Translations under genes and position numbers: made by a program | Notes under the pieces: model-generated | Seen by the model: the letters and a program-made list of their open reading frames with translations, nothing else | Database searches by the model: none | Told to the model about the DNA's origin: nothing | Shown here: piece after piece, positions 1 to 49,365 of the stretch | How positions within the stretch are numbered: the first letter of the stretch is position 1 | How the letters are laid out: the number at the start of each line of letters is the position of its first letter | Origin: Dehalococcoidia bacterium | Lineage (GTDB): Bacteria > Chloroflexota > Dehalococcoidia > Tepidiformales > Tepidiformaceae | Length of the DNA: 49,365 nt | Direction: 5' to 3' | NCBI GenBank assembly: GCA_007118095.1 | Contig: SKSF01000058.1 | Coordinates: forward strand, 1-49,365

Positions 1-1
1 G

Positions 2-940
2 CTAGGCACGGACGGGGAGCGCGCATCCAATCACATCCCGCACGTCCGCCACCTCGTTCGCGCTCAGCCATTGTTCCAATCCCTCCACCACGTCCAGCAG
101 CGCCCGCGGATTCGCAAACGTCGCCGTCCCAACCTGCACAGCACTGGCCCCCGCCATTAGGAATTCCACCGCATCCTCCCCCGTCCGGATGCCGCCACAC
201 CCGATGACCGGTACCCGCACCGCCTGTGCCACGTCGTACACGATCCGCAGCGCGATGGGCTTGATTGCGGGGCCGCTAAGTCCCCCGCGCGCTCTCGGCA
301 GCACCGGCTTCCGCCGCGCCGTATCGATAGCCAGCCCCAGCACCGTGTTGATTGCGCAGATAGCGGTCGCCCCCGCGTCTTCGCACGCGCGCGCAAGCTC
401 CACCGGGTCGGTCACATTTGGGGTCAGCTTGACGATCACCGGGAGCTCGCTATTCCGTACGGCCGCCCCGGTCGCGCGCGCCGCTGCCACCGGGTCCTGC
501 CCGATCTCGAGCCCCCCGATGTCTACGTTCGGACAGCTAATGTTCAGTTCCAGCGCCGCGATCCCCGGCAACCCGTCCAGCTCCCGCGCCATATCGCCAA
601 ACTCCGCGACCGTATCGCCCGCCAGGTTCGCGATCACCGGAACGTCCCAGCCGGCCCAGGCCGCTGACATCTCTCCCGCCACCTGGTCAACGCCGATGTT
701 TTGCAGCCCGATCGAATTCAGCATCCCCATCGGCGTCTCGGCTACGCGCGGCTGCGCATTGCCCGCCCGCGGTCTGACCGTGATGCCCTTGCTCACCATC
801 GCCCCGAGTCGTGCGATGTCGTAATGTTTCGCGAACTCGAACCCCCACGAAAACGTGCCGGATGCGGACATCACGGGGTTACGCAGCACCAGGTCCTGTT
901 TGTGCCCGGGCGCAAGGTCAACTGAAAGCTGCGGGGTCAT
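2..940 (-). CDS. pyrD: Dihydroorotate dehydrogenase, class 1B-like catalytic subunit
   Basis: Oxidises dihydroorotate to orotate with FMN in cytoplasmic pyrimidine synthesis. The 312-residue product has the full alpha/beta-barrel length. Visible motifs are NPVMSASGTF near the start, NISCPN (about residues 133-138) with the cysteine base expected of class 1B enzymes, KLTPNVTD with the conserved lysine, GGLSGPAIKP and the phosphate-binding GCGGIRTGEDA. Class 1B enzymes normally work with an electron-transfer subunit PyrK. None is visible here, but the window begins just past the stop codon, so pyrK could lie outside. The ATG at 940 is preferred over the in-frame GTG at 946 because it gives a typical N-terminus. 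The assignment is firm; the 1B subclass is inferred from the cysteine. Confidence 0.93.
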   Translation of the reverse strand: MTPQLSVDLAPGHKQDLVLRNPVMSASGTFSWGFEFAKHYDIARLGAMVSKGITVRPRAGNAQPRVAETPMGMLNSIGLQNIGVDQVAGEMSAAWAGWDVPVIANLAGDTVAEFGDMARELDGLPGIAALELNISCPNVDIGGLEIGQDPVAAARATGAAVRNSELPVIVKLTPNVTDPVELARACEDAGATAICAINTVLGLAIDTARRKPVLPRARGGLSGPAIKPIALRIVYDVAQAVRVPVIGCGGIRTGEDAVEFLMAGASAVQVGTATFANPRALLDVVEGLEQWLSANEVADVRDVIGCALPVRA

Positions 941-990
941 CCCCACCAGTCTACGGTCACCCGCCGCATGCGGCGATCAGTACGCCCCGG

Positions 991-1215
991 TCACACACCT
1001 TGCACCTTTTCCTCCACCCGGCTACCACGCCGGCCGCCCAGGTTGAAGTGGTCGCTGTCCCAGCTGAACTCTTCCGAACTGTTCCGGAACACCTTGTCCA
1101 CACCGCACAGCTTGCAATGTCCGCGGCTCGTCGCCCCGTTCGGCGGTTCAATGACCCAGTGGTGGCGGCAGATATCAGTCCCGGCTGCCGATTCCGGTGT
1201 TGTAGTCGTTTTCAT
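991..1215 (-). CDS. Small zinc-ribbon protein (HHWVIE type)
   Basis: A 74-residue protein with a compact probable metal site: CRHHW at residues 16-20 and CKLCG at 34-38, joined by the sequence VIEPPNGATSRGH. Small proteins with this C-x-H-H-W-V-I-E and C-K-x-C-G pattern recur in Chloroflexi and relatives, with no function known to me. The open frame extends upstream to 1392, but the ATG at 1215 leaves only an ordinary short lead and has GAGGG just before it, so I chose it. The C-terminal tail is basic and low in complexity. The gene sits between pyrD and mrp, convergent with nothing and divergent from mrp. Confidence 0.7.
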   Translation of the reverse strand: MKTTTTPESAAGTDICRHHWVIEPPNGATSRGHCKLCGVDKVFRNSSEEFSWDSDHFNLGGRRGSRVEEKVQGV

Positions 1216-1333
1216 CAGGCCCTCGTCAAAGTTCAGACTTCGAGGGCGGTCACATTTGTGCCCCTCGACCGCTCGCGACACTACGAAGACCCCTCGAAAG
1301 AACTGGTCAACCCGGGCAAGTAAGGGGAAAGAA

Positions 1334-1362
1334 TTGCCGAACCGCCCCGCGCCTTTTACGAT
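1334..1362 (+). promoter_or_regulatory. Candidate sigma-70 promoter for mrp
   Basis: TTGCCG (1334-1339) and TACGAT (1357-1362) are separated by 17 bp and lie about 130 bp before the mrp start, in a less GC-rich patch. Both boxes match four of six consensus bases. This is a pattern call only; no start site is known. Confidence 0.35.
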
Positions 1363-1489
1363 CAAGTTGTGCAATACCGCACAAGTCAGCACTTCACCGC
1401 GGTCACCGGGCCCCGGTGCCGCTCACAGCGCACGAACCCACCCCAACCCGTTCCGCTGGAGCCCGGTCTGCGAAAGGGACATCATCGCT

Positions 1490-2554
1490 ATGGCCACGAC
1501 CACGGCACCCGGCAAAGATGAGATCATGGCCGCGCTGGCCACGGTCAAAGATCCGGAGCTGCACAAAGACATCGTCTCCCTTGGCATGGTCAAGGGCGTC
1601 GAAATCGCCGACGGCGTTGTCGACCTCGATATCGAGCTCACGACCCCCGCTTGCCCCCTGAAAGACGAGATCGAAAACGACGTCCGTGCAGTCCTCGAAC
1701 CGCTCGGCATCCCCGAAGTTCGAGTCGACTTTGGCGCCAGGGTCCGCCCCACGAACCCTGCGGAAGGCCAGAAGGCCATCGAAGGCGTCAGCAACGTTAT
1801 CGCCGTTGCGAGTAACAAGGGTGGTGTCGGCAAATCCACCGTCGCCGCAAACATGGCTGTCGCTCTGGCCCAGACAGGCGCCCGCGTCGGCCTCATCGAT
1901 GCCGACATCACCGGGCCAAACATTCCCACCATGTTCGGCCTCAGCGCCGGTCTCCAGGCTCAGGAGACCACGGGCCTCCGCGCCGTCGAGCGCTATGGCG
2001 TCCACGTCGTGTCCATCGGGTTCCTGCTCCCCCGTGGCACACCGGTCGTCTGGCGAGGCCCCATGATCGGGAGCGCTGTCCGCCAGCTCCTGCACGACGT
2101 CCCATGGGAGAACATCGACTACCTCATCGTCGACCTGCCGCCAGGCACCAGTGACGCCTCCATGAGCCTCGCACAGGAAGCCCCCGTCGCCGGTTCCATC
2201 ATCGTTTCGACACCGCAGGCAGTGTCACTCGAAGATGCGATGAAGGCCGTCTCCATGTTCGAAAAGCTCGGCGTCCCCGTCTTCGGCATGGTCGAGAACA
2301 TGAGCTACTTCATCGCGCCGGACACCGGCAACCGCTATGACATCTTTGGCAGCGGCGGCGCGGAGCAGGCCGCCGACGACCTGGGTATCGACTTCCTCGG
2401 CGCTGTGCCGATCGAGCCCAATATCCGAGAGGGCGCAGACAACGGCTTGCCGCTTGTCCACAGCCATCCCGATTCAGAATCCGCGAAGGCCTTCCACCAC
2501 ATCGCTGGCCAGGTCGCCGCACGAATTAGCGTTCTACAAAGGATGGGTAACTAA
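1490..2554 (+). CDS. mrp: Mrp/ApbC-family P-loop ATPase (Fe-S carrier type)
   Basis: A 354-residue cytoplasmic protein. The N-terminal MIP18/DUF59 domain (about 8-85) carries the conserved TTPACPLKD segment with Cys55. The C-terminal Mrp/NBP35 deviant P-loop ATPase has SNKGGVGKST at 108-117, DADITGPNIP at 137-146 and VDLPPGTSD at 214-222. Family members transfer or assemble Fe-S clusters. The usual CPHC pair after VENMSYF is replaced by IAPDTG (about 275-280), so the bridging cluster site is absent, as in some SalA-like members. The open frame runs far upstream, but the ATG at 1490 follows GAAAGGGA at a suitable distance and begins at the expected domain edge. The NYN gene follows after 8 bp. 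Confidence 0.92.
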   Translation: MATTTAPGKDEIMAALATVKDPELHKDIVSLGMVKGVEIADGVVDLDIELTTPACPLKDEIENDVRAVLEPLGIPEVRVDFGARVRPTNPAEGQKAIEGVSNVIAVASNKGGVGKSTVAANMAVALAQTGARVGLIDADITGPNIPTMFGLSAGLQAQETTGLRAVERYGVHVVSIGFLLPRGTPVVWRGPMIGSAVRQLLHDVPWENIDYLIVDLPPGTSDASMSLAQEAPVAGSIIVSTPQAVSLEDAMKAVSMFEKLGVPVFGMVENMSYFIAPDTGNRYDIFGSGGAEQAADDLGIDFLGAVPIEPNIREGADNGLPLVHSHPDSESAKAFHHIAGQVAARISVLQRMGN

Positions 2555-2562
2555 ACCCCGCA

Positions 2563-3681
2563 ATGGCACTCAACATCTTTCCTCGTCGAGACAATCAGCG
2601 TTCCGAAGCACCAAAAGAAGACGCTGAACCAGGACCACCTCCACAGATAGAGGCGCCCGCACAGGACGACAACGCCCCCCGGGACGACTCGTCCGCCACA
2701 GCATCAACGTCATCCTCCGGGCGCCGTTCCAGCACGCGGACACGGCGGACAACCGCCAGCCGAAGCCGCTCAACCGCCACGGAAAAGTCCGAGGAAGACG
2801 GCAAGTCCGAAGAAGAGGAGACGCAGTCCGGGTCCAGGAAATCGGCCTCCTCCAGCCGGCGCGGCTCCAGCCGCAAGACCGCGGAAGCAGATACCGAAGA
2901 GGGCGACGACTCGACGAAGAGCACGCGCTCCCGCACGACACGCAGCCGCTCCCGCAAGACCGAGACAGAGACCCAGGACGAAACACCGGCGGAAGACGAG
3001 AAGAAGACGACTTCTAGCCGCTCCCGCTCGACGAAGAGCACCGCGAAGAGCACCCCTGCCACCGCCGAGCCCGCCGTCGACCTTGCCCCCCTGGTGAAGG
3101 CCATCGAGCAGCAGGGCAAGCAGATCGAAGCGCTGAGCCGCGCGATCCAGGACGGTCAGGGCCAGCAGGACCGCCGCTCCTACGCACCTCCCGCACGCGT
3201 TGGCGTCTTCGTCGATGTCGCCAACGTTGAACTCGGCGCCGACCGTGCCAAGATGCGCCTCGACTGGGGCCGCGTGCTCAACTTCCTCGGCCGTGATCGC
3301 CAGCTTGTCCGCGCCATCGCCTACGCGCCGGTCCACGACGACCCCGAGGTCAGCCGCGAAACCCAGCGCTTCGTCGAACCATTCCTCGATAAGGGCTACA
3401 AGATCATTACCAAGCCCCTCAAGCGCTTCTCCGATGGCACAATCAAGGCCAACGTCGATATCGAGCTCGCCCTCGACGTAATGAACATGCTCGAACGCCT
3501 CGACGTCGTCTGCCTGGTTAGCGGAGATGGAGACTTCGAACCCCTCGTCAAGTCCGCACAGGACCGCGGCGTCCGCGTCGAAGTCGTCGCGCTCTCCAAT
3601 AGTTGCTCGAACAACCTCCGCGATCTTTCCGACGCGTTTATCGACCTGCAGTCGCGCGCGAACGAAGTCCGCGCACGGTAG
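2563..3681 (+). CDS. NYN-domain (LabA/DUF88-like) protein with Arg/Ser-rich N-terminus
   Basis: A 372-residue protein in two parts. Residues about 35-170 are a low-complexity, probably disordered stretch rich in Ser, Arg, Lys, Thr and Glu, and about 172-200 could form a short coiled coil. Residues about 210-365 are an NYN/PIN-like nuclease fold: VGVFVDVAN (213-221), NVDIELALDVM (297-307) and VSGDGDFEPL (319-328) supply the acidic metal-binding residues. NYN domains are predicted RNases, and the basic tail suggests nucleic-acid binding. The gene starts 8 bp after mrp with no strong Shine-Dalgarno, so it is probably translationally coupled. Substrate unknown. Confidence 0.85.
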   Translation: MALNIFPRRDNQRSEAPKEDAEPGPPPQIEAPAQDDNAPRDDSSATASTSSSGRRSSTRTRRTTASRSRSTATEKSEEDGKSEEEETQSGSRKSASSSRRGSSRKTAEADTEEGDDSTKSTRSRTTRSRSRKTETETQDETPAEDEKKTTSSRSRSTKSTAKSTPATAEPAVDLAPLVKAIEQQGKQIEALSRAIQDGQGQQDRRSYAPPARVGVFVDVANVELGADRAKMRLDWGRVLNFLGRDRQLVRAIAYAPVHDDPEVSRETQRFVEPFLDKGYKIITKPLKRFSDGTIKANVDIELALDVMNMLERLDVVCLVSGDGDFEPLVKSAQDRGVRVEVVALSNSCSNNLRDLSDAFIDLQSRANEVRAR

Positions 3682-3691
3682 CTGCCCAAAT

Positions 3692-3719
3692 GGGAGGCGT
3701 GCCGCCCGGCACGCCTCCC
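3692..3719 (+). terminator. Hairpin terminator after the NYN gene
   Basis: A perfect 13-bp inverted repeat, GGGAGGCGTGCCG (3692-3704) and CGGCACGCCTCCC (3707-3719), starts 10 bp after the stop codon. A pyrimidine-rich stretch (GCTATCCTCCTTCCCC) follows. It lacks a clean U-tract but is a very stable stem. Confidence 0.65.
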
Positions 3720-3753
3720 GCTATCCTCCTTCCCCAGCAGAAGGAGGACTCCC

Positions 3754-4617
3754 ATGACCGCGACCCTTCAGTGGTTCGGCACAGCCACCTGGCGCCTCGA
3801 AGTTCACGACACTGTCATCTGGCTCGATGCCTACATAAACCGCTCCCCCGCCGCGCCGCCCCTCCCCTATCGTGCCGACGACGTAGACCGCGCTGACTAC
3901 ATCCTCATCGGGCATTCCCACTTTGACCACATCGCCGATGCAGGCCTGGTCGCCGGGAACACAGGTGCCACCGTCATCGGTTCCGAGCTCAGTTGCGAAA
4001 TCGTCCGCGACGAAGGCATCCCCGCGGAACGCACAATCGTGTCGTCCGGTGGCGAAGAACTCGACCTGGGCCCCGTCCGCGTCACAACCTTCCCTTCCCT
4101 CCACGGGTTCAACGGCCTCAAGGAATGGCCCGACCCCCAGGGCCGAGACCGCCGCGCCCGGGTCGCCGCTATGCGTGCAAGCCAACCTGAGCTCGCCGAA
4201 GCCTCCCTCGCGCACATGAACAACGTCCCCGAAAAGCAGCGCAACGACGGCGGGCCGCTCGCATACGTGCTCGAATGGGCCAGCTTCCGCCTCTTCTGGC
4301 ACGACACCCCTGGCATGGTCCGCGATTCCTGGAAAGCTGCTGCCGCACGCGGCCCCATCGACCTCGCACTCCTCTCGGCGGCTGCCGCCTTCTCCACACC
4401 AAACATCGATGGAGAGCCCGTCGATGACGGCGCCGTCCCTTTCGTGACGGGCATGACTTCCCTCCTCCGTCCCGCCACCGTCGTGATGAACCACCACGAC
4501 GACTGGTGTCCCCCGGTCACCTTTCACCTCGACGAGGAACACTTCCGGCCCGGGATTGAAGACCAGGGCAGCACCCTCCGCGTCATTGGTACCGGTGAAA
4601 TCATCGCGCTCGAATAA
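3754..4617 (+). CDS. Metallo-beta-lactamase-fold hydrolase
   Basis: A 287-residue soluble protein. GHSHFDHIAD (about 53-62) is the zinc-binding HxHxDH signature. A second histidine occurs in PSLHGF (about 116), with others in the WHDTPG and MNHHDD segments. The fold is therefore clear, but the substrate is not; UlaG-like lactonases and metal-dependent hydrolases of this size share this layout. There is no signal peptide. The start is fixed by AAGGAGG six bases before the ATG. It stands alone, after a terminator and before an LLM oxidoreductase with its own ribosome-binding site. Confidence 0.85.
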   Translation: MTATLQWFGTATWRLEVHDTVIWLDAYINRSPAAPPLPYRADDVDRADYILIGHSHFDHIADAGLVAGNTGATVIGSELSCEIVRDEGIPAERTIVSSGGEELDLGPVRVTTFPSLHGFNGLKEWPDPQGRDRRARVAAMRASQPELAEASLAHMNNVPEKQRNDGGPLAYVLEWASFRLFWHDTPGMVRDSWKAAAARGPIDLALLSAAAAFSTPNIDGEPVDDGAVPFVTGMTSLLRPATVVMNHHDDWCPPVTFHLDEEHFRPGIEDQGSTLRVIGTGEIIALE

Positions 4618-4687
4618 CCTTCGGGCTGTCTGATGTGAACGCAGGACGTAGACTGCACTCCATCAGCAGCTACCGAATGGAGACAAT

Positions 4688-5728
4688 ATGAAGCTCGGCA
4701 TCAATATCGGGTACTCGGGGGCACAGCTCACCGTCCCCGTCGAATTCGTCCAGCAACTCGAGCAGCTCGGCTACGACTCCGTATGGGCGGCCGAGGCGTA
4801 CGGCTCCGATGCCGTCACGCCCCTCGCCTATCTCGCCGGCAAGACCTCGAAGATCAAGCTCGGCACCGGCATCCTCCAGATACCCGCCCGCACACCCGCC
4901 ATGTGTGCCATGACCATGCAAAGCCTCGACCAGATATCCGGTGGCCGGGCGCTGGTCGGCCTTGGCCTCTCCGGCCCCCAGGTTGTCGAAGGCTGGCATG
5001 GTGTGCCGTATGGCAAGCCTGCCGCCCGCACACGCGAATACGTAGAAATCATGCGCAAGATCTGGGCCCGCGAAGAACCCGTCACCTACCAGGGCCAGGA
5101 GTACCAGCTCCCCTATAACGGCCCCGGCGCCACTGGCCTCGGCAAGCCCCTCAAGTCCATCCTCCATGGACGCCAGCTCCCCGTGTATCTCGCGACCATG
5201 GGCCCGGTGAACATCCGCAACACCGCCGAGCTCGCCGATGGCTGGCTGCCCATCTGGTTCAGCCCGAAGCGCGCCGAGCTCTTCCGGCCCTCCCTTGAAG
5301 AAGGCTTCCGGCGCGCGGGCAATGGAAAATCGATGAAGGACTTCGACATCGCCGCCGGCTGCACGGTCATCATCACGGACGACCTCAAGGCGGGATTCGA
5401 AACCATGAAGCCGAACCTGGCGCTCTACATGGGCGGCATGGGCGCGAAAGACAAGAACTTCCACAACGAGATGATGCGCCGCTACGGCTACGAAGAGGCC
5501 GCCGAACGCGTCCAGGACCTCTATCTCGCGGGCCGCAAGCAGGAAGCCGAAGCCGAGATCCCCGACGAGCTTTGCGACGAACTCTCGCTCATTGGTCCGA
5601 AGGATCGCATTCGCGAGCGGCTCAAGGACTGGGAAGACGCCGGCGTCTCAACGTTGCTGGTCCAGTCCCGCCAGCAAGAGGCAGTCGAGTTTATGGCCGA
5701 AATCACCGGCGCCAGCAAAGGCGCCTGA
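4688..5728 (+). CDS. LLM-class (luciferase-like) F420-dependent oxidoreductase
   Basis: A 346-residue TIM-barrel protein of the bacterial luciferase-like superfamily, starting MKLGINIGYSG. Typical segments are GYDSVWAAEAYGSDAVTPL (about 32-50), IKLGTGILQIPARTPA and GRALVGLGLSGPQVVEGWHG. This subgroup usually carries F420 (as in mycobacteria and Chloroflexi) rather than FMN, and related enzymes reduce or oxidise small organic substrates. F420 use is inferred from family resemblance, since cofactor genes are not in the window. GGAG lies five bases before the ATG. The gene is convergent with the following regulator. Confidence 0.9.
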   Translation: MKLGINIGYSGAQLTVPVEFVQQLEQLGYDSVWAAEAYGSDAVTPLAYLAGKTSKIKLGTGILQIPARTPAMCAMTMQSLDQISGGRALVGLGLSGPQVVEGWHGVPYGKPAARTREYVEIMRKIWAREEPVTYQGQEYQLPYNGPGATGLGKPLKSILHGRQLPVYLATMGPVNIRNTAELADGWLPIWFSPKRAELFRPSLEEGFRRAGNGKSMKDFDIAAGCTVIITDDLKAGFETMKPNLALYMGGMGAKDKNFHNEMMRRYGYEEAAERVQDLYLAGRKQEAEAEIPDELCDELSLIGPKDRIRERLKDWEDAGVSTLLVQSRQQEAVEFMAEITGASKGA

Positions 5729-5736
5729 CCATACAG

Positions 5737-5761
5737 GGCGCCGGGCCGTACGTCCGGCGCC
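5737..5761. terminator. Hairpin between convergent genes
   Basis: GGCGCCGG (5737-5744) pairs with CCGGCGCC (5754-5761) around a 9-nt loop. It lies in the 41-bp gap between the convergent LLM gene and regulator, so it may serve both strands. No U-tract follows. Confidence 0.5.
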
Positions 5762-5769
5762 ATCCTCCC

Positions 5770-6450
5770 CTACGCGCCCTGCGGCACGAAGTGGTACACA
5801 CACCGCCGGTCGCCGCGCACCTGGTGCTCAAGACGGTGTACCTCACTGTCGGGGTGTACCTGGTCCAGCATCGTCCGCTCCAGCTCGCATATCACCGGGT
5901 GGTCGCGGGCAACTGACAGGAAGGGGCAGTGATATACCTTGAGCTCGTGCGCGCCGTCGTCTGCCTCCTCAACGTCCGCTAGGAACTTCTGCTGCTCGTA
6001 CACGTGCTGCAACTCGTCGCGTGGGAGTGTGCCCGATGCCGGGTCCACCAGGCTGCTGAGCTCCGCGCGCTGCTGTTCGGCCAGCCAGTGCCAGAAGCCC
6101 GCGAGGCGCTCAGGGTCTTCCCGCGAAAGGTAGACGACCATGCCCTCCCACAGCGCTTCCGAATGCGTCGGAAAGACAGCCTCGCCCGCCTCGGTAAGCT
6201 CATAGCTGTGACGCCGGCGTCCGGGACCATGGCCTACCAGCCGGTGCGCCACCAGTCCCGATGCCTCGAGCAGCCCCAGCGGGCCCCGTATGCCCGCCTC
6301 CGAAAGGTTCAACTGCCCGGCAAGCTCCACGACGGTCGCCGTCCCAAGCCGCTTGAGCGTGACCAGGAGCCGTTGTGCCGTCACCGGGTAGGCTTCCAGC
6401 GGCAGAGCCTGCCTTCGATGTCGCTGCCTTCGCAAGGTCCGTTCCACCAT
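5770..6450 (-). CDS. DeoR/SufR-like transcriptional regulator with C-terminal cysteines
   Basis: A 226-residue protein. A winged helix-turn-helix lies near residues 22-90 (TAQRLLVTLKRLGTATVVEL, then LSEAGIRGPLGLLEASGLV). The C-terminal region has three cysteines, C175, C188 and C217, spaced Cx12C then x28. SufR-type members of COG2345 bind an Fe-S cluster through cysteines with very similar spacing, so this may be an iron-sulfur or redox sensor; that is inference. The frame extends to a GTG at 6486, but the ATG at 6450 has GGAGG four bases upstream and was chosen. An inverted repeat about 50 bp upstream could be its operator. Confidence 0.8.
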   Translation of the reverse strand: MVERTLRRQRHRRQALPLEAYPVTAQRLLVTLKRLGTATVVELAGQLNLSEAGIRGPLGLLEASGLVAHRLVGHGPGRRRHSYELTEAGEAVFPTHSEALWEGMVVYLSREDPERLAGFWHWLAEQQRAELSSLVDPASGTLPRDELQHVYEQQKFLADVEEADDGAHELKVYHCPFLSVARDHPVICELERTMLDQVHPDSEVHRLEHQVRGDRRCVYHFVPQGA

Positions 6451-6496
6451 GCCCCCTCCGCCATCCAGCTTGGGACGGCATAACACGCATCATTCC

Positions 6497-6526
6497 CCGT
6501 GACGGTTCCGCGACCGCCCGTCACGG
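6497..6526. promoter_or_regulatory. Inverted repeat upstream of the SufR-like regulator
   Basis: CCGTGACG (6497-6504) and CGTCACGG (6519-6526) form a perfect 8-bp inverted repeat with a 14-bp spacer, about 47 bp upstream of the regulator start. Its position suits an autoregulatory operator, though a simple hairpin is also possible. Confidence 0.35.
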
Positions 6527-6688
6527 CGCATTGCGACGGCATGTGGCACGGGGACATCCCCGCACCTCACGTCCAGCCAATGCTTGCATCTCAGGCTAAA
6601 ATCGAAGGGTTACGCTATCGTTGAAAGTGGGTTTTGCGTTGTGACTTACGCGCGAAGCGGTCCATTGCGGGTCTCGTGGGGTCGCGCG

Positions 6689-7543
6689 TTAATTGCCCGG
6701 CGTTATCTGCTTGCCGGGCTCGCTCTCCCATGGTGGCGCGATCTGGTGGAATCCCCCGCCTGCGGTCCAGCCGCCATCAACGTACAGAATGTGGCCGGTG
6801 ATGAACCGTGCCGCGTCCGACGCGAGAAATACGATCGCCGCTTCAAGGTCCTCGGGGCGTCCGAGCCTCCCCATTGGAGTCCGCGTTTCCGCCTGCACCT
6901 TCGTCCCCGGCGTCGCCTCGAACACCTGGTCCATCATTTCCGTGCCTTCGAAGTAACTCGGCGCAATCGCGTTCACCCGGATGTTCTCCCGCGCAAACTC
7001 GAGCGCCAGCACCCGCGTGAGCGCGTCGACGCCCCCCTTCGCTGCGTGGTAGCTCGCCGCGCGGAATTCGCTGCCCACTTTTCCCAGGATCGAGCTGATG
7101 TTGATGATGACCCCGCTGCCCTGCTTCACCATCTGCTGCGATGCCAGCCGGCACCCCAGGGTCGTCGCCATCAGGTCGAGCTCAATCACATTGCGGATGC
7201 GCCGTGGGCTCGCCTGGTCGTGTCGCGTCCCCGAGCGGTCGGTATAGCCCGCGTTGTTCACCATGATGTCCAGGCTGCCGAACTCCTCCACCACCTGGTT
7301 GAAGAGTCCTTCCATCGCTTCCTCGTCCGTGATGTCGCAGCTAATCCCCTTCGCTTTGACGCCATGTGTGCGCAGATCCGCCGCCACCGAATCGAGCAAC
7401 TCCTGCCGCCGTGCAGTCACCACCACATTGGCGCCCGCCTTCGCCATCCCCTGCGCAAAGGCGACCCCCAGGCCGCTCGACCCGCCCGTCACCAGCGCGG
7501 TCTTCCCCGAGAGGTCAAACAGTTCCATCAGCTTGGGGTCCAT
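6689..7543 (-). CDS. Short-chain dehydrogenase/reductase (SDR)
   Basis: A 284-residue classical SDR that uses NAD(P)(H). The Rossmann motif TGGSSGLG is at 19-26, NNAG at 96-99, the catalytic serine at 150/151 and YHAAK with Tyr165 and Lys169. The layout resembles gluconate 5-dehydrogenase and 3-oxoacyl-ACP reductase-like SDRs, but the substrate cannot be read from sequence. The tail adds roughly 20 residues beyond the usual SDR end. GGAG precedes the ATG. A GCCCGGC/GCCGGGC hairpin (6695-6719) overlaps the stop region and may terminate transcription. It lies 60 bp downstream of gmk and could be the last gene of that operon. Confidence 0.9.
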   Translation of the reverse strand: MDPKLMELFDLSGKTALVTGGSSGLGVAFAQGMAKAGANVVVTARRQELLDSVAADLRTHGVKAKGISCDITDEEAMEGLFNQVVEEFGSLDIMVNNAGYTDRSGTRHDQASPRRIRNVIELDLMATTLGCRLASQQMVKQGSGVIINISSILGKVGSEFRAASYHAAKGGVDALTRVLALEFARENIRVNAIAPSYFEGTEMMDQVFEATPGTKVQAETRTPMGRLGRPEDLEAAIVFLASDAARFITGHILYVDGGWTAGGGFHQIAPPWESEPGKQITPGN

Positions 7544-7602
7544 CGTCGTCTCCTTCCGTGCGGCGCCAGCAGTTCACCCGGCGGCCAGCCTGCAAGTTTG
7601 CC

Positions 7603-8208
7603 CTATCCCTGCGGCAAACGCAGCCGGGGTTTCGGTCGCTCCGTGTTCGTGCGTTCTGTTTCGATGATGTCGATCAGTTCGCTTACAGCCTCGTCGGCCT
7701 TGTGGCTCCGGTTCACGACGACATAATCATTATTCGGCATGTCTGCCAGCTCGTCTTCGAGCACTGCAATCCGCCGCTCAATCGTCTCTTCGTCCTCGGT
7801 CTCCCGGCCCGCCAGCCGCTGCCGCAGCGCATCCTCGTTCTCGGCGGCCACGAACACGAAGACCGCTCCCTCCAGCAGCTCCCGCCACCGCCGCGCGCCC
7901 TGGACATCGGTTCGGATGACGATATCGCGCCCCTTGGCCAGCGGGCGCTCCAGCTCGTCCCGTTCCAGCCCCTTGAGGTCCCCGTATACCAGCGCCCGCT
8001 CGACAAAATCGCCGCGCTCTACCTTGTCCAGGAACTCCTCGGGCGTGACGAAGTGATAGTGCGTGCCCTGCGCTTCGTCACGGCGCGGTGGTCGGCTCGT
8101 CGTGCTCGTCGGCCGGTGAATATCGATGCGCTGCCGCAGGATATCGATGAGGGTGTCTTTGCCTACGCCCGAAGGGCCATGCAGTACTATCGCGACCGGT
8201 TTTTTCAT
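7603..8208 (-). CDS. gmk: Guanylate kinase
   Basis: A 201-residue cytoplasmic enzyme that phosphorylates GMP to GDP with ATP. The P-loop GPSGVGKDT is at 11-19. The GMP-binding region reads STTSRPPRRDEAQGTHYHF (about 35-53), matching the family's TTR.PR..E..G..Y.F pattern with a Ser inserted before Arg. The DVQGA segment (about 101-105) and RR in the lid are present. It starts 3 bp after the aroA stop, with AGGGA immediately before the ATG, so it is likely coupled to aroA. Length is normal. Confidence 0.9.
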   Translation of the reverse strand: MKKPVAIVLHGPSGVGKDTLIDILRQRIDIHRPTSTTSRPPRRDEAQGTHYHFVTPEEFLDKVERGDFVERALVYGDLKGLERDELERPLAKGRDIVIRTDVQGARRWRELLEGAVFVFVAAENEDALRQRLAGRETEDEETIERRIAVLEDELADMPNNDYVVVNRSHKADEAVSELIDIIETERTNTERPKPRLRLPQG

Positions 8209-8211
8209 TCC

Positions 8212-9510
8212 CTAGGCATTAACGCCGCTACCGGTCGCGCGTGCAAGCTCGCCCCAGAACCCGGGGTACGAGACGCCCACAGCATCGTCGTCCACCTGCG
8301 TCTCACCCCCCGCAAGGCACCCCGCGATGGCGCCGAGCATCCCCACGCGGTGGTCGCCGCCGCCGTCCACCCGGGTGCCCGTGAGTTCAGCCGGGCCTTC
8401 CACCTCGAACCCGTCCTCCCGCGCATGCACCGTTGCGCCCATCCTCCCCAGGACGCGCGTCACCGCCTCCACCCGGTCCGACTCTTTCACGCGCAGCTCT
8501 GTGGCATCGCGCACAACCGTGGTCCCTTTCGCATGTGCCCCGAGGATCGCCACCAGCGGCAGCTCATCGATCGCTCGCGGAACCAGGTCTCCGCCGACGT
8601 CTGTGGCCCGGAGTTGGGAGCTGCGCACACGCAGGTCGGCGATAGGTTCCCCGCCGGACAGCCGCTCCTCGAGCACCTCGATGTCGGCCCCCATCTGCTG
8701 CATGATCTCCAGCATTCCCGTCCGTGTCGGATTCACGTTCACGTTTGTCAGTCGGATTTCCGCGCTCGGGTGACACGCCGCAAGCACCATCCACGGCGCC
8801 GCGCTCGAAATGTCACCCGGCACGTGCATCGAAAGGGGCGCAAGCTGCGTCCCCGGTTCGATCCGCGCCCGCCCGGGTTCAGCCGTAAGCTGCGCTCCCA
8901 TCGCCGTCAGCATCCGTTCGGTGTGGTCCCGCGACGCCGAAGGCTCGGTCACCTCCGTCGCACCATCTGCGTACAGCCCCGCAAGCAGCAGAGCGGACTT
9001 CACCTGTGCGCTGGCCACGGGACTCTCGTAGTGCATCCCGCGCAGGTCGCCGCCTTTGATCACGAGCGGCGGCAGCGTGTCGCCCGTCCGCGCGAACATG
9101 GTTGCGCCCATCGAGCGCAGCGGCCCGATGATTCGCGCCATCGGCCGCCGCCGCAGCGAAGCGTCCCCGGTCAAAATGCTGAGCAGGCGGTTTCCCGCGA
9201 GCAGCCCCGCGAGGAGGCGCATCGTCGTCCCGCTGTTACCGCAATCCAGCACATCGTCACTTTCGAACAGACCGTGCAGGCCGGTCCCGGAGACCGTCGC
9301 GGTATTGCCCCCCTCAGGCCAGGCAATCTCCGCCCCGAGCTGTTGCAGGCACCGCTGCGTCGACCGGATGTCCTCCGAATCGAGCAGGTTCGAGACGTGC
9401 GCCTCGCCGCTTGCGATTGCGTTGAAGATGAGGCTCCGGTGCGAGATCGACTTGTCCGGCGGCACGGCAATCTCCGCCCGGATCGCCAGCGGCCGCCGCA
9501 CCAGCGTCAT
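8212..9510 (-). CDS. aroA: 3-phosphoshikimate 1-carboxyvinyltransferase (EPSP synthase)
   Basis: A 432-residue enzyme that joins shikimate-3-phosphate and PEP in aromatic amino acid synthesis. PPDKSISHR at 17-25 holds the substrate-binding Lys20, Ser21 and Arg25. GNSGTTMR at 91-98 is the PEP/glyphosate loop with the ordinary glycine. LRRRPM (about 119-124) and the LRVKESDR segment follow in the expected order. It overlaps tyrA by 4 bp, so the two are translationally coupled, which fits their shared pathway. Confidence 0.95.
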   Translation of the reverse strand: MTLVRRPLAIRAEIAVPPDKSISHRSLIFNAIASGEAHVSNLLDSEDIRSTQRCLQQLGAEIAWPEGGNTATVSGTGLHGLFESDDVLDCGNSGTTMRLLAGLLAGNRLLSILTGDASLRRRPMARIIGPLRSMGATMFARTGDTLPPLVIKGGDLRGMHYESPVASAQVKSALLLAGLYADGATEVTEPSASRDHTERMLTAMGAQLTAEPGRARIEPGTQLAPLSMHVPGDISSAAPWMVLAACHPSAEIRLTNVNVNPTRTGMLEIMQQMGADIEVLEERLSGGEPIADLRVRSSQLRATDVGGDLVPRAIDELPLVAILGAHAKGTTVVRDATELRVKESDRVEAVTRVLGRMGATVHAREDGFEVEGPAELTGTRVDGGGDHRVGMLGAIAGCLAGGETQVDDDAVGVSYPGFWGELARATGSGVNA

Positions 9511-10562
9511 CGCTTATCCCGGTCCCGCGAGTCGCCTTCTTCCAGCTCCCGCCGAAGTTTCTCTTCATCCGTGATCTTGAAGCCGCGCGCCGACATTTCC
9601 TTGAGCCGCGTGTAGTTGCTGCCCACGAAGAACTGCGCCATCGCGTCCTGCGCCGAAGGCAGCGGCGGGCCCTCGGGGCCCTTCTCCACACGCGGATTCA
9701 GCATCCACGCATCGCGGTCCATCTGCGTGCTCGCCATCAGGCTGCGGAGGGCATCGCCACCCTCCTCCACAGCGTCTTCCACGTTCATCAGCTCTTCGCG
9801 GAAGCGCCGGAGCCAGTGCAGCACCGCATCCTTGTTCGTCGTCACGATATCGGTAGACATCGTCGAGTCTGTGCTCGCCAGCCGCGTAAGATCTTTGAAG
9901 CCCGGCCCGGAAAGCAACGCCGCGTCCTCCCAGCCCTTGCTGTCGCGCAAAAGCCGGAACAACGTCACCGAAACCATCAGCGGCATATGGCTCACCGCGG
10001 CCGTCCACATGTCATGCTCGGCCGCATCGATGTGCACCGGGTGCCCCCCGAGCGTCTCGATCATCCCCAGCACCGAGTTCACCGAGCGTTCCCGGGCCGT
10101 TGTCGCAGGTGTGATGGCCCACGTCGCCCCCTGGAAGAGCTCAGCCGTCGCATCGCGCGGGCCGCTCGTCTCTTTCCCCGCCATCGGGTGACCACCCACG
10201 AAGTCCACGCCTTGCGGAAGGAACTCCTGTGCCCACTCCATGACCTCGGCCTTGGTGCTGCACGTATCGGTCACGACCGCGCCCTCTTCCAGGTACGGCA
10301 CCATTTCGCGCATGATGTGCCGCGCCGCCTGGACAGGCACGGCGATGATCACAACGCCAGCGCCGCGCACAGCCTGCTCGAGCGAGCCGACTTCTTTATC
10401 GATGGCCCCCGCCTTCTTCGCCATCTTGGCGTTCTGGCGGTCCCGGTCTGCGCCGATGATCTGGTATTTCCGGTCTTTCCGGTTAGCGAGCCCCAGCCCG
10501 ACCGACGTCCCGATCAGACCCGTCCCGATAATCGCAATATGTGGTGATTCGTCCCGTGCCAC
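9507..10562 (-). CDS. tyrA: Prephenate dehydrogenase
   Basis: A 351-residue NAD(P)-dependent enzyme that converts prephenate to 4-hydroxyphenylpyruvate in tyrosine synthesis. The Rossmann motif GTGLIG is at 13-18. Further family segments are VVTDTCSTKAEV (about 95-106), GGHPMAGKETSG (about 123-134) and HDMWTAAVSHMPL (about 183-195), which contains the catalytic histidine region. The C-terminal helical part is present, with no obvious ACT domain. Translation starts at GTG with GGAGGGGGAC directly upstream. It overlaps aroA by 4 bp and sits 34 bp after the HD gene. Confidence 0.93.
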   Translation of the reverse strand: MARDESPHIAIIGTGLIGTSVGLGLANRKDRKYQIIGADRDRQNAKMAKKAGAIDKEVGSLEQAVRGAGVVIIAVPVQAARHIMREMVPYLEEGAVVTDTCSTKAEVMEWAQEFLPQGVDFVGGHPMAGKETSGPRDATAELFQGATWAITPATTARERSVNSVLGMIETLGGHPVHIDAAEHDMWTAAVSHMPLMVSVTLFRLLRDSKGWEDAALLSGPGFKDLTRLASTDSTMSTDIVTTNKDAVLHWLRRFREELMNVEDAVEEGGDALRSLMASTQMDRDAWMLNPRVEKGPEGPPLPSAQDAMAQFFVGSNYTRLKEMSARGFKITDEEKLRRELEEGDSRDRDKR

Positions 10563-10596
10563 GTCCCCCTCCCGGCGTTCAGGTTAGATGCTGCTA

Positions 10597-11085
10597 TTAG
10601 CAGGCGGCGTCTGCCGCCTGGAGTAACGCCAGCATACCATCCTCCACCACCGGGTCATGGTGAAGGAGCGTGTACTCCACCACTGCCGCTGGCGCTCCGG
10701 CCTCACGCAGCAGCACCGCTCCCACTGCCGCGTGGTCGGCGCTCCGGGCCAGCGCGCGACGCATTGCCACCTTGCTCCTGTCCGCCGCCGCCACATCTTC
10801 CAGGCGCAGGGCCTGTGCCACGACCCACGCCACGCGGTCCCGGGTCCGCTGCTCCCCCTTGCCGATATCGTGCAGGAGCGCGGCCAGCATCAGGTCTCGT
10901 TCCATATGTCCGCGCGACTGCAGCCACTGCGCCGTCCGGACAGCGTGCACGATATCCCGCGGCTCCTGTTGGGCGAACAGTTCGAAGAGGCGGTCGTCCA
11001 CCAGCCATTCGCGCGCGAACGCATAGTCATCCCGCGTTGGCCGAACGCCCGCATTCCGGAACTGGCGAAGACGTTCCAGCACCAT
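10597..11085 (-). CDS. HD-domain phosphohydrolase-like protein
   Basis: A 162-residue protein with an HD metal site: H47 (DIVHAVRTA), H72-D73 (LLHDIGKGE) and a distal HHDPV (about 146-150). HD proteins hydrolyse nucleotides or phosphodiesters, but the substrate here is unknown. It is a stand-alone domain at nearly minimal length. It lies 9 bp downstream of the site-2 protease gene and 34 bp upstream of tyrA, suggesting one transcript. Confidence 0.82.
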   Translation of the reverse strand: MVLERLRQFRNAGVRPTRDDYAFAREWLVDDRLFELFAQQEPRDIVHAVRTAQWLQSRGHMERDLMLAALLHDIGKGEQRTRDRVAWVVAQALRLEDVAAADRSKVAMRRALARSADHAAVGAVLLREAGAPAAVVEYTLLHHDPVVEDGMLALLQAADAAC

Positions 11086-11094
11086 GTGCCTTCC

Positions 11095-11781
11095 TTAGAG
11101 CAGCAGGTCCATCACCACGTCCATCACGCCCCAGATGATCCAGTGCAACACGGCCAGGTCCGGCACCAGGAAGCCCACCACCAGCAGCGTGATAAGAATC
11201 CCCGGCCCGTAAGGCGCGAGCCGTTCGAGCTGCTGTGCGATCTCCCGCGGCGCGACCCCTGTTACCACCTTGAAGCCGTCGAGCGGATGCAGCGGAATCA
11301 GGTTGAAGATCCCCAGCAGCACGTTGAAGAGGACGATCATGAACAGGAAGAAGCCCACGATCTCCATGCCGCTCGCGTGCTCGATCAACGTCACGTCGCC
11401 AAACGTCGGGACCCACCCCATGCGCAAAGGGATCGCGGCCAGGAATGCGAAGAAGAAGTTCGACGCAGGCCCCGCAATTGCCACCAGCGCATTCCCGCGC
11501 TGAGGGCCGATGCGCAACGCATACGGGTTCACCGGTGTTGGCCTGCCCCAGCCGAAGCCCAGCAGCACAAGCGCCGCCACGCCCATGGGGTCAATATGGA
11601 CCACCGGGTTCAGCGTGAGCCGCCCCTGCCGCGCCGCCGTATCGTCTCCAAGTTCGCTTGCGGCCCACGCGTGGCAGAACTCGTGAAAGGCAATCCCCCC
11701 AAGGATCGCGACGCCGACAGCCAGGAGATACGCAATGAGCGCGGGCGGGTTGTTCAGCAGGTCGCCCAGGAACCAGATCAT
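11095..11781 (-). CDS. Site-2 protease family (M50) membrane metalloprotease
   Basis: A 228-residue intramembrane zinc protease. The HEFCH motif is at 33-37 inside the first conserved membrane helix, and the third zinc ligand is Asp168 in HPLDGF (165-170). About five hydrophobic segments are visible (about 11-32, 62-78, 98-118, 142-162, 200-225). NPVVHIDPMG near 58-67 is typical of the compact bacterial M50 group. There is no PDZ domain, so it is the small form. Substrates are unknown; the family cleaves membrane-anchored regulators. It leads the minus-strand block running to gmk. No clear Shine-Dalgarno precedes the ATG. Confidence 0.9.
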   Translation of the reverse strand: MIWFLGDLLNNPPALIAYLLAVGVAILGGIAFHEFCHAWAASELGDDTAARQGRLTLNPVVHIDPMGVAALVLLGFGWGRPTPVNPYALRIGPQRGNALVAIAGPASNFFFAFLAAIPLRMGWVPTFGDVTLIEHASGMEIVGFFLFMIVLFNVLLGIFNLIPLHPLDGFKVVTGVAPREIAQQLERLAPYGPGILITLLVVGFLVPDLAVLHWIIWGVMDVVMDLLL

Positions 11782-11863
11782 GTGTGCTCGATGCTAGCAC
11801 AGCCCCCTTTGCCGGTCGTCGCTGTCCCCACACGCCGCCCTCTTGCACATTTCTTAACGTCCG

Positions 11864-11892
11864 TTGACCGCATTCGGGGCCGCTGATACGTT
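11864..11892 (+). promoter_or_regulatory. Candidate promoter for the propeller/lysozyme-like cluster
   Basis: TTGACC (11864-11869) and TACGTT (11887-11892) are separated by 17 bp and lie in the divergent gap before the first propeller gene. The -35 box is strong (5 of 6) and the -10 weak (3 of 6). Confidence 0.35.
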
Positions 11893-12010
11893 CCCTCGCA
11901 GGCAGCCGGGCCCCCGTGCCCGGCACAAATGGTATTCGGCGGGGATACCAGGACTCGTCCAATGCAAAGGGCCGGACACGTGTAGGAAGTCGAGACTGCA
12001 CGGTTCAGCT

Positions 12011-12028
12011 GGTGCGATATGTCGCACC
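12011..12028. promoter_or_regulatory. Inverted repeat in the leader of the propeller gene
   Basis: GGTGCGA (12011-12017) and TCGCACC (12022-12028) form a perfect 7-bp inverted repeat around TATG, 19 bp before the GTG start. It could be a protein-binding site or an RNA hairpin near the ribosome-binding site. Confidence 0.35.
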
Positions 12029-12047
12029 GGGCGGGTGAGGTGTCCAC

Positions 12048-13268
12048 GTGGTTCTTCCAAAGGTTAACCCGCTCATTCGCATCTCGGGCTTACTCCAGGC
12101 GCTCATGATTCCGCTGGTCGGCATCGCTATGGCGATCGTCGCCTGGGGCATCGTGTCCCTGCGCCCCACTGGCAACGAACCCGGCAGCACGACGAGCCCC
12201 CCTGTCGCAAACCCTGCCGACGACGCCGCCGACGGGGACCTGCCTCCCTCGGGCTCCGCGGCCTTTCTCATATTCACCGGCGAAACCGACGACCTCGTGG
12301 TTCGTGACCCCATCGACGAAGACGACGAAGGAGAGGTCGTTACAAGCTTTGAACGCCACAATGGCGCCAGCCCGCGAGGACAGGCATCCCCCGATGGGAC
12401 CAGGGTCGCCGTCGTCCATCCGGCGCTCCACGCCGGCGCGCGCCTCACCATTGTCACAGTAGCCGATGGCAAAGAGGTCATGAGTCCCGCCGTCGTCGAT
12501 GACAACACTACCGTCGCCTGGGAGCGGGATGGCTCTGGCCTGGTCGCGGTCGGCTCCACAGGCGTCGACGACAGCGGCCGCGTGAGTTCGTCCCTCCTCC
12601 ACATCAACGCGCGCACCGGCGAAACCCGCACGCTCGCCACCTTCGAAGGCGTCTATCGCGTCGCCCCTGTCGGCTACAGCTCCGACGGCGAATCGCTGTT
12701 CGTCGTCGTCATCGACCAGTCGGGCTCCGAACTCTGGGTCCTCGGCGAAGAACAACGCGAGGTGGTCACCTCTCTCAGCTCCGGACGGACCCGCGACTGG
12801 GCACTCAACCCTGACGGCACCGTCCTCGCATACATCGAAGTCCGGTCCGGCGCCACCGTGCCCACGGTCGGGCGTGCCGTCTTCACAGCCACCGGCGCCC
12901 CCTTACACGTCTCCGATACCACCAGCCCCCAGCAGGGCGTCGTCTGGCGCCCCGGCAGCGTTCATCCTGGCTTCGGCGGCCCGGGCGGCACGCTCCGCCT
13001 CGAAGATTCCATCTCGGGCGGCGAAATGGCCGCGTTCCTGGTCCCCGAAGCATGGTCGCCCGATGGCACGGACCTCATCGCACGGGTCGTCCGCGCCACA
13101 ATCACAAGCAACGAACCGCTCGAGACCTGGGAGGTCTTTCGCGGTGCAGAGCCACTCAGCGCCCCCGGTGGTTCCACTGGCCCCGCACGTGCTGTCCTCT
13201 TCGATGAACAGAGTGAGGTCAGCTTCCTGGGCTGGGTCACGGATACCGATGCCCCCACACCCGAATAA
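12048..13268 (+). CDS. Membrane-anchored beta-propeller (PD40/WD40-like) protein, first of two paralogues
   Basis: A 406-residue protein with a short cytoplasmic start, one N-terminal membrane anchor (about 12-36), a Pro/Ser/Asp-rich linker and a large extracytoplasmic region of repeated strands with SPDGTRVAV-like units (ASPDGTRVAVV, SSDGESLFVVV, NPDGTVLAYIE). These fit a TolB/PD40-type propeller. No enzymatic motif is visible. The start is GTG at 12048, preceded by GGTGAGG. The next gene begins 18 bp later and is a clear paralogue: both contain RDW-x-L/N-P-x-G and LA-x-IE in matching places. Function unknown; a sensor or scaffold role at the envelope is a guess. Confidence 0.75.
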   Translation: MVLPKVNPLIRISGLLQALMIPLVGIAMAIVAWGIVSLRPTGNEPGSTTSPPVANPADDAADGDLPPSGSAAFLIFTGETDDLVVRDPIDEDDEGEVVTSFERHNGASPRGQASPDGTRVAVVHPALHAGARLTIVTVADGKEVMSPAVVDDNTTVAWERDGSGLVAVGSTGVDDSGRVSSSLLHINARTGETRTLATFEGVYRVAPVGYSSDGESLFVVVIDQSGSELWVLGEEQREVVTSLSSGRTRDWALNPDGTVLAYIEVRSGATVPTVGRAVFTATGAPLHVSDTTSPQQGVVWRPGSVHPGFGGPGGTLRLEDSISGGEMAAFLVPEAWSPDGTDLIARVVRATITSNEPLETWEVFRGAEPLSAPGGSTGPARAVLFDEQSEVSFLGWVTDTDAPTPE

Positions 13269-13286
13269 AGGTGAAGGAGTAATCTC

Positions 13287-14414
13287 TTGGCGCTATCCAG
13301 GTCGAACCTCCGGCGGCGCGCGAGCCTGAATACCATCCTCATCGTGTTGAGCATCATCACGGCGTTCCTTGCTGGACTTCCCGTCGTCGCCGGGATACTC
13401 AGCGAGACCTTCGGGAGCGGGCAGCGCAGCACCGCGTTCGCCGCCGCCCCTCCCGGGCACTACGCCGTCTACACGAGCTCCCACGAAACCCACGACGAGA
13501 TCCGCGTCGCCCCGGGCGACGACCCCGGTGACGTCATCACGGTCGCCACCATCGAACGCCTGCCCGGCTTCGCCTCCCGCGGCGCTGTCTCGCCCGACGG
13601 CACACAGCTGGCCCTCGTCGTCGTCGAAGCCGGCACCCCCGCGCAGCCCGAGGCATCGCTCCAGCTGCTCGACCTTGAAAGTGGCGAGCGCACGGTCATC
13701 GCCACACGTGTCGAATTCCGCCAGGTCCCCGTCTGGGACAACGAAGGCGAAGCCGTCTTCGTCACACGCCGCGCCCCCGGCGAAGACGGCCAGGGCCCCG
13801 GCGACGTCTCCGTTCTCCGTGCCCCCGTCGACGCCAGCGGCGCCTCCGTCGTCGAACAGTACCAGGGTATCTACGGCGCCTACCCCGTCGCGGCCGACCC
13901 TGGCGGCCGTCTCGTCACCGTTGTAATCGATGGCTCCGGCTCAACCGTATACCGCGAGGGAAACGAGGTGGTTGACCTTGGGCCACATATCACCCGCGAC
14001 TGGGACCTCAGTCCCGGTGGCGACGAGCTCGCCTTCATTGAAACGAACCTCGCCGAGGGCGAGCGCTACATCCCCCGTACGGCCAGCCTGTCAGGTGATC
14101 CCACCGTCCGCGCGCAATCCACCAGCGAAGATGTCGAAGCGCTCGGTGTCGCATGGGACTCGGGCAGCGAGCCGGTATTCGGATACGAGGCATCGGTCTC
14201 TGCAACGGGCGATAGCCGGGCATTCGCACAGTCCCGCGAACAGGGTTTCGATATCCCGCTCTCCTACAGTACCGATGGCTCCGCCATCGCCGTCCAGCAT
14301 TGGACAGGCAGCGGTTTTGACCAGCCGGGTGCAGCCAGCGTCGTCATCATCAATGGACAGGGCCGCGTCACCCTCGATGACGCCACGAGGTTCTACGGAT
14401 GGTCCGAACGCTAG
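13287..14414 (+). CDS. Membrane-anchored beta-propeller protein, second paralogue
   Basis: A 375-residue paralogue of the preceding protein. A basic N-terminus (RSNLRRRA) is followed by one hydrophobic segment (about 14-34), then an extracytoplasmic region with SPDGTQLALV, LSPGGDELAFIE and STDGSAIAV units, again suggesting a PD40-like propeller. It starts at TTG; GAAGGAG seven bases upstream decides this rare start. Its 3' end overlaps the lysozyme-like gene by 16 bp, so the two are coupled. Confidence 0.75.
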   Translation: MALSRSNLRRRASLNTILIVLSIITAFLAGLPVVAGILSETFGSGQRSTAFAAAPPGHYAVYTSSHETHDEIRVAPGDDPGDVITVATIERLPGFASRGAVSPDGTQLALVVVEAGTPAQPEASLQLLDLESGERTVIATRVEFRQVPVWDNEGEAVFVTRRAPGEDGQGPGDVSVLRAPVDASGASVVEQYQGIYGAYPVAADPGGRLVTVVIDGSGSTVYREGNEVVDLGPHITRDWDLSPGGDELAFIETNLAEGERYIPRTASLSGDPTVRAQSTSEDVEALGVAWDSGSEPVFGYEASVSATGDSRAFAQSREQGFDIPLSYSTDGSAIAVQHWTGSGFDQPGAASVVIINGQGRVTLDDATRFYGWSER

Positions 14415-15970
14415 CCTGCGCCGCACTCTTCGTCGCAACGGCCACGCTGGCGGCATACGTGTGGTTTTACCCTTCGTCCTCGGCCAGTGCCCAGTCTCTG
14501 CCGCCTACCTGTGGGGTCGAGCCCTTCACGTTCAATACCTTCGAGATGCCCTTCCATGCTGGCGACTTTGGCCAGTACAAAGCGCTCATCGACCTCGCGA
14601 CCGAAGGCAATCTGTTCCCCTCCGGCAGCGCCTTCGCGTATCCCGGTGTCGCCGCCGGAGACCGCGAGTCCCGCGGCGCCCCGGACCCGTCAAACCGTAT
14701 CCCCGCTACGGTTTACTACGCCATCGCATGGCAGGAATCCGGCTGGCAAAACGCCAGCAACTCCGTCCCCTGGGGCGGCGTGGGCCCCACGCTCCGTTCG
14801 TTCGACTGCGGTTTCGGGATTGGGCAAATCACGAGCGGGATGGCGAACCATAGCGGCTACCCCACGCATAAGCAGACCCTCGTCGGCACGCACCCGGCGT
14901 TCAACGTCGCGGAAGGCATCCGCATCCTCGCCTACCACTGGAACATCGCCCCCGAATACCGGCCCATCGCCGGAGAGGGCAACCCCGAACACCTGGAAGA
15001 CTGGTACTACGCCATCTGGGGGTACAACGGCTTTGCCTGGTCGAACCACCCCATGCATCCCCGCCTCGACCCGCTCCGCGCGGGCGACGCCGAGGCCCCC
15101 ATCTCCCACTGTTGGGACAGCTCCGCCGACAGTTACGTGTCGAATCCGAACGGCTCGGGCCCTGTCTATGGCGGCTACGGCGACTACACGTTCCCCGAAA
15201 TCGTCTACGGCTGTATGCGCAATCCCCCGTTCAACGGTGGTGAGCGCATGTGGGAACCGGTCGAATTCCATATGCCCGACCTCGAACGGGAAGAAGTCGC
15301 CGCCGCGTTCGACGCCTATGGCGCTGATGCCGACCCGCCATCCTGGGGCGGCTGCGCCTCCTTCGGATGCCCCGAGATGGACTTCCCCACGAGCTTCCCC
15401 GATGACGACATCGAACCCAACAAAGACGTCGTCGGCCCCACCGATGCCTCGCCGTCCCAGTTCCTCGGGAGCCCCGTCCTGTCCTTCAGCGGGCCCTCGT
15501 CCGCGAGCCTGGTTGCCCATTCCGGCGGCTCCGTCGATACCGTCGCAGTAACCGCGACGAACAATGGCTCCTATATCGCCCCCTTCCGCATCCGCAGCGA
15601 TCAACCCTGGCTCGTGGCATACGATGCAAACGGCTCGTCGTCACGTTACCTTGATGGGAACGTTGCCATCGGCAGTGAGACCGAAGTGGTCATCACAAAC
15701 GTCCCCACCCGCCAAACAAAGAACGGGCATGTTGCTCAAATGCGGATCACCCTGGACACCAACTCCCTCCCGCCCGGGACCTCCTCCGGCACCATCCATT
15801 TCGAGCCGCTGTATGGCGGCGGACAGGCGTTGTCGGTGAGCGTTACGGCAACAAACGAACAGGGATCGACTCCAACGCCCACCGCCACGCCCACCACCGC
15901 ACCCGATCCCACGCCCACGCCCGGGCCGGTCGCTGAGATCAAAGTTCCCGCCCTGGCGTCGGACCAGTGA
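14399..15970 (+). CDS. Secreted lysozyme/transglycosylase-like protein with Pro/Thr-rich tail
   Basis: A 523-residue exported protein. A signal peptide (about 1-32, ending SASAQ) precedes a region resembling the SLT/lysozyme fold: IAWQESGW (109-116) with candidate catalytic Glu113, then FGIGQIT (139-145) and WYYAIWGYNG, all in the order seen in transglycosylases. A beta-sandwich-like region (about 355-490) with VDTVAVTATNNGS and DQPWL may be a BACON/Ig-like module. The tail is a TPTPTATPT-type linker, suggesting wall attachment or spacing. Peptidoglycan is the likely target, by inference. ATG at 14399 with GAGG eight bases upstream lies inside the previous gene. Confidence 0.78.
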   Translation: MVRTLACAALFVATATLAAYVWFYPSSSASAQSLPPTCGVEPFTFNTFEMPFHAGDFGQYKALIDLATEGNLFPSGSAFAYPGVAAGDRESRGAPDPSNRIPATVYYAIAWQESGWQNASNSVPWGGVGPTLRSFDCGFGIGQITSGMANHSGYPTHKQTLVGTHPAFNVAEGIRILAYHWNIAPEYRPIAGEGNPEHLEDWYYAIWGYNGFAWSNHPMHPRLDPLRAGDAEAPISHCWDSSADSYVSNPNGSGPVYGGYGDYTFPEIVYGCMRNPPFNGGERMWEPVEFHMPDLEREEVAAAFDAYGADADPPSWGGCASFGCPEMDFPTSFPDDDIEPNKDVVGPTDASPSQFLGSPVLSFSGPSSASLVAHSGGSVDTVAVTATNNGSYIAPFRIRSDQPWLVAYDANGSSSRYLDGNVAIGSETEVVITNVPTRQTKNGHVAQMRITLDTNSLPPGTSSGTIHFEPLYGGGQALSVSVTATNEQGSTPTPTATPTTAPDPTPTPGPVAEIKVPALASDQ

Positions 15971-16461
15971 GCACCTGGCGTCGTATCCGCCGCCACCATG
16001 GGCTCGAGCACGCTGCGGTCGCGGTGATTGGACAGTGGCGCGGGCGCCGCGTGCCCGTCTTTGGGATCAGCAGCCCCCGGGGATTCATCCTGGTTGGCCC
16101 GTTCGAGCGCGGCGAAGCCCAGGAAGCTGCCCACGAAGCCTTGCGGCGCCTCAACGCTGGCCAGCGAAACCTCGCCCTCAGCGATGACTGTGGCACGTCG
16201 CTGCTCGCCACAGCCGTCCTCACGACAGGCGCAGTCCTGGCACTCACCCGCCGAAGCCCCCTGGCAAGGCTCCCGCTCGCCATCACCGCGGCTGTCGCGA
16301 TCAACCGCTTCGCGCCCCGCCTGGGCCGCTGGCTCCAGCGCGAACTCACTACCGACGCCGCGCTCGAACACGTCGTCATCGCCCGCGTACGCGAGCTCGA
16401 TGTCTTTGGCCGCTTCCTGGTCGTGAGCGTCAGCGTCCGCGATACCGGCCACGATCAGTGA
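15967..16461 (+). CDS. DUF6391-like small membrane protein
   Basis: A 164-residue protein starting with GTG in a 4-bp overlap with the previous gene's stop. HHGLEHAAV (about 9-17) followed by SSPRGFILVGPF (about 35-46) resembles DUF6391 proteins. A hydrophobic stretch (about 79-108) probably spans the membrane once or twice. No catalytic motif is recognised. The overlaps place it in the propeller and lysozyme-like transcript. Its stop overlaps the convergent EF-G paralogue stop by 7 bp. Confidence 0.7.
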   Translation: MSTWRRIRRHHGLEHAAVAVIGQWRGRRVPVFGISSPRGFILVGPFERGEAQEAAHEALRRLNAGQRNLALSDDCGTSLLATAVLTTGAVLALTRRSPLARLPLAITAAVAINRFAPRLGRWLQRELTTDAALEHVVIARVRELDVFGRFLVVSVSVRDTGHDQ

Positions 16462-18521
16462 GCGTGGGCCGCTTCTGCGACTTTCTTCTGCTCCTCGATG
16501 ATCTTCTGTGCCAGGTGCGACGGCACTTCCCCGTAGTGGTCAAACTCCAGCTCGAATCCGCCTCGCCCCTGCGTCAGTGAGCGAAGGTCTGACGCGTATC
16601 GCTGCACCTCGGCCTGTGGCACCTCCGCCTCCACTAGGCTGAACTGCCCGTTCGGGTTGATACCGAGGATGCGCGCGCGCTTCGTGTTCAGGTCACTCAC
16701 CACGTCGCCGGCAAACTCCTCCGGCGTCGTCACCCGGATCGTCACGACGGGCTCCAGGATCACGCCATCGGCCTTCTGCACAGCCTCCTTGAGCGCCTGT
16801 GCCGCTGCCAGCTTGAACGACATCTCGTTCGAATCCACCGGGTGATGCTTCCCGTCGTAGAGCACCACCTCGCAGTCCGTCAGCTCGCATCCCGACACGA
16901 GGATGCCTTCGTGCGCGGCTTCATGGACGCCCTTTTCCACCGCCGGGATGAATTCCTTCGGGACGGCGCCACCGACCACGCGCTGGCTGAACGAAAGGCC
17001 CGACCCGCGCGGCGCGGGATTGATTTCGATCGCCACCCGTGCGTACTGCCCGTGGCCGCCGGTCTGTTTCTTATGCGTGAAATCGGCCTGCGCCGGCTTC
17101 GCGATAGTCTCTAGGTACGCCACACGCGGCAGCGAAAGCTCTACATCTACGTTGAACTTCCGCTTGAGCCGCTCCGTCGCGACATCCAGGTGTGCTTCGC
17201 CCATCCCCGCGAGGATCGTCTCGTTTGTCCGCGGGTCACGCAGCAGCCGAAGTCCAGGGTCTTCCTCGGCAATCCGCTGCAGGCTCGGCCCCAGCTTGTC
17301 CACCGACCCCTTCGACGTCGGGTGCACCGCCATCTGGTACACGGGGTTTGGGTACTCCACCGTCGGCAGGGTGAATTGCTGTTCCTTGGTCGCCAGCGTG
17401 TCCCCCGTCACCGTGTGGGCGAGCTTTGCCACCACGCCGATATCCCCGGCCTTCAGCTCGCTGACGTTGAACTGTTCTTTGCCCCGGAGCACATGTAGCG
17501 TGCCGATACGCTCGTCGGCGCTCTGGTTCACGTTCCACACATGGGAGTCCGACTTGAGCGCACCGCTCACCACACGCAAGTATGTTTGCTTGCCAACGAA
17601 CTGATCCGCCGCTGTCTTGAACGCGAGCACCGCCAGGGGCCCGTCCGGATTGGCGGGCAATTCCACCTCACCCGACCGTGCGGGCGCGCGGTCCAGCGGC
17701 GAAGGCCCGCTACCTGCGATGTTGTGCAGGAGCTGCCGCACCCCCATCGTGCGCATCGCGGATGTGCAAACCACGGGCGTAATCAGCCCCTCGTCCAGGC
17801 TCAGGTGCAACACTTGCCGGAGTTCCTCTTCCGTCAGCTCCTGGTCATCGAAGAACTTCTCCATCAGCTCGTCATCCGTTTCGACGATTGTTTCGATGAG
17901 CTGGTTCTGGAGCTCCTTTGCCTGGTCGAGCAGGTTCGCGGGGACGTCTGTCTCGGTCCCATCGCTGGTCGTGTATGCCGTCATATGCAGCAAGTCCACG
18001 ACACCGTTGAACTCATCCCCCGAGCCGATCGGAAGCTGCAGCGGCGCGACCTTCGTGCCCCACTTCTCCTGCAACGCCGAGAGCACCGCATGAAAGTCCG
18101 CATTCTCCCGGTCCATCCGGTTGATGCAGAACATACGCGGCAGGCTCGCCCGCTCCGCGATCGACCACGAACGGTCCGTCCCGACTTCGAGCCCGGACGA
18201 CGCATCGACCACGATCAGCGCCATGTCCGCCGCCTGCGCGCCGCTGATCACCTCGGCAACAAAGTCCGCATACCCCGGCGTGTCGATCAGGTTGATCTTC
18301 TTCCCGGCCCACTCGGTCGCGGCTAGCGAGACATTGATGCTGAACTTGCGGCGGTGCTCGTCCTCGTCGTAATCGCACACCGTGTTGCCGTCTTCCACAT
18401 TCCCCATCCGCGTGATGGCGCCAGAAACGTAGAGCGCCGCCTCGGTCAGCGACGTCTTCCCGACGCTTCCATGTCCCATCACAACAACGTTCCGGATGTC
18501 TTCCGTGGCATACACATTCAT
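16455..18521 (-). CDS. Elongation factor G-like GTPase (EF-G2 type)
   Basis: A 688-residue translational GTPase with all five EF-G domains. GHGSVGKT (G1) is at 16-23, DTPGY is G3, and NRMD replaces the usual NKMD of G4. The effector region reads HRRKFSINVS in place of RGITI of canonical EF-G, which marks the FusA2/EF-G-like paralogue group rather than the housekeeping factor. Its exact role (ribosome rescue, recycling or stress translation) is not settled for the group. The upstream GTG at 18539 overlaps the ribosome-binding site, so ATG 18521 with GAGGG about nine bases before it is used. The C-terminus ends in an odd HAH. Confidence 0.92.
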   Translation of the reverse strand: MNVYATEDIRNVVVMGHGSVGKTSLTEAALYVSGAITRMGNVEDGNTVCDYDEDEHRRKFSINVSLAATEWAGKKINLIDTPGYADFVAEVISGAQAADMALIVVDASSGLEVGTDRSWSIAERASLPRMFCINRMDRENADFHAVLSALQEKWGTKVAPLQLPIGSGDEFNGVVDLLHMTAYTTSDGTETDVPANLLDQAKELQNQLIETIVETDDELMEKFFDDQELTEEELRQVLHLSLDEGLITPVVCTSAMRTMGVRQLLHNIAGSGPSPLDRAPARSGEVELPANPDGPLAVLAFKTAADQFVGKQTYLRVVSGALKSDSHVWNVNQSADERIGTLHVLRGKEQFNVSELKAGDIGVVAKLAHTVTGDTLATKEQQFTLPTVEYPNPVYQMAVHPTSKGSVDKLGPSLQRIAEEDPGLRLLRDPRTNETILAGMGEAHLDVATERLKRKFNVDVELSLPRVAYLETIAKPAQADFTHKKQTGGHGQYARVAIEINPAPRGSGLSFSQRVVGGAVPKEFIPAVEKGVHEAAHEGILVSGCELTDCEVVLYDGKHHPVDSNEMSFKLAAAQALKEAVQKADGVILEPVVTIRVTTPEEFAGDVVSDLNTKRARILGINPNGQFSLVEAEVPQAEVQRYASDLRSLTQGRGGFELEFDHYGEVPSHLAQKIIEEQKKVAEAAHAH

Positions 18522-18732
18522 AGGAGTGAACCCCCTCACGCGATAGACGACACTGGTAGGAGTGCGGCATTCTACCGCGCTCCGAGATCGCCTCTCAACA
18601 CAGGATCGGAAGAACCCCTTTTCACTTTGGCGTCAGCGGTTGTCCAGTTCACCTCGAATCCCCCTCATTCCCGCGTGCCACTCCACCACAAAACAGATAG
18701 ACTCGGATGGCATTTCGCACGGATGTTCGCCC

Positions 18733-21474
18733 TTGCCTGGTACTTTCGTCGCCATCGATATCGAAACCACCGGCCTCGACCCGGACCGTGACACCGTCAC
18801 CGAAGTCGCGCTCGCTCGGTTCGACGACCACGGCCGCGAACTCGAGTCCTTTTCATCCTTCGTCAACCCCGGCAGGGATATCCCGCAGTTCGTCCAGCAG
18901 CTCACCGGCGTCAGCAACGACGACGTCCGCAAGGCGCCGGCCCTCTTCGACCTCGCCCCAAAACTGCTCGAATTCGCCGGGGACGACCCTGTGATCGGAC
19001 ATAACGTACAGTTCGACCTCGGCTACCTCCGCCGTGCTGGCATCAAGTTCCCCGGTATTGCCCTCGATACCGCCGAGTTCTCACGGCTCGTTCTCCCGAT
19101 GCAGCGGTCTCGGAACTTACCCGACCTCGCCTGTGAACTCGGGGTCACGCTCGAAGCCCACCACCGCGCCCTCAACGACGCCCGCGGCGCCGGCCTTGTC
19201 TTCTTCGCGCTGCGTGACCGCCTCCGCGGCCTCCCGGACACTCAGCGCCACCAGCTCGCACGCCTCATTTCCCTCCACGACCCCGCGCTCGCCGCCATCA
19301 TCGGCGACCCCGGCGCATCGGAGGGGACGAGCACAAAGCCCGCGGTCCGTTCGGCCCCGCAACTGCCGCGCCTCGAACCGCGCGATCCGCCAGCCCACGT
19401 CTCGCAGGACGCACTGGACTCCGTCTTTGCCTCTGCCGAAGCGGTCCTCGAGGGATTCGAACATCGCCCCCAGCAGCGCGACATGGCCGAATCCGTCCGC
19501 GACGCCGTAAACGAGGACCGCCACATCCTCGTGGAAGCTGGCACCGGCGTCGGCAAGTCGCTCGCATACCTCCTCCCCGCCGCGCTCCACGCCGTCAAGA
19601 ACGATCGCCGCGTCGTCGTCTCCACAAACACCATCTCTCTGCAGGAACAGCTCCTTTCAAAGGACATCCCGGCGGTGCGCGACATCCTCCTCCGCTCCGG
19701 CGTCATCGAAGACGGCGAAGACTTTCGCGCCGTGCAGCTCAAGGGTCGCGCCAACTACCTCTGTCTCCAGCGCTGGGTTGCCAGCTACGGCCAGGGCATG
19801 GCCGACCCCGACTTCGCGCGCCTCGCCGCCTCCATGCTGCTCTGGCTCCCCGAAACCGAAACCGGCGACCGCTCCGAGCTCGGCCTCGACCAAACCGACT
19901 GGCTCACCTGGCAGCGCGTCTCCGCGCAGGATGCCGACTGCCTCTCGCGCCAAAACACCTACGTGCGGCAGGGGACGTGCTTCCTTCAGCGCTCACGCCG
20001 CGCCGCCGAATCTGCCCACATCATCGTCGTCAACCATGCCCTGCTCCTCGCGGATCTCGCGAGCGGCGGCAACGCCATCCCGGCGTTCGACACCCTCGTC
20101 ATCGACGAAGCGCACAACCTCGAAGGCGTCGCCACCCAGCAGTTCGGCGCATCCGTCAGCCGCCGCATGCTCGCCGAGGCCCTCGATGCCGTCCATCGCC
20201 CGGCCACCCGCGACCAGCGCCCCGGCGGCGTCGTCGAAATGCTCAAGGCACACGAATCCGGCGCGGGGGTCCACCAGGCAGGCGTCGCACTCGAACAGGC
20301 CGTCGGCCGCGCCCGGGAACAGCTCGCCCCGTTCTTCGAAGCCTTGGCGCCGCTCCTGCCGCGCAAAGGTGATGACGACCGGGTGCTTGTCACGCCGGAC
20401 ATCCGCACTGCGGACCAGTGGGCGGCCGCAGAAAACCGCGCTCCCCGCTTCGACGAAGCCCTTCGCGCGGTGTATTCCGGCGCTACCTACGCCGCGCGCC
20501 TGCTCGCGTCACAGGCCGACGACGAATCGCCCGACGCCCTGGCCGGCGAAGTCGAATCGGCGGCCCGTCGGGTTGAGGAACTTCGCGACCGCGTTTTGTA
20601 CCTCCTCCAGGCAGGCGGTGATGACACCATTGTCTGGCTGGGCCGCGAACGCGACGGCACCGCCTCTCTCAACAGCGCCCCGCTCGATGTCGGCCCGTCG
20701 CTCCGTGAGCAGCTCTTCGACCACTGCAAGACGCTCATCGCGACCAGTGCCACGCTCGCCACCGGCCGCGACGCACGCTACGCTGCGAACCGCCTCGGCC
20801 TCCATGACGCAGAATTCGTCCAGCTCGGCTCCCCGTTCGATTACGAAAGCTCAACGCTCATGGCCGCCATAACTGACGTCCCTGACCCGGGCCAGCGCGA
20901 CTACATCCCCGCCATCGCCGAAGCAATTGCCGAGCTCGTCCGCGCTTCCGAAGGCCGCGCCCTGGCGCTGTTCACCTCCCACGCCGCCCTCCGCCAGGTT
21001 GCCGATATCCTCCGCGGCCTGCTGGAACACGACGGCATCGCCGTCCTGGCCCAGGGCATCGACGGCAGCCCGCCCCGGCTCATCAGCAACCTCATGGAAC
21101 AGCCGCGCACCGTCGTCCTGGGCACCGCCAGCTTCTGGGAAGGCATCGACGTCAAAGGCGAAGCCCTCTCGCTCCTCATCATTGGCCGCCTCCCCTTCGC
21201 CGTTCCCTCCGACCCCGTCTACCAGGCCCGCTCCGGCCAGTACGCCAGCCCCTTCATGGAATACGCGCTCCCCTCGGCTATTCTGCGCTTCCGCCAGGGC
21301 TTCGGCCGCCTCATCCGAGACCAGGCCGACCGCGGCGTCGTGGCCGTCCTCGACAAGCGCGTCTTCAGCAAGAACTATGGCCGCGCCTTCATCGAATCCG
21401 TCCCGAAATGCACCATGCTCAAAGCTGACGCCGCTACCGTCGCCGAGCATACCCGCGACTGGCTCGCGCCATGA
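18733..21474 (+). CDS. DinG-family helicase with N-terminal DEDDh exonuclease domain
   Basis: A 913-residue protein. The N-terminal 3'-5' exonuclease domain has FVAIDIETTGLD (acidic pair D9, E11) and HRALNDAR (about 144-151) with the conserved His and Asp. The superfamily 2 helicase follows: Walker A AGTGVGKS at 270-277, DEAH at 458-461 and ATSATLATG, with C-terminal motifs GTASFWEGID and QGFGRLIRD. Family members unwind DNA or degrade nucleic acid, in repair. The frame is open back to 18562, but residues before this TTG look unrelated to the domain, so TTG at 18733 is preferred. The start remains uncertain. The conserved Fe-S cysteines of true DinG were not assigned. Confidence 0.88.
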   Translation: MPGTFVAIDIETTGLDPDRDTVTEVALARFDDHGRELESFSSFVNPGRDIPQFVQQLTGVSNDDVRKAPALFDLAPKLLEFAGDDPVIGHNVQFDLGYLRRAGIKFPGIALDTAEFSRLVLPMQRSRNLPDLACELGVTLEAHHRALNDARGAGLVFFALRDRLRGLPDTQRHQLARLISLHDPALAAIIGDPGASEGTSTKPAVRSAPQLPRLEPRDPPAHVSQDALDSVFASAEAVLEGFEHRPQQRDMAESVRDAVNEDRHILVEAGTGVGKSLAYLLPAALHAVKNDRRVVVSTNTISLQEQLLSKDIPAVRDILLRSGVIEDGEDFRAVQLKGRANYLCLQRWVASYGQGMADPDFARLAASMLLWLPETETGDRSELGLDQTDWLTWQRVSAQDADCLSRQNTYVRQGTCFLQRSRRAAESAHIIVVNHALLLADLASGGNAIPAFDTLVIDEAHNLEGVATQQFGASVSRRMLAEALDAVHRPATRDQRPGGVVEMLKAHESGAGVHQAGVALEQAVGRAREQLAPFFEALAPLLPRKGDDDRVLVTPDIRTADQWAAAENRAPRFDEALRAVYSGATYAARLLASQADDESPDALAGEVESAARRVEELRDRVLYLLQAGGDDTIVWLGRERDGTASLNSAPLDVGPSLREQLFDHCKTLIATSATLATGRDARYAANRLGLHDAEFVQLGSPFDYESSTLMAAITDVPDPGQRDYIPAIAEAIAELVRASEGRALALFTSHAALRQVADILRGLLEHDGIAVLAQGIDGSPPRLISNLMEQPRTVVLGTASFWEGIDVKGEALSLLIIGRLPFAVPSDPVYQARSGQYASPFMEYALPSAILRFRQGFGRLIRDQADRGVVAVLDKRVFSKNYGRAFIESVPKCTMLKADAATVAEHTRDWLAP

Positions 21475-21857
21475 CCGGCGCCTTCCCCTTCAACCTCCCC
21501 CTCCGCGGACCCCGGTTCACCGTCGAACGCGGCAGCGGCACAGCCCTCGAAATCCGCCGGCACGACGATGGCGAGACAGTCGGAACTATCGAGGTCGACA
21601 TGTCCGGTAGGACACTCCACATCGAATCACTCTGCGTCGAAAAACCGCACCGCGGATACGGCGCTGGCTCCGAAGCCGCCCGCCTCCTCGGAGACGCCGC
21701 GGCGTCCCTTCACGTCACCGCCTGGGCGCCCCCAGACCTCGGACTCGCCGTTTACTTCTGGTTCCGCATGGGCTTTCATCCAGTCCCCGGCGAAGGCCCC
21801 AACGCTGGTCTCCTCTTCGAACGCAGCCCGCTCACAGCTCGTACGGCACCCGGATAG
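21471..21857 (+). CDS. GNAT-family acetyltransferase-like protein
   Basis: A 128-residue protein with a shortened GNAT fold. HIESLCVEKPHRGYGAGSEA contains the acetyl-CoA-binding R/Q-x-x-G-x-G/A loop (HRGYGAG, about 57-63). YFWFRMGFHPV near 97-107 is the C-terminal YxxxGF element. The substrate is unknown. The ATG overlaps the helicase stop (ATGA), so it is coupled. Its 3' end overlaps the convergent vapC by 26 bp. Confidence 0.75.
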   Translation: MTGAFPFNLPLRGPRFTVERGSGTALEIRRHDDGETVGTIEVDMSGRTLHIESLCVEKPHRGYGAGSEAARLLGDAAASLHVTAWAPPDLGLAVYFWFRMGFHPVPGEGPNAGLLFERSPLTARTAPG

Positions 21858-22200
21858 TCGGGTCATCCCGGTCGAAATCCTTCGTGTTCCGCGTCACCAG
21901 CGTGCAACCATGCACCAGCGCTGTCGCTTGAATGACAGCATCCGGCAGCTTACGTCGCCGCTGTCGGCGAATTGCTGCAGTCTGTTCCGCGATGGCCGTC
22001 GTGAGTGGGAAGACCTCCAGGTTACCAAGCAGGGCACGTGCCTGTGCCTCTTCGTTCGCCGTATGCGCTCCCGCCAGCATCTCGATCTGGGTCAAAATGC
22101 TTATCGCTGGCCTCTCACTTCCGAAGAGTGCGTCTCGCGCCTCCGCGACACCGTTCAGGAAGTCGAGGACGATATTGCTGTCAAAGACCTCTTCCGTCAC
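21832..22200 (-). CDS. VapC-like PIN-domain toxin
   Basis: A 122-residue PIN ribonuclease. Metal-binding acids are D7 (VFDSN), E40 (TQIEML), D87 (LPDAVIQA) and D108 (TKDFD), the expected four positions. VapC toxins cleave tRNA or rRNA when released from their antitoxin. The start GTG at 22200 overlaps the antitoxin stop TGA as GTGA, which outweighs the GTG at 22209. Confidence 0.88.
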   Translation of the reverse strand: MTEEVFDSNIVLDFLNGVAEARDALFGSERPAISILTQIEMLAGAHTANEEAQARALLGNLEVFPLTTAIAEQTAAIRRQRRRKLPDAVIQATALVHGCTLVTRNTKDFDRDDPTIRVPYEL

Positions 22201-22436
22201 CGCTCCCACTCGCTCCGGATCTCATCAAGGTAAGTGTCGGTGTCGATACCCTTCTTCGCCCACGCGCCGAATGCTGAATCCATCGCACGTCGGGCCGCTT
22301 CCCGATCCCCTTCGGCCTTGTCCACGTACTGGTCCACCGCCCGCCGCACAGCCTCCGCACGCGAAATGCCCTCCCGCGCGCAAATCGCCTTCAGCGCCGC
22401 GACTTGCTCATCCGTCAGTTCGATAATCGTCCGCAC
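22197..22436 (-). CDS. VapB-like ribbon-helix-helix antitoxin
   Basis: A 79-residue protein. The N-terminal RHH DNA-binding part is MRTIIELTDEQVAALK with a following GISRAEAVRRAVDQYV helix. The C-terminal half is the toxin-neutralising arm. It starts with GTG at 22436, immediately beside a palindromic operator, and precedes vapC with a 4-bp overlap. RHH antitoxins repress their own promoters, and the operator fits that. The pairing with the PIN gene is strong evidence for the assignment. Confidence 0.85.
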   Translation of the reverse strand: MRTIIELTDEQVAALKAICAREGISRAEAVRRAVDQYVDKAEGDREAARRAMDSAFGAWAKKGIDTDTYLDEIRSEWER

Positions 22437-22468
22437 GATGACGTCATCATATCACGTCATCATGACGT
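22437..22468 (-). promoter_or_regulatory. VapBC operator with two palindromes and candidate -10 box
   Basis: GATGACGTCATC (22437-22448) is a perfect 12-bp palindrome touching the GTG start. ACGTCAT-C-ATGACGT (22454-22468) is a perfect 15-bp odd-centred palindrome. Both use the same ATGACGT half-site, as expected for RHH dimers binding in tandem. TATGAT on the minus strand (22449-22454) could be the -10 box, which would make the mRNA nearly leaderless. No good -35 is visible. Confidence 0.6.
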
Positions 22469-22542
22469 CCCGGTGTCACAGGCCCCTGTAGGACCCGGCG
22501 GCCATCTCATACCATGCGCAAAATACATTCGGAGCGCGAAAT

Positions 22543-23109
22543 ATGGACGACGCCCTCAGGACGAAAAACGCAATCCTCCAGCGCAACAGGGACGCTGCCG
22601 CCCGCGTCGACCGCGCGATCAACGCCCTCTCCGATGAGCAGATGCTCGCAGTGTCGCCCGGCGGCGGCTGGTCGCCTCGCGACATCGTCGCGCACATGGG
22701 TGGCGACCTCCGCTGGTTCGCCGAGCAGCTTGAAGCGCTGCGCGACGGCCGCGAACCCTCCACGATCCGCGCTTTCGGCACGGAAGACCTCCCCACCGGC
22801 GGCCATGATATGTCCACACAGGACGGCCGGAACGCTGCCCAGCACGAGCTGCTGAGCACGCTCTCGCTCAACGAGGTCCGGCAGCGCTGGGACGACTACC
22901 GCGCCCGTGTCGATGAGCTCATCCGCGAACTCCCACCGGATTCGCTTGAGGTCTCGCACACCATCGCGCCCGTCGGCGAACCCGGCCAGGTCCGCCCCGC
23001 CGAATCTGGCGAGCAAGGATGGCCCCTCTGGCGCTGGATCGCAGGCATCACCTGGTACCATTTCGAAGACCACGCCGGCGACCTGGAAGCGGCCGCCAAT
23101 CGCGGCTGA
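22543..23109 (+). CDS. DinB-fold protein (DinB/maleylpyruvate isomerase-like)
   Basis: A 188-residue four-helix-bundle protein. GWSPRDIVAHMGGD (about 43-56) and WYHFEDHAGDL (about 173-183) supply the histidines that usually form the DinB metal site. Related proteins are thiol-dependent transferases or damage-induced proteins. The specific reaction is unknown. It stands alone between vapB and the icd terminator. Confidence 0.82.
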   Translation: MDDALRTKNAILQRNRDAAARVDRAINALSDEQMLAVSPGGGWSPRDIVAHMGGDLRWFAEQLEALRDGREPSTIRAFGTEDLPTGGHDMSTQDGRNAAQHELLSTLSLNEVRQRWDDYRARVDELIRELPPDSLEVSHTIAPVGEPGQVRPAESGEQGWPLWRWIAGITWYHFEDHAGDLEAAANRG

Positions 23110-23123
23110 CGAAAAACGAAAGA

Positions 23124-23143
23124 GCGCCGGGATTACCCGGCGC
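23124..23143 (-). terminator. Rho-independent terminator of icd
   Basis: GCGCCGGG (23124-23131) and CCCGGCGC (23136-23143) flank an ATTA loop. On the minus strand the stem is followed by TCTTTCGTTTTTC, a good U-tract, 28 bp past the icd stop. The DinB gene (plus) ends 14 bp before it and may share it. Confidence 0.8.
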
Positions 23144-23171
23144 CCTTGGCCTTAAGCGGCTACTTGTCGGA

Positions 23172-24392
23172 CTACCAGCCCTTCATCTTCTCCTGCAGCC
23201 GCCGGTCAATCGCCGCGAGGAAGTCCTCCGTCGTCAGGAACTCCTGCTCGCCTGGCACGGACATCGCGAGGTCCTTCGTCATCTCGCCGCCTTCTACGGC
23301 CTCGACGCACACCTCTTCCAGGTACTTCGCGAAGCGCTCCACGTCCGGCGTGCCATCGATCTTGCCGCGGTGCTCCAGCCCCCGTGTCCACGCAAAGATG
23401 GACGCGATCGGGTTCGTCGAGGTCTTCTCGCCGCGCTGGTGCTGCCGGAAGTGCCGCGTCACCGTCCCGTGCGCCGCTTCTGCTTCCACGGTCTTGCCGT
23501 CCGGCGACATCAGCACCGAGGTCATCATCCCGAGCGAACCGAAGCCCTGCGCCACGGTGTCCGACTGCACGTCACCGTCATAGTTCTTGCAGGCCCAGAC
23601 GATGCCGCCTTCCCACTTCAGCACCTGCGCCACCATGTCATCGATAAGCCGGTGCTCGTACGTGATACCCGCCTTCTCGAACTGCTCCTTGAACTCGCTC
23701 TCGTACACCTCCGCGAAGATGTCCCGGAACCGGCCGTCGTAGGCCTTCAGGATGGTGTTCTTCGTCGAGAGGTAGACGGGCCAGCCGCGGTTCAGGCCGT
23801 ACAGCATTGAGGCGCGCGCAAAGTCCCGGATGGACTCGTCGTAGTTGTACATGCCCATCGCAACGCCGCCGTTCGGGAAGTGGGCCACCTCACGGTGGAT
23901 TGGCTCGCCGCCGCCGTCGGGCGTGTACGTGATGGTCACGGTCCCTGGCCCGGGCACCACGAAGTCCTGCGCCTTGTACTGGTCGCCGTGCGCGTGGCGG
24001 CCAATCACGATCGGCTTCTTCCAGCTCGGTACGAGCCGGGGGATGTTCGAACACACGATCGGCTCACGGAAGACCACGCCGCCCAGGATGTTGCGGATCG
24101 TCCCGTTCGGCGAACGCCACATCTGCTTCAGCTTGAACTCTTCCACCCGGTCTTCATCAGGCGTGATGGTCGCGCACTTCACGCCCACTCCGTGCTTGTT
24201 GATCGCGTTCGCCGCATCCACGGTCACCTGGTCGTCCGTCGCGTCCCGGTTCTCAATGCCCAGGTCGTAGTACTCGAGCTCGATGTCCAGGTACGGGAGG
24301 ATCAGCTTCTCCTTGATGAAGTGCCAGATGATCCGCGTCATTTCATCGCCGTCGAGCTCGACGACGGGATTCGCAACCTTGATTTTCTCCAT
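23172..24392 (-). CDS. icd: NADP-dependent isocitrate dehydrogenase (eukaryote-like type)
   Basis: A 406-residue TCA-cycle enzyme giving 2-oxoglutarate, CO2 and NADPH. It starts with [28 protein letters not shown] (about 94-101) is the isocitrate-binding S-x-N-x-x-R segment. [15 protein letters not shown] and the cofactor region [12 protein letters not shown] follow. The sequence belongs to the homodimeric subfamily II shared with eukaryotic cytosolic enzymes, not the E. coli type. It is 118 bp downstream of acnA on the same strand, the next step of the same pathway. Confidence 0.93.
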
Positions 24393-24458
24393 GTGAACGC
24401 TCTGCCTTTCTGCTCAAATCCCTGTAACCGCAGGGGTCTTGCCGGTGATGGTGACCCG

Positions 24459-24490
24459 CCCGCCGCGCACATCCCGGCATGCGCGGCGGG
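24459..24490 (-). terminator. Hairpin between acnA and icd
   Basis: CCCGCCGCGCA (24459-24469) and TGCGCGGCGGG (24480-24490) form a perfect 11-bp stem with a 10-nt loop, 20 bp after the acnA stop. It lacks a U-tract, so it could lower icd readthrough, protect the mRNA end, or terminate. Confidence 0.45.
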
Positions 24491-24510
24491 CCTTCGGTCG
24501 AACTTCCTGG

Positions 24511-27273
24511 CTACTTCGCGCGCGCCAGCAGCTGGCGCAGCACGTACTGCAAAATCCCGCCGTGCTGGTAATAGTCCAGCTCCACCGGCGTATCGATCCG
24601 CGTGACCGCTTCGAACGTCGTCTCTGTCCCGTCGTCGGCGCGGGCCGTCACCGTGAGGCGCTTCCCGGGCTCCAACCCGTTTGCAATCCCGTGGATGCTG
24701 AACGTCTCGCGCCCGGTCAGCCCCAGCGTCTCCCGGTTCTCGCCGGGCAGGAACTGCAGCGGCAGCACGCCCATGCCCACCAGGTTGCTCCGGTGGATGC
24801 GCTCATACGTCTCCGCAATCGCCGCGCGCACGCCCAGCAGTCGCGGCCCCTTCGCGGCCCAGTCGCGCGACGACCCGGAACCGTATTCCTTGCCCGCCAG
24901 CACGATCGTGGGGACACCTTCATCGTGATAGCGCATTGATGCGTCGTAGATGGACATCTCGGTGTCGTCGGGAAGGTGCCGCGTGACGCCGCCTTCCGTC
25001 CCCGGCGCCAGCAGGTTGCGCAGGCGAATGTTCGCAAACGTCCCCCGCATCATCACTTCGTGATTCCCACGCCGCGAGCCGTACGAGTTGAAATCTTCCG
25101 GAGCGACCCCGTGGTCCACCAGGTACTGCGCGGCCGGGCTGTTCCGTGCGATGTTCCCCGCTGGCGAAATGTGGTCGGTCGTGACCGAATCCCCCACCAT
25201 CACCAGCACACGCGCGCCATCGATGTCTCGCAGCGGTTCCGGTTCGTCCGGCAGGCCATCGAAATAGGGAGGGTTCCGCACATACGTCGAATTCGGGTCC
25301 CAATCGAACAGCTCGCCCGTCGGCGTTTCCAGCGATGCCCACGTCTCGTCGCCCTGGAACACCTCGGCATACCGTCGGCGGAACATCTCCGATCGCACAG
25401 ACGACCGGATCGCCTCCTGCACGTCGTTCTGGCTCGGCCAGATGTCCTTCAGGTAGACCGGCTGCCCGTTCTTATCCGTACCGAGTGGTTCGTTGTAGGG
25501 GTCCCAGTCCATGTGTCCGGCCAGCGCATACGCGACCACCAGCGGCGGCGATGCCAGGTAGTTTGCCCGCACGTCCGGGTTGATCCGCCCCTCAAAGTTC
25601 CGGTTTCCGGAGAGCACCGCCCCCGCGACCAGCTCACATTCCTTGATAGCGTTCGCGATCGGCTCATCCACCGGGCCCGAGTTCCCGATACAGGTCGTGC
25701 AGCCGTAACCCACCAGGTTGAAGCCCAGCTCATCCAGGTATGGCGTCAGTCCCGCCTCGTCCAGGTACTCCGTGACCACCTGCGAACCCGGCGCCAGGCT
25801 GCTCTTCACCCAGGGCTTCCGCTCCAGGCCTTTTTCCACCGCGTTTTTCGCCAGGAGACCCGCGCCCAGCATCACCTCCGGGTTCGACGTATTCGTGCAG
25901 CTCGTGATCGCCGCGATGACGACCGAACCATGCCGCAGCTCGACTTCGTTTCCCTGGTACTCGCACGATGCTGTCTGGAAAAGCGAGCCGTACCCAGTCT
26001 CGCCCGGGTCCGGGTTTCCGCCTTCGCTCACCCAGGCCGCAATCTTCTCACGGTCGACGCCGTCGCCCGTAGCCACCATTTCCGTGACGCTCTGCCGCCA
26101 GTTTCGCTTCGAATCCGAAAGCGATATCCGGTCCTGCGGCCGCCGGGGACCCGCGATGGACGGTTCGACTTGCCCGAGGTCCAGTTCCAGCGTGTCGCTG
26201 AAGATGGGGTCCGGCGTATCGTCCGTCCGGAACAGTCCCTGTTCCTTGCAATAGGTGCCGACCAGCTCCACCAGCGACTCGTCCCGGCCCGTGAACCGCA
26301 TGTAGTGCAGCGTCTCTTCGTCGACCGGGAAGAATCCCATCGTCGCCCCGTACTCCGGCGACATATTCGCGATGGTCGCTCGCACCGCCAGCGGCAATGT
26401 GCTCAGGCCCGACCCGTAAAACTCGACAAACTTCCCAACGACGCCCTTCTCCCGGAGCAGCTGCGTCACGCGCAGCACCAGGTCCGTCCCGGTCGCGCCT
26501 TCCGGCAACTGCCCCGTCAGCTTGAAGCCGACCACCTCCGGGATGAGCATCGAAATCGGCTGGCCCAGCATCGCGGCCTCGGCTTCGATACCGCCAACGC
26601 CCCAGCCCAGCACGCCAAGGCCATTGATCATCGTCGTGTGCGAATCGGTCCCCACCAGCGTGTCCGGGTACGTCACAACCGTCCCGTCTTCGTCCTTCTG
26701 GAACACCACCGTCGCTAGGTACTCCAGGTTCACTTGGTGCACGATTCCCGTCCCCGGCGGGACCACGCTGAAGTTGCTGAACGCCCCCTGGCCCCAGCGC
26801 AGGAACGAATACCGCTCCTTGTTCCGCTCGAACTCCTTTTCCACGTTCTGGCGGAAGGCATCGCCCGTCCCGAAGTAGTCCACCTGCACCGAATGGTCGA
26901 TGACCAGGTCCACCGGCTGCAGCGGATTCACAACGCTCGGGTCGCCGCCCTTGGCGCGCACCGCGTCCCGCATCGACGCCAGGTCGACCACCACCGGCAC
27001 ACCCGTGAAGTCCTGCAGCAGCACCCGCGCCGGCGTGAACGCAATCTCGCGGCTCGGCGCCGTTGCCGGTTCCCACGACGCCAGCGCCCGGACATCGTCG
27101 TCCGTCACATTCCGCCCGTCTTCATAGCGCAGCAGGTTTTCAAGGAGAATCTTGAGCGAGAACGGCAGGCGGTCCGGGTGTCCGACACCCTCCGAACGCA
27201 ACCGTTCAAGAGCGTAATACGCGTAGTCCCGGCCACCACTGCTCAGTGTGCTCCGGGTTCCAAAAGTGTCCAT
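24511..27273 (-). CDS. acnA: Aconitate hydratase, AcnA/IRP type
   Basis: A 920-residue [4Fe-4S] enzyme that interconverts citrate and isocitrate. The cluster ligands are in SCTNTSNP (about 454) and [11 protein letters not shown] (about 520). The [17 protein letters not shown] segment, [10 protein letters not shown] and the C-terminal [13 protein letters not shown] with [17 protein letters not shown] are in the usual order and length. GGAAGG lies six bases before the ATG. A leader of roughly 300 nt, if the TATACT at 27578-27583 is used, makes post-transcriptional control possible. Confidence 0.95.
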
Positions 27274-27583
27274 CGCTAACCTTCCCTTACGACCTCAAGG
27301 TCGTGGCTTCCCACAGCTGCTGGAAAGGACAGGGAGTCGACGGACGCAGCCGCGCGGTCGTGTGGCATTGCCTCCCGGGCGGACAGGTCCGGATCTGGTT
27401 GCGTGGAACGTCCGGCCCGGCGCGCCCGTTACCCAGCCCTCCTTCGCAGGCGTGGATGCTTGGGCCCTTGCCCGGGTCGATACCGGGGGGTCACGCCACC
27501 GGCCACCTCCCGCGACTTCCCTCCGTTAGGGACCGTTGGGCCCGGGAGCGGCACTACTCTGGTGCGGACCGCCCCGGAGTATA
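27274..27583 (-). promoter_or_regulatory. Long GC-rich leader of acnA with candidate -10 box
   Basis: No convincing gene lies here. On the minus strand TATACT (27583 to 27578) would start a leader of about 300 nt. The leader contains local stems, for example ACGACC-TCAA-GGTCGT (plus 27290-27305) just before the ribosome-binding site and the near-palindrome CAGGTCCGGATCTG (27384-27397). I could not match it to a known riboswitch by eye. No good -35 box is visible. Confidence 0.3.
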
Positions 27584-27907
27584 GCACTCCCCCCGAGCTT
27601 CCGCTCAGGATCACTCCTGGCCGCATTCGAATTTAGACTCCGCCCGAGTTACCGCTGCCTGCTATCTGTTCCGCTCGGCTAGTGGGCAGGAGGGTTGAGC
27701 GAAGCCCGCAAGGATAGCGCCCGATGGGGCTATAGGTATTCGTCAGCACGAAACGATCCGCGCGGCCGCGCCGTTCCGTGCAACAGCGCCGCTAGCGCAG
27801 GTGTAGGCTGGACTCGCGATAAGTGACCATGTGAGAAGCCCGGGAGTCGTCGAAACGATGGTCGGTTATTGATCCCTGCGCCGGATGTTGCCACGATCTG
27901 TTCCCAG
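27584..27907. other. Noncoding stretch between acnA leader and the FkbM gene
   Basis: About 320 bp of lower-GC sequence with stop codons in all frames. I see no gene, clear promoter or strong hairpin in it. Confidence 0.5.
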
Positions 27908-28687
27908 CTAGCCGACTTCGATCAACTCTAACTTTGGAACGAATTCAGCTTCTCCCACGTGCCGCTTGTGAAGCGCACGCAGCCCGCCATGCGCGCGGCC
28001 CCGGTAGCCGAAAGGACGAAGCAGTTCCCGTATACGTACAAGTGAGTCGGGGCGGACTTCGCACACGATGGCTGGGCGAATCTTATCGATAACACCGAGC
28101 GCGCCTTCAATCACACCAATTTCACCACCTTCAACGTCAACCTTGATGAGCGACGGATATAGGCCAGTAGATTCAGCGTGAGAGTCGATGGTGGTCGTGG
28201 GCACAGTGATCACATGCGCGTCGATGGGCAACTCACCCTCATGGTCGCGCACGAGGTGGTTAACGAGTGAGAAGCCGAAGGTCGCAAATTCCAGCGCGCC
28301 ATCCTCTGAGGTGACTGCCGCCTGTACCAGGTCAACGTTTGTGATGCCGTTCCGTGCAGCGTTTTGTTGCAGGCATTCAGCGTTTGCCGGGTCGGGCTCA
28401 AAGGCTACGACCTGTCGGCAGCGCTGAGCCATCACAAGCGAGAGATAGCCCATGTGGGCACCTGCATCATACGCTACAACACCTGGCTTGAGGTGGCGCC
28501 GTAGCATGTTCACTACGTGGCGTTCGTAGGTGCCAATGGCCAGAGCAGCGCGATCTGGGACAGGTGTGGCTAGCCTCATCCCCCGTAGCGGTCCGAGAAG
28601 CGGCCGCGACTCATAAACGCGACGCCCGTTGATGTAATCCTTGTGCGTCCTCATCCGGGCTATACTTTGGGCTAGGGCGTCAAGCAT
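27908..28687 (-). CDS. FkbM-family methyltransferase
   Basis: A 259-residue SAM-dependent methyltransferase. The Rossmann motif I is VVAYDAGAHMGYLSL, followed by VVAFEPDP, with the typical SLIKVDVEGGE segment in the C-terminal half. FkbM enzymes methylate hydroxyl groups of sugars or secondary metabolites. The open frame extends to a GTG at 28756, so up to 23 more residues are possible; the ATG at 28687 has GGAG directly adjacent, and neither start has an ideal site. Its base composition is less GC-rich than its neighbours. Confidence 0.8.
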   Translation of the reverse strand: MLDALAQSIARMRTHKDYINGRRVYESRPLLGPLRGMRLATPVPDRAALAIGTYERHVVNMLRRHLKPGVVAYDAGAHMGYLSLVMAQRCRQVVAFEPDPANAECLQQNAARNGITNVDLVQAAVTSEDGALEFATFGFSLVNHLVRDHEGELPIDAHVITVPTTTIDSHAESTGLYPSLIKVDVEGGEIGVIEGALGVIDKIRPAIVCEVRPDSLVRIRELLRPFGYRGRAHGGLRALHKRHVGEAEFVPKLELIEVG

Positions 28688-28837
28688 CTCCAACACTAGA
28701 CTCGTTACTGGTGCACACGACGTTGAGGTGCTGTTTGCTAGGTCGCGCGTATGCACTCATTGGCCATCGTCCCGCTCCCGCCGTCGTTTGCCGCATTTTG
28801 AGGTCTGCGACTGTCAGCACTCCCGCCTCCATCGCGT

Positions 28838-30358
28838 TCACACCCGCCGCCCCTTGTTCGGCTTCTGGCGCGCCACCAGCTCTCCCCACCCCGGCTCGTC
28901 CTCCTCCGTCGCTTCCACCCCTTCCGACCCCACCTGCGGCCCGATAACCATCGCAAGCACGAATGCCAGCGTCCCCAGCGCAAGCACCACCAGCCCCGCA
29001 TCACTGAACTCCGTTGGCGTACCCGCAAACAACCCGATCCACGGCTCCGTCGCATCTTCCCGCAGCCGCAAGATCGCCCCCAGCGCCGCCACCGAGATCG
29101 CCCCGCCGATGAAGAACGCGATGTTGAAAGCCCCGACCCCGATGCCCGTCCGCTCCGCCGGCAGCTGGCCCGTGGCCGCATGTAACGCAACAGCGTTGAC
29201 CGACCCGTACCCGGCCCCGACCAGCACGTAGACCACCCCCACGCCCACCGGTGCCCATCCCGCGCCGGCCAGCACAAAGATCACCGCTGCGCTGAACAAC
29301 ACCCAGCTCCCGCCAATCAGCAGTGGCGCGGGTCCGATCCTTGCGGCCAGGGCGCCCGCCGTGATGCCACTCGCCCCCAGCACCGCCGCCCCTGGCAACA
29401 GGTGCAACCCGATTTCGATCATCCCCATCCCGTGGTACCGCTCCAGCAGCAACGGCAGCATCACCACCACCGCGAAGTGCGCTCCCTGGATGCATAGCCC
29501 CACCACGCACATCGCCACGAACCGCAGATTCCGCAAGATCGCCGGGTCCACGAACGGCTCCGGCGCCAGCCGCGTCCGTACCGCGAACAATCCGAGCAGC
29601 GGCACAAACGCCAGCGCACCCGCCAGCCCTGCCGTGTCCGTGACATCGTTCGGCAGCCGGTTGATCGCGATCACCCCACCGGTCACCGCGAGGCTAAGCA
29701 GCCCTGCCCCCACGTAGTCGAACCGCTGTCCCGGCGACCCCGGGACCCCCGGGATCGACACGTACATGAGCGGGAGCAGCAGAATCGTCGCGACCCCCGT
29801 CACCAGGAACGGCCCCTGCCAGCCAATCCACTCCGTCAGCGAACCACCAAGGATCGGCCCGATGCCAAAGCCTATCCCCACCGCGATCACAATCGTCCCG
29901 ATCGCACGCCCCCGCCCCCGGTCATCCGTAGTGTGCACGATCGTCGCCAGAGACAGCGCCGGGATCGCCGTTGCCCCCATCCCCTGCAACACCCTGCCTG
30001 CGACCGCTGCCTCGAACGTCGGCGCCGCCGCGACCAGGAACGACGCGACACAGAACACCGACACCCCGAACAGCAGCAGCCCCCGCGTCCCCTTCATGTC
30101 CGCGAGTCGCCCGTAAATCAGCGTCCCCGTCGCGAACGGGATCAGGAACGCCGCCACAAACCACGACAGCACGTCGTCCGAAACCCCGAACGCCGCCTGC
30201 ACGTCCGGCAGTACAATCGCCGACATCGAAGCGTTCGTCACCGAAATCAGCACACCCGCGAACATCGCCGCGAGCGCGAGCGGCGGCACAGTCCGTGCCG
30301 GGACAGCCGATTCAGCCGGGGCCGTTGTCACTGCACGGATTGTCGGCGGCGCGCACAA
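28838..30358 (-). CDS. MFS drug:H+ antiporter-type exporter (14 TM, DHA2-like)
   Basis: A 506-residue integral membrane protein with about fourteen hydrophobic helices. The loop GRLADMKGTRGLLL (about 83-96) is the MFS motif A, and GRVLQGMGATAIPAL follows. The TM count and these motifs fit DHA2 efflux pumps such as EmrB/QacA. The substrate is unknown. Start is uncertain: a TTG at 30358 and a GTG at 30331 are both possible, with no strong ribosome-binding site. It lies 150 bp downstream of FkbM on the same strand in gene order MFS then FkbM. Confidence 0.85.
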   Translation of the reverse strand: MCAPPTIRAVTTAPAESAVPARTVPPLALAAMFAGVLISVTNASMSAIVLPDVQAAFGVSDDVLSWFVAAFLIPFATGTLIYGRLADMKGTRGLLLFGVSVFCVASFLVAAAPTFEAAVAGRVLQGMGATAIPALSLATIVHTTDDRGRGRAIGTIVIAVGIGFGIGPILGGSLTEWIGWQGPFLVTGVATILLLPLMYVSIPGVPGSPGQRFDYVGAGLLSLAVTGGVIAINRLPNDVTDTAGLAGALAFVPLLGLFAVRTRLAPEPFVDPAILRNLRFVAMCVVGLCIQGAHFAVVVMLPLLLERYHGMGMIEIGLHLLPGAAVLGASGITAGALAARIGPAPLLIGGSWVLFSAAVIFVLAGAGWAPVGVGVVYVLVGAGYGSVNAVALHAATGQLPAERTGIGVGAFNIAFFIGGAISVAALGAILRLREDATEPWIGLFAGTPTEFSDAGLVVLALGTLAFVLAMVIGPQVGSEGVEATEEDEPGWGELVARQKPNKGRRV

Positions 30359-30516
30359 CGATGTCGATCCCGCCGAACCACCCTCGGAAGAACCAATCGA
30401 AGCTCAACACTGTCTCCACGTCTAACCACCATCTGCCCGCCAGTCCGCAGTACGGCGAAAGCGACGCTGAGCCCCGGTTTGGCGCGAAAATCAGCCTGTA
30501 CGGCTGCACCACACGC

Positions 30517-30522
30517 TATACT
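30517..30522 (+). promoter_or_regulatory. Candidate -10 box of the tRNA gene
   Basis: TATACT ends ten bases before the mature 5' end of the tRNA. No matching -35 hexamer stands out. Confidence 0.4.
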
Positions 30523-30531
30523 GTCCCCCAC

Positions 30532-30607
30532 GGGCTCGTAGCTCAGCGGTGAGAGCACCCGGCTCATAACCGGTTGGTCGCAGGTTCAAATCCTGCCGGG
30601 CCCACCA
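30532..30607 (+). tRNA. tRNA with CAT anticodon (Met or Ile2)
   Basis: A 76-nt cloverleaf with encoded CCA. Acceptor GGGCTCG (30532-30538) pairs with CGGGCCC (30597-30603). The D arm has GCTC/GAGC, the anticodon loop CTCATAA puts CAT at 30565-30567, and the T arm is GCAGG-TTCAAAT-CCTGC (30580-30596). The variable region TTGGTCGC resembles tRNA-Ile2, whose CAT is modified by TilS to read AUA, but elongator Met cannot be excluded. Base pair 27-43 of the anticodon stem is a C-T mismatch. The 3' end is the likely attachment site for the adjacent integrase. Confidence 0.92.
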
Positions 30608-30610
30608 ACT

Positions 30611-30660
30611 GTCCCCCTTTACGTCAACTTTGAATTCAGCACACCCGCTGAAAGGGGGAC
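30611..30660 (+). promoter_or_regulatory. Inverted repeat that includes the integrase ribosome-binding site
   Basis: GTCCCCCTTT (30611-30620) and AAAGGGGGAC (30651-30660) form a perfect 10-bp inverted repeat with a 30-bp spacer. The right arm contains the integrase Shine-Dalgarno, four bases before the GTG. In RNA it would hide that site; in DNA it could be an integrase arm site. Confidence 0.6.
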
Positions 30661-30663
30661 TCT

Positions 30664-31617
30664 GTGACGAAACGTAAAGCTGTAGAGCTCTCACGTTTTG
30701 AACTTAGCGATCTGGTGGGAGACTTCCTCTCCGACTACGAATCCGGCCCACCCAAGACCCTGGCCTACTACCGCGACAACGTAGGGCGCGCCCTGTTCAA
30801 CTACCTGTCCGGCCGTGGAATCGACGCCATCGAGGACGTGACCCCGCAAGTGCTGAGGGAATGGCTCATCCACGAGGCCGACCAGTCGTACGACCGCAAG
30901 GGCCACGTCCGCCGCATGTCTCCGCGCACCGTCGTTGGGCGGCACACTGCCGCCCGGCGCTTCTTCTCTTGGTGCGTTGAGCAGGAGATCATCCCCAAGA
31001 GCCCGATGGACATGGTGCGCGCGCCCAAGGCTCCCGAAGACGCCGTTGTCGGCTTTACCGATGAAGAAGTCGAACGACTGATACGGGAAAGCGGTAAGGC
31101 GTGGGGCTGGCTCGCCGCCCGCGACCGCGCAATCGTGACCACCCTTCTCGGCACCGGCGCACGGGCCGACGAACTCCTGCGTATGACCGAAGACAGCATT
31201 GAGTGGGGCCGGCAAGGCAAGGGTGGGCGCATCACCCTGCACGGCAAAGGGGGCAAGATACGGCGTGTCCCCATGGGGCACACCACCGCCAAGGCGATCA
31301 AACGCTACTTGCGCGACCGCCCCGATCCACGGGATGACGCCCTATGGATCACCCTGCGCCGCACGCCTATGAACTACGGCGCGTTGAACATGATGCTGAA
31401 ACACCTTGGCGAATACTCCGGCGTCGAAGGGGTCACTCCGCACCGCTTCCGGCATACCTACGCCTCGCAATGGTGGACCCACCATCGCGACATCCTCGCC
31501 CTCAAGAACCTGCTCGGACACTCCCGGATCGTCACCACCGAACGCTACCTGCGCTCGCTGGGGCACGAGTACGGCACCGACCACACCTACGAAACGCCGG
31601 ACAACTGGTTGGCCTAA
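30664..31617 (+). CDS. Tyrosine recombinase/integrase of an integrative element
   Basis: A 317-residue tyrosine recombinase. The N-terminal SAM-like domain spans about 13-110. The catalytic domain holds R167 (TGARADELL), a beta-hairpin lysine (K195 or K198), H260-x-x-R263 (HRFRH), H286 (LGHSR) and nucleophile Y295 (TTERYL), all in order. It starts at GTG, with AAAGGGGGAC upstream. Reading away from the tRNA 3' end 56 bp upstream, it is placed like an integrase that targets that tRNA. The second attachment site was not found in the window. Confidence 0.92.
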   Translation: MTKRKAVELSRFELSDLVGDFLSDYESGPPKTLAYYRDNVGRALFNYLSGRGIDAIEDVTPQVLREWLIHEADQSYDRKGHVRRMSPRTVVGRHTAARRFFSWCVEQEIIPKSPMDMVRAPKAPEDAVVGFTDEEVERLIRESGKAWGWLAARDRAIVTTLLGTGARADELLRMTEDSIEWGRQGKGGRITLHGKGGKIRRVPMGHTTAKAIKRYLRDRPDPRDDALWITLRRTPMNYGALNMMLKHLGEYSGVEGVTPHRFRHTYASQWWTHHRDILALKNLLGHSRIVTTERYLRSLGHEYGTDHTYETPDNWLA

Positions 31618-31628
31618 AGCGTGCTGGT

Positions 31629-33040
31629 TTAGCGACGAGCGTGTGGGAGGGGAGCGATGTGAGCATGGAAAAGAGCTATCGGGCGAGTCAATCTGAAGCA
31701 TGGTGAGGAGGCTGTTGCCGAGGTCGGTGGGCCCGTTTCTCTGGTGGTTGATGCCCGAGGAGAGACGTGACCGCTGCCTGGGCAGAGGAAGGCGGTGGCG
31801 TCGTCGAGTTTCAGGACGTTGTGGGCGGTGGAGACGAGGTTCCACTCGCCCTGACGGCCTGCTGGCCACGACGCAGGAACCGGCGGAAGCCACGCGCCCG
31901 TTGGATTTGGCCGAAGACCGGCTCGCCGACCTGTTTGCGTAGGCGATACAGTGCCCTGCCCTCGGCTGTGCACGGCCACGCCCGCATGGCCGTGCGGTAG
32001 GGCCAGTGCCGTGAGCCGCGCAGCGGTCCCGGGTCGGCGTCCGGGGGTTCGTCGTGGTGGTAGCGGCGGAGGCCGACTGCGGCGGTGACGCTGGCATCGG
32101 CGAGGGCAGCACAGTTCGCTTCGGAGGCATAGCCCGCGTCGGCGGTGAACCGGACGGGGAAGCGGCCAGTGTTGGCATGAATGTGTTCGAGCGTGGGCCG
32201 CAGCCGCTGGGCGGTGGGGCGTTGAAGACCTCGCAGGCCGTGATGACCTGGCTGTCGGTTCGACGGCGGCCTGGGCGTTATAGCATTGCTGAAAGCCCTC
32301 TGAGCCCTTCATGATGCAAGACTCCGGGTCGGTGAAATTGGACTGTGCCTTTGGCGGCACCTCGGCCGCTTCCGCGTCCTCCCCCCTGGCTTCCGCCTGC
32401 TCCCGGGCGCGCTCCTCCAGCCTGGCCTTCGCCTCCTGGATACGCTCCAGCCGCTCCTGTTTGCGCCGCATCTCCGGCGGCAAACGCCAGCCGTCGTCAT
32501 CTGGGCCGTACTCCGCGTCTTCCTCGGCGTCTTCGCGTTTGCCCGCTTCCAGCCAGCCATCGACTTCGGCCGCCAGCCGGGCTTCCTTCTCCAGCATGCG
32601 CCGGTAGCTCATCGCCTTGTGCCTGGAGGCGTTCGCCCGCACCTTCGTCCCGTCCAGGCTCACATGTCCCAACCGGACTAGCCCGGCTTCCGCACAGAGG
32701 CCCAGGACCTGGGCGACGAGGCCTTTGAGCTCCCCGGTGAAGCGCTGCCAGAACTCTCCGATGGTGTGGTAGTCGGGCGTAGCCCTGCCCACCAGGTGAA
32801 TGCAGGCCACGTCGCGCTGGCAGAGCTCGGCCAGGTTGCGCGAGGAGGAGGTGCGGCCCATGGAGCCGTAGAGAAACCCACCACGAGCGCCGAGGCGTAG
32901 GGCGGTCGTCGCCGCTCACAGCGGTAGATGGGGGTGGAAGGCTTCGAGGTCGAGTTTCTGGATGGTCTCCTGGAGAAAGAACGCCGGGCGCCCGTCGGGG
33001 ATGAGTCCAGCCAATGAGGGTGGAAGGAGGAAGCCTTGGT
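31629..33040 (-). pseudogene. IS1182-like transposase, frameshifted
   Basis: A near full-length transposase split over several frames. From N to C: LPPSLAGLIPDGRPAFF (about 33,026 down), a TGA after HPHLPL, a shifted segment RRRPPYASALV, then a long open part from about 32,861 starting at GRTSSSRNLAELCQRDV and including HVSLDGTKVRANASRHKAMSYR, then frame loss after CYNAQAAVE. EWNLVSTAHNVLKL is still readable near the end. Related IS1182 proteins have this order: an N-terminal DUF772 region, then a DDE region. No terminal inverted repeats or target duplication could be identified. It directly follows the integrase and is inactive as written. Confidence 0.8.
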
Positions 33041-33104
33041 CAGGGGCTGAACCGCCCCCTCCTGGTTGGCCACTGGCCTGGCGTTGTGATGCTCCGCGAC
33101 ACCC

Positions 33105-34010
33105 CTAATTCCCGGGCCCACGTCCATGAGTATGGATGCGGATGTTGCCTCCGACGAGCTCGGTCGGTTCCAGTTGATATCGGTCGGCGCCATCCTCGCA
33201 GGCTGTGACGTCAATGCCGAACGCGTCCGCGCCGTCCCTCGAACCGTCCCACGCATTCACCTGGAAGTCACAGACGGTCTCGTCATTCAGCACACCCATG
33301 CCGCGGAACTGCGCGCGAGGCTCGCCGGTCACCACCAGCCATTCCATCTCCGTGCTGACGAAACGGATATCGCCGTCGCGGAACTGGAACTGGAGGTTAC
33401 CCCCGGAATGGTGCGGCCCATACTGTACTGGGACACGAACACGAAGCTTGCCCGGCCGGGCGCTTCAGGGTTTTCCAGGTCGGCCCCGGCTGGCGGGCGA
33501 CGGGACCCAGCCTCCACCCGTCACGAACCCCGCACTCGGGTCGTAGAACACGATCAGGGTCGGCTCCGATTGGCTCGGCTCGTGCGGGCCGTCGCCCGGG
33601 TAGAGGGCCTCGATCTCGTCCACTGTCGGGGATGACGAGGTGAACGGTATCGAGCATGAACGGCTTGTCCCGTCCTGCCCCTCAAGGGTGCACTGCCCGG
33701 CGTCTTCACCGTTACGCTTGAATTGAATGGTGCCGGACGGCGCTGTCTCTCCTTCCGTGGAACCGGCGTCCGATACCGTGGCGGAACAGGTGATGTCCCC
33801 GCCCACCTGCTCCACTTCCGGCGAGCACACGATCGTGGTGTCGGCCGCCCGCACGACCTCGCTGAAGACCGCGAACACCGTCATGTCCTCATCCACCGTC
33901 ACCGTGGTGATGGCACTGTCCGCCTCGGCGACCGGGCCCGTCCAGTGGCTGAACTCCCAGCCTGAGTGGGCGATGGCTACCGTTCGCCCTGGCCGCTCTT
34001 GATGTCATCA
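33105..34010 (-). pseudogene. Fragment of a secreted repeat/adhesin-like protein, frameshifted
   Basis: Three reading frames continue one protein. The first part (about 34,005 to 33,480) reads AHSGWEFSHWTGPVAEADSA, an InlB B-repeat-like unit, then an Ig-like part with TIQFKRNGEDAG, then AGFVTGGGWVPSPA. The frame shifts to GADLENPEAPGRASFVFV and again to GGNLQFQFRDGDIRF, EMEWLVV and the end near 33,105. GFVTGGGW followed by an LQFQF.DGD.RF region is a known secreted C-terminal module. The N-terminus and signal peptide are missing, so this is a truncated relic. Confidence 0.7.
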
Positions 34011-34122
34011 AGGAAGGTTAGACCCCTCGTTGAGCGGCGGCGCGGTCCAGCCTGTGGTGGATTGGCGGCCTTGTGCCGGTCACCCTATGACATATCCATA
34101 AGCGTGGGTGGCTGGCGCCCGA

Positions 34123-34548
34123 TCACTGTTTCTGGTTCGAGCCAAGCCACTCCCACGTTCGGTAGTGATAGTTGCCTTCCGCATCGGACTCGAATTCGGT
34201 CACGTACGCCGCCCGGTTGAGCCGGTCGAGTCCGGTGCTGGCCCCGTGAAAAGCCCCGGCAACAGCGGAGTTCTCGCCGAAGCCCTCACCCGTGAGACGG
34301 GCGACTGAGAAGCCCTCCCAGGGTGCGATCTCGCCTTCAGTGGTCTGAATGAGGTTTTTCCCCTCGGCGAAGGCCACCCCACCCGGGCGGCTCACCTGGA
34401 TGTACGTGCCAATTTCGGTCATCTCTTTGCCCAGTATGGTCCCTTGCCCCTGGAAGCTGGCCTCAACTTTGGAGTTCATTCCATCGATGGAGAGGACACG
34501 CACTCCAGTGACTTTGCCCCGACTCTCTGCTACCAGTTCTCCGAGCAT
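34123..34548 (-). CDS. Conserved small protein of unknown function
   Basis: A 141-residue soluble protein, mainly beta strand by eye, with VTGVRVL, GKEMTEIGTYIQVSRPGG, EGKNLIQTTEGE and a C-terminal TEFESDAEGNYHYRTWEW. I recall similar stand-alone proteins of this length in other bacteria but no assigned role. AAGGAGG six bases before the ATG fixes the start. It is the gene after the beta-helix gene on the same strand, with a hairpin between. Confidence 0.7.
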   Translation of the reverse strand: MLGELVAESRGKVTGVRVLSIDGMNSKVEASFQGQGTILGKEMTEIGTYIQVSRPGGVAFAEGKNLIQTTEGEIAPWEGFSVARLTGEGFGENSAVAGAFHGASTGLDRLNRAAYVTEFESDAEGNYHYRTWEWLGSNQKQ

Positions 34549-34580
34549 GTGCTTCCTCCTTCAGAAGCTGGTTGCCCCGT

Positions 34581-34612
34581 GAGACGCGACCGATACCGCC
34601 GCCGCGCGTCTC
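34581..34612 (-). terminator. Hairpin after the beta-helix gene
   Basis: GAGACGCG (34581-34588) and CGCGTCTC (34605-34612) form a perfect 8-bp stem with a 16-nt loop, 27 bp past the stop of the beta-helix gene. There is no U-tract. Confidence 0.4.
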
Positions 34613-34638
34613 CGATACTCATTCGCCTGGCGTGAGCC

Positions 34639-37600
34639 TTAGCACTCCAGGCGAACCTGGAGCTGCTCCGCGGCATCGATGAGGGTGTTCGCATCATCCT
34701 CAGACAGTCGCCGTCCAGACTGCGCCTCGACCTGATTGATGAACCCCGTCAGCTGGCCGCAGGCCGCCTGATTGTTGCCGCGTTCAATCGAGGCCTCAAT
34801 CTGCTCCGCCACATTTTGCGTGCTCTGCAGGGCGTCCACGGTTTCCGCCAACTCGGCGAGATCGCCTGCAACATCGTCGAGGGTGACTTCCACAGAACCA
34901 ATATCGCAGGTGCCTTCTGGCGGCTGAGGCCTTGGTACGCCGCGCTGGTCCACCGCGGGGCAAGAGTTGTGGTTGGCCGCGTGGATAGCAGCGCTTCCGA
35001 GCAACGGACGATGAGTCTCGGTTGGACCGCCGTTATCCTGCAGCGGGCCGAGGTGCAGGTCGTCGACCAGTGTGAAGGCGCCCGTCGGGCAACCGCTGCC
35101 GGTGAGGGCGAGGTTATGGGTACCCTCTATGGTACCCGAGCAGGCGAAGACGATGGAGTTCACGGTGGTGACTGTGCCGTCCTCATTCACGAGGCCCCCG
35201 CCTCGCCCGTCCCAGAGTGTGACATGAGTAAGGTCGAGGGTGCCGCCGACTTCGACACGAGCAGTACCACCCTCCGTGTTCTCAGCCGTGTTCCCGCTCA
35301 GCGTGCTGTTAACGAGATCCGCCTGCGCCTCGCTCCCGCTGACAAAGATGGCAGCACCGCGCATCGCGCTGTTGCCGGAAACCTCGGTGCCCGTCACATC
35401 CAGCGTGCCTACGTCGAACTCATCAGCACCAGTTTGGAAAGCCAGGTTTGCGATAGCCCCGCCGGAGGCAGCGCTGTTGTCGGCGAAGACGCTGTCGACG
35501 ACCTCGAGCGTGGCGAGGTTCAGGATGCCGCCGCCCTTACCGCCTGGCTCCCCCTGCCCGCCCAGCGAAGTGCTGTTTCCACGCACTTCGCTTCGAGTCA
35601 GCGTCAGTGAGCCGTCCCCCCAGTTCCCGATGCCGCCTCCGCCTACTCCAAGGGAAGCGGCGGGATGGTCGGTGGCACCGCCGAAGTTCTCGCTAATCGT
35701 GCTGGCGGTAATCGTCATCATGCCCGAGTTGAAGATACCGCCACTACCGTGGTAAGCGTGGTTGCCGGTGACCTCGCTGTCAGCCAGCGTGAATGAGCCA
35801 TCATTGGTGATAGCGCCTGCGCCCAGGCCGGCCCCGTTCTCGGTAAGTTCGCTGGCGGTCACAGTGACCTCACCACCGTTGGCTATGCCGCCGCCGCCGG
35901 CCGCGTTGTTACCGGTCAGGGTACTCCCTTCGACCGATAGTACGCCTTCGAAAGATAGCCCTTGCCACTCGAAAGCCTTGCTTGCAACAGCACCACCCTC
36001 AAAAGCATCGTTCTCGGCGAAGGTGCTTTCGACGACGTCCATCATCCCACCGTTGAACACGCCGCCACCCCTGCCCTCCAGGTTTGCGTGGGTTATGGGT
36101 TCACCCGGAAGCAAGGCATCGTTCCCGCTCACTGTACTGTTGGTGAGTGTCAGGATGCCTCCGAAGTTGTTGATGCCTCCGCCAGTCGGCGCGGAATTCC
36201 CGCTGACCGTGCTATCCGTAAGGCTCAGCTCACCAAGGTTTGTGATGCCGCCGCCGCCGCCAAGGGGATCGCCAATCAACTCCTCGTCGAAGTTGATGCT
36301 GCCGCCAGCGAAATTGTCGCTGACGGTGCTCCCGGTGATCGTCATGGTGGCCCGCACCACCCATTCGCCATCCTCGTGGGCACCGCCGTTGTAGATGCCG
36401 CCAGAGTGGTGATAGGGCGCTTCGTTGCTGCTGACAATACTGTTGCTCAGCGTGAAGGAACCATCGTTGTGAATGCCGGCCCCGACCCGGCCGACCAGGT
36501 TGTCGATGATCTCGCTGTCGGTCACGGTGGCCTCACCGTCCGGGCCGTTCGCTATGGCGCCGCCATAGCCCGAGCTGTTGTCAGACAGGGTGCTCCGTTC
36601 AACTGAAAACGCCCCGTCTTCAACGAAAATCGCGCCGCCTTCCCCGGCAGCAATATTCGCCTCAAAGCTGCTGTCGAGCACCGTGAGCTCGGCGATGCCT
36701 AGCTTGGGGTCGGAGCCACCGTTCGCGATGGCGCCGCCATTGGGTGCCGCATTTTCTTCGAAGATGCTGTCTGAGACCGTCACGTCGCCATCGGCATTCG
36801 AGATGGCACCTCCCCCGCTAGTTACGAAGTAAGGCTCTTCTTGTGAAGGAACGCTGTTCCGGAGGAAAGTACTCTCGCTGACCTGGACCGATCCGTGGTA
36901 GTTCACGATCGCGCCACCTAGGTTTGCAGCGTAGTTATCTTCGAATACACTGTTCGTGATCCTCACTGTGCCCCAAACGTTTTCGATGGCCCCACCGTGA
37001 CCGAAGGGCTCGTTGGCCGCCTCCGTCGCCGTGTTGCCACTAAACGTGGAGTCCACGATCGTCATGGTGCCTGTGTGCTGGCTGATTGCAGCACCCAGGT
37101 TCGCCTCATTGTCCGAGAAGGTACTGTTCCGGACGATCAGGTCTCCTTCTTTCAAAATCGCACCGCCCATACCAGAGCCACCGCCAGGACTCTCGCTGGT
37201 CGCTACGTTTCCGCTGAAAGTGCTGTCTTCAATCGTCACCTTGCCAGCGGACATGATCACAGAGCCACCGCCATCGGCGGAGCCGTTTTGCAGGGTGAGT
37301 CCGTCCAGAGTCAGGTCACCAAATACCCAGAAATGGCGGCTCTCCCCAGCGCCATCGATCGTGATCTCTCCCCCGCCCTGGATCGAGATTACCGAGTCGA
37401 TGGCGATGGTCGGTAGCTGACTCCCATTCAGTGTGATCGTGCCGCTCAGGCCGGGCGCGAAGGTAATCGTGTTTGCGCCATCAGAGCCCGCAGCGCAGCC
37501 CGGGTGGGTGGCCTCGCCATCGATGGCGTTCTCCATCGCTTCCCGCAGGGTACATTTGCCCGCGACACCTACGTCATCATCCAGGCTGTCCACCACGATG

Positions 37601-37785
37601 GTGGTGGTCTGGGCAGTGCCGGGAGACGGCCCCAGCCATGCCACCGCCAGCATGGCCCCAAGGGTGACGGCCAACCCGAACAGTGCGGCGCGGCGCGCAT
37701 GCGCCTTCCGGCGCATCGGTGCCGGCCTCTTTTGGGCGACCGCACCTTGCGGCATCTCAGTGGCCGTGCGGTGCCCATGGTTCAT
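34639..37785 (-). CDS. Secreted right-handed beta-helix protein (CSLREA/Pmp-like)
   Basis: A 1048-residue surface or secreted protein. The hydrophobic export segment lies at about 32-52, and KCTLREAMENA (about 77-87) is a CSLREA-like domain. The body (about 100-930) is a long series of GGAI/GGGI, SxxSxN and TGNxA units typical of polymorphic-outer-membrane-type parallel beta helices. The end of the repeat region has GGPTETHRPLLGSAAI and CDIGSVE, a common closing module. The last 80 residues, with RGNNQAACGQLTGFINQV and a terminal cysteine, are a helical module seen at the C-terminus of similar proteins. ATG 37785 has AAAGGA ten bases upstream. Adhesion is likely but inferred. Confidence 0.85.
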   Translation of the reverse strand: MNHGHRTATEMPQGAVAQKRPAPMRRKAHARRAALFGLAVTLGAMLAVAWLGPSPGTAQTTTIVVDSLDDDVGVAGKCTLREAMENAIDGEATHPGCAAGSDGANTITFAPGLSGTITLNGSQLPTIAIDSVISIQGGGEITIDGAGESRHFWVFGDLTLDGLTLQNGSADGGGSVIMSAGKVTIEDSTFSGNVATSESPGGGSGMGGAILKEGDLIVRNSTFSDNEANLGAAISQHTGTMTIVDSTFSGNTATEAANEPFGHGGAIENVWGTVRITNSVFEDNYAANLGGAIVNYHGSVQVSESTFLRNSVPSQEEPYFVTSGGGAISNADGDVTVSDSIFEENAAPNGGAIANGGSDPKLGIAELTVLDSSFEANIAAGEGGAIFVEDGAFSVERSTLSDNSSGYGGAIANGPDGEATVTDSEIIDNLVGRVGAGIHNDGSFTLSNSIVSSNEAPYHHSGGIYNGGAHEDGEWVVRATMTITGSTVSDNFAGGSINFDEELIGDPLGGGGGITNLGELSLTDSTVSGNSAPTGGGINNFGGILTLTNSTVSGNDALLPGEPITHANLEGRGGGVFNGGMMDVVESTFAENDAFEGGAVASKAFEWQGLSFEGVLSVEGSTLTGNNAAGGGGIANGGEVTVTASELTENGAGLGAGAITNDGSFTLADSEVTGNHAYHGSGGIFNSGMMTITASTISENFGGATDHPAASLGVGGGGIGNWGDGSLTLTRSEVRGNSTSLGGQGEPGGKGGGILNLATLEVVDSVFADNSAASGGAIANLAFQTGADEFDVGTLDVTGTEVSGNSAMRGAAIFVSGSEAQADLVNSTLSGNTAENTEGGTARVEVGGTLDLTHVTLWDGRGGGLVNEDGTVTTVNSIVFACSGTIEGTHNLALTGSGCPTGAFTLVDDLHLGPLQDNGGPTETHRPLLGSAAIHAANHNSCPAVDQRGVPRPQPPEGTCDIGSVEVTLDDVAGDLAELAETVDALQSTQNVAEQIEASIERGNNQAACGQLTGFINQVEAQSGRRLSEDDANTLIDAAEQLQVRLEC

Positions 37786-38215
37786 ATCAGTTCAGTCCTT
37801 TCACGTGCCGTCCGGCGGAAACGTGTAGCGAGAGCCAAGCTTCCTGTTGGTGAGAACCGCTTCCGTTGTCGATCCATCCGTAACTCTTGCTCCCCACGCA
37901 CCAATACGTAACGGTCTTCACGGCCCTGTCCAACACCCCTTCGCCCGTGCGGTCCTCCGTGACCACCTGCCACAGAACTCAGCACGGGCTGCACCGGACG
38001 AGTTCGCAGCACCTTCACACGGCCTGGATAGCATTTCCATGTAAGCCGAAGCGCGACGCATAGCAAAGGAGTAGCGCCGCGGTGGACATTCACCATCGCG
38101 GCAGGTTATGTATTACCGGGCGTGGCATCTCCCGAATTCGGCGGCACGGGCCGGAGGGCGGAAAGGTCGGGCACGACAGTACTGCCTTCGAGGGCCCGCG
38201 GCGACCAGCCCGGGC
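37786..38215. other. Noncoding stretch between the two minus-strand gene groups
   Basis: About 430 bp with only weak open frames and no recognisable product. It presumably holds the beta-helix promoter. A hairpin, GCCGCGGTGG (38076-38085) with CCATCGCGGC (38093-38102), nine pairs plus one G-U, may end the upstream operon. Confidence 0.4.
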
Positions 38216-38557
38216 TCACACACTCAGCCCGAACCTGCCGTGGACGGCCAGGTTGTACAGGACGAGGATCAGCAGCCCCAGGAACCACAGCGGAAGGAAC
38301 AGCAAGAAGGGATAAACGATCAGCGCCCAACCCCACGCCTCGTTGCCCGACTCGCGATCGGCGATGCCGTCGTACACGGCAAGGGCCAGTCCCCCAACAA
38401 CGCCGACCAGCCCCACGTACACGGGGATGAACTGCATCTGGCCCAGGAGGGCAACCATTACGGTGACCAGCGCCACCAGTACCGGGATCGACAACACCAG
38501 AACGATCCGGCCCCGCTCGGAACTGGAGGACCGAGCACCACCGCTGCCGCCGTCCAT
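38216..38557 (-). CDS. Small membrane protein with three hydrophobic segments
   Basis: A 113-residue protein with an N-terminal Ser/Gly-rich stretch, then hydrophobic segments at about 20-40, 44-60 and 78-103. No family is recognised. GAGGAGG lies six bases before ATG 38557, which fixes the start 11 bp after the HEAT gene stop. It is the last gene of the coiled-coil/protease/HEAT cluster. Confidence 0.7.
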   Translation of the reverse strand: MDGGSGGARSSSSERGRIVLVLSIPVLVALVTVMVALLGQMQFIPVYVGLVGVVGGLALAVYDGIADRESGNEAWGWALIVYPFLLFLPLWFLGLLILVLYNLAVHGRFGLSV

Positions 38558-38568
38558 GCACATCCTCC

Positions 38569-40050
38569 TCAGGTCTCGTCCCCTTTGCGCTCGCGCTCTG
38601 CGTTCCACGCTTCAAGACTCGTGCGCTGGGCGGGCGTAAGGGCCTCGTCGTGCAGTTGGGCCACCCTGTGAAGCGCTTCGCCAGTAACACGCCGCTCGTC
38701 TCGGAGTTGGTTTGCGACCTCCATCCTCTCTTTCATCTCGTCGGGATCGTCAAACACCGGTTCGCTGTAGACCTCGAGCCAACGGTCGACGTGGTGCCAG
38801 GCGGCGATGAGGGGTTCGACGGACGGAGCTCCAAGCGAGCTTGCCTTCTCGTAGTCGCCCCTGGCCACCCAGTACCACGCGCCGGCCTCGCCGCGGTCGG
38901 GCTCCCAGCCGAGCTTGGTCAGCGCCTCTGCCGCCGCAGCCGTCCCGTAGGCCTGGCCGGCGGGGAAATTCGGCAAAGTATAAGCGACGGGCGTCTGCCG
39001 CTTGAGCGCGGCGATGAGCGGTTCGACGGCGGGGGAGCCGATCCTGGCTAAAGCAGTCACGGCTGCTTCGGGTTCCGGCCCCCATAGCTCGGCGATCAGT
39101 GGTTCCACATCACCGAGTTTGCCCAGAGCTTCAGCCGCCAGCACCGACGCGTTCCCATCCCCCAGCGAAGCCCTGAGCGGTTGGATGGCCGGCTCGCCGA
39201 TCTTGACCAGCGCCGCGAGGGCGCGCCGCGGCTGGTCGTGGTGCCCCAGGCGGGCGATGAGTGGCTCGACAGCCGGGGCCCCGAGTGAGATGGCCTTCCC
39301 GTACTCACCCGTGCCGACCAAGTACCAGGCGTTATCATCCTCCGGCTCCCACCCGAGCCTTTTGAGCGCCTCTGCCGCCCCGCAAAAACGGTCGGGGTGG
39401 CGAACAGCAGCGATGAGTGGTTCGATGGCCGGTTCGCCGATCTCGACCAACGCCTTCACGAACGGCTCACGGAACTTGGCCGTGTACTCAAGACGCTCGA
39501 TGAGCGCCGCGGTGGCCTTACGGGTGGCCCCCGGGCGATCTCGCGCAGCGCCGATCCTTCCCAGTGCCGCGATGATGGCCTCCTTGGCCTCTTTCTTCTC
39601 GTATCCATACGCCTCGATCAGCGGAACAACGGCCGGAGCACCGATTTTGACAAGCGCAGCCAGGGCGTTGTTGCGCACCTCCGGCGAGTACCCGAGAGCC
39701 CTGATGAGCGGTTCTATGGCCTGCGCATCAGCACGAGCGCCGAGTGCTTCGGCGGCACACGCCGCCACCCGCGAATCGTCGTCGTCCAGCGCATAGATGA
39801 GCGGTTCGACGACACGCCTATTCTTCATCTTACCCAGGGCCCGGGCCGCAGCCTCGCGCACCCCCTTCTCTTCGTCCCCGAGGGCCTCGACCAGCGGCTC
39901 GATGGCGTGCCCGTCAGCGAGGACACCGAGGGCCTCGGCCGCAGCCGTGCGGACCCCTGCATCCTTCTTGTAGGTCAGGGCCTTGGTAAGCCCCCGGACA
40001 TCGTGCTTCTCGGACATTTTGCTGACATTTGGCGGTCCAAAGATGCCCAT
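38569..40050 (-). CDS. HEAT-repeat (PBS-lyase type) protein
   Basis: A 493-residue soluble protein made of about ten helical HEAT repeats of the form AIEPLVEAL..VR.AAA.ALG. Two LGW-x-P...AWYWVA.G-x-Y-x-K...SLGAP units (about 222 and 385) are specialised repeats seen in related proteins. The C-terminal 90 residues are charged helix. HEAT repeats bind proteins; no catalytic part is seen. GGAGGG lies five bases before ATG 40050, and the longer frame to 40101 has no such site. It lies 63 bp after the protease gene. Confidence 0.87.
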   Translation of the reverse strand: MGIFGPPNVSKMSEKHDVRGLTKALTYKKDAGVRTAAAEALGVLADGHAIEPLVEALGDEEKGVREAAARALGKMKNRRVVEPLIYALDDDDSRVAACAAEALGARADAQAIEPLIRALGYSPEVRNNALAALVKIGAPAVVPLIEAYGYEKKEAKEAIIAALGRIGAARDRPGATRKATAALIERLEYTAKFREPFVKALVEIGEPAIEPLIAAVRHPDRFCGAAEALKRLGWEPEDDNAWYLVGTGEYGKAISLGAPAVEPLIARLGHHDQPRRALAALVKIGEPAIQPLRASLGDGNASVLAAEALGKLGDVEPLIAELWGPEPEAAVTALARIGSPAVEPLIAALKRQTPVAYTLPNFPAGQAYGTAAAAEALTKLGWEPDRGEAGAWYWVARGDYEKASSLGAPSVEPLIAAWHHVDRWLEVYSEPVFDDPDEMKERMEVANQLRDERRVTGEALHRVAQLHDEALTPAQRTSLEAWNAERERKGDET

Positions 40051-40113
40051 GGCATCCCTCCTGTAAGCGGGTCTGTGGCTGGTCAGACACCTCGGGCGCA
40101 TGGCCCAATGCGA

Positions 40114-40965
40114 CTAGCATATGTCGAGCTCCGAGCACACGCGGTCAATCGGGATCGCGAAACCGAGGCCTTCGTAGGCGATGAGGCCAACCTTCCAGGT
40201 GGCGACGCCGATAACCTGGCCCTGCGTGTTCAGGATGGGGCCTCCGCTATTACCTGGACTGATCTGGGCGCTGATCTGTAGCCACGTCTCGGCATCGACC
40301 CGCCGCTCGACCGCGGACACGATGCCCGCGGTCACCGTCCCCTCCAGCCCTCCGCCCGCGCCGACTGCCATGACAGGGTCTCCGACGCGCGGTGGTGTGT
40401 CGGCCGGCTCCAATGCGGGCAGGTCGGCGGATACCGTGATGAGGGCGAGATCGTGGGCGGGCCTGACCTTCACAACCTCCCCCGCGTATTCGCGCCGTCC
40501 CCGTGCGAGGAACACCTCGCTCGCGCCCTCGACGACGTGGTAGTTCGTCACCACCAACGATCGACGGCCGTCCTTCGCCAACACGAACCCGGTTCCAACC
40601 GACGTCCAATCGTCGTCGGCGTGAGCGACGACCATGAAAATGGACGGCGTGGTCGTTTCGGCCAGTGCGACGGGGTCGAACTCGGCAACTACGTCCCCTT
40701 CGAGCAGGCTCATTCGTTCGCCCAGGGCGTCGAGTTCCGCGCCGAACGCGTCGAACCTTTCGCCCGGCTCCGTGTCTGCCCGGTCGTCGGCTGCAATGTC
40801 GCCTCGTAGCGAGGCAACGTCGCTCTCGACCTGGTCGATAGAGCGCCATAAGGCGACATTGGTGATGAGGAGTGCCGCGATCAGGAGCGCGGCAACTGCG
40901 ATGACCACAGTTGCCGCGCTTCTGGACCGGAGGGGTCCGCGCGCAGCATTAGCGCTGCGCGTCAT
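40114..40965 (-). CDS. Membrane-anchored trypsin-like serine protease (S1C/DegP-like)
   Basis: A 283-residue protein. One N-terminal membrane helix (about 18-38) is followed by a short coiled coil (about 41-95), then a chymotrypsin-fold domain (about 97-283) with H143 (TNYHVVEG), D172 (AHDLALI) and S240 (SPGNSGGP). The catalytic triad is complete. There is no PDZ domain, unlike DegP. The active domain is probably outside the membrane. ATG 40965 follows GGAGGG and overlaps the upstream gene by 17 bp. Confidence 0.9.
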   Translation of the reverse strand: MTRSANAARGPLRSRSAATVVIAVAALLIAALLITNVALWRSIDQVESDVASLRGDIAADDRADTEPGERFDAFGAELDALGERMSLLEGDVVAEFDPVALAETTTPSIFMVVAHADDDWTSVGTGFVLAKDGRRSLVVTNYHVVEGASEVFLARGRREYAGEVVKVRPAHDLALITVSADLPALEPADTPPRVGDPVMAVGAGGGLEGTVTAGIVSAVERRVDAETWLQISAQISPGNSGGPILNTQGQVIGVATWKVGLIAYEGLGFAIPIDRVCSELDIC

Positions 40966-41590
40966 CGCCACCCTCCGGCAGCGGCGCACGATCAACCATC
41001 AGGCGGCGAATCTCGTCCAGGTAATCCAGTGAACGTACTATTTCCGGGTTCACCTGGTGCTCCAGGATGCCGTCGACTGCGTTCGCGTTCGCATCGGTCG
41101 GGTTGGCGAAGAAGCGGTCCAGGGCCGCCATTGCCTCGTCCTCCGCGTCGAACAGTGCCACGCTGCACCCGCACGCGGAGTCAGCGACGGACATGATTTC
41201 TTCCGCATCTGCTGCGAAGAGCCCGGCCTGTTCCGCCATCTCGTCCGCGGCCGCTTGGGCCTCCTCCTGGGCAGATGCAAGGTCTGCCCGGGACGCAGCC
41301 AGTTCGTCCTCGTTCGTTGCCAGCTCACCCTGCGCGCGTGCCAGGTCGCCTCGCAGTTCTGCTTGAGCGCCCTCGTCTACGCCGCCGCCAATAGCGCCGA
41401 ACAATCCAAGGGCTGCTCCTGCGACGAGTATGCCCACAGAGGCGATCATGGCTATGCCCGTGTAGGGTCGCCCGCTCTGCTCGGACGAAGGAGGCGGTGC
41501 GGGGGCCGCCTCCGGCGAGTACCATTTGCCATCGCTTGCCTGCCACCATCCCGGTTCCGGGGGTGCGTCGAGTCCCTGGTACTGTGTCAT
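40949..41590 (-). CDS. Membrane protein with WWQASDGKWY motif and coiled coil
   Basis: A 213-residue protein. The N-terminus has PGWWQASDGKWYSPE (about 13-27), a short DUF2510/GYF-like motif known from actinobacterial membrane proteins, then Pro/Ser-rich linker, one membrane helix (about 44-70) and a Glu/Ala-rich coiled coil (about 76-122). A possible metal- or disulfide-forming CGC occurs near 139-141. It overlaps both neighbours (4 bp and 17 bp), so it is in one transcript with the protease. Function unknown. Confidence 0.78.
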   Translation of the reverse strand: MTQYQGLDAPPEPGWWQASDGKWYSPEAAPAPPPSSEQSGRPYTGIAMIASVGILVAGAALGLFGAIGGGVDEGAQAELRGDLARAQGELATNEDELAASRADLASAQEEAQAAADEMAEQAGLFAADAEEIMSVADSACGCSVALFDAEDEAMAALDRFFANPTDANANAVDGILEHQVNPEIVRSLDYLDEIRRLMVDRAPLPEGGDDAQR

Positions 41591-42096
41591 CGGTCTCCCC
41601 CACTGTTTGCGAGCGTCTGCTCCAGCTCGGCCAGCGCTGCTTCCGCCTCTTCGAAGGCTTCCAGAAGCGCGTCACGGGCGCCCCGGACCGCCTCGAGAGC
41701 CGGCTTCACCTCCGCGTCGACGTCCGCAGCCAACTGTTCAATCGAGGTGTCCCGGGCAAGCGCCGCGTTCCACGCGGCAACTTTGTCCTGTGACGCCTCG
41801 ACGAAGTCCTCGAAGTGCTCAACCCAGTCGACCAGTGCCTGGTCCAGGTTTCCCGCTGCGGTAACCATCGCCTCCTGGCCTTCCTGGTCCGAGACCACAG
41901 CGAGCAGTTGAGCATCGACCTCGGCCTTCTCCGCGGCCACGACCGTCGCGTCATCATCCACTGCAGCTATCTCGTCGTTGAGACGGTCGATCTCCGGGTC
42001 GTCTGCGGTCAGTCGCACGACGCCGACTATCCCGAGACCTACCCCGACCACGACAAATGCTGCTCCGAGGAGCAGCATTGTCCGGGTGCGTTCCAC
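41587..42096 (-). CDS. Membrane-anchored coiled-coil protein
   Basis: A 169-residue protein with one N-terminal membrane helix (about 7-28) and a long acidic coiled coil (about 34-165), a layout shared with the next gene. The open frame continues without a stop into an IS256-like transposase remnant up to 42609. GTG 42096, with GGGGA seven bases upstream, gives a normal short membrane protein and is preferred. The 4-bp overlap with the WWQASDGKWY gene makes coupling likely. Confidence 0.7.
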   Translation of the reverse strand: MERTRTMLLLGAAFVVVGVGLGIVGVVRLTADDPEIDRLNDEIAAVDDDATVVAAEKAEVDAQLLAVVSDQEGQEAMVTAAGNLDQALVDWVEHFEDFVEASQDKVAAWNAALARDTSIEQLAADVDAEVKPALEAVRGARDALLEAFEEAEAALAELEQTLANSGGDR

Positions 42097-42191
42097 TTGT
42101 GTATCCCCGCTAACATTCGGGTGAATTTCGGCAGCCTTCGTGTATTGTCCTCTGCCGTTGTCATAATCGTAGAACACGGGGTCACGCGAAT

Positions 42192-42213
42192 GATACGGGC
42201 GAGCGACCGTATC
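42192..42213. promoter_or_regulatory. Operator-like inverted repeat before the coiled-coil/protease cluster
   Basis: GATACGG (42192-42198) and CCGTATC (42207-42213) form a perfect 7-bp inverted repeat with an 8-bp spacer, about 96 bp upstream of the first gene of the cluster. The 22-bp span and 15-bp centre spacing suit a dimeric regulator. Confidence 0.4.
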
Positions 42214-42289
42214 TCTGAGTCCGAATGCGCATAATAGCTTGCAGTAATCCCCGATACGGCAGGACGCCGCCCGCCCCACCCCGCCATGC

Positions 42290-42935
42290 TGCCCCACCGT
42301 GGAAGTCTCGATCTGGCCTGGCCGGGCCCCGCGCAAACGCTCGCGCAGGGTGGTGTCGCGCTTCGGCAGTTTAGCCAGGAGATTGCGCAGACGGTGGCCG
42401 GTGCAGCGCTGGCGGTCTGCATCCGGCCAGAGATCGCGCACGCCCCGGATGAGGACCGGCGCACCGTCGGTCATGACCAGCCAGGGCGAGGGAAGGCCAC
42501 GTTTGACGAGGTCGCGGCCCCAATCGAGCCAGTCCTCGTAGCATTCCCGCATGCCTGGGCGCACCGCTACGAGTTCGCGCTGGCCTGAGCGGGTGTAGCC
42601 CCAGGCCACCAGGACGCCTTCCTTCTCCCCGCGCGGCCTTGTCCGCAGATAGACCGCGTCCAGGAAGAGGGCGATGAGCTCGACGCCCGCGAGCTCCCGC
42701 GCTCAGAAGGCGGCGTAGTGGCTGTAGAGCTGGCGGCAGAGCTTGCTCAACACACGGGTGCACACGATGCTGCGGGTCTCGGGGATGACCTCGCTGGTGC
42801 CCCAGACCTGGGGCATGGCGGCGCCGATCTTGCCCTCGGCGGTCTGGATGCGGCGCTGGCGGTGGCCGTTGCGCCAGCCGCGCGCCTCCGGGTTGGGTTC
42901 ATAGCGTGCGCGGGCGAGGAAGGCTTCTCCTCACT
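42290..42935 (-). pseudogene. IS256-like (Mutator-type) transposase remnant
   Basis: The remnant reads NPEARGWRNGHRQRRIQT, then GKIGAAMPQVWGTSEVIPET, a TGA near 42,702, and after it ELIALFLDAVYLRTRPRGEK and GYTRSGQRELVAVRPG with WLVMTDGAPVLIRGV and RQRCTGHRLRNLLAKLP. These are mutator-type transposase motifs in the right order. Both ends are missing. Its frame runs on into the coiled-coil gene by chance. It lies between the two main accessory clusters. Confidence 0.75.
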
Positions 42936-42970
42936 TTTTCAACACTCGTCAGGCGCGACCGCCCAGCCCC

Positions 42971-44218
42971 TCACGCGCGAACAACATACGTATGCGCCAT
43001 CTTGTCATGCCAAGTTCGGATCTCTTCGTCCCAGGCTGCCGACAAGTAGCCCAAGCCGACTGCCAACACGCTCAGAGCAGACCCACCCGTGCGCGTCAGT
43101 CCGCGTCGCACCCCAGGGTTCGCACCTTCGGGGTCGACGATACGGATGCCCACGGCAAGCTTTCCCGGACTCCTTCCGCTTGAGTTGAAGATCCACAGTG
43201 CGATTGGAACCACTACTGCAAAGAACACCGCCCCGGCGAGGTATTCAACCACAGTGAGGTCTTCGTCTTCTGCCCAGACCCACTCCTCGATCACATCTGG
43301 CATATTGATCACGTAACTAAGCTCATACATAACAGCAAATGTTATGAACCAAAGCAAACCGCCCGCTACGATGATTAGCATCACATCAATTGCAAACCCG
43401 CCCAATCGTATGCCGAATGTGCCGAGTTCGAGTGGCCCCCGTGGCGTGTGAATGGCTCTGCTTGGAGGGGCACCAGCCGGGCGCTCACGGGGCGAACCAC
43501 CTGCGGCTACCGGAAAGTGGTCGATTTGGTCGAGGCGCGGCTCGTCCTGGTGAACCGTCTGATCTGTCTCGAGTGTGGCCTCCAGTGCAGCAAGTTCGCT
43601 GTCGACGCGGACCAGCACATCGTCGCGGTGCCGAAAGCGACGCGTGAGGGCGAGTAAATCAGCGACCGGAAAGCCCTCCTTGATGCGGTGGCGCAACTCC
43701 TCCACTAGCTCGTCCTGTCGCTGACGTGACATCGTCCCGGTCTCATCAAAGGCGGCCTTCAGATCGAAGAGATAACTCGCCGGCACGGGCGGTGGTGTCG
43801 GTAATGTGTCGGGGAGGGGTGTCGACGCGGGCAGACTGCTCAGGGCACGGCTAAGCGCAGCGAACGCGGCCTTGTCCTCGGTGGTGTAGTCGACCCTCTG
43901 CACTTCACCGAGCAGGGGCGGGAGCAGGTTCTCGGAAAAGTCCCGCTCGATTACCACAGGAAGGATCTGCTTGCCAAGCGCCTCTGCATACTCGAGCTCG
44001 CTGACGCAGGCACGCGAGTCAACGGCCTCAGCGCTCAGCGCGAAGACGAACACGTCGCATGCGCGCAGCTCGGAGAGGATCTGCTCCCACCAGCGCCGCC
44101 CGCCAGTCAGCTTCTGGTCATACCAGACCTCGTGCCCGAGGCTCTCAATGTCAGCCGCAAGATTCCGAACGCGCGCAACGTTCTTACTGCTGTGACTGAT
44201 GAAGGCTCTACGAGTCAT
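42971..44218 (-). CDS. TIR-domain protein with C-terminal RDD membrane domain
   Basis: A 415-residue protein. The TIR domain (about 1-130) starts RRAFISHSSKN, with HEVWYDQKLTGGRRWW, and ends in a helix with SRACVSELEYAEAL, where Glu74 is the likely NADase residue. A charged, proline-rich middle part (130-260) leads to an RDD domain (about 267-415) with RLGGFAID, two to three membrane helices and SSGRSPGKLAVGIRIVD. Bacterial TIR domains consume or make NAD-derived signals; RDD domains are membrane modules. ATG 44218 begins at the domain edge, and the frame to 44362 is not needed. Placement after SLOG and RCK-RyR genes suggests it is the membrane effector. Confidence 0.86.
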   Translation of the reverse strand: MTRRAFISHSSKNVARVRNLAADIESLGHEVWYDQKLTGGRRWWEQILSELRACDVFVFALSAEAVDSRACVSELEYAEALGKQILPVVIERDFSENLLPPLLGEVQRVDYTTEDKAAFAALSRALSSLPASTPLPDTLPTPPPVPASYLFDLKAAFDETGTMSRQRQDELVEELRHRIKEGFPVADLLALTRRFRHRDDVLVRVDSELAALEATLETDQTVHQDEPRLDQIDHFPVAAGGSPRERPAGAPPSRAIHTPRGPLELGTFGIRLGGFAIDVMLIIVAGGLLWFITFAVMYELSYVINMPDVIEEWVWAEDEDLTVVEYLAGAVFFAVVVPIALWIFNSSGRSPGKLAVGIRIVDPEGANPGVRRGLTRTGGSALSVLAVGLGYLSAAWDEEIRTWHDKMAHTYVVRA

Positions 44219-44264
44219 GATCCTGTCCCACGCCGACCTGCCCTGAGCAGGAATCCCGTGTCTT

Positions 44265-44320
44265 CGTTGGTTTAATGGTACGTGATTCGCCGCACTGTGC
44301 CGTGAACAATCGAACCAACG
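44265..44320. promoter_or_regulatory. Inverted repeat between SLOG-like and TIR-RDD genes
   Basis: CGTTGGTT (44265-44272) and AACCAACG (44313-44320) form a perfect 8-bp inverted repeat with a 40-bp spacer in the 145-bp gap. It could be an operator or a hairpin between the genes. No clear promoter boxes were found. Confidence 0.25.
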
Positions 44321-44363
44321 GAACTCCCAGGCATGCCACCGGCCTCGCTTCCTGCGGGGCACA

Positions 44364-44927
44364 CTACTGAGACAGTGTTGCCGCGATGCCGCCGGTCAGT
44401 TCTTCCTTCAGTTGCGGTTCACCGTTCGTGCGAATCCAAAACAAAGGACGCTTGCGACCTCGCGCGTAGGCGACGATTTCGGCTGTGCCCCCCTGACCTC
44501 GTGATGGCTCACCATCCCAGAGCGCGATCAGCACGTCACTGTTGTCAACGACATAGCGCCCAGCCCGCTCGTAGGCCTCGTCGCGACTCCCTGGCTGTTG
44601 GAGCTCCGTTACCACCTCCGCCCGGCCAAGCAAGCTCATAAACTCGTGCTTGGACTCGTCTGTCTCGAAGTCCTTCAGGTACTCCTCCCTCGGCATCGGG
44701 AGAGGAACTTCTAACCGTGCATTCGGATCTTTCACAAGCTCCCTCACAACCAGACGGTCAAAGCCCTCTGCGAGCGGCGAGATGATTGTGAAAGTTAGTT
44801 CCACGGACGATGAGGACGGGATCAGCTCCCGTATTCGCTCAAGAACGCGCTGCACCTGCGTGGCCAGTGCCGATTCATCACGGAGGCTTCGATGCCCGGT
44901 GACGCCGATACGCAAGGTGAGAACCAT
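44364..44927 (-). CDS. SLOG-superfamily-like nucleotide-binding protein
   Basis: A 187-residue Rossmannoid protein. GVTGHR (8-13), SPLAEGFDRLV (50-60) and ALWDGEPSRGQGGTAEIV (135-152) match SLOG/LSDAT-type sensors, in which such loops bind nucleotides or nucleotide-derived signals. There is no membrane segment. AGAAGG lies eight bases before ATG 44927. The gene begins 28 bp after the end of the decayed ATPase. A sensor role for an NAD- or ADP-ribose-like ligand is inferred from family and neighbours. Confidence 0.8.
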   Translation of the reverse strand: MVLTLRIGVTGHRSLRDESALATQVQRVLERIRELIPSSSSVELTFTIISPLAEGFDRLVVRELVKDPNARLEVPLPMPREEYLKDFETDESKHEFMSLLGRAEVVTELQQPGSRDEAYERAGRYVVDNSDVLIALWDGEPSRGQGGTAEIVAYARGRKRPLFWIRTNGEPQLKEELTGGIAATLSQ

Positions 44928-44955
44928 AAGCCCAACCTTCTTCCGATCTGCCCGC

Positions 44956-45830
44956 TCACTGAGGTATGTCTTTGTTCAACCGAGCTAAGTAATCGCTCTG
45001 GGTCAACATTGAGACTGAGCTGATGCTGCGCCGGTAAGGCAGAGCGCTCATAGTAGAGTTTGTTGGAAAGAGCGCTCATCTGGACGAGGGACTCCATTGA
45101 GCGTGCTCCGTGCAGATAAGCGGGAACCCGGAGAAGCGCAATGAGTACACCATTATCGATGTTAGCCCGTCCATCGAAAAAATCTGTGGGGCATGCCTCA
45201 TCAGTAAACCTCGAAGCAAGAACGTTCGCCGCAATACGAACCCGTCGTCTTCGTCATCAACAGGGTTCGGTCCCAGGATATCCACGAATCCACGGAGACG
45301 GCTCAGGAAGTCCGTTCCCTTAAGCTCTGGCCTATCTGTTGCACGCGTCTTAACGCTGGAGAGTGTCGCGTGGGTCCCGCCTGCGACGACGAAGATAGCC
45401 GAGCCGAGGGGTCGCAATATCCCTTCCTCCGCGAACTCGCCGTCCTGCATAGGGGAAAGGAAATGAACAAGCCAGCCAAGTTCGCGACCTTCCAGGGCGC
45501 TGTCGAATTCGTCCCAGAAGACCAGGGGCAAGGTTCCACGGACAACCTGGTCTCGTAGCCGTTGAAACGCCGCAGTAAGGTCAGCGGGTCCATCGAATTG
45601 GGAGAGGTTGAATTCAAGTACCTCTATTCTCAAGCTTCAGATCTCCACTGGCGCGGCAGCTCTTTGATAGCGAACGACTGACCGGCCCCCGGCGGCCCAA
45701 ACGCAGCATGTTAAGAGGTCCTCGACTGGCGGGACTGCGAAACATGCTCCTGGATGATGTTGACGGGAGATTGTTCTCGACCGTGCTTATGTAGCTGGTG
45801 TTTACCGATACGGTGCTAGCCTGAAATCGA
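44956..45830 (-). pseudogene. AAA-type ATPase of the RyR cluster, multiply frameshifted
   Basis: One ATPase can be followed through at least four frame changes. From the 5' side: SRGPLNML, a shift to FGPPGAGQSF (Walker A, with the lysine replaced by Gln), a TGA, then a 185-codon open part with EVLEFNLSQFDGPADL and Walker B PLVFWDEFDSAL and SRLRGFVDILGPNP. A shift at a run of six A (45177-45182) leads to RVPAYLHGARSMESL, and a last one to YLARLNKDIPQ ending at 44956. These fit a single family of ATPases found beside RyR proteins. The Walker A change alone would disable it. The N-terminal boundary is approximate. Confidence 0.75.
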
Positions 45831-45858
45831 GGTGAGAGCCGGAAGGAGCGCGACATGG

Positions 45859-47673
45859 CTACCTTACTCTGTCGATGCCGCCATCCTTCGCGGGTGCCAA
45901 AGTGCTCTGCGCGCCCAGGCGCACAATTTCAAGGTCGACCTGGGCCAAGAATCGCGGCAGGCTGCGAATCGTGGACCGATCCCAGTCCTTCACATCAGCG
46001 CTGAGTTCATGCCAGGGAACGAGGTGCTGGCTCTTTTTCTGTGTGGTGTCCTTCTGGCCGCGAATCCAACCCGCCTGCCGCCGTTCCTCCAACCATCGGA
46101 CATGTTCCATCTCGGCCAATCGCTCGACTTCCTCGTCCGTGAACTGGAAACGCTCAGCATTCCACGCCGTCAGCGGAGTGAGGATGCATCCTGCCTCCCT
46201 CAGCTTGACACCGATATGTCTCGCCTGCGCACGGTTTGACTCCTTGAGGTGGTCAGCAAGTGCCTCCCACGGTGTCACTGAGGGGTTGGTCTCCGATGTC
46301 TCTCCTTGCGCCTCCTGGCGCCGGACGTACTCCTCGTGGATTGCTCGCGCGATCATCTCGAAGGTGCCCCCGAGCACCAAATCAGGGTCACATAGCTGCT
46401 CCAACAGGCCGAACCCCTTTAGCGTCCCAGTGCCCGTCGCGTCGGCGGTCTGCTCTTCGACCAGCGCAGCCAGTCCGCCGGAGCGAGGCGTTCGGACTAC
46501 AATCGGCACGCCATAGTCGCGAAGCTGATGGTGCAATTTGAGGGCCACTCTCATGCCGACAGCGCTATCGGCCAGGCATACATATATACGTGATAGATCG
46601 CAGTCGCCTCGGGAATCGAACAGGAAGGCTGCCCTCTCGAATTCGGGTGACTCGAAGGCCATCTGCTGTGGTATCAGATCACAAGCGTCTCGTAGCTGGG
46701 GATGGCGCTCCAACATTGCGGCCGTCTTTGCCTGGGCCTCTCTATCCACGACAGTGATTCGAAGCGGAGAAACCCCGTTCTTCCGACTACGCTCCCAGTG
46801 TCTTGCAGCGTGCACGATCAGCCTCTCGGCCAGCCGTCCCAGGCCCAGCACCATCACGTGCGCCTTCCCGTCGGCGCGGAGCACTTCGTCTGGGGGATGG
46901 TCTCGCACCAGGGCACGTGCACCTGCATCGAAAACGTTGAAGCAATCCAACCGACTGTGCATCGGTCTGTGCTCGCCCAGTTCAGATGCCTTCAGGAAGG
47001 ATTGCAGCTGCGGGTCGACGATGTGGACATTCAAGGTGAGGCCTCGAGACCCCTCTCGCAGGGCCAGCTCGCGGGCACGGGCGGCCATCTCGCCATTCGT
47101 GCGATCCTCACCACTCACGCAAATGACATGTCTGGCTCTGTGCACTCTTGCGGTGCGAAGTACCTCGGGGTCGGTTGCGTCACCTACGAGCACGATTGCT
47201 CCAGCGCGTCGGCACAGCCTGATCAGTTGATTTGTCCCATCCTTCTCGATGACGAGTACTCGCTCGCCCTGCTCCCGCAAAGATCGCGTAATCAGGAACC
47301 CTCTGTCGCCCAGCCCGCAAACAACGATCGAGGGAGGGCGAAGCTGCGCAAGGAGAAGGCCTGCTTGCTCCCGAAACAAGCCTGCAACCGCCTTCAGTCC
47401 CACATACGCTCCAATGGCCGGTATAAGGAAACGGGCAATCTGGAGCTCCCAAGGCACGTGGCGCCCTCCCAAATCTCCGCCCTGCAGAACCAGGAGCTGG
47501 AGGGTACGGTAGAGGGCGTCGAGCAGGGACAAGGAAGCGTCGAGCCTCACGAACCCCACCAGCCCCAACGAAAGTGCCGCCGCGGCAACGAGGCCCACGA
47601 TCGGCCACTCGTAGCGGCCAACCATAAACGCCACCGATCGGCTTGCGTCGGTTAACCAGGCGGAGAACCTCAT
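45859..47673 (-). CDS. Membrane protein with two RCK/TrkA-N domains and a C-terminal RyR domain
   Basis: A 604-residue protein. Two membrane segments (about 22-42 and 80-100) precede RCK-N 1 (VVCGLGDRGF, about 118-126, to about 250) and RCK-N 2 (VMVLGLGRLAE, about 273-283, to about 400). Both have GxGxxG-like dinucleotide loops. Residues about 435-580 are a RyR domain with EMEHVRWLEERRQAGW, HLVPWHEL and VKDWDR. RCK domains bind NAD(H) or other nucleotides and gate ion channels. Bacterial RyR proteins have been predicted to act in nucleotide-sensing conflict systems. GGAGG lies nine bases before the ATG. It leads the minus-strand cluster ending in TIR-RDD. Confidence 0.88.
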   Translation of the reverse strand: MRFSAWLTDASRSVAFMVGRYEWPIVGLVAAAALSLGLVGFVRLDASLSLLDALYRTLQLLVLQGGDLGGRHVPWELQIARFLIPAIGAYVGLKAVAGLFREQAGLLLAQLRPPSIVVCGLGDRGFLITRSLREQGERVLVIEKDGTNQLIRLCRRAGAIVLVGDATDPEVLRTARVHRARHVICVSGEDRTNGEMAARARELALREGSRGLTLNVHIVDPQLQSFLKASELGEHRPMHSRLDCFNVFDAGARALVRDHPPDEVLRADGKAHVMVLGLGRLAERLIVHAARHWERSRKNGVSPLRITVVDREAQAKTAAMLERHPQLRDACDLIPQQMAFESPEFERAAFLFDSRGDCDLSRIYVCLADSAVGMRVALKLHHQLRDYGVPIVVRTPRSGGLAALVEEQTADATGTGTLKGFGLLEQLCDPDLVLGGTFEMIARAIHEEYVRRQEAQGETSETNPSVTPWEALADHLKESNRAQARHIGVKLREAGCILTPLTAWNAERFQFTDEEVERLAEMEHVRWLEERRQAGWIRGQKDTTQKKSQHLVPWHELSADVKDWDRSTIRSLPRFLAQVDLEIVRLGAQSTLAPAKDGGIDRVR

Positions 47674-48110
47674 TGAGCCAAACCTCCGTAACTCACGCCT
47701 CCCGTGACGAAGTGGCTAACCGGTCCCCGGCACGCGTTCGGGCCACCCTGCCGAGCCTAAGCTTCTCACGTCACCGGCGAAAGAGATGAAGATGTCAACG
47801 AGCCGCATACCGGGGGCATGGCAGCTTCGGCCGGCCCGCTCCGCCCCTTGGCTTAGGGGATCGGTGTTCCTAGGCGGTTCCGGTACATGCATGCGCGACA
47901 GCACAACACGCCTGACCGATGAGTCCGGGCTGTTGTTCGAGCAATCTCCCCAACCATCTGCAGTGGGGAAAAGCGATCGAGGAGCGCGCGACCATCGCGT
48001 CGATCTCATCTACACACCTTCCCTTGATTCCGAGATCGCCCACCAGGTCGTTCACGTCACGCCCCATTTCCGCCAGCCGAGACCTATCCGGGCCGTGGAC
48101 AGGCCGTGCT
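47674..48110. other. Stretch without an intact gene, upstream of the RCK-RyR gene
   Basis: About 440 bp with only short, unrecognised open frames on both strands. It should contain the promoter of the RCK-RyR cluster (minus). I see no clear -10/-35 pair or strong hairpin. Confidence 0.4.
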
Positions 48111-48287
48111 CCCCGCGGCGACGCGCTCGTGGCGATCTGGGGTGGCAACGGCGCCCAAGGTGTCGGCGGCACCGGCGCCATCGTTGCCGCAGCCCATGCA
48201 CGTGGCCTCTCGCTGACCTGGATCCGTGCCGGCAACCGCAAACCGGGCATGCTCAAACCCGGTGACGAGCAGGGCAAGAGCAGCTAG
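48111..48287 (+). pseudogene. C-terminal remnant of a SLOG-like protein
   Basis: The frame ending at 48287 reads GDALVAIWGGNGAQGVGGTG, then HARGLSLTWIRAGNRKPG and EQGKSS. This matches the C-terminal part of SLOG-like proteins (D-ALIAIWDG..A.GVGGT....RGLPLAWI.AGNR.PG). The N-terminal half could not be found in any frame, so it is a truncated relic. It lies on the same strand just before the WD40 gene. Confidence 0.55.
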
Positions 48288-48347
48288 GGTCATTATGTGC
48301 CGACACGGGCAACGATCGACGCTGTGAAGATCCGGGAAGGAGAGACC

Positions 48348-48416
48348 ATGCGACTCAACAAGCTCTGGGGGAGATGGAAGGCGCGCAGGGCCTCGGCACG
48401 AGAGGGTTGTTGGTGA
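48348..48416 (+). CDS. 22-residue basic peptide ORF, coupled to the WD40 gene
   Basis: A short ORF from ATG 48348, with GGAAGGAGA five bases upstream, encodes a basic peptide MRLNKLWGRWKARRASAREG ending CW. Its stop TGA (48414-48416) overlaps the GTG at 48413-48415, a likely start of the WD40 gene. It may be a leader peptide, or the remnant of an upstream domain. No known family is recognised. Confidence 0.45.
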   Translation: MRLNKLWGRWKARRASAREGCW

Positions 48417-49365
48417 ACGTCACCACTGCAGTACTCGATGCCTATCGCCGGGCCCTCGGCCGGGAGGCCCATGTCCTGGCCGGCCAACCCGAGCTGACCT
48501 TCCAGCAGCTGCATAACCGCCTGCAATGGGAGCAGGTGGTCGAGGACCGTGTCGCTGCCGCGCGCGAGGCCCGCAGTGGCCCCGGCGCGCGGCCCTGGAT
48601 TCGCACCCGCACCCCGTTCCCAGAGTCCGAGGCGCTCATCCGTACCCTCATCGGCCACACCGGCTGGGTGAACGCCTGTGGGTTCAGCCCGGACGGTACC
48701 CGCATCGTGTCCGCCGGCGACGACAAGACGGTGAAGGTATGGGACGCCGCGAGCGGCGCCGAGCTGGCCACCCTCACCGGCCACACCGGCGCGGTGTTCG
48801 CTTGTGAGTTCAGTCTGGACGGCACGCGCATCGTATCCGCCGGCGACGACAAGACGGTGAAGGTATGGGACGCCGCGAGCGGGGCGGTGCTGGCAACCCA
48901 CCACGCCCGCTTCGAGAAGGCCTTTGCGTTCAGCCCGGACGGTACCCGCATCGTGGCCGCCGACTCCACCGGGAGGGTGGGGCTGTGGGACGTCGGGAGC
49001 GGCGCCGTACTGGTCACCCTCACCGGCTTCCACAAGGTGTACGCCTGTGGGTTCAGCCCGGACGGCACCCGCATCATGGCCGCTGGCTGGGGCGGGAAGG
49101 TGAAGGTGTGGGACGCCGGGAGCGGCGCCGTACTGGCCACCCTCATCAACCGCTCCGGTTCTGAGATGAACGCCTGTGGGTTCAGCCCGGACGGGACCCG
49201 CATCGTGTCCGCTAGCCTCGGGAAGCTGAAGGTATGGGACGCCGGGAGCGGCGCCGAGCTGGCCACCTTCACCGGCCACACCGGCGAGGTGTCGGACTGT
49301 GGGTTCAGCCCCGATGGTACCCGGATCGCGTCCGCCGGCTGGGACAAGACGGTGAGGATGTGGGA
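48413..49365 (+). CDS. WD40-repeat protein, 3' end beyond the window
   Basis: The reading frame runs off the window end, so only about 317 residues are seen. The N-terminal part (NVTTAVLDAYRRALGREAHV, then LQWEQVVEDRVA, then PGARPWIRTRTPF and ESEALIRTL) is the linker seen before WD40 blades in Chloroflexi STAND-like proteins. Then about six blades of 42 residues follow, each with GHTG/FSPDGTRIVSA/KVWDA. No NACHT/AAA or TIR domain precedes it here, so it is either a stand-alone propeller or 5'-truncated. GTG 48413 has GAGGG six bases upstream; ATG 48374 is the alternative. Confidence 0.7.
   Translation, partial: MNVTTAVLDAYRRALGREAHVLAGQPELTFQQLHNRLQWEQVVEDRVAAAREARSGPGARPWIRTRTPFPESEALIRTLIGHTGWVNACGFSPDGTRIVSAGDDKTVKVWDAASGAELATLTGHTGAVFACEFSLDGTRIVSAGDDKTVKVWDAASGAVLATHHARFEKAFAFSPDGTRIVAADSTGRVGLWDVGSGAVLVTLTGFHKVYACGFSPDGTRIMAAGWGGKVKVWDAGSGAVLATLINRSGSEMNACGFSPDGTRIVSASLGKLKVWDAGSGAELATFTGHTGEVSDCGFSPDGTRIASAGWDKTVRMW
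48644..49365 (+). repeat. Tandem 126-bp WD40-coding repeats
   Basis: Blade-coding units recur about every 126 bp from 48644. Positions 48701-48756 and 48827-48882 (56 bp) differ at a single base, showing very recent duplication or gene conversion between the first two blades. Later units have diverged more. Confidence 0.75.

Follow-up and report, generated by a model that had tools for sequence, protein, structure and literature searches.

A tyrosine recombinase gene behind a native-looking CAT tRNA gene as the probable end of a tRNA-targeted integrative element in a Dehalococcoidia bacterium

The tRNA-integrase junction and its left flank

The window analyzed here, i.e., the whole stretch of 49,365 bases under study, is the complete contig C169 of a draft genome of 3.23 Mb (227 contigs, estimated completeness 98%). 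A single tRNA gene was detected in the window by ARAGORN; it has the anticodon CAT, ends in an encoded CCA and may be of either the elongator Met or the Ile2 type. After a gap of 56 bp it is followed by the open reading frame of a tyrosine recombinase, which reads away from it (Table 1). The same arrangement had been noticed in an earlier sequence-only reading, and the tRNA prediction, the reading frame and the Pfam assignment agree on it. A consensus scan of positions 30350-30800 revealed no promoter and no terminator. In order and orientation the pair corresponds to the STI class (tRNA before integrase, both in the same orientation), which, with 736 of 1273 tRNA-integrase pairs, was the most frequent class in one survey (PMC2951348). 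A tyrosine integrase gene adjoining its tRNA target is likewise characteristic of tDNA-integrated genomic islands, as defined for Islander (PMC4383910).

Table 1. Positions of the features in the window and of tRNA-derived repeats beside related integrases
Feature	Position	Strand	Basis or remark
Isocitrate dehydrogenase, aconitase, FkbM methyltransferase, MFS transporter (left flank)	23172-30358	-	Order partly kept in relatives
tRNA gene, CAT anticodon	30532-30607	+	ARAGORN; gene includes CCA; taken to be the native target
Putative attL core, anticodon stem/loop to CCA	30561-30607	+	Analogy with repeats in relatives
Leader dyad, 10-bp arms 30611-30620 and 30651-30660	30611-30660	+	3' arm holds the SD-like AAGGGGG of the integrase
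Tyrosine recombinase (integrase), 317 aa, GTG start	30664-31617	+	Pfam PF00589, PHROG integrase, NCBIfam
ORF with partial IS1182-family transposase match, remnant	31629-32861	-	Match at residues 5-202 (about 32256-32849)
Large ORF, choice-of-anchor Q and CSLREA domains	34639-37785	-	NCBIfam
HEAT/trypsin block, common to G001 elsewhere	38201-42181	-	81% DNA identity to G001:C386
HEAT-repeat protein	38569-40101	-	Within block 38201-42181
Trypsin-like protease	40114-40995	-	Within block 38201-42181
Apparently chimeric ORF	41587-42609	-	IS256 part and shared-block part
TIR and RDD domain protein	42971-44362	-	Pfam
TrkA-N and RyR domain protein	45859-47673	-	Domain search
Repeat in G021	40.8 kb downstream		40 bp
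Repeat in G049	16.2 kb downstream		58 bp
Repeat in G333	11.6 kb downstream		44 bp
Repeat in G170	16.4 kb downstream		82 bp; whole tRNA
Repeat in G086	18.5 kb downstream		45 bp
Repeat in G272	4.7 kb downstream		48 bp

The left side of the window holds the genes of EF-G, a helicase, isocitrate dehydrogenase and aconitase, and then those of an FkbM methyltransferase and an MFS transporter, so that the earlier description of this side as core-like proved roughly right. A match to the DNA of the window tRNA was found in 58 of the 61 genomes searched, the matching gene not always being the orthologue. In ten of 18 best-match neighbourhoods (L057, L061, L064, L067-L073) aconitase lies upstream of the tRNA orthologue, and in six of these ten isocitrate dehydrogenase stands beside it within the stretch fetched; no aconitase was found in the remaining eight, two of which hold less than 1 kb upstream. 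None of the gene families common to at least three tRNA neighbourhoods has a member downstream of the window tRNA as well.

The most direct comparison was provided by a genome of the same genus (G001), in which aconitase, MFS transporter and tRNA follow each other in the window order. The two tRNA genes differ at four positions, all in the 5' part, and the last 47 nt are identical, so the 3' half shows no sign of foreign origin. The G001 contig ends 153 bp past the tRNA, with no integrase in this stretch, although one starting farther on is possible. These 153 bp gave only chance-level matches to the genome under study (best E 0.83), and, in the absence of a significant match for the G001 right flank, no empty site could be demonstrated. 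The intergenic DNA between the MFS gene and the tRNA does not match between G001 and the window either, which makes the dissimilarity after the CCA weak evidence when taken alone. The window tRNA thus looks native.

Integrase lineage and tRNA-derived repeats in its relatives

The integrase frame gave a hit to Phage_integrase (PF00589) at 1.5e-28. Residues R167, K195, H260, R263, H286 and Y295, which we take to be the catalytic set, are all present, and each is conserved in 40-45 of the 45 sequences aligned, the window protein included. Judged from its sequence, the frame of 317 aa is intact, being open and carrying the expected residues. The nearest homologues are 41% (G019) and 38% (G021) identical. 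Ten distinct sequences of solved structures were matched; most are Xer recombinases or integrases, and the first-ranked one is a chain in entry 9i5v labelled as a ribosome factor. Matches in phage and plasmid records were all below 60% identity (about 24-31% in the 40 listed), and an integrase scan of viral contigs confirmed nothing.

With XerC, XerD and XerA the window protein shares sequence similarity and the expected catalytic residues. The best NCBIfam models were XerC, XerA and an XerD-type subfamily, which would suit a resident Xer-like housekeeping enzyme, or an unrelated one, standing behind the tRNA by chance. The scores, however, are far below the curated cut-offs (148, 123 and 136 bits versus 335, 330 and 220, respectively), and the genome holds two other recombinase homologues. 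In its position behind a tRNA, too, the window integrase differs from XerC, XerD and XerA. Moreover, in 48 of 105 loci of integrase homologues, the window included, a tRNA of the same strand lies at most about 320 nt upstream, and these tRNAs are of several kinds, whereas only a divergent tRNA was present in nine loci. The 105 loci are a subset of the listed matches, made up of 45 protein-search loci including the window and 60 fetched by place, with close pairs (e.g., L084/L095 and L078/L088) counted separately. Considering these data, we regard a chance neighbourhood of a resident enzyme as very improbable. On a 4.4-kb contig (L075, G019:C19) the closest homologue stands behind a tRNA-like 3' fragment devoid of the 5' half, and no tRNA was called before the integrase of this genome by ARAGORN.

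Thirteen relatives were followed downstream of the integrase, and in six of them an exact copy of 40-82 bp of the tRNA sequence was found on the same strand 4.7-41 kb away (Table 1), while the longest match on the opposite strand, used as control, was 15 bp in any of 14 sets. No such repeat occurs in the other seven within the 3.5-37.6 kb examined downstream. In five of the six (G021, G049, G333, G086 and G272) the repeat starts 39-46 nt before the tRNA end, and these starts, for the most part close to the anticodon, match the anticodon-centred class of Islander (PMC4383910). The G170 copy is a complete second tRNA and therefore perhaps reflects gene duplication.

The orthologue of the window tRNA itself appears to have served as such a site in other genomes. 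It is repeated over 50 bp at 8.19 kb downstream in G007 (L068) and over 49 bp at 7.11 kb downstream in G027 (L155), and in both cases a different integrase lies beside the far copy and points back to the tRNA, across stretches of 7-8 kb. The contig of G030 ends in the 3' part of the tRNA, with the next bases resembling by eye those after the far copy in G007. Weaker repeats of 22 and 20 bp were seen in G035 and G002, respectively. In 15 of 19 orthologous-tRNA neighbourhoods no repeat longer than 12 bp was present in the 138 to 19,539 bases available.

Taken together, the kept left neighbours, the homologues behind tRNA genes and the repeats of the relatives make it very probable that the junction is the end of a tRNA-targeted insertion. 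The earlier claim of an element end at this tRNA thus holds, on the grounds of the conserved aconitase neighbour, the placement of the related integrases and the tRNA-derived direct repeats.

The leader of the integrase gene

The 56-bp gap contains a dyad whose stem includes the ribosome-binding site of the integrase. The fold of the leader is unusually stable (z -4.22; none of 200 shuffles as stable), and the pairing of the SD region reaches p of about 0.05 against shuffles. A stable hairpin over the ribosome-binding site distinguishes the window from STI pairs as presented in the survey cited above, which also reports for KplE1 an integrase promoter overlapping attL, with autoregulation (PMC2951348). 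A literature search by title found nothing on hairpins or read-through at tRNA-linked integrases, which is no proof of absence. The dyad might act as a lock, in which transcripts reading through from the tRNA would hide the ribosome-binding site of the integrase and keep the element quiet while integrated, but we hold this to be unlikely.

An SD-hiding hairpin as a trait of the family was considered and rejected. A first look at 20 leaders had seemed more favourable, with several low z-scores; in the 32 tandem leaders tested the mean SD pairing was 0.651, compared with 0.703 in shuffles. Only three of the 32 had p below 0.1, the window with 0.05 among them, and the Fisher chi-square was 60.4 on 64 degrees of freedom. 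These 32 were drawn from the 48 tandem leaders after dropping two in which no start was found and 14 with an SD score below 4; each leader was limited to 160 nt, a simple score decided on the start codon, and near-identical sequences were counted separately. For comparison, 48 homologues with neither a tandem nor a divergent tRNA were taken, 33 of which passed the filters; two of the 33 were below 0.1 (chi-square 59.1 on 66). The leaders of L083, L164 and L090, in which C tracts accompany a G-rich SD, gave p = 0.24, 0.90 and 0.05, respectively. Since the tandem leaders show no excess of SD pairing, the window hairpin is to be seen as an oddity of a single locus.

The right side of the window and the far end of the element

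By analogy with the relatives, the segment from the anticodon stem/loop to the CCA is a putative attL core, of which no second copy was found in the draft. The sequence-only reading had reported none in the window by eye and had proposed a search of the assembly. This search was carried out, and its outcome bears out the statement and extends it to the 3.2-Mb draft: with up to three mismatches allowed, the window and the genome each contain the final 25 nt of the tRNA a single time, a 20-nt pattern that extends 4 nt beyond the tRNA also has one occurrence at this tolerance, and BLAST of 30500-30664 against the draft gave four other matches, all of them other tRNA genes. Within the 17.7 kb downstream of the tRNA the longest match to its 3' end was 13 bp, a length reached in 9 of 200 shuffles. 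A 13-bp repeat (30634-30646 and 33285-33297), considered as an att core not derived from the tRNA, was dropped, as first-order Markov shuffles give at least 13 bp in 9 of 200 cases and its flanks do not match. The locus therefore departs from tDNA-integrated islands, as Islander presents them (PMC4383910), in that a displaced tRNA fragment forming the far-end direct repeat was not found in this assembly. With the draft in 227 contigs, its absence from the chromosome is not proven; the far end has presumably been lost, has diverged or was left unassembled.

The genes to the right of the integrase are of varied appearance. The IS1182 match (NF033551) reaches 129 bits against a cut-off of 270 and covers positions 71-276 of the 488 in the profile. 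In the chimeric ORF, residues 2-89 (about 42343-42606) match an IS256-family transposase and residues 172-339 match the shared block, so this ORF is possibly a rearrangement joint. A WD40 gene is present as well, and several long ORFs are open. The right-side proteins scanned, which took in part of the small ORFs, included none recognizable as a phage structural or transfer protein; in a defence library, models of HEAT, protease and TIR type were matched in part. Among the 61 genomes searched at E up to 1e-20, the HEAT protein was confined to its own genome and G001, and the TIR-RDD protein to its own genome. The TIR-RDD and TrkA-RyR proteins are encoded near each other (42971-47673), and the TIR part partially matches defence-type TIR models. 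The GC skew is less pronounced to the right of the junction than to its left, which is consistent with a different history of this DNA, without being proof of it.

The HEAT/trypsin block has different surroundings in the window and in G001, which indicates its movement within the genus. The flanks of the G001 copy (C386, L136) match contig C210 (L143) of the genome under study at 14943-15465 and 11017-11238, the two matches being in opposite relative orientation. An IS256 fragment lies about 160 bp past the right edge of the block in the window. Bases 1-121 of the window are identical to the last 121 bases of reverse-complemented C210, and this overlap makes C210 a possible left neighbour. The view of the right side as IS remnants, decayed genes and accessory clusters was thus borne out for the partial IS1182 and IS256 sequences and the uncommon genes, but not for the long open ORFs and the block shared with G001. 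Likewise, of the proposal that all DNA right of the tRNA belongs to the element, the tRNA-proximal end stands, whereas no other end was found and block 38201-42181 also occurs in G001. The lack of a second copy and the shared block mean that the right side is not one clean element; it is a mosaic.

We are fairly confident that the junction represents the integrase-proximal, attL-like end of a tRNA-targeted integrative element. On this view the tyrosine recombinase would have inserted the element within the 3' part of the native CAT tRNA gene, most likely by recombination in the region bounded by the anticodon loop and the CCA end; since the element would bring its own copy of this 3' part, the tRNA would have stayed complete. 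Later IS-linked rearrangement would probably have removed or scrambled the displaced copy at the right end, unless that copy lies in an assembly gap. The tRNA, the open integrase frame, the retained left neighbours and the tRNA-derived repeats beside related integrases are observed, whereas integration of the window copy in the manner of its relatives and the fate of its right end are proposed.

As to what the right-hand DNA now is, the tRNA and the integrase may be all that remains after deletion of the rest, this DNA then being of the host or of other mobile origin and brought there by IS-linked rearrangement. The partial IS1182 match some 640 bp past the integrase, the block common to the genus and the failure to find a right att point to such a scar, while the open integrase frame with its expected residues and the TIR-RDD gene, confined to its own genome as cargo might be, speak against it; we consider it a serious possibility, somewhat short of probable. 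Alternatively, the element may run beyond the contig, with the right att in an unassembled gap. That the window is an entire contig of a fragmented draft and that repeat-bounded stretches reach 41 kb in relatives would fit this, but the high estimated completeness, the lack of another 25-nt copy even with mismatches and the G001-shared block within the supposed element do not, and we treat it as possible, if rather doubtful. Under the preferred reading of the junction as an attL-like element end, the locus is ordinary in kind, a marker of an inserted element at a tRNA, the usual docking point of mobile DNA. The genus-shared block inside the supposed element serves as a warning that DNA to the right of a tRNA is not automatically an island. 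The tRNA-derived repeats in six relatives and the two more at the orthologue of the window tRNA provide the lineage context, and the data suggest a divergent lineage of integrases with a recurrent place behind tRNA genes.

Follow-up and report, generated by a model that had tools for sequence, protein, structure and literature searches.

A PDZ-less HtrA-type protease gene and a membrane coiled-coil partner gene within a five-gene block of a Dehalococcoidia bacterium

Control of HtrA-type proteases usually lies with PDZ domains of their own; one of these proteases, DegS, is a single-span protein with its N-terminus inside the cell (N-in). In plants, the HtrA protease Deg5 lacks a PDZ domain and acts together with Deg8, itself a protease with a PDZ domain. 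MarP (Rv3671c; NF033740), a membrane-anchored protease with an outward trypsin-like domain, is not known to have a coiled-coil partner. MarP contains a disulfide near its very C-terminus and has a role in stress (PMC4992679). Trypsin-like peptidases with helper genes, and HEAT repeats as scaffolds, occur in conflict systems (Kaur et al. 2020, PMC7159879). The protease described here resembles HtrA, DegS and DegP (Do family, TIGR02037; S1C) in that its trypsin-like domain aligns with theirs over ~160 residues with an intact triad, but differs from them in the lack of a PDZ domain, a coiled linker, a C-terminal CX4-5C and an obligate membrane coiled-coil neighbour. It shares with MarP the membrane anchor and a trypsin-like domain predicted to face outward, but has one span, in contrast to the four spans and the long-range disulfide of MarP. 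The chloroplast Deg5 and Deg8 structures (4ic5 and 4ic6) match the protease profile; however, the partner in the present case is a helical membrane protein. Unlike the vWA-MoxR/VMAP and trypsin-NucA systems, the block contains no vWA, MoxR, STAND, NucA or Trypco component, none of which gave a Pfam match among the five proteins.

The window, a stretch of 49,365 nucleotides, is one contig of a 3.2-Mb assembly. All five open reading frames of the original prediction were found on the minus strand at the expected place (Table 1), and both predicted overlaps were confirmed: cc1 and the WWQ gene, named after its WWQASDGKWY motif, share the four bases ATGA, and the WWQ gene overlaps the protease gene by 17 bases. 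Start codons were assigned by comparison with G001, a genome of the same genus, whose contig also appears as a Dehalococcoidia metagenome assembly. The GTG start of cc1 (42096) aligns with an ATG in G001. The HEAT gene starts at ATG 40050 and not at 40101, 51 bases further in than the start given by the ORF finder, because the homology to G001 and a GGAG-type site begin there; the gap between the protease and HEAT genes, 63 bases in length, is poorly conserved. For the small membrane gene, the probable start is ATG 38557, 6 bases after a GAGGAGG sequence that is kept in G001. A search for a sigma-70-like site upstream of cc1 found none. We noticed that the 3' remnant of an IS256-family transposase (42350-42609) lies in frame with cc1 in the raw open reading frame, and automatic annotation may therefore fuse the two.

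Table 1. Features of the five-gene block, with positions in the window.
Feature	Position	Strand	Description
cc1	41587..42096	-	169 aa; predicted N-in single-span membrane protein with an acidic, probably coiled ectodomain; no family
WWQ (WWQASDGKWY gene)	40949..41590	-	213-aa partner protein
Protease	40114..40965	-	283 aa; ATG 40965; S1C/HtrA-type trypsin-like domain; no PDZ
HEAT-repeat protein	38569..40050	-	493 aa; without signal or membrane span
Small membrane protein	38216..38557	-	113 aa; three hydrophobic spans; no family
Conserved leader	42097..42181	-	candidate promoter/leader region 5' of cc1; the G001-homologous block begins here

The protease consists of a positively charged N-terminal tail, a span (residues 17-35), a coiled linker, a trypsin-like domain and a C-terminal CX5C (C277 and C283). 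As originally predicted, the catalytic triad H143, D172 and S240 is intact and a PDZ domain is absent: too few residues follow the catalytic serine, and there was no Pfam match to PDZ. The domain matched Pfam Trypsin_2 (4e-31), and its closest solved relatives are DegP/HtrA. The Do family model TIGR02037 gave E 6e-40 with a score of 137, below the family cut-off of 416; the MarP family model NF033740 gave a score of 72.5, below its cut-off of 250, and the protein has one span as compared to the four N-terminal spans of MarP. A structure model of the protease was unusable (pLDDT 34). Among eight aligned members, C277 and C283 were invariant. The distance from GNSGG to the end is 46-52 residues in the proteases found with a partner, in contrast to at least 148 residues in 25 of 27 other HtrA frames, as expected of proteins with a PDZ domain.

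An early wide contig scan for the protease, using patterns from the coiled linker, matched only the sister genome; the scan provides no evidence that the protease is absent elsewhere. When 400 genomes of the phylum were searched with a profile of the window and G001 proteases, six matches outside the genus stood well above the rest. All of these six best outside proteases were PDZ-less, carried the C-terminal cysteine pair and had the gene for a membrane coiled-coil protein immediately 5' of their own, on the same strand, the two genes being separated by a few bases or joined by a short overlap. Independently, 110 genomes of another class of the phylum were searched with the alignment of the partner family alone. 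The partner was found in 18 genomes, and a protease gene adjoined it at 17/17 loci that could be tested, i.e., those with the next stretch available (17 genomes of two families); one further strong match runs off its contig. The CX4-5C was present at all 16 further loci where the end of the protease is visible. Neither the partner nor the cysteine pair was found at any of the 27 other HtrA loci examined. Another PDZ-less protein, in L080, has no partner, and one weak partner match, in L125, has no adjoining protease. This L125 protein (994-1845) combines a GDGQWWWTGTQWV tail, spans and a partner-like cysteine ectodomain, and a tryptophan tail and a partner-like ectodomain may be combined more widely. 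The original prediction hinged on the homologues of the block being found together. This held for the protease and the partner, which always occurred side by side at the testable loci and form a conserved, hitherto undescribed pair. It did not hold for the full set of five, as cc1 and the genes for the HEAT and small membrane proteins accompany the pair in this genus only; no homologue of these three was found near the pair in the other class.

In a tree of the protease domain only, the window protease and the proteases of the other pairs formed one clade (support 96/85) with long branches. The window protease shares 33-39% identity over its length with those of the other class, and because of the long branches and this low identity, the joint clade may reflect attraction. 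Searches of phages, viral contigs and plasmids returned generic proteases only, without a partner. Of these matches, phrog_11383 matches the protease and no partner gene was found at the viral loci fetched, while the best plasmid match examined lay in a heat-resistance region and was an ordinary protease in a different context. The literature yielded nothing relevant on the WWQASDGKWY motif or on a PDZ-less HtrA protease with a partner.

The WWQ protein carries the WWQASDGKWY motif in a predicted cytoplasmic tail, followed by a span (residues 46-64), a coiled helix (73-162) with a CxC (C140 and C142) and another helix (166-200). Its structure model (pLDDT 69.5) shows the span, a helix of 90 residues and a second helix, and in a fold search with this model nothing in the PDB or among viral entries matched at E below 0.2. 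By profile comparison, WWQ is a distant homologue of the partner family. In hhalign, the pair of WWQ sequences scored 48 against a profile of 15 partners (probability 90.8%, E 1.2e-6), as compared with a mean of 18.2 (sd 3.8, maximum 29.2) for 60 block-shuffled controls, 17.3 for the reversed sequence and 14.6 for cc1. The alignment was supported by both MAFFT and hhalign only for the span, the coil and the cysteine region, the C-terminal part not being aligned with confidence. At the place of the CX5C of the partner-family ectodomain, the window and G001 proteins carry a CxC (ACGCS) and lack CX5C. The partner family had no convincing relative in Pfam, NCBIfam or the PDB. We also considered whether cc1 might be paralogous to WWQ or to the partner and rejected this, as hhalign gave probabilities of only 7% and 0.3%, respectively.

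A simple hydropathy analysis gave one span near the N-terminus each in cc1 (residues 9-27), WWQ and the protease, and three in the small membrane protein; the HEAT protein showed no span of that strength and no signal, and is presumably cytosolic. Ahead of its span, the N-terminal tail of the protease has four basic residues and none that are acidic. Since a positively charged tail precedes a single span, the catalytic domain should be located outside, and cc1 and WWQ are likewise predicted to be N-in. The suggestion that these coiled-coil membrane proteins form a complex is plausible, and is strengthened for WWQ and the protease by their recurrence as a pair elsewhere.

Since the pair recurs in another class, we consider it somewhat more probable than not that the core of the block is a two-gene membrane protease module, in which the partner stands in for a PDZ domain in trans, in envelope quality control. 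In this module, the gene for a PDZ-less protease of the HtrA type directly follows that for the coiled-coil partner; both proteins are predicted to be single-span and N-in with their domains facing outward, and they would assemble through the membrane spans and the coiled linkers. The partner may play in trans the role of the PDZ domain of DegS or DegP, i.e., sensing, substrate choice or gating, and the conserved cysteines on both proteins may form disulfides outside the cell. To this pair the genus would have added three genes, cc1 and those of the cytosolic HEAT protein and the small membrane protein; their place in the cluster is based on two genomes of one genus, and any role assigned to them is speculative. 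The HEAT protein could only dock on cytoplasmic tails. A more elaborate scheme appears doubtful to us, namely, that the sensor has moved to a separate membrane coil protein, that the cysteines constitute a redox switch and that a genus-specific relay reaches a cytosolic HEAT hub via the WWQASDGKWY tail. The module is a variant of HtrA-type proteolysis and no new kind of enzyme. If our reading is true, a recurring PDZ-less form always accompanied by its own membrane partner would represent a different control of envelope proteolysis, and this in a phylum in which the biology of the envelope has received little study. The pair is a defined two-protein system open to experiment, and it allows the annotation of members that currently pass as generic trypsin-like peptidases or hypothetical proteins.

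The HEAT protein matched Pfam HEAT_2 with E 1.7e-38. The original prediction regarded it as a possible scaffold of the protease, a proposal that we do not retain: with the protease domain predicted outside and the HEAT protein having neither signal nor anchor, the two should lie on opposite sides of the membrane, and thus the HEAT protein could not serve as a scaffold for the protease domain as such; moreover, the pair has no HEAT gene nearby in other lineages. This distribution also bears on a stress relay of the DegS/MarP type, in which the protease would cleave cc1, the partner or another membrane protein and the HEAT protein would be the cytosolic receiver. An outward protease, single-span N-in neighbours with cytoplasmic tails facing a cytosolic binding protein, and HEAT repeats close in sequence to the consensus of binding repeats (alphaRep matches) would all suit such a relay. 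We nevertheless judge it unlikely, as the cluster is without a sigma factor, an anti-sigma factor or a kinase, the HEAT gene is not beside the pair elsewhere, and no cleavage site is known. Generic HEAT homologues are common among relatives, occurring in 90 of 148 genomes; we tried them as a guide to the cluster and abandoned them, as none of the surrounding stretches that were fetched contained a protease. Other relatives encode similar HEAT proteins, with the best match in L011, and the window protein contains two inserts of the form LGWxP...AWYxV...GDYxKAxSLGAPxVEPLI (39270-39390 and 38830-38940).

In G001, all five genes are present in identical order over 4059 bp with 81.5% DNA identity (blastn), the block edge lying at 42181. 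The dN/dS values between the window and G001 were 0.34 for cc1, 0.31 for WWQ, 0.21 for the protease, 0.31 for the HEAT gene and 0.27 for the small membrane gene; the five genes are under purifying selection in this comparison. The identity falls rapidly between genes, the 63 bases between the protease and HEAT genes and the region past the last gene being poorly alignable, and ~85 bases 5' of cc1 are partly conserved. No second complete five-gene cluster was found in ~146 other relatives and 294 genomes of the class. In G001, a phosphotriesterase-type gene and a SnoaL-like gene border the block; both are found on another contig of the window genome, differently arranged and without the block. 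Because the flanks differ, the block is intact at two different places. The claim that the five genes are one unit, probably an operon, is supported by this comparison, in which the two overlapping junctions also overlap in G001. The same data bear on a chance neighbourhood of unrelated genes, held together by recent common descent or by one mobile segment. The presence of all five in two genomes only, and of the block in a variable part of the genome, would fit such an origin, which nonetheless seems quite improbable given the retained overlaps, the purifying selection at this level of identity, the different flanks on both sides and the recurrence of the protease-partner pair in another class. 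A comparison of L064 (contig C210 of the window genome) with L039 showed the phosphotriesterase and SnoaL-like genes near each other in changed relative orientation, and therefore an inversion or a similar change accompanied the move.

Within 30400-49365 of the window, only the block and a tRNA-Met matched G001. The leftward homology stops at the 3' end of the tRNA (30607) and a tyrosine integrase gene starts at 30664 (the two together spanning 30532-31617). Since the G001 homology ends at the tRNA end, this point marks the start of an integrated island, whose other end was not located. At 42971-47673, genes for a TIR and RDD membrane protein, a SLOG-like protein (weak YpsA match) and a TrkA_N and RyR protein lie adjacent to one another, likely a nucleotide-signalling or defence set of the island. 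Least probable of all the readings is that the block is an anti-phage or other conflict system on the tRNA-Met island, an idea suggested by these neighbours, the island edge at the tRNA and weak PADLOC matches (RT-Protease_XI and HEAT-ARM_XIII), but opposed by the G001 locus, where no defence gene is present on the 5.8-kb contig, by the lack of an NTPase, vWA/MoxR or nuclease in the block, and by relatives in the other class that share no defence context. Next to the block, a gene at 34639-37785 encodes an exported protein of 1048 aa that contains many Chlamydia-PMP-like repeats and, at its C-terminus, a FIMAH-like stretch, and WD40-type beta-propeller repeats are encoded on the plus strand at 48374-49363, where they are cut by the contig end.
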